Shown here piece after piece: positions 1 through 33,313 of a DNA stretch of 33,313 nucleotides. The stretch spans positions 594 through 33,906 of the IMG/VR virus record IMGVR_UViG_3300030090_000565, one strand, 5' to 3'. Source of the stretch: a virus. The translations under genes were made by a program, and so were the position numbers. The notes under the pieces are model-generated. The model was not told where the DNA came from. It saw nothing but the letters and a program-made list of their open reading frames with translations, and ran no database searches. The stretch's first letter is position 1. The number at the start of each line of letters is the position of its first letter.

Positions 1-521
1 ACCACAATGATAAAAGAATGGTTGAGTATAATAGTTTTATCTGTCAGCTTGGTGCTGAATATATTAATCATTTTAGTAAGTCAGGGAATAGTCTTAAAGG
101 TGATAAACAAGTTCAAATAGACGAAACTTGGTCAGTGCATAGTTATGACGGAGATTATAACCCTATACATGACCACGGCACTAAAACTTTAATGGGTATA
201 TCTACTACAGCCTGGACTAAAGTACCTCCACAAATAGGTAATGTTAATGCTAATTCACCAACCTATTCTTTGTATAATGAAAGTGGACATTCAGACGGCT
301 GTATAGCGTTTCAATACGGACAGGTATCAGTTATAGATAGTGAAAGATTAAAACCAGCTCAATCATTTGTTATGACTCCAGAGGTAGGAAAGTTATTACT
401 TTTTCCTTCTTGGTTACAACATATGGTCTATCCCTTCAAAGGAGAAGGAGAAAGACGAACCATCGCATCCAACTTAAATTGTTGGGATGTGCAAACAACT
501 ACACCTAAGGAGGTGCAATAA
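1..521 (+). CDS. 2OG-Fe(II) oxygenase family protein (TIGR02466-like), 5' end outside window
   Basis: The frame is open from base 3 with no stop. The first ATG (base 18) lies where relatives would already be well inside the protein, so the N-terminus is probably cut by the window edge. Counting from that ATG, an HxH motif (H51, H53 in NPIHDHG) is followed by H135 in LLFPSWLQHMV and an arginine pair (R146/R147) before TIASNL. This is the layout of the jelly-roll 2OG-Fe(II) oxygenases often found in marine phages: two-part metal site, distal His, and Arg for 2-oxoglutarate. The substrate is unknown; in phages these are often guessed to act on proteins or nucleic acids. It overlaps the next start by one base. 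Family assignment is fairly confident, role is not. Confidence 0.75.
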   Translation, partial: HNDKRMVEYNSFICQLGAEYINHFSKSGNSLKGDKQVQIDETWSVHSYDGDYNPIHDHGTKTLMGISTTAWTKVPPQIGNVNANSPTYSLYNESGHSDGCIAFQYGQVSVIDSERLKPAQSFVMTPEVGKLLLFPSWLQHMVYPFKGEGERRTIASNLNCWDVQTTTPKEVQ

Positions 522-769
522 TGCAAAAAGAAGAAAACAAAGCTAAAGTCGGTGATAAGGAAATATTAGAATCTGAAATGACAGATAAACAAAAATATCT
601 GGCAAATCAAATCACTAATTTAAGAAAGAAAAAAGAACAAATACTTTTTGATTTAGACCAAATAGAAGCGGCTTTAACTGTTTTTCAAAATTCATTTATA
701 GCTTCAACTCAAGAAGAAGCTGAAGAAATTCTCAAAGAAGATAAAGATATTCCAGAGGAGGAAAAATAA
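521..769 (+). CDS. Small charged coiled-coil protein, unknown function
   Basis: This 82-aa protein is rich in Lys and Glu. Its central heptad-like stretch (about residues 22-60, LANQITNLRKKKEQILFDL) looks like a coiled coil, and the tail is very acidic. There is no signal peptide or membrane segment. The start overlaps the upstream stop (taATG) and a good ribosome site, AAGGAGG, lies about 8 bases before it. It sits among small genes ahead of a tail/virion gene, so an assembly or scaffold-like role is possible. I do not recognise the family. Confidence 0.7.
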   Translation: MQKEENKAKVGDKEILESEMTDKQKYLANQITNLRKKKEQILFDLDQIEAALTVFQNSFIASTQEEAEEILKEDKDIPEEEK

Positions 770-770
770 A

Positions 771-932
771 ATGATGTGGTTAAATATTATTATGTGGATT
801 ACTGCTATAATCTCTATAGCTTCAGTAATAGCGGCAATTACACCAACACCTAAAGATAACCATTGGTTTAAACCAATTTATAAAGTTATTGACTGGTGTG
901 CTTTAAACATAGGTAAAGCAAAACAAAAATAA
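771..932 (+). CDS. Small membrane protein, unknown
   Basis: This is a 53-aa reading frame. It starts one base after the upstream stop, has an AGAGGAGG ribosome site about 9 bases before the ATG, and its stop overlaps the next ATG (taATG). An N-terminal hydrophobic stretch (about residues 3-23, Trp/Ile/Ala rich) could span the membrane once, followed by a polar tail ending in Lys/Gln. No family is recognised. The tight coupling on both sides and the strong ribosome site are the evidence that it is a real gene. It could belong to the lysis or membrane functions of this cluster. Confidence 0.6.
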   Translation: MMWLNIIMWITAIISIASVIAAITPTPKDNHWFKPIYKVIDWCALNIGKAKQK

Positions 933-1114
933 TGGCTACGGTAAAAGAAGCTTTAGCAGAACTTAGTGCACACGAAAGAGAGTGTGCTATTCGCTATGAA
1001 TATATCGAAAAAAGATTAGACGAAGGTTCTGCTAAATTTAAAAGATTAGAAATGTTATTATGGGGGGTTTATCCATTTATACTAGGCTCTATAGTTTTTG
1101 CTGCTTTTATATAG
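932..1114 (+). CDS. Small C-tail membrane protein, holin/XhlA-like topology
   Basis: In this 60-aa protein residues 1-40 form a charged amphipathic helix (KEALAELSAHERE, EYIEKRLDEG) and residues 42-60 form one hydrophobic segment (LLWGVYPFILGSIVFAAFI) reaching the C-terminus. This topology resembles XhlA-type lysis accessory proteins and some small phage holins, but topology alone is weak evidence. The endolysin is about 2.2 kb downstream, past two virion genes, so it is not directly adjacent. It overlaps the upstream stop by one base. Gene confidence is good; the holin idea is only a suggestion. Confidence 0.65.
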   Translation: MATVKEALAELSAHERECAIRYEYIEKRLDEGSAKFKRLEMLLWGVYPFILGSIVFAAFI

Positions 1115-1124
1115 GAAAAAAATA

Positions 1125-3026
1125 ATGCCTTTACAAAAATTTCTTTTTAAACCAGGAATCAATAAAGAAGCTACCGCTTACGCTAATGAAGGTGGTTGGT
1201 TTGATAGTAATTTAGTTCGTTTCCGTAAAGGTCTCCCAGAAAAAATAGGAGGATGGGCTAAAGCTTCTTCAGACAGTTTTAAATCTTCAGGAAGGTCTTT
1301 ACACGCTTGGGTTGATTTAGAAGGAAGTAAATATTTAGGGTTAGGAACTACTTGGAAAAACTATATATTACAAGGAAATTCTTATTATGATATAACTCCT
1401 TTAAGAAGTACTACATCAGCAGGAGATGTAACATTTGCAGCAACTAATGGAAGTTCTACTATAACAGTAACGGATTCTTCTCACGGTGCTGTTATGAATG
1501 ATTTTGTAACATTTAGTGGTGCAGCTACTTTAGGTGGTTTAATAACTGCTGCTGTACTAAATCAAGAATATCAAATAGTTACAGTACCTAACGCTAATAC
1601 TTACACTATAACGGCTAAAGATACTGATGGTGCTGAAGTAACCGCTAATTCAAGTGATAGTGGTAACGGTGGTGGGAGTGTCGTCGGTGCCTATCAAATA
1701 AATGTTGGTTTAGATGTTTACGTTCCCTCAACAGGGTGGGGCTCTGATTATTGGGGCTCAGGTACTTGGGGGAGTGTTGCGGCATTAGAAGCAACAAATC
1801 AATTACGTTTATGGTCTCAAGATAATTTTGGTGAAGATTTACTTTTTAATGCTAGAGGAGCAGGAATTTATTATTGGGACACTAGTGCAAAAACATTAGG
1901 TACTGATAGAGGTGTTGCTTTATCTGCTATTTCTGGAGCTAATTTAGCACCTACTAAAGCTTTACAAGTTTTAGTCAGTGATATAGATAGACACGTAATT
2001 TGTTTAGGAGCAGACCCATTAAATGATGGAGAAACAGCTAGAACAGGTTCAATAGACCCTATGTTTATTGCATGGTCTGACCAAGAAGATGCAGCAGAAT
2101 GGGAACCTAAATCAACAAATACGGCAGGGTCTTTTAGACTTTCTGCAGGGTCTTCTATAGTTGGAGGTGTTAGAGCAAGACAAGAAACATTAATTTGGAC
2201 AGATACTTCTTTATATTCTATGACTTTTGTAGGACAGCCTTTTACTTTTTCTTTAAACCTAGTTAACGAAGGAGTTGGATTAGTAGGACCTAATGCTATG
2301 GTCAATACTCCTAAAGGTGTTTTTTGGATGGATAAAAAAGGTTTTTATAACTATTCAGGACAAATACAACAACTACCATGTACTGTAGATGAATATGTTT
2401 TTACAGATTTAAACCAAACACAAAGTTATCAAATATTCGGTTTTGTTAATAAAGCTTTTAATGAAGTGGGGTGGTTTTATTGTTCAAACGATACTACAGT
2501 TATAGATAGATATGTCGTATTTAATTATGAAGAACAAGTATGGTCAATAGGTAAATTATCTAGAACATCTTGGATAGACGAAGGTGTTTTTAGTAACCCT
2601 AAAGCTACTTATTCTAGTTCTAATACAGGGTATTGTTACAACCACGAAACTGGACATGACGCAGACGAAACAGCTATGACGGATGTTTATATAGAGTCTA
2701 GTGATTTTGACATAGACCCAGCAGGAGAAGATTTTCAACATATTAGTAGGATTATTCCTGATGTTAAGTTTAACGGAAACGGTAGTGTGGGAACTGGGGG
2801 ACAACAAGTAGATATAGTATTAAAGAAAAGAGATTTTCCAGGAGAATCTTTAACTACCGTTGTTACTGGAACTTGTTATTCTAATACTTCTAAAATAGAT
2901 ACTCGTCTTAGAGGTCGTCAAGCAGTTATCCGAGTTCAGTCTAATGATGATGATACTGCTAAATTAGGTATGGGTTTTAGATTAGGTGCAACTCGTTTGG
3001 ATATTAAACCTGACGGTAAACGTTAA
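1125..3026 (+). CDS. Virion protein, putative tail / packaged-DNA stabilisation-type protein
   Basis: This is a 633-aa protein. I chose the ATG at 1125, preceded by TAGGA about 10 bases upstream, over an upstream TTG; the protein then begins MPLQKFLFKPGINKEAT. The opening, including GGWFDSNLVRFRKGLPEKIG, is a familiar start of structural proteins in marine podovirus- and siphovirus-like phages. It is often annotated as tail or DNA-stabilisation (P22 gp10-like) protein. Residues about 100-190 form a Thr/Ser/Gly-rich beta domain (VTFAATNGSSTITVTDSS), and the rest is beta-rich and Trp-rich as expected for a beta-propeller-like tail hub. There is no signal peptide. It overlaps the next gene by one base. 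A virion role is likely; the exact position in the tail is not established. Confidence 0.75.
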   Translation: MPLQKFLFKPGINKEATAYANEGGWFDSNLVRFRKGLPEKIGGWAKASSDSFKSSGRSLHAWVDLEGSKYLGLGTTWKNYILQGNSYYDITPLRSTTSAGDVTFAATNGSSTITVTDSSHGAVMNDFVTFSGAATLGGLITAAVLNQEYQIVTVPNANTYTITAKDTDGAEVTANSSDSGNGGGSVVGAYQINVGLDVYVPSTGWGSDYWGSGTWGSVAALEATNQLRLWSQDNFGEDLLFNARGAGIYYWDTSAKTLGTDRGVALSAISGANLAPTKALQVLVSDIDRHVICLGADPLNDGETARTGSIDPMFIAWSDQEDAAEWEPKSTNTAGSFRLSAGSSIVGGVRARQETLIWTDTSLYSMTFVGQPFTFSLNLVNEGVGLVGPNAMVNTPKGVFWMDKKGFYNYSGQIQQLPCTVDEYVFTDLNQTQSYQIFGFVNKAFNEVGWFYCSNDTTVIDRYVVFNYEEQVWSIGKLSRTSWIDEGVFSNPKATYSSSNTGYCYNHETGHDADETAMTDVYIESSDFDIDPAGEDFQHISRIIPDVKFNGNGSVGTGGQQVDIVLKKRDFPGESLTTVVTGTCYSNTSKIDTRLRGRQAVIRVQSNDDDTAKLGMGFRLGATRLDIKPDGKR

Positions 3027-3352
3027 TGGGTAAGTTATTAGAAACTAAACTTCCCGTAGCGATAGGAGAAGTATCTTCTGAAACATTTAACCGTTTAGTA
3101 AGAGTATTAGAATTAAGTTTAAATACTAAAGATATTAATGCAACCTTAAATGTAAATGAAACAGAAAGAAATAAAAATAAATTCAACAAAGGAGATATTA
3201 TTTGGAATCTTTCTACAAACCAACTGCAATTATGGACAGGTGATAAATGGGTAGATATATATTCAGGGACCGAAAAGGGAGTTCAGGGAACAACGGCACT
3301 GGGGAACGTAAGCGTTTCAACTGGTGGAGCAACAACAATAACAATAACGTAG
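3026..3352 (+). CDS. Small virion-associated protein
   Basis: This 108-aa protein starts inside the upstream stop. It has a helical N-terminal half, a central WNLSTNQLQLWTGDKWVDI segment typical of small beta modules in tail or fibre proteins, and a Thr/Gly-rich end (GNVSVSTGGATTITIT). I recognise the general style from marine phage structural clusters but no named family. Position between the large tail protein and the endolysin supports a structural role. A longer reading frame beginning at 3247 overlaps its 3' part, but that frame encodes the lysozyme, whose real start is downstream. Confidence 0.65.
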   Translation: MGKLLETKLPVAIGEVSSETFNRLVRVLELSLNTKDINATLNVNETERNKNKFNKGDIIWNLSTNQLQLWTGDKWVDIYSGTEKGVQGTTALGNVSVSTGGATTITIT

Positions 3353-3363
3353 AGGATATTAGT

Positions 3364-3810
3364 ATGGATATGCAAAAATTACAAGAAGAATTAACTTTTG
3401 ATGAAGGTTGTATAGATAAAATATACTTAGACCATTTAGGTTATCCAACTTTTGGTATAGGTCATTTAATATTAGAAACAGACCCTGAACACGGACAAGA
3501 CGTAGATACTCCTGTTTCTGAAGAAAGAATAACTGAATGTTTTGAAAAAGACATACAAAACGTTATAGATGATTTAGATAGAAACATGACATGGTGGAAA
3601 GATTTACCAGAAGATTTACAAAGAGTTATGGCGAATATGTGTTTTAATTTAGGTATAACAAGGTTATTAAAGTTTAAAAAGTTTTTGGCTGCGATGGAAG
3701 AACATAATTGGGATAAAGCTGCAGTTGAAATGCTAGATAGTCGTTGGGCTATACAAGTAGGTCCAAGAGCTATAAGATTAAAAGATAGAGTTTTAAAACA
3801 AGGAGAATAA
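3364..3810 (+). CDS. Endolysin, T4-type lysozyme (GH24)
   Basis: This 148-aa enzyme would hydrolyse the beta-1,4 bond between MurNAc and GlcNAc in peptidoglycan to release phage progeny. The E-D-T catalytic triad of T4 lysozyme is visible: E14 in LTFDEG, D23 in IYLDHLGY and T29 in PTFGIGHL. The length fits the family (T4 lysozyme is 164 aa). I chose ATG 3364, preceded by AGAGGA about 8 bases upstream; the frame is open further upstream but that part overlaps the previous gene and is not lysozyme-like. There is no signal peptide or SAR segment, so a holin would be needed. Candidates are the small membrane proteins at 932-1114 and 4296-4646. Confidence 0.93.
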   Translation: MDMQKLQEELTFDEGCIDKIYLDHLGYPTFGIGHLILETDPEHGQDVDTPVSEERITECFEKDIQNVIDDLDRNMTWWKDLPEDLQRVMANMCFNLGITRLLKFKKFLAAMEEHNWDKAAVEMLDSRWAIQVGPRAIRLKDRVLKQGE

Positions 3811-3811
3811 T

Positions 3812-3916
3812 ATGCCAAAAGTAGGAAATAAAAAATTTTCATACACTAAAAAAGGAAAAGCAGCAGCTAAGGCTTATAAAAAGAAATTAGCTAAAAAGAA
3901 AAAGAGAAGTAAATAA
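3812..3916 (+). CDS. Lysine-rich 34-aa basic peptide
   Basis: This is a very short frame with a strong ribosome site (AGGAGA, about 6 bases before ATG), fused by a one-base overlap to the nuclease gene. The product begins MPKVGNKKFSYTKKGKAAAK and is about 40 percent Lys plus Arg. Similar tiny basic peptides recur beside structural genes in marine phages. A nucleic-acid-binding or virion-minor role is possible but not shown. The coupling and ribosome site are the main support. Confidence 0.6.
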   Translation: MPKVGNKKFSYTKKGKAAAKAYKKKLAKKKKRSK

Positions 3917-4296
3917 TGGCTAAAGCACCAGATTCATTCGTATATAACGCAACACTAGAACGTATAGTTGATGGAGATACTTTTGATTGCTGTCTTGATT
4001 TAGGTTTTGATGTAAAGTTACATAAGCAGCGTGTTAGACTTGCAGGTATAGATACTCCTGAAAGTAGAACTAGAGATTTAGCAGAAAAGAAATTAGGACT
4101 TGCTGCTAAAGAAAGATTAAAAGAACTTTGTTGTGGCAGTATAAAAGTTAAATCTTTAGGCAAAGGTAAATACGGTCGTATATTAGGTATTCCGTACACA
4201 GAAGATGGCAGAGATATCTGTGATGTTTTAATAAAAGAAGGTCATGCTGTTGAATATCATGGAGGGAAAAAGGTTAAAGTTTGGGGTGATTACTAA
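3916..4296 (+). CDS. Thermonuclease-like (SNase fold) nuclease
   Basis: This 126-aa protein matches staphylococcal-nuclease-fold Ca2+-dependent nucleases that cut DNA or RNA. Key residues are present in order: D21 in VDGDTF, R41 in RVRLAGIDTPE, D46/T47 and E49 in the same motif, and R88 in GKYGRILG, matching D21, R35, D40/T41, E43 and R87 of the S. aureus enzyme. There is no signal peptide, so it should act in the host cytoplasm. Host DNA degradation, recombination or packaging trimming are options. It overlaps the basic peptide upstream and the membrane protein downstream by one base each. Confidence 0.9.
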   Translation: MAKAPDSFVYNATLERIVDGDTFDCCLDLGFDVKLHKQRVRLAGIDTPESRTRDLAEKKLGLAAKERLKELCCGSIKVKSLGKGKYGRILGIPYTEDGRDICDVLIKEGHAVEYHGGKKVKVWGDY

Positions 4297-4646
4297 TGGA
4301 ATCAGCCGTTACTTTAATTCAAGAAGTTGGATTTCCTATTGCAGCCGCACTTGGTCTTGGTTGGTTTATTTATAAGCTTATCATGCGTATTGTGGATGGC
4401 ATGGAGCAAAAACTAGATGTAGTTGATGAAAAAGTAGCTGGTCAAATACAAGCTATTGAAGAAAGATTAGGCACAAAACTTGACTCCCAACACGGAATAC
4501 TAGTAGCATTAATTGATAGGGTACGTAGTTTAGATAACGAAATTATAAGACAAGATACTTTAATTAAGACTATTCTTGGCGTACCTAATTTAATAGATAG
4601 TAATAAAATCGCTAAGGCTGATAGAAATGACCAAAGAATTGATTAA
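4296..4646 (+). CDS. Membrane-anchored coiled-coil protein, holin/spanin candidate
   Basis: In this 116-aa protein an N-terminal hydrophobic segment (about residues 11-29, GFPIAAALGLGWFIYKLIM) is followed by a long charged coiled coil (MEQKLDVVDEKVAGQIQAIE and on to about residue 95). One membrane anchor plus a coiled coil resembles BhlA-type holins and i-spanins. It lies close to the endolysin, with two small genes between. No partner lipoprotein spanin is seen next to it, unless the CsgG lipoprotein further downstream plays an outer-membrane part. The lysis assignment is inferred from topology and position. Confidence 0.65.
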   Translation: MESAVTLIQEVGFPIAAALGLGWFIYKLIMRIVDGMEQKLDVVDEKVAGQIQAIEERLGTKLDSQHGILVALIDRVRSLDNEIIRQDTLIKTILGVPNLIDSNKIAKADRNDQRID

Positions 4647-4828
4647 TGAAAGTTTTTGCTACAAGATTTGAACACGACGGTAATATATACGATGGACCTT
4701 TTATTTATGCAAGGACTTTAGAAGAAGCAGAAATGGAAGCTATAGTACATGGTGTAAGGATTGTAGGTCAAGTAGAAATAGTTATAAAAGCAGAAGAAGA
4801 TATAGGAGAAGACAGAGTTTTACATTAG
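4646..4828 (+). CDS. Small hypothetical protein
   Basis: This 60-aa protein starts in the upstream stop (taATG). It has an alpha/beta pattern with ARTLEEAEMEAIVHGVRIVG in the middle and an acidic end. There is no membrane segment and no recognised family. The next gene (CsgF-like) begins 9 bases after its stop, so the curli-type genes are likely co-transcribed with this lysis cluster. Confidence 0.6.
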   Translation: MKVFATRFEHDGNIYDGPFIYARTLEEAEMEAIVHGVRIVGQVEIVIKAEEDIGEDRVLH

Positions 4829-4836
4829 AGGCTGTT

Positions 4837-5325
4837 ATGAGTAAAAAAGAAGAAGCAGAAAAAATATTTATTTATAGACTTGTTGTTGTTATAGGGTTAA
4901 TCCTTTTTCTGGGGATATTAGGGATTAATCTTAAAGCCGACACTATAACCCATAAATTTAAAAATCCCAGTTTTAATGGGATAGGTACTTCGTCCCATTA
5001 TCTTACGATTGAAAACCAAGAATTTAATCGTAAGATGAGTATAAAAGAAGAAATTAAAGCAATACAAGAACAAATTGAAAGAGATAAAGAAAATACTACA
5101 TTAGCTAGATTTATTAGGAATCTTGAGTCACGTATCTATGCACAGTTATCAAGACAGTTGGTAGAAAATTTGTTCGGAGAAACTCCTAGCACTGAAGGAA
5201 CTTTAACCTTAGAGGGCAACACTATACAATATAGTATCAAAGATGGAGTTATAAGTTTAATTATTACCGATGCAGATGGAAATGTCACAGAGATACAGTT
5301 GCCTATTGGCGATTTTTCTTTCTAG
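4837..5325 (+). CDS. csgF: CsgF-like curli assembly protein
   Basis: This 162-aa protein starts after an AGAGG ribosome site 5 bases upstream. Residues 11-32 are hydrophobic and LKA-DTIT looks like a signal peptidase site, giving a mature start DTITHKFKNPSFNG. That closely parallels mature E. coli CsgF (GTMTFQFRNPNFGG), whose N-terminus inserts into the CsgG pore. The C-terminal beta region (residues 122-158, IQYSIKDGVISLIITDADG) matches the CsgF C-terminal strand pattern. The middle is a helical, charged linker (about 66-112). In bacteria CsgF sits at the cell surface on CsgG and couples export to fibre nucleation. It overlaps csgG by 56 bases. Assignment is confident; use by the phage is unknown. 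Confidence 0.9.
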   Translation: MSKKEEAEKIFIYRLVVVIGLILFLGILGINLKADTITHKFKNPSFNGIGTSSHYLTIENQEFNRKMSIKEEIKAIQEQIERDKENTTLARFIRNLESRIYAQLSRQLVENLFGETPSTEGTLTLEGNTIQYSIKDGVISLIITDADGNVTEIQLPIGDFSF

Positions 5326-6139
5326 TTGTAGTTTAGCTCCTGTAGATACTAATTTACAACAAGGTAAAACTTTACCTAGTATATTACAAATACAATCTGA
5401 AGAATTATTAAACGCACCACAACCTAAAGTACCTATCGTTGTAGCAGTATACCCTAATAGTTTTACTGACCAAACAGGACAACGTAAAAGCAATAGTGAG
5501 TTTGCTTTATTTAGTACAGCACTAACCCAAGCTCCTAGTCATTTATTAATTAGAAGTTTAAAACATACAGCTAATGGTAAATTTTTTAGAGTTGCCGAAA
5601 GAGTTGGATTAGATAATCTTACAAAAGAAAGACAACTAATTCGTTCTGCTAGAGAACAAAACGAAGCAACAGATGGACCTAAACCTATTATGCCGTTATT
5701 ATTTGCAGGTGTTCTTATGGAAGGTGCCGTAATTGGGTATGACACAAATATTAAAAGCGGTGGTATTGGTGCAAGATATTTAGGTATTGGAATGAGTAAA
5801 CAGTATCGTATAGACAATATAACAGTTGCTTTACGTATGGTTTCCATAGCTACAGGAGAAGTATTAATTGATGTTTTGGTGAATAAACAAATTTATAGTT
5901 ATGGACAATCACAAGATGTTTTTAGGTTTATTGAAGCAGGTACAGAACTTGTAGAAATAGAAACAGGAGATGCAGAAAACGAGCCTACAACGTTAGCATT
6001 ACAGAGAGCTATTGAGGCGTCTGTTTTGCAAATCGTCAAAATAGGGTATGATAAAGGTTTTTGGGAGGAAAAAAATGAAGCAATTAAAATTGATGAGCCT
6101 GATTGCGATGCTGAGTGTATTGACAACATACGCGGCTGA
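5270..6139 (+). CDS. csgG: CsgG-like outer-membrane curli secretion pore lipoprotein
   Basis: This protein has 289 aa from the first ATG; ATGs at 5276 and 5282 are also possible. A lipobox LSSC (C20) is followed by SLAP, giving a lipidated mature protein of about 270 aa, near E. coli CsgG (262). Diagnostic stretches are IVVAVYPNSFTDQTGQ (about 56-71), IGYDTNIKSGGIGARYLGIG (155-174), IATGEVL (193-199), DVFRFIEAG (216-224) and a late ENEPTTLALQRAIE (237-250). These align to E. coli IIGYESNVKSGGVGARYFGIG, VFRFID and SNEPVMLCLMSAIE. CsgG forms a nonameric outer-membrane channel for unfolded curlin export. It sits between CsgF and a secreted repeat protein, as expected of a functional set. The tail has two cysteines (C279, C283) near the end. 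Confidence 0.94.
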   Translation: MQMEMSQRYSCLLAIFLSSCSLAPVDTNLQQGKTLPSILQIQSEELLNAPQPKVPIVVAVYPNSFTDQTGQRKSNSEFALFSTALTQAPSHLLIRSLKHTANGKFFRVAERVGLDNLTKERQLIRSAREQNEATDGPKPIMPLLFAGVLMEGAVIGYDTNIKSGGIGARYLGIGMSKQYRIDNITVALRMVSIATGEVLIDVLVNKQIYSYGQSQDVFRFIEAGTELVEIETGDAENEPTTLALQRAIEASVLQIVKIGYDKGFWEEKNEAIKIDEPDCDAECIDNIRG

Positions 6140-6791
6140 TAACGAAATACACGTAGACCAAAGCGGAGCTACAGCTAACATAGATTTAGAACAACTTGGT
6201 TCTGGAAATATTATTGGTGGTTTAAATTCTTCAGCAGGAAGTTTAACCGCTCTTGATTTAGACGGAACTTCGTTAACTCTTGATATTAACCAAATAGGTG
6301 ATACAAACAAATTTCTTGGTGATATATTAGGGGACTCTGTAACAGGCTTTTTTGAATTTGATGGTGATAGTAATACTTTTACTATTCAAGGCGACCCAAC
6401 AAACACTTACGGTATAGATAGTTCAAATTACAACGTAGACGTAACAGGAAGTACAAATACTTTTACTCTTGACCATGGCACTAGTGCTCTTGCTGCTACG
6501 TTAGATTTAGATTGGATTATACAGGGTGACGGTAACACTTTTGATTTTGATATAAATTACGACGGTGGTACTTCTTATGTTGATGTTGATGGTGATAGTA
6601 ATACTTTAAACTTTACAGGCTCTGGTTATGCTGGGGGCTATTTTTATTTAGACCAAACAGGTAATTCTAGAACATTTAATATTACACAATCGAGTACACA
6701 AGATAATGACTGGCTCAAAATTATTTCTAACGGTAGTAACGGTACTGTTTGCGTCATTCAAAACGACCAAGGTACAGGCGTCGGATGCTGA
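6075..6791 (+). CDS. Secreted curlin-like repeat protein, probable CsgG cargo
   Basis: This protein has 238 aa from ATG 6075, chosen for its GGGAGG ribosome site 6 bases upstream and for the signal peptide it creates (MKQLKLMSLIAMLSVLTTYA, then ADNE). The mature part holds about eight degenerate copies of a G-[DS]-x-N-type repeat, at roughly residues 39-48, 72-82, 94-106, 122-135, 148-159, 170-182, 193-205 and 217-229. Examples are NQIGDTNKFLG, EFDGDSNTFTIQG and DVDGDSNTLNFTG. Curlin subunits CsgA/CsgB are built from Q-x-G-x-x-N strand-loop-strand repeats that stack as amyloid. These copies keep G and N but often lose Gln. Two cysteines near the C-terminus (C226, C238) are unusual for curlins. 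It overlaps csgG (65 bases) and the FecR gene (86 bases). Confidence 0.8.
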   Translation: MKQLKLMSLIAMLSVLTTYAADNEIHVDQSGATANIDLEQLGSGNIIGGLNSSAGSLTALDLDGTSLTLDINQIGDTNKFLGDILGDSVTGFFEFDGDSNTFTIQGDPTNTYGIDSSNYNVDVTGSTNTFTLDHGTSALAATLDLDWIIQGDGNTFDFDINYDGGTSYVDVDGDSNTLNFTGSGYAGGYFYLDQTGNSRTFNITQSSTQDNDWLKIISNGSNGTVCVIQNDQGTGVGC

Positions 6792-7821
6792 TATTGGAGA
6801 TATATCTGAACTAAACGGCTCTGCTCAAATTGTAAGAGATAAACCTTACGACGCTAATTTAAAATTTGCTATACAAAGTAATGACGAAGCTATAACTAAA
6901 AATGGTCGTATGGCTATTACTTTTCTTGACGAGTCTGTAGTAAAACTTACCGAACATTCACAACTTCTCATAGATGAATATATTTATGACCCTGACCCAA
7001 GTAAAGCAAAAATGGCACTTACCTTTGGTCTTGGTACAGCAAGGTTTATTACTGGCAATTTAAATCGTATAGATAAACAAAATATACAATTAAAAACTCC
7101 TACAGCAAATATAGCTATTCGTGGTACTGACTTTACTGCTACGGTTGATGAACTAGGTCGTTCACTTATTATATTATTGCCTGACCCTTTTGGTCTTTCT
7201 AGTGGCGAAATAGAGGTAGTTACAGCAACTGGTAGTGTTTTATTAAATAAACCTTATCAAGCTACAACTGTTTCTGTGTGGGAAAGCACTCCCACTAAAC
7301 CTGTAATATTAGATTTAACTTTAGATATTATAGATAATATGTTAATTGTTACGCCACCAAAAGAAGACGCTGTTGTACAAGAAGAAGCAACTACAGCTAA
7401 AACAGTTAATTTATTAGATTTTAATGATTTAGATATAGATTATTTAGCAGAAGATTTTTTAGAAGATAATAGTTTAGAGTTTACAGAATTAGATATTAAT
7501 TACCTTGATGTTAATTTTTTAGAAGATTTATTAAATGTATTAGACGCTCTTGCTATAGAAAAAGAAGAAGACCAATTAGCGTTAGCTACAGGAGTAAATG
7601 TTTCTGGTACTTTAATTGGTCAAGACTCAGATACACAAATAACTACAATAGTAACAGGACAGGTTATAAGTTTACGTAGGAAAGTAAGTGAGTCTGTGCA
7701 ATTAGATTTAAATTCAGGAAACGGTTATACAGTAATTTTGATACAAGACGGAGTATCTAATATAATAAAAATCAATGGTGGAGGAGACTCTGTTATAACG
7801 ATTAACCAAAGTAGCGGATGA
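6706..7821 (+). CDS. Secreted FecR-domain protein
   Basis: This 371-aa protein has an N-terminal signal peptide (hydrophobic 5-18, KVQA-SDAD near residue 25). The FecR core follows: an SND..ITKNGRMAITFLD region (58-75) and the hallmark GTARFITGN, LKTPTANIAIRGTDF (110-143). In bacteria secreted FecR-domain proteins, unlike anti-sigma FecR, often pair with CHASE2 cyclases; the cyclase gene here begins 4 bases before this one stops. Residues 240-274 hold a repeated acidic block (DLDIDYLAEDFLED, then ELDINYLDVNFLED), and the C-terminal 70 residues are Gly/Ser/Val/Ile rich and beta-like. Its first 86 bases encode the end of the curlin-like protein in another frame. No clear ribosome site precedes the start, suggesting translational coupling. 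Confidence 0.88.
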   Translation: MTGSKLFLTVVTVLFASFKTTKVQASDADIGDISELNGSAQIVRDKPYDANLKFAIQSNDEAITKNGRMAITFLDESVVKLTEHSQLLIDEYIYDPDPSKAKMALTFGLGTARFITGNLNRIDKQNIQLKTPTANIAIRGTDFTATVDELGRSLIILLPDPFGLSSGEIEVVTATGSVLLNKPYQATTVSVWESTPTKPVILDLTLDIIDNMLIVTPPKEDAVVQEEATTAKTVNLLDFNDLDIDYLAEDFLEDNSLEFTELDINYLDVNFLEDLLNVLDALAIEKEEDQLALATGVNVSGTLIGQDSDTQITTIVTGQVISLRRKVSESVQLDLNSGNGYTVILIQDGVSNIIKINGGGDSVITINQSSG

Positions 7822-9551
7822 AGAAACTTATATTTATATTATTACCTTTATTAGCATTACCTTTATTGTTTCAAAGCACGCCTACAGAAATATTAAAATT
7901 AAAAACTTTTGATGCTTTAATAAAAGAACAAGAGCCTAGCGGTAATTTTGTAATACTTAATATAACTGAAGAAGATGTAGAGCGGGAAGGTGGTTATCCA
8001 TTACCTAGAAAAAGATTAGCAGATATACAATTAGAAATATTAGGTAAAGGTGCACTTGGGGTTGGTTGGGTTATTAGTTTTCCACAAGCAGATAGACTTA
8101 TGGGAGATGAAGATTTTGCTAGGTCTTTAGGATACGCTCCGAGTGTATTAGCTACTTTTGAAGACGGTAATCAAAACTATCCTAAAACAACAGGTACCGT
8201 TATTAAAGGTCCTGATGTTGGGGGGTTAGCGTCTACAGGAGTTAAACAAAATTTTTATTTATACGATGATATAGCACAAGGAGTTGCTATAGCCCCCACA
8301 GAAGTAGACCAACTTGTTAGGCGTATTCCTCTATTATTAAAAACGCCTGACGGTTGGGCTCCTTCTTTTGGAGTTCATGTGTTAAAAAATTTAACAGGAG
8401 CTCGTACTTATATAATTACTACTAATGATAACGGAGTGCAAGAAATAGCTGTTAGGGGAATACCACCAGTTAAAACAGATAGTCTTGGGCGTAAGTGGAT
8501 TAGTTGGGTAAAAACAGAAGAAACTAATTTACAAGAAATGGATGTAAACGGTAAGTTTGTTTTCGTAGGTGTTACTGCAAATGGTGTAATGCCGCAAATT
8601 GCAACACCTGTTGGTTTATTAGAACCACATAAAATACAAGCAGCGTTATCTGAAAGCGTATTAATACAAAATAGTCCTTATATTCCTGATTACGCTTTAG
8701 CTTTAGAACTTTTAATATTTATAGCGTCTGTAGGGCTTATCTGGGCGTTTATAAGCTATCTAGGAATAACTTGGGGAGTAAGTCTAGCTTTACTAACTAT
8801 AGCCTTAACGGGCTTATACGGGGCTTATACGATAGGAACAGGTGTTTTAATAGACGTAACATGGGCTTTAATAAGTCAATTTATAACAGGAAGCGTAGCT
8901 TTTTATCTTAGATTTAGAGAACAATGGAAATTAAGACAACAAATTAAGAAACAATTTGAACATTATTTAGACCCCAGACAAGTTAAACGTTTACAAAAAG
9001 ACCCTGATTTATTAAAACTAGGTGGAGAAAAAAGAAGATGTACTTTCTTATTCACAGACGTTAGAGGTTTTACTGCGTTATCAGAAACATTACCGCCAGA
9101 AGAAGTAACTAAAATAATGAATAAAGCATTAACTATACAATCTGATGCAGTACAAAAATATAACGGAATGGTAGATAAATACATAGGTGACGCTATGATG
9201 GCAATATTTAACGCACCATTAGACCTACAACACCACGAACAAGTAGCTGTAGAATGTGCAAAAGAAATACAAGAAAATATAATAAAAGCAGATATAGGTG
9301 TTGCTATAGGAGTAGGCGTAAATACAGGAGAAGCCGTTATTGGTAATATGGGTAGCGATACACGGTTTGATTATTCAGCTATAGGGGACGCTGTAAATAC
9401 TGCTGCTAGATTAGAATCAGCTACTAAAGAAGCAGGGGTAAACATACTTATAGGCGAAGAAACTGAGAAATATTGTGGTGTTTCGTTAAAACCATTAAAA
9501 CCTATAAAAGTAAAAGGTAAAGAAAAAGCTTTAAAAATATATACTTTTTGA
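7818..9551 (+). CDS. CHASE2-domain class III adenylate cyclase
   Basis: This 577-aa protein has an N-terminal membrane anchor (3-19), a CHASE2-type extracytoplasmic sensor (about 25-285) and three membrane segments (about 293-313, 317-341, 345-364). A cytoplasmic class III nucleotidyl cyclase domain follows (about 405-577). Catalytic features are D414 in FLFTDVRGFTA and D458 in KYIGDAMMAIF (two-metal site), K454 for adenine recognition, and N527/R531 in GDAVNTAARLE for the transition state. S520 sits where adenylate cyclases have Asp or Thr. With K454 present, ATP is the likely substrate, giving cAMP. The length and order match bacterial CHASE2 cyclases, and the catalytic set is complete. It overlaps the FecR gene by 4 bases, so a sensor pair is likely. 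A membrane cyclase is a rare phage cargo. Confidence 0.93.
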   Translation: MKKLIFILLPLLALPLLFQSTPTEILKLKTFDALIKEQEPSGNFVILNITEEDVEREGGYPLPRKRLADIQLEILGKGALGVGWVISFPQADRLMGDEDFARSLGYAPSVLATFEDGNQNYPKTTGTVIKGPDVGGLASTGVKQNFYLYDDIAQGVAIAPTEVDQLVRRIPLLLKTPDGWAPSFGVHVLKNLTGARTYIITTNDNGVQEIAVRGIPPVKTDSLGRKWISWVKTEETNLQEMDVNGKFVFVGVTANGVMPQIATPVGLLEPHKIQAALSESVLIQNSPYIPDYALALELLIFIASVGLIWAFISYLGITWGVSLALLTIALTGLYGAYTIGTGVLIDVTWALISQFITGSVAFYLRFREQWKLRQQIKKQFEHYLDPRQVKRLQKDPDLLKLGGEKRRCTFLFTDVRGFTALSETLPPEEVTKIMNKALTIQSDAVQKYNGMVDKYIGDAMMAIFNAPLDLQHHEQVAVECAKEIQENIIKADIGVAIGVGVNTGEAVIGNMGSDTRFDYSAIGDAVNTAARLESATKEAGVNILIGEETEKYCGVSLKPLKPIKVKGKEKALKIYTF

Positions 9552-9559
9552 TATATAAT
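9531..9559 (+). promoter_or_regulatory. Candidate promoter for the downstream virion genes
   Basis: A perfect TATAAT (9554-9559) lies just past the cyclase stop, with TTAAAA (9531-9536) 17 bases upstream as a weak -35. It opens a 76-base leader (9560-9635) before the next ATG, one of the few gaps in this gene-dense strand. AT-rich DNA produces such matches by chance, so this is tentative. Confidence 0.3.
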
Positions 9560-9635
9560 CAATGTATCAGCCATAGTGCTGCAGTTTACGGGGTGAGCTT
9601 TAACTCGCAAAACGTTAAGATAACGCAGGAGAAAC
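9560..9635 (+). other. Short untranslated leader between cyclase and virion genes
   Basis: This gap of about 76 bases has higher G+C than its surroundings. It can form small hairpins, CAGC..GCTG near 9570 and GAGCTTTAACTC near 9598-9609, and ends in an AGGAGA ribosome site. The 10-mer ACGCAGGAGA (9623-9632) recurs at 32459-32468 in another gap. No tRNA-like T-loop is seen. Confidence 0.35.
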
Positions 9636-9743
9636 ATGGTTGGCGTAGATAAAACTACATATAAGAAAAAAGCACAGAGCCGTTCTGGTTTTGTTATATA
9701 CACGTCTAAAGGAAAGAAGATAAAAACTAGGAGTAGATTTTAA
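9636..9743 (+). CDS. 35-aa basic peptide
   Basis: This is a short frame with a clear AGGAGA ribosome site 4 bases upstream of ATG and a one-base overlap of its stop with the next gene (taATG). The product begins MVGVDKTTYKKKAQSRSGFV and ends in a Lys/Arg-rich tail. It resembles in style the basic peptide at 3812-3916. Both sit directly before a gene of the virion or lysis region. Function is unknown; the ribosome site and coupling are the support. Confidence 0.6.
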   Translation: MVGVDKTTYKKKAQSRSGFVIYTSKGKKIKTRSRF

Positions 9744-10768
9744 TGAATCCAATATTGGGTGCATTTCTTGCTAACGTAGGAGCTAGCCTTATAGCAGGTA
9801 AAGTTGCTTCTAATAGACAAAAAGACCCTAAAGGACCTATTGGTAGTGGTACAGCACCTTCTATACAGCCTGGAGAAGGTGGAGGATTTACCCCCGTAGC
9901 AGGCAGTGAAGTTCAAGATTTTGGCGATTTTGAATATGAAAATATGATGGAGCCTGAAATGACTGAAGAACAACAGTTAGCGATGTTATTACAACAATTA
10001 GGCATGGGCGAAGAAGGTGGCGTAGTAAACGCTGCTTATGGTAAAGTATTAAAAAGAAACAATGGTGGGGGAATTGGTAGTTTAATGGATTTTGATGAAT
10101 TAAAAAAACTTATAGGTAATATAGATTTTATGAGTGAACGTCCTTCGTCTGGTGAAATTATTGATTTTACTTCTGTAGCTAAACCCGATTTAGCTGATAT
10201 AATGGAACAACAAATTATGGATAAAACTATGATGGAAGATTTTAACCCTATTATACAAAATCCATCAGACCTTGTAGCAGGAGTTACTCCTGAAGCTTCT
10301 ATAGAAGAAGTTCCTACTGGTTTAGAAAACACTATGTTAGGTATAAACGAATATGCTGAAGCTAATCCTGAAACATTTAATGCTCTTACAGGCGGTATTA
10401 TAGATATTATAATGGCAGCAACTAGAGATATGCCTGAACAAAAAGGTAGTCAAGTTATGACTAAAACATTACCCGCAGGCAATGCAGCACGGAGAAGAAA
10501 TCAATTAGAAAATATAACACCGTTAGGTGGTTCTAGTGTTACTTTTGCTAAAAACGGTAAAGTATTACAAAGACCTATGTTCATGCCTCACGGCGGTACT
10601 ATACACGGTCCAGGAGGTCCTAGAGATGATTTAGTTCCTGTTATGGCGAGTAATGGAGAATATATGTTATCAAAAGCGGCAGTAGACGCAGCAGGCGACG
10701 GTAGTCATGCTATGGGTATTGCTAGATTAAATAAATTTAACGAAATGGGAAATAGAAGATATGGCTAG
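9743..10768 (+). CDS. Virion-associated protein with C-terminal GGPRDDLVPV motif
   Basis: In this 341-aa protein the N-terminal 25 residues (MNPILGAFLANVGASLIAGK) are small and hydrophobic, followed by a Pro/Gly-rich linker and a central helical acidic region. The C-terminus (about 278-341) carries PHGGTIHGPGGPRDDLVPVM, ASNGEYMLSKAAVDAAGDG and a final IARLNKFNE. This Gly-Pro-Asp-Asp block followed by an NGEYML strand recurs at the ends of marine phage virion proteins, where it is usually left unnamed. It overlaps the next gene by 8 bases. I infer a tail or internal virion role from the motif and neighbours. Confidence 0.7.
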   Translation: MNPILGAFLANVGASLIAGKVASNRQKDPKGPIGSGTAPSIQPGEGGGFTPVAGSEVQDFGDFEYENMMEPEMTEEQQLAMLLQQLGMGEEGGVVNAAYGKVLKRNNGGGIGSLMDFDELKKLIGNIDFMSERPSSGEIIDFTSVAKPDLADIMEQQIMDKTMMEDFNPIIQNPSDLVAGVTPEASIEEVPTGLENTMLGINEYAEANPETFNALTGGIIDIIMAATRDMPEQKGSQVMTKTLPAGNAARRRNQLENITPLGGSSVTFAKNGKVLQRPMFMPHGGTIHGPGGPRDDLVPVMASNGEYMLSKAAVDAAGDGSHAMGIARLNKFNEMGNRRYG

Positions 10769-11915
10769 TAGAGAAGACCAAGAATATTCCAGTCAAGCCC
10801 CCGCCCCGTATATAGGGCAATTTTTACAAGGGGATGTATTTCCTTTTGCACAACAGTTTTTAAGGCAACAATTTAGAAATTATGGGCAAGCTGATTCTAG
10901 TCCTTATACTTATACAGGACAAAGGGTAGCCGATTTTGACCCTAGAGAACAATACGGTATGGAACTTGCTGATTCTGCTATAGGTAGTTATAGACCATAT
11001 TTAGGTAGACAAGCAGGTTTATTAGATGAAGCTAGTTCTAGCGTTAGAGCAGGACAAGATTTAGGACGTGGGTTTTTAGATAGAGCAGAAGGTACAGGTT
11101 ACGCATCAACTGAAAGATTTGACCCTAGAGGTATAGGCAGTTTCTATAATCCATACGAAGACCAAGTAGTAGACCAAGTAATGCGTGATGTACGTGAAGG
11201 ATTAGCTAAAGGCGATATGGGTATGCGTGATGAAGCAGTAAAAGGTGGAGCTTTTGGTGGTGCTAGGTCAAGATTAAGACGTGGTGAATTAGCTAGTGAT
11301 GTTGCTAGAGGTGCAGCAGAAACTGTAGGTAAAATCAGAAGTGGTGGTTATCAAGACGCAGCTAATAGAGCACAACAAGCATTTGAAGCAAGAATGGGTA
11401 GAACTGCAGGATTAGCAGGATTACAATCGCAATTAGGACAAAATATTTTTGGTATGGGGTTACAAGGTGGTCAAGGGTTAGGTGGTTTAGGCAATCAGTA
11501 CGGTCAAATGGCACAAATATTACCACAACTACAACAAGCTGATATTTCATCAATGATGGGTATGGGTGGTTTAGGTAGAGGTAGACAACAATCGTTAATG
11601 GATTTAAATTACCAAAACTTCGTTGGTCAATACAACTTACCTATGCAAACGTTACAAAACGTTGGTGCACTTACTGCTTCTCTTGGACCTATGGCAGGCG
11701 GTTATGGTTATGCAGGTGGTGCTCCTACAACTAATATGAATTATCTTCCACAAGGAGGCATGGGAACAGGTTTGATGGGAACTAATGTAGCTAGTTCAAT
11801 AGCAGGTACTAATCCCAATACTAACTATAACACGGGTATAGGTGGGGGAGGCGGAGGCTATAACACAGGTACGGGCAATAACTTCAGTTTTCAATATCCT
11901 ACGATGATAAGATAA
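10761..11915 (+). CDS. Gly/Gln-rich virion protein, unknown position
   Basis: The first 60 residues of this 384-aa protein are aromatic and Gln rich (PYIGQFLQGDVFPFAQQFL). A helical middle includes AVKGGAFGGARSRLRRGELA (about 160-180), and residues 225-384 are low-complexity Gly/Gln/Met/Asn ending in a Gly run. The AFGGARSRL segment is familiar from marine phage structural clusters but unassigned. There is no signal peptide. It overlaps both neighbours, and the gene order suggests an internal virion or DNA-ejection component. Function is inferred from context only. Confidence 0.7.
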   Translation: MASREDQEYSSQAPAPYIGQFLQGDVFPFAQQFLRQQFRNYGQADSSPYTYTGQRVADFDPREQYGMELADSAIGSYRPYLGRQAGLLDEASSSVRAGQDLGRGFLDRAEGTGYASTERFDPRGIGSFYNPYEDQVVDQVMRDVREGLAKGDMGMRDEAVKGGAFGGARSRLRRGELASDVARGAAETVGKIRSGGYQDAANRAQQAFEARMGRTAGLAGLQSQLGQNIFGMGLQGGQGLGGLGNQYGQMAQILPQLQQADISSMMGMGGLGRGRQQSLMDLNYQNFVGQYNLPMQTLQNVGALTASLGPMAGGYGYAGGAPTTNMNYLPQGGMGTGLMGTNVASSIAGTNPNTNYNTGIGGGGGGYNTGTGNNFSFQYPTMIR

Positions 11916-13660
11916 TGGCTAAATTTACTCCATTTCCAACATTCGGCGGTAAAGACGGCATTGCTGGAATTACTCCTGTTAAATTAGCTCCGACTCAAAT
12001 GAGGTTTCCTACGGCACGAGGACCTGTTAGACGTGCTCCAGAACCAACAACTAAAGAAAAACTATCTCCTCTACTTCCTTTCGTAGTTGGAGGAATTACA
12101 GATGCTTTAGGTATTGGTCAATCTAAAGAAAGTGATGAAGAATATCTTCAATCTTTATATAACCGAGCAGTATTAGAGCCTAAAAATTTACAAGATATAA
12201 AACAAAATCAAAAAGTACAAGCAGAAATAGACGCTTATAACTTGTACGGTAGACCTGAAGAAAAAAATCGTTTTGGTTTAGATGAAATAATAAATATAGG
12301 TGTTGCTAGTCAAATGGGTAGGGGAGCGGATAGTTATGCTAAAACTTATCTTAATTTAAAAACGGCAGAAGAAAAAGATAGACTTACTAAAATGACTGCT
12401 AGAGGTGATTATATTGAAAAAGCCACTAACGATGACCCTTATCAATTAAAAACTTTTTTTGATTTAAACGCTGCTAAAGTAGGAGAGCAAGTATTAGTAG
12501 ATGGTATTTTAAATCCAACAGATGGTAAACGTTATATGTACACTCCTGATGGATTAGTTCCATTACCTGCTAATTACATAGAATTTATTCCAGGACAAGC
12601 AGGTACTAATGTTAATGATTTTCTAGATAAACAATTAGTTAGTTTAAAAGAAATAACTGATGAGATAAAAACTACAGACAAATCAACAATGCAAGTATTA
12701 AGAGTAGCTAACGACCTTATTATAAATAATTTAGACCCTGCTATTAATGGAGAAACAGTAGACCCTGACGCTTTTATAGCTAGTTTAGTTAATCTTGGAA
12801 ATAACGCAGCTGTAGAATTCGAAGCTATAGGAACTCTTTTAGGAGAGGGTAGTTTAAATAATTATTGGAGTAAATCTGATACTGGTGGAACAAAATTTGC
12901 AGGTAGCGGGGTTAACGCAAAATTGATTTGGGAAGATATGAGTGATTTTATCGAAGGAGGAGGCGATATTACAGCATTCGGAAATACCCCAGAAGAACAA
13001 GAAAAATATGTTAACACTATGTTAGATAAATTAGCTCCTGCTTATAGTGAGGTAACAGGAGGAAAAAATGTTAGAGAGTTATTTCAAAATGTTTCTGCTA
13101 ATAAAGCTATAACTACAGCTTCTTATTTACAATTAGCTTATATGGCAGCAGCTACTTCAGGTCAAACAGGTAGAACACTTTCTGATAAAGATTTAGCTTT
13201 CTTTTTAGAAATAGTGGGTGGCGGACTTAGTAATGATGCAAAAGTACAAAAAACTAATTTATTACGATTTATAGATAGTTTAATAAATGGTCAAGATATA
13301 AATGTTCAAACAAAACTTTCCAGCAGAGACATGAGACAATATAGTCCAGAGGAAAGTAAAGCTGCAGCTTCTATAATATACCCTTTTTATAATCCTCCTG
13401 TTAATGAAGCAGGTCAAGAAATGTGGGCTGATTATTTAAATTATGAATTAGTACCTTTTCAAGACCGTTATAAAAATATTTTAAGTATAAGAGGAGTGCC
13501 TATTCTACAAGAATGGTATGGTCATGAAAGTCCTCTACCTAAAGTTTATGACCGAAGTGGTTTTACAACAGGAGCTTCTGTAAGTGATACAGGAACGCAA
13601 ATGATTCCAACTCCTCCCCAACCTGATACAAATGAACAAGAACAAAAATATTTAGAGTAA
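11915..13660 (+). CDS. Virion-associated protein with a GRTLSDKD motif
   Basis: This 581-aa protein is mostly helical and charged, with a flexible Pro/Arg-rich N-terminus (1-50) and a Pro/Thr-rich tail. Residues 419-426 read GRTLSDKD and are followed by LAFFLEIVGGG. The same motif occurs three times, in variant form, in the protein at 18421-19257. There are no membrane segments or enzyme motifs I can name. It starts in the upstream stop and ends 1 base before the 1214-aa gene. I infer an internal virion or tail role. Confidence 0.7.
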   Translation: MAKFTPFPTFGGKDGIAGITPVKLAPTQMRFPTARGPVRRAPEPTTKEKLSPLLPFVVGGITDALGIGQSKESDEEYLQSLYNRAVLEPKNLQDIKQNQKVQAEIDAYNLYGRPEEKNRFGLDEIINIGVASQMGRGADSYAKTYLNLKTAEEKDRLTKMTARGDYIEKATNDDPYQLKTFFDLNAAKVGEQVLVDGILNPTDGKRYMYTPDGLVPLPANYIEFIPGQAGTNVNDFLDKQLVSLKEITDEIKTTDKSTMQVLRVANDLIINNLDPAINGETVDPDAFIASLVNLGNNAAVEFEAIGTLLGEGSLNNYWSKSDTGGTKFAGSGVNAKLIWEDMSDFIEGGGDITAFGNTPEEQEKYVNTMLDKLAPAYSEVTGGKNVRELFQNVSANKAITTASYLQLAYMAAATSGQTGRTLSDKDLAFFLEIVGGGLSNDAKVQKTNLLRFIDSLINGQDINVQTKLSSRDMRQYSPEESKAAASIIYPFYNPPVNEAGQEMWADYLNYELVPFQDRYKNILSIRGVPILQEWYGHESPLPKVYDRSGFTTGASVSDTGTQMIPTPPQPDTNEQEQKYLE

Positions 13661-13661
13661 A

Positions 13662-16600
13662 ATGGCTACCGATAACGCTAATAAACCAGAAATGATTCCA
13701 GTAGAAGTTTGGAATACGTATACTACTAAACGTGATGAAGTAGTAGAACAGTTTAGAAACCGTACATTACCTAAAAATAAAAATATAACTTACGGTCAAA
13801 TAATAAGTGATGATGAATTAAGAGCTATCGCTAATAATTCCGAAGAAGTAAAACCTTATGTTTTTTCTGTATATCCTGAAGAAACTGAGTTTAGTACAAA
13901 AAATGAAGAGTTTGTTAAAAATATCTTTTCTCAAAGAGTCGCTCCATATAATACAGTTCCTAAAGTAGATTACAATATTTATGAAAATATGATGGAAAGA
14001 CGTCCTCAATTAGCTAAAGCTTGGGAAACGTATAATTCTGAATTAGGTCAAACAATAAGAGCAGAAGAAGCACAAGGTATTTATAGACCTCAACAAGAAT
14101 TTCCTGTTGAATTAACAAACGAATATATAGAAAAAACAGGTGACCAACCACCAGGAGTTCTCAGTAGTTTTATTGAGGTTAGTAGATACAATAGAAATCT
14201 TCGAAACGAACCTCGTATGGGCAGATTTGCTAAAGCAAAAGAAATAGCTCAGTGGGGCGTAGACCCTGAAAACGTTATAGATTTTGAAGGAGCTGAAGAT
14301 TTTCAAAAGGGACTATTTTACTTACCACGTAATATGACTAAAGAAGATTTAGATTTTTATGCAAAGAAAAGATTTAAAGATTTAGGTTTAAATATATCAG
14401 GTGATTTTCAATATATAAATCCTGGAAATCCTTCATTAGGTATTAAATTTAAAAAAGACGGAGAAGATGAATATAAAATAATTAATAGTCCTTTTGTTGA
14501 ATGGTCAGACGTTAAGCAATTTCTTGCAAAAGAAAGTCCTGCAATAGTAGGGGATTTACTTTTTACTATTGGAGGTACTAAGGGTTTAGACAAAGCTGTT
14601 AAAGGAAAGAAATTTAGTAAATCAAGATTAAAAAATGCAACTGATAAATGGGCTAAAGAAATGAATTATATTGACCCTGGAGTTACAAAAAGAATGTTAC
14701 AAATAGGTGGTATGTCTCTTTTATCCGCAACTGGTGCTGCTGGTGGTGATTTTATGAGATTAGTAGCAGGCAAAGAAAAAGGTTATCATGACCGTACTTT
14801 TGATGATATTGTAAAAGAAAGTGCTCTTATAGGAGCTTTAGCATTTGCAGGAACAGCTGCGGTAACTATGGCAATAAAAACTGTTCCTAGTATATGGAAA
14901 AGATTTACTGGTGAAGAAGTTCCACATAGTTTTTATCAAACAATGGATGATATATATGAAACGTTAAAAAGACAAGAAGAAGGGGTATCAACAGGTCCTA
15001 TGAATCTTGCATATGGACCTAATCAAGCAACTAATAAAGAAATAAAAGAAGCCATAGCCAAGTTAGCCGATTATACAGCGGATGAAATAAGTGAATATGG
15101 TCCTTCGATTGTAAGTGCGTTAGACGACCCTGATATTACTGCTAATACTTTATTTGAAATTTTTGTAAGACAAGCAGATGACCCAGGAATACAAAATACA
15201 TTTAGAAAAATACAACAAGGTAACGACGCAGTTGCTGAACAGTTTATACGTTATATGACTGATTATTTTAGTGATGCAGGTAGTGCTGCTACAGGAGCTA
15301 CTGTAGGTGAAACACTTAAATCAACAGCAAAAACTAAAATAGATGATATAGAAGCAAAAATGGAAGAAATAGTTAGGCAAATGCAAAAAGAATATGCTGA
15401 CAATGTTTCAAAAATTGAAGGAGGAGAAGGAACTCTTTTATTAGATGATGTTTTAAACCCCGAAGCTTCAGGAAGTACATTATTTATAAGAACACAAAAA
15501 GAATTAGATAAAATTTTAAAACAATATAAAAACACAGCAGACGAACAATACACATCAGTAAAACAAAAATACAATAATTTAACAACAGGTGCAGGTTATT
15601 TACGTAAACCAACTAGTGCTTGGAAAAATATAAAATCTGATAATAAAGTAGTTTTTGGTTATAAAAACAAAGTAGCAGCTGCTGATGAATTTTATAATTC
15701 AATACCAAGAGATTTAAGAATGCGTTTACAAGGTCAATCACCTACAGGTGGGTTTGCTGGTAAAGAAGAAATAAAATTTACTTTTGAAGAATTAGACGGG
15801 TATCGTATGGGGCTCAATAAATTAGCGTCTGAAACAGCGGATAGTAATCCTATTTTATCGAAAAGTGCTAGAGATTTAGAACGTGGTATAGAAAGACAAA
15901 TGCTGGAGCCTATTTTAGAAGAGTCTAAAAAGAGATATTTTGCTTCAATAGGAGAATCAGTTCCTAATAAAAAATTAACAAAATCTCAAAACGCTGCTGT
16001 AGAAAATTGGAGATTAGAAAATAATTATGGAGTTGATTTAGAAGATGCTTGGAAAGTTTCACAAGAAGCTAGAAAACTAGCTAACTCTCAATTATTTAAA
16101 AGTATTAAACAAACTTATCCAGAAAGATTAATAGATACAATATTAGCAACTAACACTAAAAAGGCTGCAACAAACACTCCTTTAAATGATTTTTTAACAG
16201 TTTTAAAATCAAATAAAAATTCTAATGAAATAAAAGATATACAAGAAGGTTTATTTTCATGGATAAACCGTAGTATTTTTGAAGACCCAAATCTTTCAAG
16301 TTTTCAAAAAGGAAATAAGTATCGACAATTTGTTTCTGATTATAGAGGTACTTTAAAAACTCTTTATGGAGATGATTTTAAAAAATTATTCGGAACTTCG
16401 TTTAAAGACTTTGATAACGCGGTACTTCAATTACAAGAATATGATAATATTGTAAAAGCTTTACGATTTAAATATGCTCCAAATAATTCATCTGCTGGTG
16501 TTTATAATTTTGTAGAAAATATATTAGAAACTGCCCCTAAACAAAAAATATCTGGACAAGCAACTGCTGACGTTAAAGAACTTATAAAATTAGTTGGTGA

Positions 16601-17306
16601 TAATCAATTTTTACAAACAGATATAAAAAACGCTACTTTACAATGGATTAAAAACACGGTTACAGATGTTCCTACTGGAATGGGTACAGAAGTTAGAGGA
16701 GTTAATGCTGACAAAGTTATAAAACTAGTAACAGAAGGTTTTGGACCTCCAGGTTCAACAACAGACGATTTAACTTTTGAAGGTTTTATAAAACCTCTTT
16801 TATTTGATGCTGCTGATGAATATACAAAACAATTCAGAAGATTTGCAGATATGGTTTCTAAAAATCAAAAAGGAATGGTTAATGAAGAACAAGTTGCAGA
16901 GGCTTTAGCTAGACCCAGAGGAGTTTTTGACTACGTGATGAAAACTTGGATTCCACCTTTAACACAATTTGGTAGAAGAATGACTGCTCTTACGAGAAGA
17001 ATGGGGGATAAACAAAGAATAGTAATGGCTGAAATGATGTTAGACCCGAAAGCGTTCAAAAAATATATGGATATGGCACAAGGTAAAATAAACAGAGACG
17101 CTGCTATTCGTTTTTTAGTTTCATGGGGAAGTGTTGCTTCTCAAGATTTAGCTAATGATATGGATATGTATGACGCAGAAGATTTATATGTATTAGATTT
17201 TGGTAGAAAAGAACAAAAAAGAATAGATGTAATAGAGGCTGGATTACCCGTGCCTCCAGGAACTTTAACAAGAATAATGGATATAAGAAGAAATGCAGGA
17301 CAGTGA
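13662..17306 (+). CDS. Large 1214-aa virion protein, putative internal / DNA-ejection protein
   Basis: This is the longest gene in the window. It is helical and charged throughout, with two weakly hydrophobic patches about residues 345-365 (MLQIGGMSLLSATGAAGG) and 388-405 (ALIGALAFAGTAAVTMAI) that could act as membrane-inserting helices. Coiled-coil-like stretches occur around 550-600. It has no lysozyme or protease motif I can see. Size, helicity, membrane-active patches and position among virion genes resemble the internal ejection proteins of podovirus-like phages (T7 gp15/gp16 role). It lacks the repeat periodicity I would expect of a tape measure. The role is an inference. Confidence 0.7.
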   Translation: MATDNANKPEMIPVEVWNTYTTKRDEVVEQFRNRTLPKNKNITYGQIISDDELRAIANNSEEVKPYVFSVYPEETEFSTKNEEFVKNIFSQRVAPYNTVPKVDYNIYENMMERRPQLAKAWETYNSELGQTIRAEEAQGIYRPQQEFPVELTNEYIEKTGDQPPGVLSSFIEVSRYNRNLRNEPRMGRFAKAKEIAQWGVDPENVIDFEGAEDFQKGLFYLPRNMTKEDLDFYAKKRFKDLGLNISGDFQYINPGNPSLGIKFKKDGEDEYKIINSPFVEWSDVKQFLAKESPAIVGDLLFTIGGTKGLDKAVKGKKFSKSRLKNATDKWAKEMNYIDPGVTKRMLQIGGMSLLSATGAAGGDFMRLVAGKEKGYHDRTFDDIVKESALIGALAFAGTAAVTMAIKTVPSIWKRFTGEEVPHSFYQTMDDIYETLKRQEEGVSTGPMNLAYGPNQATNKEIKEAIAKLADYTADEISEYGPSIVSALDDPDITANTLFEIFVRQADDPGIQNTFRKIQQGNDAVAEQFIRYMTDYFSDAGSAATGATVGETLKSTAKTKIDDIEAKMEEIVRQMQKEYADNVSKIEGGEGTLLLDDVLNPEASGSTLFIRTQKELDKILKQYKNTADEQYTSVKQKYNNLTTGAGYLRKPTSAWKNIKSDNKVVFGYKNKVAAADEFYNSIPRDLRMRLQGQSPTGGFAGKEEIKFTFEELDGYRMGLNKLASETADSNPILSKSARDLERGIERQMLEPILEESKKRYFASIGESVPNKKLTKSQNAAVENWRLENNYGVDLEDAWKVSQEARKLANSQLFKSIKQTYPERLIDTILATNTKKAATNTPLNDFLTVLKSNKNSNEIKDIQEGLFSWINRSIFEDPNLSSFQKGNKYRQFVSDYRGTLKTLYGDDFKKLFGTSFKDFDNAVLQLQEYDNIVKALRFKYAPNNSSAGVYNFVENILETAPKQKISGQATADVKELIKLVGDNQFLQTDIKNATLQWIKNTVTDVPTGMGTEVRGVNADKVIKLVTEGFGPPGSTTDDLTFEGFIKPLLFDAADEYTKQFRRFADMVSKNQKGMVNEEQVAEALARPRGVFDYVMKTWIPPLTQFGRRMTALTRRMGDKQRIVMAEMMLDPKAFKKYMDMAQGKINRDAAIRFLVSWGSVASQDLANDMDMYDAEDLYVLDFGRKEQKRIDVIEAGLPVPPGTLTRIMDIRRNAGQ

Positions 17307-17311
17307 TAAAT

Positions 17312-18418
17312 ATGAATAGATTTGATTTCGATAGAGGAATGGGTATTAGAGGTTTAACAGGAAGTAGACCTACTTCTTTTCAATATGAAGCAGACCCAAT
17401 TATGGATGCTATAGTTTCTAGACAAGACGCTAACGATTCTATAAATAGAGCTACTGACCAATATGAAGCAGATGTTGCTGATTTTAAAGATACTATCGCT
17501 AGAGAAAAAGAACAAGGTATAGCTGGTTTACCTAGTATGAATGATTTAAACAATAGTCCTTTTATTTCTGAAGGAATAAACTCCATTATAGACAGACCTA
17601 ATGAGGCTGTTTCGTTCATAACTAATCCAAGAGATACATACAACCCCCCTGTGAATGAAATAGTCTCTCCCCCTTTTAGAGAACTACCACCAGACCGAGA
17701 TTCATTTGATTATGGCTATGGTCCAGGAATTATGCCGCCATTACCAGATGATTTCTTTATAGAAGATGATATAAATATGCCTCCTGTTCTTCCGCCTGTA
17801 TTTAAAGATAATCCTTTTAAAGATATTTTTACACCACCTAATGAACCACCATTTGAACCACCAATAGATGTACCGCCACCATTTACACCACCATTTGAAC
17901 CACCAATAGATGTACCGCCACCATTTGTACCACCTAATGAACCACCGCATTGGCATGATGAAGAAAGAAGATACCCGCCAGGATATGATAGAGATGATGA
18001 TGTACCACCTCCTAGAGATGATGATGTACCGCCACCACCTCCGCCACCGCCACCTCCGCCACCGCCACCGCCACCGCCTAGTGGACCTATAAACTATTAC
18101 ACGGGTGAAGTAATAAATAATCCGTATACACCGTATGCAACGGATAGTGGTGCACCTGCGTTAAGTAGAAGAATAAGTCCTGCGAGCTTTGGTATGGCTC
18201 CTGGAATGTTTCCCCCACCCCCGAATAATAAAACTATAGAAAAACCAGATGAACTACCTCCAGATAGACCTGATAGAAATAATGCAATTTTTGCTAATCA
18301 AGGTAAATATTTAAAGAACAGTTCATTAAATAAAGGTATCATGAGGTTGCCGCAAAGCGAACAAGGTGATACAATGACAACACAGATGTTCCAACGAGCA
18401 TTTAGACCAAGGAGATAA
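17312..18418 (+). CDS. Proline-rich repeat protein, virion-associated
   Basis: This protein has 368 aa from ATG 17312; a GTG at 17303 in the same frame is possible, but AGGA at 17297-17300 is too close to it. The N-terminal third is polar. Residues about 125-250 are dominated by PPFEPPIDVPPPF-type repeats, DDDVPPPR units and a run of 17 consecutive prolines (18029-18079). Such a rod-like segment could be a flexible spacer or fibre. Long Pro runs stall ribosomes and need EF-P in the host. The Pro codons (CCA, CCG) make a local G+C peak. The C-terminus returns to ordinary polar sequence ending in RAFRPRR. Function is unknown. Confidence 0.7.
   Translation: MNRFDFDRGMGIRGLTGSRPTSFQYEADPIMDAIVSRQDANDSINRATDQYEADVADFKDTIAREKEQGIAGLPSMNDLNNSPFISEGINSIIDRPNEAVSFITNPRDTYNPPVNEIVSPPFRELPPDRDSFDYGYGPGIMPPLPDDFFIEDDINMPPVLPPVFKDNPFKDIFTPPNEPPFEPPIDVPPPFTPPFEPPIDVPPPFVPPNEPPHWHDEERRYPPGYDRDDDVPPPRDDDVPPPPPPPPPPPPPPPPPSGPINYYTGEVINNPYTPYATDSGAPALSRRISPASFGMAPGMFPPPPNNKTIEKPDELPPDRPDRNNAIFANQGKYLKNSSLNKGIMRLPQSEQGDTMTTQMFQRAFRPRR
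17845..17926 (+). repeat. Two-copy 42-base tandem repeat inside the proline-rich gene
   Basis: A 40-base unit starting ACCACCATTTGAACCACC at 17845 recurs exactly at 17887. The 42-base period equals 14 codons (PPFEPPIDVPPPF plus one variable residue), so the repeat is in frame and copy number could change without frameshift. Confidence 0.9.
18029..18079 (+). repeat. Run of 17 proline codons
   Basis: CCG, CCA and CCT codons follow one another from 18029 to 18079. The mixed codons rule out a simple trinucleotide slip at the DNA level and suggest selection for the poly-proline stretch. Confidence 0.9.
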
Positions 18419-18420
18419 CT

Positions 18421-19257
18421 ATGGACCCTAATGAAAGATTAACAGGTATTGCAAGTATGATGCCACAAGGTGGAGCACCTATGGGTGGTGGAGCACCAGC
18501 ACCAATGGCACCTCCCCCTATGCCTCAACCAGAAATGTCGGGACCTCCTCCTATGCCTATGGAACCTGAAATGGGTGGTGAACAGCCTCCTATGAATTTA
18601 GAACAAGACGCTATGATGTTAGCTGAAGCTGTTGTAGGTAGAACACAAGGCGATATAGGTGCAGCTGTAGATGTTTTAGATACAGCTAAAGCTATGTTAA
18701 TGTCTAGTGGTAATCAAGAACCACAAATGATGAATATGGGTGGACCTTTATATGCTGAAAGTGGTAGAGCAATTTCTAATTCTGATTCTGATATATTAAG
18801 ACAGATGATTATGGACGATTTTCAAGGACAAAGCGGAAGAACTATGTCTGATAAAGATACATCAAGATTAACACAATTAGGGGATTTATTTAGAAAAGAC
18901 TGGGAAATGTATAAGGAATATACTCGAAATAACCCAGAACTTTCAGAATACCTAGATATTATAACAAGAGGAGGTAGAGCATTAAGCGATAAAGATGCAC
19001 AAATGCTTTACGAAATGGGTATTAGAAGTGGTGAAATAGGTAGTGCAACTAACCCTGACCCTTTAGATTCATTAGGCAGAACTAGGTCTGGTATAGATTG
19101 GTCAAAATTAAAAAATATTTCTCCTTCTTATCGACTGTATGAAAAAATGAAGAAGAAAGAAAATGTGCCTCCTGTTTCAAGAGCAGTTGGTGGACCTTTA
19201 ATGACTGATGCACAAAAATATAGGGAAGCAATAAAAGAAGCTAGAATGGTTAGTTAA
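18421..19257 (+). CDS. Virion-associated protein with three SDKD-type repeats
   Basis: Residues 12-60 of this 278-aa protein are Pro/Met/Gly rich (PMGGGAPAPMAPPPMPQPEM). Three copies of a short motif follow: GRAISNSDSDIL (115-126), GRTMSDKDTSRL (139-150) and GRALSDKDAQML (185-196). Each is followed by a helix, which suggests a repeated docking element. The 581-aa protein upstream has one further copy (GRTLSDKD). Two short GGPL segments (108-111 and near 260) flank the repeats. It ends tail-to-tail with the helicase gene; the two stops overlap over 19250-19257. I do not recognise the family. Confidence 0.7.
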   Translation: MDPNERLTGIASMMPQGGAPMGGGAPAPMAPPPMPQPEMSGPPPMPMEPEMGGEQPPMNLEQDAMMLAEAVVGRTQGDIGAAVDVLDTAKAMLMSSGNQEPQMMNMGGPLYAESGRAISNSDSDILRQMIMDDFQGQSGRTMSDKDTSRLTQLGDLFRKDWEMYKEYTRNNPELSEYLDIITRGGRALSDKDAQMLYEMGIRSGEIGSATNPDPLDSLGRTRSGIDWSKLKNISPSYRLYEKMKKKENVPPVSRAVGGPLMTDAQKYREAIKEARMVS

Positions 19258-20701
19258 TCCAATCTTTCCATTTTTCATCACCTAATACTTCTTGTGCTAG
19301 GTCGAGTTTGTTTCTAAGAGCTTTTACAATTTTTTCATCTACAGTACCTTTAGCGACTAAATCAATATAAGTTACTTTATTAGTTTGCCCTATACGATGA
19401 GCACGGTCTTCAGATTGTAAACGTTTTTCTAAATCATAATTATTACTATAATAAATTACATTACTTGCTTCAGTTAAAGTAATTCCATAACCACCTGTTT
19501 GGGTATTACTAACTAAATATTGTAGTTGTGAATTAGGGTCTTGAAACCTACGTATAATTTCTTGACGTTCTTCGTCAGGTGTTTCACCGTAATAGGTAGC
19601 TACACTTTCAGTGCCTGTTATTTCTTGTAATGTTTTTAATATTCTTTTTATATCGTATTGATAGTTAGCCCATATAATAGTTTTACCTTGTACTTCTTGT
19701 AAAATATTTAATAGTTCATCTAAACGGTTGCTTTTAACTTCTACTTCTTCACCATTATCATGTCTAACGAAACCACAAACAACTTGGTGTAATCTTAATA
19801 TTTGTGTAAGTATTGAAGTTACACTAACTATTTCATGTGAATCTAATTCTGCAATAGCGTAATCTTTTAATTGTTTATAAACTTTCTTTTGTTCAGGAGT
19901 TAATTCTACTTCCCTACGTTGATATATTTTATCTGGTAAATCTAAACAGTCTTTCTTTAAAACTCTATAAGAAAATTCATTTACGTTTTTACTTAATTCA
20001 TCTAAATTTTGATAACCTACAACTTGCCTAAACGACCTAGCCCCCATTTTACGATTAATTAATTGTGCGTATCTGTTTTGAAAAGAATAATAAGACGCAT
20101 ACCCTAATAATTGAGGAGATAAGAAACTGCTTTGACTGTATAAATCTAAAGGTGATTGCGTAACAGGAAATCCTGTAAGTATTCTCCTGTATTTAGTATT
20201 GATAGCTAACTTCAATAAATTTTTAGTTCTTTGTGCTTTAGGATTTTTTATAGTCGTTGATTCGTCAACTGCTATTAACGGTAAATGTCCTAATATAAAT
20301 TTTTCAACAAAAGCTACTCCTTTTTTAGTGCTAAAAGCTTCAACGTTGATTACTAATATTTTTAAATCATCACTAGGAGTAAATAATTTAATTAATTCTT
20401 CTTTTTGTTTTTTAGTAGGTGCAGGATTCCACACAGCTATTTGTGTTTCTACGTGGTCTGGCATATGAGTAGGTATTTCTTTTTCTGACCAGTTTCTATA
20501 CACCCCTTTTGGAGCAACAATAATTGCAGAATTTATCCCGCCTTTATCATAAAGTATAGCTATATTATCAATAAGAACTTTGGATTTACCCGTTCCCATT
20601 TCCATAAAATAAGCGTATTCTTTTTTATTCCAAGACTTTTTTAACGCTTCTAATTGATGCTCATACGGCTTAGTTTTAAACTTATATTTAATTTCACTCA
20701 T
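19250..20701 (-). CDS. SNF2-type superfamily 2 DNA helicase/translocase
   Basis: This 483-aa protein is on the minus strand. Visible motifs are Q-like YEHQLEAL (13-20), Walker A EMGTGKS (34-40), motif II VDESTT (145-150, DEST in place of DEAH), ILTGFPVTQSPLDLYSQ (174-190, SNF2 motif III region), a VSNTQTGGYGITLTEAS segment and motif VI RAHRIGQ (433-439). These are typical of compact phage SNF2-family ATPases, which move along duplex DNA and may remodel protein-DNA complexes or aid replication and recombination. It is the only minus-strand gene here and probably has its own promoter near 20728-20733. Family is confident, exact job unknown. Confidence 0.93.
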   Translation of the reverse strand: MSEIKYKFKTKPYEHQLEALKKSWNKKEYAYFMEMGTGKSKVLIDNIAILYDKGGINSAIIVAPKGVYRNWSEKEIPTHMPDHVETQIAVWNPAPTKKQKEELIKLFTPSDDLKILVINVEAFSTKKGVAFVEKFILGHLPLIAVDESTTIKNPKAQRTKNLLKLAINTKYRRILTGFPVTQSPLDLYSQSSFLSPQLLGYASYYSFQNRYAQLINRKMGARSFRQVVGYQNLDELSKNVNEFSYRVLKKDCLDLPDKIYQRREVELTPEQKKVYKQLKDYAIAELDSHEIVSVTSILTQILRLHQVVCGFVRHDNGEEVEVKSNRLDELLNILQEVQGKTIIWANYQYDIKRILKTLQEITGTESVATYYGETPDEERQEIIRRFQDPNSQLQYLVSNTQTGGYGITLTEASNVIYYSNNYDLEKRLQSEDRAHRIGQTNKVTYIDLVAKGTVDEKIVKALRNKLDLAQEVLGDEKWKDWIN

Positions 20702-20727
20702 AATTAACTTTCTAATTTCTGAGTGAG

Positions 20728-20733
20728 ATTATA
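20728..20733 (-). promoter_or_regulatory. Candidate -10 element for the SNF2 helicase gene
   Basis: A perfect TATAAT on the minus strand lies 27 bases before the helicase ATG. The -35 position 17 bases upstream reads TATAAA, a poor match, so this rests on the -10 alone. Confidence 0.3.
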
Positions 20734-20806
20734 TATTACAAACTATATTATTTATAGCCCAACTTAAAACTTTTTCTCATGCCCTCTAATAGAATCACTC
20801 TGTTTT

Positions 20807-20877
20807 TAATACTGACTTTTTGAAATCTAATATTGTAATAATCTCTAAAACACTGAGATTTTTTAAAGTCAGTATTA
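20807..20877. repeat. 13-bp perfect inverted repeat enclosing a smaller hairpin
   Basis: TAATACTGACTTT (20807-20819) pairs perfectly with AAAGTCAGTATTA (20865-20877). Inside, AATCTC (20840-20845) pairs with GAGATT (20855-20860) around a 9-base loop. The inner stem is followed by T4 more (GAGATTTTTT), faintly terminator-like, but it is short and AT-rich. Confidence 0.85.
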
Positions 20878-20896
20878 GTTTATTAGTAATATTAGT
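20874..20896 (+). repeat. Three ATTAGT direct repeats
   Basis: ATTAGT occurs at 20874-20879, 20882-20887 and 20891-20896, spaced 8 and 9 bases apart, starting in the right arm of the inverted repeat. They could be short iteron-like binding sites, though low-complexity AT sequence can do this by chance. Confidence 0.5.
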
Positions 20897-20955
20897 AAAT
20901 CTTAAAAATTTTTTTCTGTAAAAAATTTATTTTTTAAAAAACATATAACTAATAA

Positions 20956-20965
20956 CTTTACTTTG
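20956..20965 (+). promoter_or_regulatory. Shared intergenic motif CTTTACTTTG, copy 1
   Basis: This 10-mer ends 53 bases before the ATG at 21018. The same 10-mer lies 55 bases before the ATG at 26363 (26299-26308) and again at 32566-32575. TTGTCC (20963-20968) with TTTAAT (20985-20990), 16 bases apart, could be a promoter overlapping the motif. Confidence 0.45.
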
Positions 20966-20988
20966 TCCTTATTCGTATATATTATTTA

Positions 20989-21000
20989 ATTTCTAGAAAT
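20989..21000. promoter_or_regulatory. 12-bp perfect palindrome, possible operator
   Basis: ATTTCTAGAAAT is a perfect palindrome. It lies directly before the strong ribosome site AAAGGAG of the first early gene and just past the candidate -10, where a repressor dimer could bind. Confidence 0.4.
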
Positions 21001-21017
21001 AAGAAAGGAGAAAACAA

Positions 21018-21359
21018 ATGACAGTATATGTCGTACAAGAAGTTCAAGGTAGAAATATTGCCTCTGCTAGACAGTATGGTGATTTTGAAGTTTTGTTACC
21101 TTCTAATACTCAAATAATGTTAAGTGCCTCTCCTTCTGTTCGTAGAATGAAGAAACTCCTACAGGACTACAAGGAAGGGGATTACTTACTTTTAATTGGC
21201 GACCCTGCCGCCATAGGCGTAGCGTGTTCTATCGCTGCATTTTATAATAGAGGTAGATATAGTATATTAAAGTGGGATAGGCAGGAAGGTTTATACTATC
21301 CCGTTGATATCGATTTACACCAGAAAGGAGAAATAGATGAATCAGAAACCAACTTTTGA
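21018..21359 (+). CDS. Early-region protein of unknown function
   Basis: This 113-aa protein has a strong AAAGGAG ribosome site 7 bases before ATG. It is an alpha/beta protein opening MTVYVVQEVQGRNIASARQY, with an LLLIGDPAAIGVACSIAAFY segment (about 56-75) and a WDRQEGLYYPVDIDL end. It is the first gene of the rightward replication block, so probably expressed early. Proteins of this look occur beside replication genes in marine phages, but I know no function. It overlaps the next gene by 23 bases. Confidence 0.7.
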   Translation: MTVYVVQEVQGRNIASARQYGDFEVLLPSNTQIMLSASPSVRRMKKLLQDYKEGDYLLLIGDPAAIGVACSIAAFYNRGRYSILKWDRQEGLYYPVDIDLHQKGEIDESETNF

Positions 21360-21912
21360 AGAACTTGTCGGAACCACAGATGCTCAGCAATGGGATACTG
21401 ATGTTTCTGATGGAGAACTTTCTATAGTTTCTGCTTTAGCTAATAAACAACTTCAACTAGCTACAGAAGTAGCAGAGTTAGAAGCTGACTTAAAAGCTAA
21501 AAAAGAAGAACTTCGTTTGACTTCGGAGCAAGAACTACCTGACGCTATGCAAGCAGCAGGTTTGACTCAAATAAAGCTTAGTACAGGAGAGAATATCTCT
21601 ATTAATGAGTTTTATAACGCTCATATATCGAAAGCAAACCAAGAAAAAGCGTACGAGTGGTTAACGGCTAACGGTCATGAAGGGCTTATAAAGAACGAGG
21701 TTCTTTTAAAGTTCGGACGTGAAGAAAGTACAGTTGTTGACGAAACAGTCTCAGCCTTACAAGCTAGAGGGTTATCACCACAAGTACGTCAGAGTGTTCA
21801 CCCTAGTACATTAAAAGCTTTTGTAAAAGAGCAGTTTACTAGTGGGAACGATATACCAACCGAGCCCTTTGGTATCTACATAGGTACTAAAGCTACTATT
21901 AAGAAGGATTAA
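21337..21912 (+). CDS. Phage replication-region protein of unknown function
   Basis: In this 191-aa protein an N-terminal coiled coil (about 30-65, NKQLQLATEVAELEADLKAK) is followed by a compact domain. That domain holds LTQIKLSTGENISINEFYNA, LIKNEVLLKFGREES, a QSVHPSTLKAFVKEQ segment and FGIYIGTKATI at the end. This arrangement is widespread in tailed phages directly before SSB-like genes and remains uncharacterised to my knowledge. The position suggests a DNA-metabolism role, perhaps partnering the next gene. AAAGGAG precedes the start. Confidence 0.75.
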   Translation: MNQKPTFEELVGTTDAQQWDTDVSDGELSIVSALANKQLQLATEVAELEADLKAKKEELRLTSEQELPDAMQAAGLTQIKLSTGENISINEFYNAHISKANQEKAYEWLTANGHEGLIKNEVLLKFGREESTVVDETVSALQARGLSPQVRQSVHPSTLKAFVKEQFTSGNDIPTEPFGIYIGTKATIKKD

Positions 21913-21916
21913 TATT

Positions 21917-22690
21917 ATGGCAGAAGAAAATAAAATAGTTGAGGCACCGTCAAACGCTATAAGCACTTTTGACGATACTTTACTATCAGGCGGTACTGGG
22001 TTAGAAGACACTACTACAGAGGATTTTGCAATCCCTTTTATTAGAGTTTTACAACCTATGTCACCACAATTACAACGACAACACGGCAGTTATGTAGAAG
22101 GTGCCAAAGCAGGAGACCTGTTTAACACCGTTACTGGCGAAGCCTACGACGGCGAGAAAGGAATATCTATTGTTCCATGTGCTTATAATAAAAAGTATAT
22201 AGAATGGATTCCTAGAGAAAAAGGTGGTGGATTAGTAAACGCTAACCACGATATTTCTATATTATCTAAATGTACTAGAGACCCTGAAACAAGAAGATAC
22301 TACACAAGTGATGGAAATGAGATAGTTGAAACTGCTCAATTCTTTATTCTTGTTACTGATGGAGAAACCACACAGCAAGCAGTTCTTGCATTTACTTCTA
22401 CTCAATTAGGAGTAGCTAGAAAGTGGTTAACTATGTTAAGAATGGCTAGAGTACAAAATTCTAAAGGGGAGTCTGTAGAAGCTCCTATGTTCGCGTATAC
22501 CTATAAACTTACTACTACCACTCAATCGAATGATAAAGGTAGTTGGAACGCTTATAGCGTAAACCAAGAAGGTGCTACAGTTTTAGAGGTAGCAAAAATA
22601 GCTAAAGACTTTATGTCTGCAGCTAGGTCTGGTGATGTTGATGTAAAACAAGAACAGCAGAACGACGTTGTTGACGATACGATAATTTAA
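21917..22690 (+). CDS. Putative phage single-stranded DNA-binding protein
   Basis: This 257-aa protein has an acidic N-terminus (about 1-35) and a core beginning DFAIPFIRVLQPMSPQLQ. KAGDLFNTVTGEAYDG and ISIVPCAYNKKYIEWIPRE follow, with LVTDGETTQQAVLAFTSTQL later. The C-terminal tail is acidic (QQNDVVDDTII), a layout typical of SSBs whose tail recruits partner proteins. Proteins with this core sit in the SSB slot of many phages, before primase and polymerase genes. No canonical OB-fold motif can be read by eye, so SSB is an inference from tail, size and position. Confidence 0.65.
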   Translation: MAEENKIVEAPSNAISTFDDTLLSGGTGLEDTTTEDFAIPFIRVLQPMSPQLQRQHGSYVEGAKAGDLFNTVTGEAYDGEKGISIVPCAYNKKYIEWIPREKGGGLVNANHDISILSKCTRDPETRRYYTSDGNEIVETAQFFILVTDGETTQQAVLAFTSTQLGVARKWLTMLRMARVQNSKGESVEAPMFAYTYKLTTTTQSNDKGSWNAYSVNQEGATVLEVAKIAKDFMSAARSGDVDVKQEQQNDVVDDTII

Positions 22691-22692
22691 TC

Positions 22693-24216
22693 ATGTCGTT
22701 AGCAAGGGAGTTCGCTACACGTTATGCAGGACTACGTCAGGCATACGGAACTTTTACAGCTAGCAATGAAACTAGAGAAGATGGAAAGGCAAGTGGTAAA
22801 AACATAACGATATCTAAAGAGTTATCTGATAACGATTTATTAAAGTTATGGGAAGACCATTTGTCTGGTCATCAAAGTGTGGGAATAGTTCCTATAGATG
22901 AACATAATAACTGCGTATGGGGAGCCATAGACGTAGATGAATACCAATTAGATTTAAAAGATTTAGCTATAAAGATTGCTAAACAAGAGCTTCCTTTAGT
23001 GCTTTGCCGTAGTAAAAGTGGTGGAGCTCATATATACATATTTTTAAAAGAGCCTGTAGCAGCTTCGATGTTACAAAGGAAATTAAGACAGATTGCAGCG
23101 TCTATCGGTTATGGACAAGCAGAAATATTTCCTAAACAAACACAATTATTATTAGAAAGAGGGGATAGAGGTAGCACGTTAAATATGCCTTATTTCGGTG
23201 GAGAAAACTCTACACGTTATGCTTACGGTAAAGATGGAGCAGCATTAAGCCCACAAGAATTTTTAGATTATATAAACGATATTGAATTAAGTCCTAGTGC
23301 TTTAGAAAAATTAGAAGCTAGTCCATTAACAGAAACTATGGAGTGGCTAGACCAAGCACCACCGTGTATACAACATCTTGTTGTACAAGGTTTCCCTAAA
23401 GGCTCACGAAACTCAGGGCTGTTTAATGTAGGTGTTTTCTTAAGAAAGAAGTTTCCAGATGATTGGGAAAAAAGATTAGAAGATATAAATATAAAATATA
23501 TGCAACCTCCATTAGGTGCACAAGAAGTTTTAACTGTAGGTAAACAATTACAAAGAAAAGATTATTTTTATAGATGTAATGACCAACCTATAGCAAGTCA
23601 TTGTAATAGTCCTTTATGTAGAACTCGTAAGTTTGGTATTGGTGCTAACGGTGGCACACCTTTATTCAGCAACCTTACAAAACAAGATAGCGACCCACCT
23701 ATATGGTTTTTAGATGTAGAGGGAGGCAGATTAGAATTAGAAACAGACGATTTATTAAACCAAAATAGGTTTCAGCGTAAGTGTATGGACGCTCTTAACA
23801 AAATACCACCTAAAGTAAAAGAAAACGTTTGGAGACAGATAATACAGCAATTACTAGACGCAATAACCATAGTAGAAGTGCCTAAAGAAAGTTCTACTGA
23901 AGGACACTTTATGGAGTTATTAGAAGCTTTCTGTACGGAAAGACCTGCTAGAGAAAGAGATGAATTATTACTACATAAACCTTGGACAGACAATGGTAAA
24001 ACATATTTTAGGTTATTAGATTTAATGGATTATTTACATAGAAATAATTTTAAAGAATACCAAAGAAATAAACTAACTTCTAAATTAAAACAACTACACG
24101 GAGAGCCTCACTTTTTTAACATAAAAGGCAAAGGCATAAACGTATGGTATATAGATGAATTTAAAGCACAAGATGAGCCCCACGACTTACCAGACTTTAA
24201 CGATAATTTATTATGA
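22693..24216 (+). CDS. Archaeo-eukaryotic-type primase (TOTE/primase-polymerase-like)
   Basis: In this 507-aa protein residues 1-175 form an AEP-type catalytic domain. It contains the metal-binding pair D80/D82 in WGAIDVDEY, the nucleotide-binding CRSKSGGAHIYIFLKEP (H113), and AEIFPKQ with a further acidic residue. A C-terminal region has PPCIQHLVVQG and KGSRNSGLFNVGVFLRK, and cysteines C225, C295, C304 and C309, which may form a metal or Fe-S site as in PriL/TOTE-type primases. It would make primers for replication by the polymerase at 30208. It overlaps the AlkB-like gene through ATGA. No ribosome site is obvious, so coupling to the SSB gene is likely. Confidence 0.85.
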   Translation: MSLAREFATRYAGLRQAYGTFTASNETREDGKASGKNITISKELSDNDLLKLWEDHLSGHQSVGIVPIDEHNNCVWGAIDVDEYQLDLKDLAIKIAKQELPLVLCRSKSGGAHIYIFLKEPVAASMLQRKLRQIAASIGYGQAEIFPKQTQLLLERGDRGSTLNMPYFGGENSTRYAYGKDGAALSPQEFLDYINDIELSPSALEKLEASPLTETMEWLDQAPPCIQHLVVQGFPKGSRNSGLFNVGVFLRKKFPDDWEKRLEDINIKYMQPPLGAQEVLTVGKQLQRKDYFYRCNDQPIASHCNSPLCRTRKFGIGANGGTPLFSNLTKQDSDPPIWFLDVEGGRLELETDDLLNQNRFQRKCMDALNKIPPKVKENVWRQIIQQLLDAITIVEVPKESSTEGHFMELLEAFCTERPARERDELLLHKPWTDNGKTYFRLLDLMDYLHRNNFKEYQRNKLTSKLKQLHGEPHFFNIKGKGINVWYIDEFKAQDEPHDLPDFNDNLL

Positions 24217-24800
24217 TAGATTTTAAAAAAGGATATTTTAAAGACCAAAACCCTGTTATAACTGATTGGGATGAGCCAACAATACGAGAGTTTAAAGGAC
24301 ATAAAGTATTAGGCAGACGTACTGCAGGCTTCGGTAATATATTTTCATACGCAGGTAAAACATACGAAGGTCGTCCTTGGTCAAGTAATCATTTAATATT
24401 TAGAATAAAAACTTTAACAGAGCATATGTTGTTAAGAGATTACGGCATGAATGTTGACTTTTCTTTTTGTTTATGTGGTTATTATGGTAACGACGGCAAA
24501 GGTATACCCCACCATTCAGATACTGTTCCTACATTAGATGATTTAGTTGTATCAATATCGTTTGGTGCACCTAGAGTATTTACATGGCGACATTATCAAA
24601 ACGATATAAAACGAAAAACAGATACTAGTGAGATACAAACTAAAATAGAAAATTTTGTAGTAAGTGAAGATACCTACATATTAGAACACGGCGATGTTTT
24701 AATTTTTGATGGGCATAGCCAGATGAAATCTACTCACGCTGTACCCGATATAGTAGAGGCAGAAGAAAGAATAAATCTTACATTTAGGACAGGTATATGA
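24213..24800 (+). CDS. AlkB-like 2OG-Fe(II) dioxygenase
   Basis: This 195-aa protein shows the AlkB-family set: iron ligands H101 and D103 in IPHHSDT, distal H175 in KSTHAVP, and R186/R192 in RINLTFR for 2-oxoglutarate. LEHGDVLIFDGHSQ precedes the last His, and GYYGNDGKGIP the first. AlkB proteins remove alkyl groups from damaged bases; phage copies may repair genome damage or act on modified bases. It is linked by ATGA overlaps to the primase and helicase genes. The presence of a DNA-modification gene pair downstream leaves room for a base-oxidation role, but repair is the default. Confidence 0.9.
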   Translation: MIDFKKGYFKDQNPVITDWDEPTIREFKGHKVLGRRTAGFGNIFSYAGKTYEGRPWSSNHLIFRIKTLTEHMLLRDYGMNVDFSFCLCGYYGNDGKGIPHHSDTVPTLDDLVVSISFGAPRVFTWRHYQNDIKRKTDTSEIQTKIENFVVSEDTYILEHGDVLIFDGHSQMKSTHAVPDIVEAEERINLTFRTGI

Positions 24801-26293
24801 CATTACCTAACCACACACAAGTAATTCTTGGACCTCCTGGAACAGGAAAAACCAGTACATTACTTGGTCTTATAGAAGATGAATTAGAACAAGGCACTAG
24901 TCCAGATAGTATAGGCTTTTTTACTTTTACTAAAAAAGCAGTGAATGAGGGTAAAGAAAGAGCCATGAATAAATTCAGTATAAGTAACAAAGAACTACCT
25001 TATTTTAGAACATTACATTCATTAGCTTTTAGACAACTAGGATTAACTAGAGAAAGTGTAGTAAGTAATTCAGATATAAAAGATTTAAACGAAAAACTTA
25101 ATCTAAAACTAACAGGTAGAACAACTTCTGACGACGGACATCTGTTCGGTATGACCCATGACGACAGGTTAGCTTTTATAGAAAACTTAGCTAGAATGAG
25201 AGATATACCATTAAAACAACAATGGCATGAAGTAGAAGACGCTGTTGGTTGGTTTGAACTAGAACGTTTTGCTAGAGGATTGCATTTATTTAAAGAAGAC
25301 AGGCTTTTAGTAGATTATACCGATATGTTACAAAAATTTTTAACTGAAGGAGATGTGCCTAAACTAGATGTTATGTTTGTAGATGAAGCACAAGATTTAT
25401 CTCCCCTACAATGGGCTGTGGTGCGTAAACTCGCAGAAAAAGCCAAAAAGATATATGTAGCAGGAGATGATGACCAAGCTATTTATAAGTGGGCAGGAGC
25501 AGACGTTGATTATTTAATAGAAAATTCTAAAAACGCTATGGTTTTAAAACAGTCTTATAGAGTACCTTCAGCCGTTCATGAAGTAGCAAAACAATGTATA
25601 GGTCAAGTTAGGTCTAGAATTTATAAAGAATGGACACCTAGAAAAGAAGAAGGATTAGTTAGGTGGGAGCCAAATATAGAATTAGTTAATATGGAGAAAG
25701 GGGATTGGTTAGTATTAGCAAGAACTAATTATTTATTAGAAGATGTTGATGCTTACTGTAGGAACGAAGGTTGGTTTTTTGAAGTAAAAGGTAGACCAAG
25801 TATCCCAGAATCTAAAATAAGAGCTGTTCTTTATTGGGAAAAATTACGTAAAGGTGAGGGTATTTCTTTAAATGAATGTGCCAATATATTGAAGTTTATA
25901 AAAGTCGCTGATTATAAAAAACTAGATATGTTAGATAGTGATATAACTCTACAATACGAAGATTTAAAAAGTCATTTTTCTGACTTACCTGATGGTAAAT
26001 GGTTTGATGTTTTTACATTATTAAGTCCTAAAGAAGTCAGTTATATAAGAGCCATGTTACGTAGAGGAGAAAAGATAACTAAACAACCACGTATACGTTT
26101 GTCTACTATTCATGCTGCTAAAGGAGGCGAAGCTACCAACGTTGTATTATTAACAGATATAACTACAAGAGTTTATAAAAATTATCAACAAAACCCTGAT
26201 GATGAAAATAGGGTGTTTTATGTAGGCGTAACAAGAACAAAAGAAAACTTGTACTTAATAGAGCCTAAAACAACACGCTGCTATCAGTTGTAA
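24797..26293 (+). CDS. UvrD/Rep-type superfamily 1 DNA helicase
   Basis: In this 498-aa protein the motifs appear in order: Walker A GPPGTGKT (12-19), Ia FFTFTKKAVNEGKERA (41-56), motif II FVDEAQD (194-200), motif III GDDDQAIYKWAGA (223-235), motif IV QSYRVP (252-257), V LSTIHAAKGGEA and VI FYVGVTRTKENLYL near the end. It is shorter than UvrD (720 aa) because the 1B/2B insert domains are reduced, as in many phage enzymes. It probably unwinds duplex DNA 3'-5' for replication or recombination. It ends the first replication operon; a 69-base gap follows. Confidence 0.93.
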   Translation: MTLPNHTQVILGPPGTGKTSTLLGLIEDELEQGTSPDSIGFFTFTKKAVNEGKERAMNKFSISNKELPYFRTLHSLAFRQLGLTRESVVSNSDIKDLNEKLNLKLTGRTTSDDGHLFGMTHDDRLAFIENLARMRDIPLKQQWHEVEDAVGWFELERFARGLHLFKEDRLLVDYTDMLQKFLTEGDVPKLDVMFVDEAQDLSPLQWAVVRKLAEKAKKIYVAGDDDQAIYKWAGADVDYLIENSKNAMVLKQSYRVPSAVHEVAKQCIGQVRSRIYKEWTPRKEEGLVRWEPNIELVNMEKGDWLVLARTNYLLEDVDAYCRNEGWFFEVKGRPSIPESKIRAVLYWEKLRKGEGISLNECANILKFIKVADYKKLDMLDSDITLQYEDLKSHFSDLPDGKWFDVFTLLSPKEVSYIRAMLRRGEKITKQPRIRLSTIHAAKGGEATNVVLLTDITTRVYKNYQQNPDDENRVFYVGVTRTKENLYLIEPKTTRCYQL

Positions 26294-26298
26294 AAGTC

Positions 26299-26353
26299 CT
26301 TTACTTTGCATAAGGTTGTAAGATAAAGTAAATAAGTAATATTTTTTAAAAAA
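26299..26353 (+). promoter_or_regulatory. Candidate promoter region with CTTTACTTTG copy 2, inverted repeat and T6A6
   Basis: CTTTACTTTG (26299-26308) is followed by AAAGTAAA (26325-26332), making an 8-bp inverted repeat TTTACTTT/AAAGTAAA with a 17-base spacer. TTGCAT (26306-26311) and TAAATA (26329-26334) are 17 bases apart as weak -35/-10 hexamers. T6A6 (26342-26353) directly precedes the ribosome site AAGGAG. Confidence 0.4.
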
Positions 26354-26362
26354 GGAGAAAAT

Positions 26363-27202
26363 ATGTCATCAATAAGAAAGAAACTACTCGTTAATGAAAA
26401 CGATAGTAAAAACACAAGAATGGATATAGCTAGTGCAGGTGTATTAGCTAATTGGCGACCAGATGAGATAGCTCATATGAGTCGTTTTGATAAAATAGCT
26501 TCGATGTGTATAGCAGAAGCTAAAAAACTAGAAAGACCCCTTGATACTTTCGAGGTAGGTTGTGGAGAATGTTGGACTTTAAGAAATCTATATAAAGCTT
26601 ATGTAGTTAAAAAGTCAGATATTATAAGGTCGTATTATGGTTATGATATCGACCCTGCGTGTGAAATGGAAAACCCTTTTTGGTCTAATGCAGGTAATCC
26701 TTTAAAAGACTCTACATGGTTTCAAAACTTTAACGGTGAAATAAGAATACAAGATTTAACAACTAATCCTGTATTTGATTTAGAAGACGAAAGTATAGAC
26801 TTTTTCTGGACTACTGAAGTTATTGAACATATGGGTAGACAGTTTATAAGGGCTTGGCTAGACGATGCTGCTAGGGCTATGAGACCGAATGCATTAGCTT
26901 TTGTATCTACGCCTAACCATGACGGCTCTAACGATAAACTACCCGAAGACCACGTATATGAGTGGGGTTTCCAAGAACTAAAAGACGAGTTAGAAAGAAA
27001 CTTCGAAATAGTTGACGTTACAGGAACGTTTATCCAATTACCTAATTTAAAGAAAGCTATGAAAGAGCCTAGTATTGGATGGACTCCCGAACAATTTAAG
27101 AAACTAGAAAATAGATACGGCAGACAATTTTTAAGAGTTGTTGCGGCTACATTTTATCCAGAAGTAGCGAATAACTGTTCTTGGGTGTTAAGGAAGAAGT
27201 AA
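26363..27202 (+). CDS. SAM-dependent methyltransferase, class I
   Basis: In this 279-aa protein SAM-binding motif I reads TFEVGCGECWTL (62-73), motif II YYGYDIDPAC (91-100), and the post-motif region DFFWTTEVIEHMGRQFIRAW and MRPNALAFVSTPNH matches class I Rossmann methyltransferases (UbiG/Methyltransf_11 type). There is no NPPY or similar motif of DNA amino-methyltransferases, so a base target cannot be claimed. A strong AAAGGAG ribosome site precedes the start. It opens the operon that holds the thymine-modification pair, so a part in nucleotide or DNA modification is plausible by position only. Confidence 0.85.
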   Translation: MSSIRKKLLVNENDSKNTRMDIASAGVLANWRPDEIAHMSRFDKIASMCIAEAKKLERPLDTFEVGCGECWTLRNLYKAYVVKKSDIIRSYYGYDIDPACEMENPFWSNAGNPLKDSTWFQNFNGEIRIQDLTTNPVFDLEDESIDFFWTTEVIEHMGRQFIRAWLDDAARAMRPNALAFVSTPNHDGSNDKLPEDHVYEWGFQELKDELERNFEIVDVTGTFIQLPNLKKAMKEPSIGWTPEQFKKLENRYGRQFLRVVAATFYPEVANNCSWVLRKK

Positions 27203-27351
27203 TGGGTAGAAAAGTAAGAGAATCTGAATATTGGAAAGGTTTACAAAATGTTAGAAAAAGCAACGCTGTACCTAATTCTGATTTGACTCCTAAAAGACCT
27301 GCAAATAGAAAAGAGCGTAGAGCAGAAGCAAAACTTAGAAGGAAGAAGTAA
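27202..27351 (+). CDS. 49-aa basic protein
   Basis: This frame starts in the upstream stop (taATG) and its stop overlaps the next ATG, so all three genes are coupled. The product begins MGRKVRESEYWKGLQNVRKS and ends KERRAEAKLRRKK; it is highly Lys/Arg rich and likely helical at its end. GGAAGAAG before the ATG can act as a ribosome site. It may bind nucleic acid. No family is recognised. Confidence 0.6.
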   Translation: MGRKVRESEYWKGLQNVRKSNAVPNSDLTPKRPANRKERRAEAKLRRKK

Positions 27352-28256
27352 TGTTTATTCAAGAAGAATTGAATCGTTATTGTTATTGGCAAATAGAACG
27401 TGAAAACATTCGTTTGCAAAAAGAGGTGTCTCAACTCCCACCACCTTGGACAAGCGATTCAATTCTTCGAGAATACAAGTTTTGTCAAGTATTTAGAGAA
27501 GACGACAGAACAACTAGGTGGTTTAAAACCCATATAAGAGAGCCTATGAAAAACTCTCCAGACGTCCTCATGGCTACGGTTATATTCAGATGGTTTAATT
27601 GGATTCCTACAGGAAGAACTCTTATTAAACACGATTTATTAAAAAACTGGAATAGGAAGAAAGCTATAGAAGAAATAACTAAACAACCTAAATGGATAAC
27701 AGGAGCATACATAATTAAAACACCTAACGGTATGGATAAGGTTACAGGAGTTGCTGAATGTGTATCACATATGTGGCAAGACCGAGAATATTTAGCAAAA
27801 GAAATCTTTAAAACTAAATCTTTAGAAGATACTTGGACTCTACTTAGAGATTATCCATACATGGGACCGTTTATGGCTTACGAGGTCGTTACGGATTTAA
27901 GGCATACCTATCTATTAGAAGACGCTAAAGACGTGCTTACGTGGGGCAACGCAGGTCCAGGAGCTATGCGAGGATTAAATAGGTTAACGGGCAGGGAACT
28001 AGGCTACTCTAAACGTAGCCATGATTGGGTAGGAGAAATGCAAGAATTATATAAAATAGTTCAAGCAAAACTTCCCGCACATATTTTACAAAGAAACGAT
28101 ATGAAATATGAAATGAGAGAGATTGAAGGAGGGCTTTGTGAGTTCGATAAATACTCTAGGATATTTAAAGGAGAGGGCAGAACAAGGTCTATATATAAAC
28201 AAAATTCTTTACCAATAGTAGAGGATTTAATTAATGGAGAAAGTAAATATGGGTAA
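27351..28256 (+). CDS. HMUDK-helical / aGPT-pyrophosphorylase-type thymine hypermodification protein
   Basis: This 301-aa protein has the N-terminal block LPPPWTSDSILREYKFC (29-45) followed by QVFREDDRTTRWF, the signature of proteins annotated as alpha-glutamyl/putrescinyl-thymine pyrophosphorylase or 5-hmdU DNA kinase helical domain. Later PYMGPFMAYEVVTDLRHTY and GNAGPGAMRGLNRLTGRE are also typical. These proteins act in phages that replace or decorate thymine via 5-hydroxymethyluracil in DNA. No Walker A motif is present, so the P-loop kinase step must lie elsewhere if it exists. The TS-superfamily gene 300 bases downstream fits a source of 5-hmdUMP. Family is fairly sure; the chemical step is not. 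Confidence 0.82.
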   Translation: MFIQEELNRYCYWQIERENIRLQKEVSQLPPPWTSDSILREYKFCQVFREDDRTTRWFKTHIREPMKNSPDVLMATVIFRWFNWIPTGRTLIKHDLLKNWNRKKAIEEITKQPKWITGAYIIKTPNGMDKVTGVAECVSHMWQDREYLAKEIFKTKSLEDTWTLLRDYPYMGPFMAYEVVTDLRHTYLLEDAKDVLTWGNAGPGAMRGLNRLTGRELGYSKRSHDWVGEMQELYKIVQAKLPAHILQRNDMKYEMREIEGGLCEFDKYSRIFKGEGRTRSIYKQNSLPIVEDLINGESKYG

Positions 28257-28470
28257 AGTAAACGATTATTCCGTACAACTTATAGAAGACTGGGGAGATT
28301 CAGTCGACATACACTATACTCAATTTTTAGAGGTAGCTTTCTTTTTAAAAGTTTCAGCAACAAGAGAAATGGCTGTAGCGTTTATTAAAAGAAAACTTCC
28401 TGGATTAAATGAGTCAGAGATAAATTTTTTAATAGAAGAAATAGTGGGAGGATATCACGATTCATTATGA
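28249..28470 (+). CDS. Small hypothetical protein
   Basis: This protein has 73 aa from ATG 28249, which has GGAGA 8 bases upstream; an in-frame ATG at 28234 would add five residues. It overlaps the end of the previous gene and its stop overlaps the next small frame (ATGA). The protein is acidic and helical (SVQLIEDWGDSVDIHYTQFL, then ESEINFLIEEIVGGYH). No known domain is recognised. Confidence 0.6.
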   Translation: MGKVNDYSVQLIEDWGDSVDIHYTQFLEVAFFLKVSATREMAVAFIKRKLPGLNESEINFLIEEIVGGYHDSL

Positions 28471-28550
28471 CAATCTTAAAGATTTTAATTAGTGTATTTG
28501 CATTAGCAATAGCACTACCTTTAATTGCAATAGTGATGATGGATAAATAA
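28467..28550 (+). CDS. 27-aa single-span membrane peptide
   Basis: This tiny frame begins in an ATGA overlap and ends 2 bases before the TS-like gene. The product is almost entirely a hydrophobic helix (ILKILISVFALAIALPLIAI) with a polar MMDK end. Such peptides occur in phages as membrane modulators, but a random AT-rich frame can look similar. Coupling on both sides is the only further support. Confidence 0.4.
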   Translation: MTILKILISVFALAIALPLIAIVMMDK

Positions 28551-28552
28551 TT

Positions 28553-29590
28553 ATGAAAGTTATAAAAGCAAGAAATGTTAATGGTGCATTATTAAGAGGA
28601 GTGGATTTATTTAAGTCTGTGCTTAACTACTCAACAATAGAAAGCAGAAACGGTAAAACTTTAGAATGTGTTGACCCTGTTACTACTGTGTATTTAAAAC
28701 CAACAGAAAGAGTATGTCTTATAGAAGAAAGAGATGCAAATCCTTTCTTTCATTTTATAGAAAGTATGTGGATGTTAGCAGGTAGAGATGATTTAAAACC
28801 ACTAACTTATTATGTATCTAGTATGAAAGATTTTTCAGATGATGGTGAAACTCTATGGGGAGCTTATGGTAAAAGATGGAGAAAATATTTTCTTAAAGAC
28901 CAAATAGATGTTATTGTTAAGATGTTGAAAAAAGACCCTAACGATAGACGTGCGGTATTACAAATGTGGGACGCTATACATGATTTAGATAAACAAGGTA
29001 AAGACGTGCCGTGTAATACGAACATATATTTTAAAATCAGACTTAATAAATTAAACATGACTGTTTGTAATAGGTCTAACGATATGCTTTGGGGAGCCTA
29101 TGGTGCTAACGTGGTACATATGTCAGTTTTACAAGAATATGTAGCTCACAGATTAGGATTAGAAGTAGGAGTGTACAGACAAATTAGTGATAGTTTCCAC
29201 GTTTATTTAAACAATGTTTGGGACAAAGTAAAAGATTTATCTATAGATTCTTACTCTATCAGAGCTATTATAGACCCATACGATAAACTAGAAAAATATA
29301 ACCCTTATTTTAAACTATTTATAGACCACACAGTTTTAGATTGGGAGCTTGATAGATTTTTTAATTATCATCCTGCTGATTTAGAAACATCAAATAATTG
29401 GGAAAACCCTTGTATGAGGGATGTAGCAGTGCCTATGGCAATAGCTTATTCTAAATATAAAGCTAACCAATTTGATGAAGCATACGAAGTATGCGAAAAA
29501 ATAGTTCCAGTAGACTGGAAGACCGCTTGCCTCAGTTGGCTCCGCACACGAGAAGAGCGTAAAAATAACCTAGCGGAAAAAGGAGAATAA
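28553..29590 (+). CDS. Thymidylate synthase superfamily: dUMP methylase or hydroxymethylase
   Basis: In this 345-aa protein the catalytic Cys is C154 in DVPCNTNIYF. RRAVLQMWD (132-140) holds the phosphate-binding Arg pair, RSND (174-177) with MLWGAYGANVVHM (178-190) replaces the RSxDxxLGxPFN region of ThyA, and DSFHVYLN (213-220) matches the HxY nucleoside contact. N186 at the pyrimidine-recognition site suggests dUMP rather than dCMP (dCMP hydroxymethylases have Asp). With the hypermodification protein just upstream, 5-hydroxymethyl-dUMP is a reasonable product, but plain dTMP synthesis cannot be excluded by sequence alone. It is longer than bacterial ThyA (264 aa). Confidence 0.88.
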   Translation: MKVIKARNVNGALLRGVDLFKSVLNYSTIESRNGKTLECVDPVTTVYLKPTERVCLIEERDANPFFHFIESMWMLAGRDDLKPLTYYVSSMKDFSDDGETLWGAYGKRWRKYFLKDQIDVIVKMLKKDPNDRRAVLQMWDAIHDLDKQGKDVPCNTNIYFKIRLNKLNMTVCNRSNDMLWGAYGANVVHMSVLQEYVAHRLGLEVGVYRQISDSFHVYLNNVWDKVKDLSIDSYSIRAIIDPYDKLEKYNPYFKLFIDHTVLDWELDRFFNYHPADLETSNNWENPCMRDVAVPMAIAYSKYKANQFDEAYEVCEKIVPVDWKTACLSWLRTREERKNNLAEKGE

Positions 29591-29591
29591 T

Positions 29592-29957
29592 ATGAGTGCA
29601 GATTTTGATAAAATGAGAGAAGTCGCTCAACAAGACCTCCATGCCTTAAAAAGAGCCGAAGAATCTTACGGAGACTCTTGGAAAAGACGTGGTGGTGTTG
29701 GTGCTTTTATGATGCTCGCACGTAAGTTTGATAGAGTAGAACACCAGTCAGAAAAACACGGGTGGGATGTTTTTGAGGCAGGCACAGTTTACACTGGCGA
29801 GGCAGGTCTACTAGATGATATACGTGATTTACGTAGGTATTTATTACTCGTAGAACAGGAAATACTTTTACAAACTGAAAACACAACTGAAGTTGTAAAA
29901 GTAGATAATAATAATGATGATACTGTAGGTAATGACACCTACGAGGAGGACATATGA
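29592..29957 (+). CDS. Phage hypothetical protein beside the TS-like gene
   Basis: In this 121-aa protein an N-terminal helix is followed by SYGDSWKRRGGVGAFMMLAR and KFDRVEHQSEKHGWDVF, then LLDDIRDLRRYLLLVEQEIL and an Asn/Asp-rich tail. The YGDSWKRRGG then LDDIRDLRRY pattern recurs in many marine phages and faintly recalls small helical nucleotide-modification-associated domains. I would not assign it. A GGAG ribosome site precedes the start, and it overlaps the next gene by ATGA. Confidence 0.65.
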   Translation: MSADFDKMREVAQQDLHALKRAEESYGDSWKRRGGVGAFMMLARKFDRVEHQSEKHGWDVFEAGTVYTGEAGLLDDIRDLRRYLLLVEQEILLQTENTTEVVKVDNNNDDTVGNDTYEEDI

Positions 29958-30205
29958 GTTGGTTTAAAAGTTTTATTAACTGGATAACACCACCACCAAA
30001 AGAAGTTGATGAAGTTGCTAAAGCTAAAGTTATCAAAAAAGCTGTTAAAGAGGGAACAGTAAAGTTAGATAAATTTAACACACCTATCGTTCAAAAACCG
30101 CAACGTGCTAGAACTAAAAAAGGAACATTTGTAGCTGATGATAAATCTACTCCAGATGTTAACGAAGCATGGGTAGGGGGCAAAGCACCTAAAAAGAAAA
30201 AGTAA
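29954..30205 (+). CDS. Small basic hypothetical protein
   Basis: This 83-aa protein starts MSWFKSFINWITPPPKEVDE, with an amphipathic aromatic N-terminus, then a Lys-rich region ending GGKAPKKKK. GAGGAGG precedes the start. It ends 2 bases before the polymerase gene, so it is likely co-translated with it. It might be a DNA-binding or membrane-surface partner; no family is recognised. Confidence 0.6.
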   Translation: MSWFKSFINWITPPPKEVDEVAKAKVIKKAVKEGTVKLDKFNTPIVQKPQRARTKKGTFVADDKSTPDVNEAWVGGKAPKKKK

Positions 30206-30207
30206 TA

Positions 30208-32079
30208 ATGCAACAAATACCTTTCGATTTTTTTGCTCCTAAGAGTTCTTGGTCTACGCCAGATGTTTTTCCTCAGTTTTCTGAAACAGAAACAGTGGCA
30301 ATAGATTTAGAAACCTATGACCCTTACCTCACGACTTGTGGTCCAGGATGGGCTACAGGTCGGGGTCATGTGGTAGGTATAGGAGTAGCTACTGAATCAT
30401 GGAAAGGGTATTTCCCCATTAGACATGAGGCAGGAGGTAATTTAGACGAAGGTGTTGTTTTAAGGTGGTTAACCAATCTACTCAACTCTACTAAAAGAGA
30501 AGTTATATTTCATAACGCACTCTATGACGTAGGTTGGTTAAGGCGAGAAGGGATTATAGTCAAAGGTAAAATACTTGATACTATAGTCGCTGCTCCGTTA
30601 ATCAATGAAAATATGTTTTCTTACTCATTAGATAATCTAGGCAGTTTTTATTGTGATGAAAAGAAAGATGAATCTTTATTACAAGACGCATCATTAGCTT
30701 TTGGAGTTAATCCTAAATCAGAAATGTATAAGTTACACGCAAAGTATGTTGGACCTTATGGTGAACAAGATGCAGCGTTGACTTTAAAACTATGGAATAA
30801 ACTTAAAATAGAAATAGCTGAACAAAATCTAGAAAAGATATTAGAAACAGAATCTAAACTAATTCCTCTACTTATAGAAATGAGGTGGAGAGGTGTTAGA
30901 GTAGACGAAGAAAAAGCAGAAAAAATTAGTAAGCAGTTATCCACCGAAGAACAAAAAATACAAGTAGAGATAAAACGTAAGTATGGCAGTGATGTGAACT
31001 TATGGGCTAATGCTTCTCTACAAAATATTTTTGATAAAAATAAATTATGGTACCCACGCACAGAAAAAGGTATGGCTAGTTTTCAGAAAGATTGGTTAGA
31101 AGGACATGAACATGAACTTCCACAACTAATAGTAAGAGCTAGAAAACTCAATAAAGCTAGGACTACTTTTATCGATAAGATGATTATGGAACACGCTTTC
31201 AATGGCAGAATACACGCAGAGGCTCATCCTATGCGTAATGATAGAGGAGGGACAGTTAGTGGTAGGTTTAGTTATAGTAATCCAAATCTACAACAAGTTC
31301 CTGCTCGTGACCCAGAAATAGGTAATTTGATACGTTCATTATTTATTCCTGAAGAAGGTTGTCAATGGGGCGTGTTCGATTATTCTCAACAAGAGCCCAG
31401 ACTTACAGTGCATTACGCTAACCAAATGCAATTAACAGGAGCAAAGGACGCAGTACAACAATATACAGAGGATAATGCAGACTTTCACCAAATTGTTGCA
31501 GATATGGCTAATATACCACGTAAACAAGCAAAAACTATTAATTTAGGATTAAGTTATGGTATGGGTAAAACTAAACTAATTAAGGAGTTAGGATTAGATG
31601 ATACAGAAGCAGAAAAATTGTTTCAACAATATCACGCTAAAGTTCCTTTTATCCGAGCTCTACAAGACCAATGTGCAAGAGTAGCTATGGAACGTGGCTA
31701 CATCAGAACATTTGCAGGTAGACGTTGTCGTTTTGATTTGTGGGAAAGCAGATATGAACGCACTCTACCTCTGCCTTTAGATGAGGCAAAAGAAAAATAT
31801 GGCGAAGACTTGAAAAGGTCTTATACTTACAAAGCTCTAAATCGTTTAATACAAGGCTCAGCTGCTGATATGACTAAATTAGCAATGATAGGTCTATGGG
31901 AGGAAGGAATAGTTCCTCATCTACAAGTACACGATGAAGTTGATATTTCAATAGAGAACACAGAACAAGCTAACACAGTAACAAGAATAATGGAGAACTG
32001 TGTCGAACTTGCTGTTCCCCTATTAGTGGATATGGAATTAGGCGAATCGTGGGGCGAAACAAAGGAAATAAAAAGATGA
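30208..32079 (+). CDS. Family A DNA polymerase with 3'-5' exonuclease
   Basis: This 623-aa replicative polymerase has exonuclease residues D33/E35 (AIDLETYDP), D107 (NALYDVGWL) and D188 (YGEQDAALT). Polymerase motif A reads VFDYSQQEPR (D391), motif B RKQAKTINLGLSYGMG (K442, Y450) and motif C QVHDEVD (H575-D576-E577). No 5'-3' exonuclease domain is present, as usual for phage PolA. L446 is the equivalent of E. coli F762; Leu there is linked in marine virus surveys to slower, more accurate synthesis and often to temperate or less virulent lifestyles. It overlaps the downstream HTH gene through ATGA. Confidence 0.97.
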   Translation: MQQIPFDFFAPKSSWSTPDVFPQFSETETVAIDLETYDPYLTTCGPGWATGRGHVVGIGVATESWKGYFPIRHEAGGNLDEGVVLRWLTNLLNSTKREVIFHNALYDVGWLRREGIIVKGKILDTIVAAPLINENMFSYSLDNLGSFYCDEKKDESLLQDASLAFGVNPKSEMYKLHAKYVGPYGEQDAALTLKLWNKLKIEIAEQNLEKILETESKLIPLLIEMRWRGVRVDEEKAEKISKQLSTEEQKIQVEIKRKYGSDVNLWANASLQNIFDKNKLWYPRTEKGMASFQKDWLEGHEHELPQLIVRARKLNKARTTFIDKMIMEHAFNGRIHAEAHPMRNDRGGTVSGRFSYSNPNLQQVPARDPEIGNLIRSLFIPEEGCQWGVFDYSQQEPRLTVHYANQMQLTGAKDAVQQYTEDNADFHQIVADMANIPRKQAKTINLGLSYGMGKTKLIKELGLDDTEAEKLFQQYHAKVPFIRALQDQCARVAMERGYIRTFAGRRCRFDLWESRYERTLPLPLDEAKEKYGEDLKRSYTYKALNRLIQGSAADMTKLAMIGLWEEGIVPHLQVHDEVDISIENTEQANTVTRIMENCVELAVPLLVDMELGESWGETKEIKR

Positions 32080-32420
32080 AAGGTATCTCTCAATTAAAAG
32101 CAAAAGAAAACTCCATTAAATATAAAAGCATGTATGAAAAGTGGAGTAACTCTACCACCACGTTAGAAGAACTAGGTAAAGAATACGATATTACTAAACA
32201 AAGAGTATGGCAAATAATAACCAGATGTAAATTAGGTGATGGTGATTATTATCTTGGAACACAAGTTGCACGTAATAAATGGTCGGAACTTAATTCACTC
32301 TACTCGGATTTTGATGACATTTTACCTGCTTATAATGACTGGTTATCTAAACAAGGTATTAAAACTGCTAAAAATAACCAATCAGTAGTTCCACATAGCG
32401 GATGGGACTGGAAATTCTAA
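32076..32420 (+). CDS. Sigma-region-4-like helix-turn-helix protein
   Basis: This protein has 114 aa from ATG 32076 (AAGGAA upstream, ATGA overlap with the polymerase stop); a GTG at 32049 in frame lies inside the polymerase gene and is unlikely. Residues 28-50 read TTLEELGKEYDITKQRVWQI, the pattern of sigma-70 region 4 / bacterial HTH recognition helices (L..LG..Y.IT.QRVWQII). No other sigma regions are present, so it is a small DNA-binding regulator rather than a full sigma factor. It directly precedes a gap that carries one copy of each shared non-coding motif, which makes it a candidate for binding there. Confidence 0.75.
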   Translation: MKGISQLKAKENSIKYKSMYEKWSNSTTTLEELGKEYDITKQRVWQIITRCKLGDGDYYLGTQVARNKWSELNSLYSDFDDILPAYNDWLSKQGIKTAKNNQSVVPHSGWDWKF

Positions 32421-32601
32421 AAAACTAGGCTTTTTTAAAAAATCGGCTCTCCCAGATTACGCAGGAGACGTTTTTCAAAGGTAGTTAAGGCTATCGGGTT
32501 AGACGCTCTAGTCAGGGCTTAAAACGGCTTAAAATTAGTTAAACGCTGTTTTGCTCGTTTTACTGCTTTACTTTGGCGTTTTTCTCGCTTAACCTATTAA
32601 T
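32421..32601 (+). other. Non-coding gap with T6A6, ACGCAGGAGA and phased T-runs
   Basis: This gap of about 181 bases has no convincing frame. It holds T6A6 (32431-32442), ACGCAGGAGA (32459-32468, also at 9623-9632), two AACGGCTTAAAA-like stretches near 32510-32535, CTTTACTTTG (32566-32575) and T-runs starting at 32549, 32558, 32567, 32579 and 32589. That spacing of about 9-12 bases suggests bent DNA. TATTAA (32595-32600) sits directly before the next ATG. Confidence 0.5.
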
Positions 32602-33297
32602 ATGTGTAAAAAAGAGAAAGTTACATACCTACGATGCAGTTTACCGAAGTGTGACAAACCACTTATAGGTCAACAAAGGAAATACTGTAGTGAAACTTGC
32701 AGAACTAAAGCAATGTCAACACGAGCATCTGAACTTAATAAAGGTGTTTATAAAAACCTTGACGGATGGGCAGGTGGACCAAGAGGTCTTACTGTAGTTC
32801 CAAGTTCTATAAAACATGATGAAACACATGTTACAACGAATAATTACGCTGTAGATGATTATCGTGTCGACCCAGATATATTTGCTATAGCAGAAGCTAA
32901 CCATGAAAAATATGTATTAGATAGAAATGAATATGAAGCTAGGGTAGTTATTGACGGCTTAACAATTTTTCAAGAAGAATATAATAAACACCATGACGTA
33001 AGTTATCAAATGGAACAAGCTAAAAAACGTGAAGCTAAACTAACCGAAGACGAAAAGAAAGATAGAAGTATAAGAAACAAGATATATCACATAAAAAATA
33101 AAGAAAAGATACGTAGACGAGCAAGAGAAAGATACAAAGCTAATCCTGAAAAATACAGAAAAATACATCAAGATTATTATCACAAGAATAAAGATAAAAT
33201 TAAAAAAGCACACAAAAAATATTATAGAGAAAAGATTAAAAAACCAGAGTTATTTCAAGTAGAACAATGGCTAAAGAAAAGAATCTCTGGCTCTTAA
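32602..33297 (+). CDS. Zinc-finger protein with basic NKEKI-type repeats
   Basis: In this 231-aa protein the N-terminal cysteines C12, C17, C29 and C33 (RCSLPKCDKP, RKYCSETC) form a probable treble-clef-like zinc site. The middle is polar. The C-terminal 70 residues are highly basic, with repeats of the YHIKNKEKIRRR / YYHKNKDKIKKA type that often flank HNH homing endonucleases. No HNH catalytic motif is seen, so nuclease activity is not claimed. No ribosome site precedes the ATG and the -10-like TATTAA abuts it, so a leaderless start or a different start is possible. Confidence 0.65.
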   Translation: MCKKEKVTYLRCSLPKCDKPLIGQQRKYCSETCRTKAMSTRASELNKGVYKNLDGWAGGPRGLTVVPSSIKHDETHVTTNNYAVDDYRVDPDIFAIAEANHEKYVLDRNEYEARVVIDGLTIFQEEYNKHHDVSYQMEQAKKREAKLTEDEKKDRSIRNKIYHIKNKEKIRRRARERYKANPEKYRKIHQDYYHKNKDKIKKAHKKYYREKIKKPELFQVEQWLKKRISGS

Positions 33298-33313
33298 TAA
33301 GAGAAAATCTAAA

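Follow-up and report, generated by a model that had tools for sequence, protein, structure and literature searches.

Bacteriophage SPP1 has two replication origins, each built from direct repeats and an AT-rich unwinding element and lying ~13 kb apart (PMC6316719, PMC3485210; origin-related parts of both papers). The locus described here resembles SPP1 oriL/oriR in having two distant copies of a repeat array with an A/T tract, one of them beside the replication genes, and differs from it in several respects (same parts of both papers). The two marine arrays are inverted with respect to each other and ~20 kb apart, and the first, array A, is intergenic whereas oriL lies inside gene 38. SPP1 uses the G38P initiator and a DnaB-family helicase (PMC6316719, the same part), whereas here no G38P-like protein was found and the neighbouring genes encode an AEP primase and helicases of the SNF2 and UvrD types. 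A second point of comparison is Brevundimonas phage Delta, where, in the relevant section of PMC9437464, the sites of a single regulator cluster in a large divergent gap, much as the CTAATA sites do in array A. Phages of SAR11 are very abundant in the sea, according to published abstracts. The literature searched describes no origin or control region for them, in so far as the parts consulted go (including parts of PMC12753301 and PMC9599517), and the arrays reported below do not appear in the portions of PMC12753301, PMC9599517, PMC6316719, PMC3485210 and PMC9437464 that were consulted.

The DNA analysed, referred to here as the window, is 33,313 nucleotides long, and its closest named relatives are the pelagiphages HTVC027P and HTVC023P and phage 023Pt_psg01. 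Its relevant features are the following.

19250–20701, minus strand: SNF2-type helicase gene, on the F side of array A (Pfam SNF2-rel_dom, 5.7e-23)
20702–21017, no strand: intergenic array A as a whole, a 316-bp gap (exact bounds) with divergent genes on either side
20730–20762, minus strand: probable helicase promoter, with TATATATTACAA at 20730–20741 as the -10 side on the minus strand and GCCCAA at 20757–20762 (TTGGGC on the minus strand)
20775–20787, plus strand: TCTCATGCCCTCT block adjoining site F1, backed by the TCTCRTGCCCTCT matches given below
20786–20791, plus strand: site F1, CTAATA
20806–20816, plus strand: site F2, TTAATACTGAC, left arm of a 13-bp inverted repeat
20827–20832, plus strand: site F3, CTAATA, 44–46 bp ahead of R1 in 65 of 67 trio-bearing gaps
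20873–20895, minus strand: R trio, TATTAG at 20873, 20881 and 20890, spaced 8 and 9 bp
20896–20955, no strand: A/T tract, candidate unwinding element, with a similar tract in array B
20956–20985, plus strand: rightward promoter, CTTTACTTTG (-35 TTTACT), 17 nt, TATTAT
21018–21359, plus strand: Pam3 gp32-like gene, 113 aa, first in the replication operon (Pfam PF23992, 1.7e-25)
32049–32420, plus strand: small helix-turn-helix (HTH) gene, candidate array-binding protein (weak matches to Mor, 3.6e-4, and Sigma70_r4, 1.4e-3, both below cut-off)

A first-pass annotation had placed the gap at a point of divergent transcription close to SSB-like and primase genes; it is flanked by the minus-strand helicase gene and the plus-strand 113-aa gene. 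The replication operon to the right encodes Pam3 gp32-, gp33- and gp34-like proteins, an AEP primase (start at 22693) and a UvrD-type helicase, with PolA further on. The gene called SSB-like is most likely 21917–22690, judging from a structural model of its gp34-like product whose best PDB matches are RPA and SSB chains (none at E 0.001, with low TM-scores). Further along the window, the gene for a 5-hmdU DNA kinase-like protein (27351–28256; Pfam HMUDK_hel, 3.7e-45) has that of a thymidylate synthase homologue close to it (28553–29590). This gene pair suggests that thymine may be hypermodified in the phage DNA, in which case modified bases could be present in the A/T tract and CTAATA sites.

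Array A has an ordered layout: up to three forward CTAATA sites 19–22 bp apart, an interval of 44–46 bp, three inverted TATTAG sites (8+9 bp) and the A/T tract. Six copies of CTAATA/TATTAG are present in the gap, a number reached in 0 of 1000 shuffles, and no 316-bp stretch elsewhere in the window holds more than four. The three ATTAGT repeats and the long A/T runs following them, both remarked upon in the first-pass annotation, are indeed present, the former (at 20874, 20882 and 20891) being the R trio in another register. The locus thus has the repeated short-site array expected of an iteron-type origin, with order and spacing conserved. A scan for consensus promoters returned 8 matches against 11.5 expected, so promoters were called instead from conservation and from the repeated CTTTACTTTG element, which recurs at 26299 and 32566, each time ahead of a gene. 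The blocks of 20730–20762, the probable helicase promoter, are kept in most aligned gaps, and a TATTACAA-like block is also present in array B. The TCTCRTGCCCTCT block has 24 matches in 19 whole records, every one no more than ~125 nt from an array R trio. In the relatives L007–L086 the promoter copy matching that at 26299 is often paired with AAAGTAAAG, forming a 9-bp inverted repeat over the promoter that is a possible operator.

These relatives were found with the 113-aa protein and are the best 80 of 269; in all 80 the counterpart of the gap is 240–376 nt long. Adding a helicase-based set gave 70 distinct gaps including that of the window, of which 68 were aligned and two (775 and 425 nt) were dropped for length. 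Of the aligned gaps, 65 have an R trio with 8+9 spacing and two have one with 9+8, while in the last the trio is broken; most share a common order: helicase promoter region, TCTCRTGCCCTCT, F1–F3, 44–46 bp, R trio, A/T tract, CTTTACTTTG promoter and ribosome-binding site. In a group with 240–246-nt gaps the TGCCCTCT block is missing, as is some of the F side, and some relatives are without one or two forward units, the loss occurring in ~20-bp steps with F-to-R spacing retained. The 80 gaps contain 68 occurrences of the pattern TATTAG-N11-TATTAG and the remainder of the same 1.1 Mb contains none, counts that come from related and partly redundant loci. A pattern scan returned 101 loci, comprising 81 copies of array A, three of array B and 17 others, which are AT-repeat gaps or fall inside ORFs. 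Two kinds of enlarged gap were also seen: L083, L084 and L085 carry, after the promoter and ahead of the gene start, an insertion that includes a GC-richer inverted repeat (TATAGCG / CGCTATA-like), and L311, L314, L321 and L155 have 760–783-nt gaps with the array and several hundred more bases ahead of the 113-aa gene.

The array is not confined to the divergent gap. From the 80 loci, 26 whole records, mainly long contigs, were chosen and searched with the R-trio pattern, which is present in all 26 and occurs once more, in the opposite orientation, in 23; a reversed-pattern control gave 0. Array B sequences fetched from the 23 records contain the same blocks as array A, and in all 23 pairs the similarity between the two arrays of one genome exceeds that in all 100 shuffles. 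Two similarly organised copies are therefore found in one genome, as in twin origins of the SPP1 type. In the 20 records where the two arrays point towards each other across a single interval, they are 19.0–24.2 kb apart. Array B lies at the head of the late genes, with a terminator on one side and the gene for the terminase small subunit (terS) on the other, so that the twin arrays bracket the replication genes, one heading the replication operons and the other at the early/late boundary before terS. Its F side faces terS (six of the 23 neighbours were translated, and all look alike), identified by Pfam Terminase_2 at 6e-14 in L278 and by PHROGs in L262, where a terminator is followed by array B, terS, four ORFs and terL. 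The terminator-like stretch, judged by eye, is on the A/T side of most copies and absent in L287–L289 and L295. Because the A/T side of array B abuts a terminator and no promoter, the A/T tract is more than part of a rightward promoter. The window's own record stops before the position predicted for array B, ~20 kb to the right of array A. Near the terS end of the early region, proteins resembling VRR-type nucleases, as judged by eye, recur (L402:3744-4199, L404:927-1361 and HTVC027P ~16230-16500); in HTVC027P and 023Pt_psg01 the stretch concerned carries no annotation.

Further afield, 79 loci were taken around a 54%-identical homologue, several from contigs of the first set. TATTA-N12-TATTA is present in the gap in 52 and absent in 18, with no divergent helicase in the locus in the other nine; 14 of the 18 array-less gaps measure just 68–136 nt. 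In a more distant clade (55–62%), two arrays are found in six of eight array-bearing records searched whole. Six further loci, L375–L380, perhaps from freshwater phages, have helicases ~44% identical to that of the window. There, CTAATA arrays lie between a terminator-like stretch and the replication operon, directly upstream of helicase-gp32-gp33-gp34-primase. One of the six retains the full 8+9 trio, and the longest contig of the group has a second cluster ~20 kb from the first, which points the same way and precedes a 113-aa ORF; none of the remaining 21 loci in this search has an array by the same pattern. In L377, L378, L379, L380 and L404 the arrays are flanked by CACGTACGTG-like palindromes besides the CTAATA sites, perhaps for a second binding protein. 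The cultured phages HTVC023P and HTVC027P and 023Pt_psg01 have no array by the same patterns. As in the window, their helicase gene lies opposite a replication operon made up of the same genes, but the helicase–operon gap in the HTVC023P-type pelagiphages is only 49–70 nt.

What might the arrays do? The first-pass annotation proposed an origin or a major early switch, and this is still the right pair of hypotheses. It named two observations that would count against it, of which one, a want of conservation, is contradicted by the order and spacing kept in close relatives and by the two copies per genome in 23 of 26 records, whereas the other, a want of skew change, is what we find across relatives. 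The leading possibility, which we hold tentatively and by analogy, is that the array pair constitutes iteron-type replication origins acting like SPP1 oriL/oriR. A phage protein would bind the CTAATA sites cooperatively and, once bound, would open the A/T tract; the primase/helicase set encoded next door would then be loaded, making the array a replication origin. Array B might serve as another origin or trap the replication fork, in line with proposals for SPP1 oriL/oriR, and the bound protein may at the same time co-regulate the promoters that face the arrays.

Several properties favour the origin reading: its iteron anatomy, its location at a replication operon, the twin copies as in SPP1, an A/T tract that is kept where no promoter adjoins it, and the instability of that tract, the window's stability being lowest, for lengths of 60, 80 and 100 bp, in the stretches that begin at 20881, 20873 and 20861. 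Others weaken it. The A/T tract of array B is the least stable stretch within 3 kb in 0 of 23 loci (for 50-mers, that of array A comes out as least stable in about half of 78 loci). GC skew in the window tracks the coding strand. A skew sign change does coincide with the gap in the window alone (Fisher p 0.0014 on pooled counts, p 0.19 per gene), but it was dropped as an origin signal because it fails in relatives, where fourfold-site skew is greater to the left of the gap than to the right in just 19 of 37; skew therefore lends the origin no support. The window's gap has no DnaA box and DnaA-like boxes occur in only four of 80 A gaps, which also weakens the case; counting for it, four of the six loci of the L375–L380 group have a perfect box, a single one per locus. 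Moreover, array-less relatives have the same replication genes, and no known initiator gene was identified, none of the proteins scanned (part of the ORFs) being named as a G38P-family initiator, a loader or a DnaB-type helicase. Finally, the promoter that each array also faces would be explained equally well by a regulatory role.

That regulatory role is nearly as likely as twin origins. The arrays could be a master transcription switch, an operator or enhancer for a phage regulator that times the helicase/replication operon from array A and the late operon, starting with terS, from array B. Such a role would fit the F side of both arrays facing a gene start (helicase or terS) with common promoter-side blocks, and array B heading the terS-to-terL operon, and it has a precedent in the phage Delta gap with its 12 CtrA sites (PMC9437464, the section cited above). 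CtrA itself was considered and rejected, as TTAA-N7-TTAA is found in none of the 68 A gaps, none of the 23 B arrays and not in the window's gap. The regulator might be the HTH protein of 32049–32420, whose gene tracks the marine arrays, being present in 11 of 11 array-bearing records and in 0 of 10 array-less ones (several of them short), but it was not found in the six records of the L375–L380 group, all of them partial. It is also harder to see why a switch should have its R trio and A/T tract ~150–250 bp from the promoter served, and keep them where no promoter adjoins, when array-less relatives run divergent transcription from ~70-nt gaps; nor is the array found at the other CTTTACTTTG promoters, turning up at two places only. 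A single protein serving both origin and switch is compatible with everything seen.

It is improbable that the arrays are packaging (pac) sites bound by TerS, with packaging starting at array B and array A a second bound site. Array B does lie directly upstream of terS, and the pac site of SPP1 overlaps the terS promoter and gene start (PMC6316719, the part dealing with packaging). Against this, array A is beside the helicase in all of the best 80 of 269 relatives, the array heads the replication operon in L375–L380, and it is hard to see what purpose two inverted pac sites would serve. Nor are contig ends concentrated at the arrays, although assembly ends are a poor guide to virion ends.

The first-pass annotation laid its stress on nested hairpins, and both elements are there as described: the perfect 13-bp inverted repeat (TAATACTGACTTT at 20807–20819 and AAAGTCAGTATTA at 20865–20877, 45 nt between the arms) and the 6-bp hairpin that it encloses (AATCTC at 20840–20845 and GAGATT at 20855–20860). 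Conservation, however, attaches to the CTAATA site, its orientation and its spacing, and does not extend to the inner hairpin in the relatives' gaps. Since three of 300 dinucleotide shuffles of the gap yield a perfect inverted repeat of at least 13 bp with a loop of at most 80 nt, the outer repeat is by itself just mildly unusual. The flanks of F2 and R1 are complementary at 4.08 of 7 positions; shuffling among genomes gives 3.02 and matches the observed value in 0 of 1000 trials, a count that is not a probability as the sequences are related. Those of F3 and R1 co-vary too (2.97 against 2.35, again 0 of 1000 as high). A single stem is insufficient to account for both, whereas a site 'dialect' shared within a genome and read by a protein would fit, and the 13-bp inverted repeat is best seen as two CTAATA sites facing each other, with the hairpin a by-product. 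That it works by folding into a hairpin in DNA or RNA (as a cruciform, a terminator or a regulatory RNA) is very improbable, for while F2 and R1 co-vary as a stem would, one stem leaves the F3–R1 co-variation unexplained and is absent in relatives that lost forward units, and an Rfam scan of the window matched no structured-RNA family at gathering scores.

The analysis yields a precisely defined cis-element that occurs twice and obeys a spacing rule, together with natural variants in which units have been lost and relatives that do without the array; with these, simple experiments can tell apart the readings as origin, switch and packaging site. Returning to the origin reading, a more specific version of it is unlikely. 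Here the arrays would be a matched origin and fork trap: replication would start at array A, and the same protein, bound at the inverted array B, would stall the fork, shifting theta replication to concatemer formation and opening late and packaging transcription. Were this true, a duplicated element of ~250 bp would set the timing of replication, of late gene expression and of packaging in marine phages that are widespread.

Follow-up and report, generated by a model that had tools for sequence, protein, structure and literature searches.

The DNA analyzed here (the window, 33,313 nucleotides) comprises bases 594-33906 of a 33,906-bp virus fragment, IMG/VR record IMGVR_UViG_3300030090_000565. 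Between the genes for a UvrD-like helicase and a family A DNA polymerase (PolA) it carries a class I SAM-dependent methyltransferase, a stand-alone protein of the HMUDK_hel/aGPT-Pplase1 family (hereafter hel), an enzyme of the thymidylate synthase (TS) superfamily and several small genes (Table 1). The window belongs to an HTVC023P-type pelagiphage: PolA and the replication genes are nearest to this group (best PolA matches 023Pt_psg01 at 54% and HTVC023P at 50.5%) and the gene order is shared. At the DNA level, a search against described phages gave no match. Genes for curli secretion, FecR and adenylate cyclase at 5.3-9.6 kb of the window correspond to cargo reported in the HTVC023P group, whose hosts, SAR11, outnumber all other bacteria of the surface ocean (PMC9599517). 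The same 2022 study of uncultivated pelagiphages described TS and aG/PT-PPlase1 in clades V, VIII and IX as partner genes (AMGs) that are colocated, compared the pair with M6 and took it as a sign of DNA hypermodification (PMC9599517). The pair, which in those phages lies near PolA and accompanies the same cargo as in the window, is thus already published for HTVC023P-type pelagiphages. New here are the lack of a kinase elsewhere in the genome, judged from related records, and the methyltransferase partner. Neither is discussed in the main text of that study, where the word methyltransferase is absent and the sole kinase named is a histidine kinase, no DNA kinase (PMC9599517).

Table 1. Genes between and including the UvrD and PolA flanks (positions in the window)
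Feature	Position	Strand	Remarks
UvrD-like helicase	24797..26293	+	PF00580; left flank of cassette
Class I SAM-dependent methyltransferase, ExxEH motif	26363..27202	+	PF13489, 34.4 bits (cut-off 27); directly upstream of hel
Tiny basic ORF	27202..27351	+	49 aa from ATG; 56 aa from TTG at 27181
HMUDK_hel/aGPT-Pplase1-family protein, stand-alone, 301 aa	27351..28256	+	PF18723
78-aa protein between hel and TS homolog	28234..28470	+	54/80 loci (about two thirds of relatives)
TS-superfamily enzyme, probable dUMP hydroxymethylase, 345 aa	28553..29590	+	PF00303, phrog_5131
121-aa protein, SYGDSWKRRGG motif, cassette member	29592..29957	+	78/80 loci
83-aa basic protein before PolA, variable	29954..30205	+	63/80 loci
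Family A DNA polymerase (PolA), right flank	30208..32079	+	PF00476, 220.6 bits

The order UvrD, methyltransferase, hel, (78-aa protein), TS homolog, 121-aa protein, (83-aa protein), PolA is kept in about 80 relatives, and dN/dS values of about 0.05-0.2 show strong purifying selection on the genes, which together place the observation far beyond chance. A search seeded with the methyltransferase returned 80 loci, all with hel and 78 with the TS homolog, and the sequence methyltransferase, hel, TS on one strand holds in 230/230 overlapping loci. The sister phages HTVC023P, HTVC027P, 023Pt_psg01 and DSL-LC04 are free of the cassette: they have primase, UvrD and PolA, and nothing but small ORFs separates the last two. 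The methyltransferase is absent from the cassette-free sisters checked, and all relatives examined have it within the cassette. The genes thus behave as a unit in gain and loss, and on balance the segment from 26363 (methyltransferase) to 29957 (121-aa gene) is probably, taken jointly with the mechanism proposed below, a movable DNA-modification cassette inserted between UvrD and PolA. The 121-aa protein resembles Pam3_54, which is annotated "nucleotide modification" (tblastn, 55.8% over 52 aa), and profile searches gave no family match for the 78-aa protein. The initial annotation had placed a methyltransferase and two tiny proteins in one operon; the methyltransferase and the 78-aa protein keep their place in the cassette, but the 49-aa ORF, found in only 1/80 relatives, was rejected as a part of it and probably lies outside the mechanism.

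The TS homolog matches PF00303 with 82.9 bits and phrog_5131 with 378.7 bits. Along its full length it shares about 43% identity with the enzymes of M6 and the YuA group. Cys154 corresponds to the catalytic cysteine and Asn186 aligns with Asn177 of E. coli TS, the asparagine typical of dUMP (uracil) enzymes, as had been recognized from the sequence at the outset. In the same alignment Trp80 and Trp83 of E. coli TS are replaced by Met91 and Phe94. SPO1 gp29, an annotated dUMP hydroxymethylase that is only ~29-31% identical to the TS homolog, has the same Met at Trp80, Phe at Trp83 and retained Asn, and the M6 enzyme shares the Met and Asn. Among 314 relatives none has Trp at the Trp80 position, and all 230 methyltransferase-linked ones have Met; the equivalents of the catalytic Cys, Asp169, Asn177, His207 and Tyr209 are invariant. 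Trp80 of TS keeps water off the methylene intermediate, and hydroxymethylases are expected to be without this residue. The Met at this position, as in the SPO1 and M6 enzymes, thus makes 5-hydroxymethyl-dUMP the likely product. The retained Cys and uracil-type Asn together with the lost Trp80 are those of a dUMP hydroxymethylase of the SPO1 gp29 type rather than of ThyA sensu stricto, for which the NCBIfam scores of 55-99 bits fall below cut-offs of 108-405. To judge from these residues, a thymine modification based on 5-hydroxymethyl-dU (5-hmdU) in this phage is a well supported prediction.

The identification of hel as a HMUDK_hel/aGPT-type protein has been borne out by a match to PF18723 of 154.9 bits (cut-off 25; E 3.7e-45; residues 7-272); the protein also matches phrog_2396 and is 35% identical to M6 gp55. 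An AlphaFold2 model (mean pLDDT 92) has as its top structural matches MjOgg (Z 11.3) and PUGT, the PaMx11 gp46 5-PmdU glycinyltransferase (PDB 8z2n; Z 11.0, 228 residues, rmsd 4.2). The list at Z 7-11 consists almost wholly of HhH DNA glycosylases before it falls to 3.4, the non-glycosylase matches being queuine salvage enzymes (DUF2419) and PUGT. The predicted fold is that of the HhH DNA-glycosylase superfamily, a likeness of fold only, with Z values below 13 that are modest for a helical protein. A sequence relationship to the ADDT family was rejected, hhalign detecting no similarity between hel and this family, so that the fold alone is in common; PUGT moreover needs a phosphorylated substrate that the pelagiphages appear unable to make. 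Among 44 hel sequences drawn from loci with a kinase, a glycosyltransferase or a methyltransferase 22 residues are invariant, and all 22 are present here. Since these residues are kept whichever partner is present, a role shared by every setting, for example recognition or flipping of 5-hmdU, would fit hel better than one tied to a kinase.

The methyltransferase has an ExxEH motif (E152, E155, H156) and a further histidine, H197, which are invariant in 12 diverse homologs. This arrangement is what we take to be the pattern of the metal-dependent O-methyltransferases UbiG and Hen1. The protein is far from the UbiG equivalog of NCBIfam, against which it scores 12.4 bits (cut-off 102.95). Fold comparison placed CmoM in the top row, with RebM, Coq5, METTL6 and HEN1 near in Z. 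CmoM methylates an oxygen on the C5 side chain of a tRNA uridine. The class I methyltransferase fold matches hundreds of unrelated enzymes, and an assignment of function from the fold was rejected because the top rows are too near in Z to discriminate. Methyltransferases of the ExxEH type also act on RNA ends or on small molecules.

Distant homologs of the methyltransferase (~27%) that keep ExxEH and the additional His are found near a TS-superfamily hydroxymethylase in AXL3, PW916 and ct3Et533. In AXL3 and ct3Et533 the gene lies 2-3 genes upstream of the hydroxymethylase, which unlike that of the pelagiphages is of the dCMP type with Asp instead of Asn, and a MazG-like pyrophosphohydrolase and a dCMP deaminase are nearby; no hel is annotated in the cluster stretches compared. 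AXL3 DNA resisted 35/37 restriction enzymes, and the two that cut it have sites made up of A and T alone (PMC7504290), a pattern that modified cytosine would produce. The AXL3-type loci give an independent hint of a tie between this methyltransferase family and 5-hydroxymethylpyrimidines of either kind.

The M6/YuA and PaMx11 clusters (Mesyanzhinovviridae) resemble the pelagiphage locus in their dUMP-hydroxymethylase-like TS (~43%), in a hel (35-43%) upstream of TS and in the proximity of PolA. However, these phages have a kinase gene (5-HMUDK) directly upstream of hel, plus ADDT and further radical SAM, PLP or FAD enzymes, whereas in the pelagiphages all of these are lacking and a methyltransferase is found in their place. 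Both M6 and Ab18 have the kinase gene annotated as "terminase small subunit". As the initial annotation had stated, no HMUDK-type P-loop kinase was found in the window. The window is a fragment, and the absence was judged from relatives: PF18748 (kinase) and PF18724 (ADDT) gave no match in 23 related records, which include a complete circular genome of 61,952 bp (terminal repeat 127 bp). A kinase that lies merely beyond the window was rejected on the grounds of these records, and transferases in the rest of the genome, which were to be sought there, are not supported by them. PF18748 alone is a weak detector, missing the Ab18 kinase, and was supplemented with phrog_800, of which only the hel half was matched in the 23 records, and with an iterated profile. 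Iterated kinase, ADDT, radical-SAM and PLP profiles gave no match at E <= 0.05 in 11 genomes, and M6 gp49, gp51, gp52, gp53, gp54, gp56 and gp59 have no relative there. In the circular relative a canonical P-loop motif occurs credibly in the UvrD helicase alone, and no P-loop protein is of kinase type. P-loop matches in the genomes G009 (46021) and G021 were rejected as chance motifs: the ORF in G009 and that at 49317 in G021 resemble phage lysozymes, and the other G021 ORF is not kinase-like.

Kinase and methyltransferase were not seen together at any hel locus. Of the 264 hel loci flanked by 2.5 kb or more on each side, 205 have methyltransferase and TS, 42 kinase and TS, 16 TS only, one neither, and none has both kinase and methyltransferase. 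When hel is clustered at 70% identity (48 clusters) the kinase is found in 25, the methyltransferase in nine, TS only in 13, neither in one and both in none. In 70/72 loci the gene directly upstream of hel is the kinase; the methyltransferase occupies the same position. On the hel tree the methyltransferase group forms one clade (99*) adjoining PaMx11-type kinase phages and the locus L210, which suggests one switch rather than nine; the exclusivity may thus reflect a single event followed by linkage. L210 keeps the UvrD ... PolA frame and has between hel and TS a gene that is glycosyltransferase-like by a reading of its sequence, without a Pfam match. A glycosyltransferase of the TAGT (the curated family of TET-associated glycosyltransferases) or GT4 type lies within 6 kb in 10/17 loci that have neither kinase nor methyltransferase, in 2/42 kinase loci and in 0/205 methyltransferase loci, a count that is partly circular because six of those ten loci gave search seeds. 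No TAGT scored above cut-off in the pelagiphages.

These observations are on balance best accommodated by a kinase-free, methyltransferase-coupled variant of thymidine hypermodification, to which we incline with modest confidence. What the data show are gene content, conservation, the lack of kinase and ADDT, the exclusivity of the partners, active-site signatures and predicted folds, and each enzymatic step is inferred. The TS homolog would place a hydroxymethyl group on dUMP, and the resulting 5-hydroxymethyl-dUMP would be phosphorylated, probably by host kinases, and inserted as 5-hmdU by PolA into the phage genome for some or all of the thymine. With its predicted fold, like that of base-flipping DNA glycosylases, hel would then recognize 5-hmdU in DNA, and the methyltransferase, in a "decorator" slot held elsewhere by the 5-HMUDK kinase or a glycosyltransferase, would most plausibly methylate the 5-hydroxymethyl oxygen. 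O-methylation of the hydroxymethyl group is, as a hypothesis, the most economical chemistry. The specific product, 5-(methoxymethyl)-2'-deoxyuridine formed by O-methylation of 5-hmdU in DNA on a base presented by hel, with 5-methoxymethylcytosine as its analog in AXL3-like phages, can be put forward only tentatively. To our knowledge 5-(methoxymethyl)-2'-deoxyuridine is not known as a natural DNA base.

An alternative that is possible, if rather improbable, is that the DNA contains 5-hmdU only, which would replace thymine as in SPO1, or perhaps only part of it, with hel protecting, recruiting to or proofreading 5-hmdU DNA and the methyltransferase acting on RNA, protein or a small molecule. 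SPO1 itself has 5-hmdU, and we know of no further decoration of it in that phage; the predicted glycosylase-like fold of hel would be compatible with mere binding, and four alphaproteobacterial contigs have hel and TS with no detected kinase, methyltransferase or glycosyltransferase. This reading does not readily explain why the methyltransferase is confined to the cassette in every relative tested and missing from the cassette-free sisters, nor why its distant homologs also lie near a hydroxymethylase.

The kinase-dependent route of M6, SP10 and phiW-14, whose kinase and transferase would here have diverged beyond recognition or come from the host, draws on the fact that in most described phages hel is beside or fused to 5-HMUDK. 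The missing PF18748 and PF18724 matches and the hel-only phrog_800 match in 23 records, the negative iterated profiles in 11 genomes and the circular relative devoid of a kinase-type P-loop protein make it unlikely. Of the thymine hypermodification proposed initially the 5-hmdU basis is supported (Trp80 lost, SPO1 and M6 signatures), but the SP10/phiW-14-like kinase-dependent product is not supported. Ordinary thymidylate supply, in which the TS homolog makes dTMP and hel and the methyltransferase are unrelated passengers, appears less probable still. It would be in keeping with membership of the TS superfamily and with the general occurrence of thyA or thyX as nucleotide-supply genes in many marine phages, but the Met at Trp80, the ThyA equivalog scores far below cut-off and the co-inheritance of TS with hel across distant phages argue against it.

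If the methyltransferase-coupled variant is true, 5-hmdU in DNA would be a hub to which phosphate, sugar or methyl can be added, the HhH-fold partner being common to all three. HMUDK_hel would then be a general module presenting 5-hmdU to a kinase, glycosyltransferase or methyltransferase, and not the kinase domain that its Pfam name implies. A kinase-free route would also correct the view that TS and aGPT-Pplase1 alone imply M6-like hypermodification. The predicted base is small and SAM-derived, is directly testable by mass spectrometry in a cultured or expressed system, and could be a DNA base without prior description.

Genes for the HMUDK_hel/aGPT-Pplase1 protein (hel) and the TS-superfamily enzyme (TS) are present, together with a SYGNSWKRRGG-type protein, in Hyphomicrobiaceae/Hyphomonadaceae contigs (L213, L215, L216 and L218); L216, a 2.7-Mb contig, comes from a named Hyphomicrobium strain and has a UDG-superfamily gene adjoining the set. 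No kinase, methyltransferase or glycosyltransferase was detected at these four hel-TS loci, which possibly represent a cellular 5-hydroxymethyl-dU (5-hmdU) module or a relic.

The gp28 protein of phage AXL3, annotated as "thymidylate synthase", has Asp at the place of Asn177, and by this residue is predicted to be of the dCMP hydroxymethylase type; the AXL3 genome also has a ThyX-type gene. A dCMP-type gp28 fits the published restriction resistance of AXL3 at sites with G/C. The 5-HMUDK-type P-loop DNA kinases carry a misleading annotation: both RefSeq and PHROGs (e.g. phrog_800) name them "terminase small subunit".

In the 84,189-bp IMG/VR record (L117-L121), PolA and a UvrD-like gene each occur twice, which makes it likely that this record is chimeric or consists of two phages joined together. 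The Pyr_excise gene of a circular relative (L087) is absent from the window. In most of the relatives that have the cassette, the AlkB-like enzyme (PF13532), one of the window's two 2OG-Fe(II) oxygenases, is encoded within the replication operon; its linkage to the cassette is not strict. The curli gene set agrees with the cluster published for HTVC023P-type phages (PMC9599517). The genes flanking the SNF2-type helicase on either side are on the plus strand.

Features of the window and of compared sequences
Feature	Location	Strand	Remarks
Curli/T8SS cargo	window 5270-9551		CsgG (PF03783), curlin-repeat-like ORF, FecR, CHASE2-adenylate/guanylate cyclase
Two 2OG-Fe(II) oxygenases	window 24213-24800 and 18-521
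SNF2-type helicase	window 19250-20701	minus	between structural and replication genes
Pyr_excise (PF03013)	L087:8985-9464		between UvrD and methyltransferase
AXL3 gp28	L379:6184-6993
5-HMUDK-type kinases	L082:5686-6249; L083:6057-6626

TAGT (TET-associated) or GT4-type glycosyltransferases at other hel-TS loci (L281, L292, L295, L282, L247 and L210) suggest that there are further phages with glycosylated 5-hmdU.
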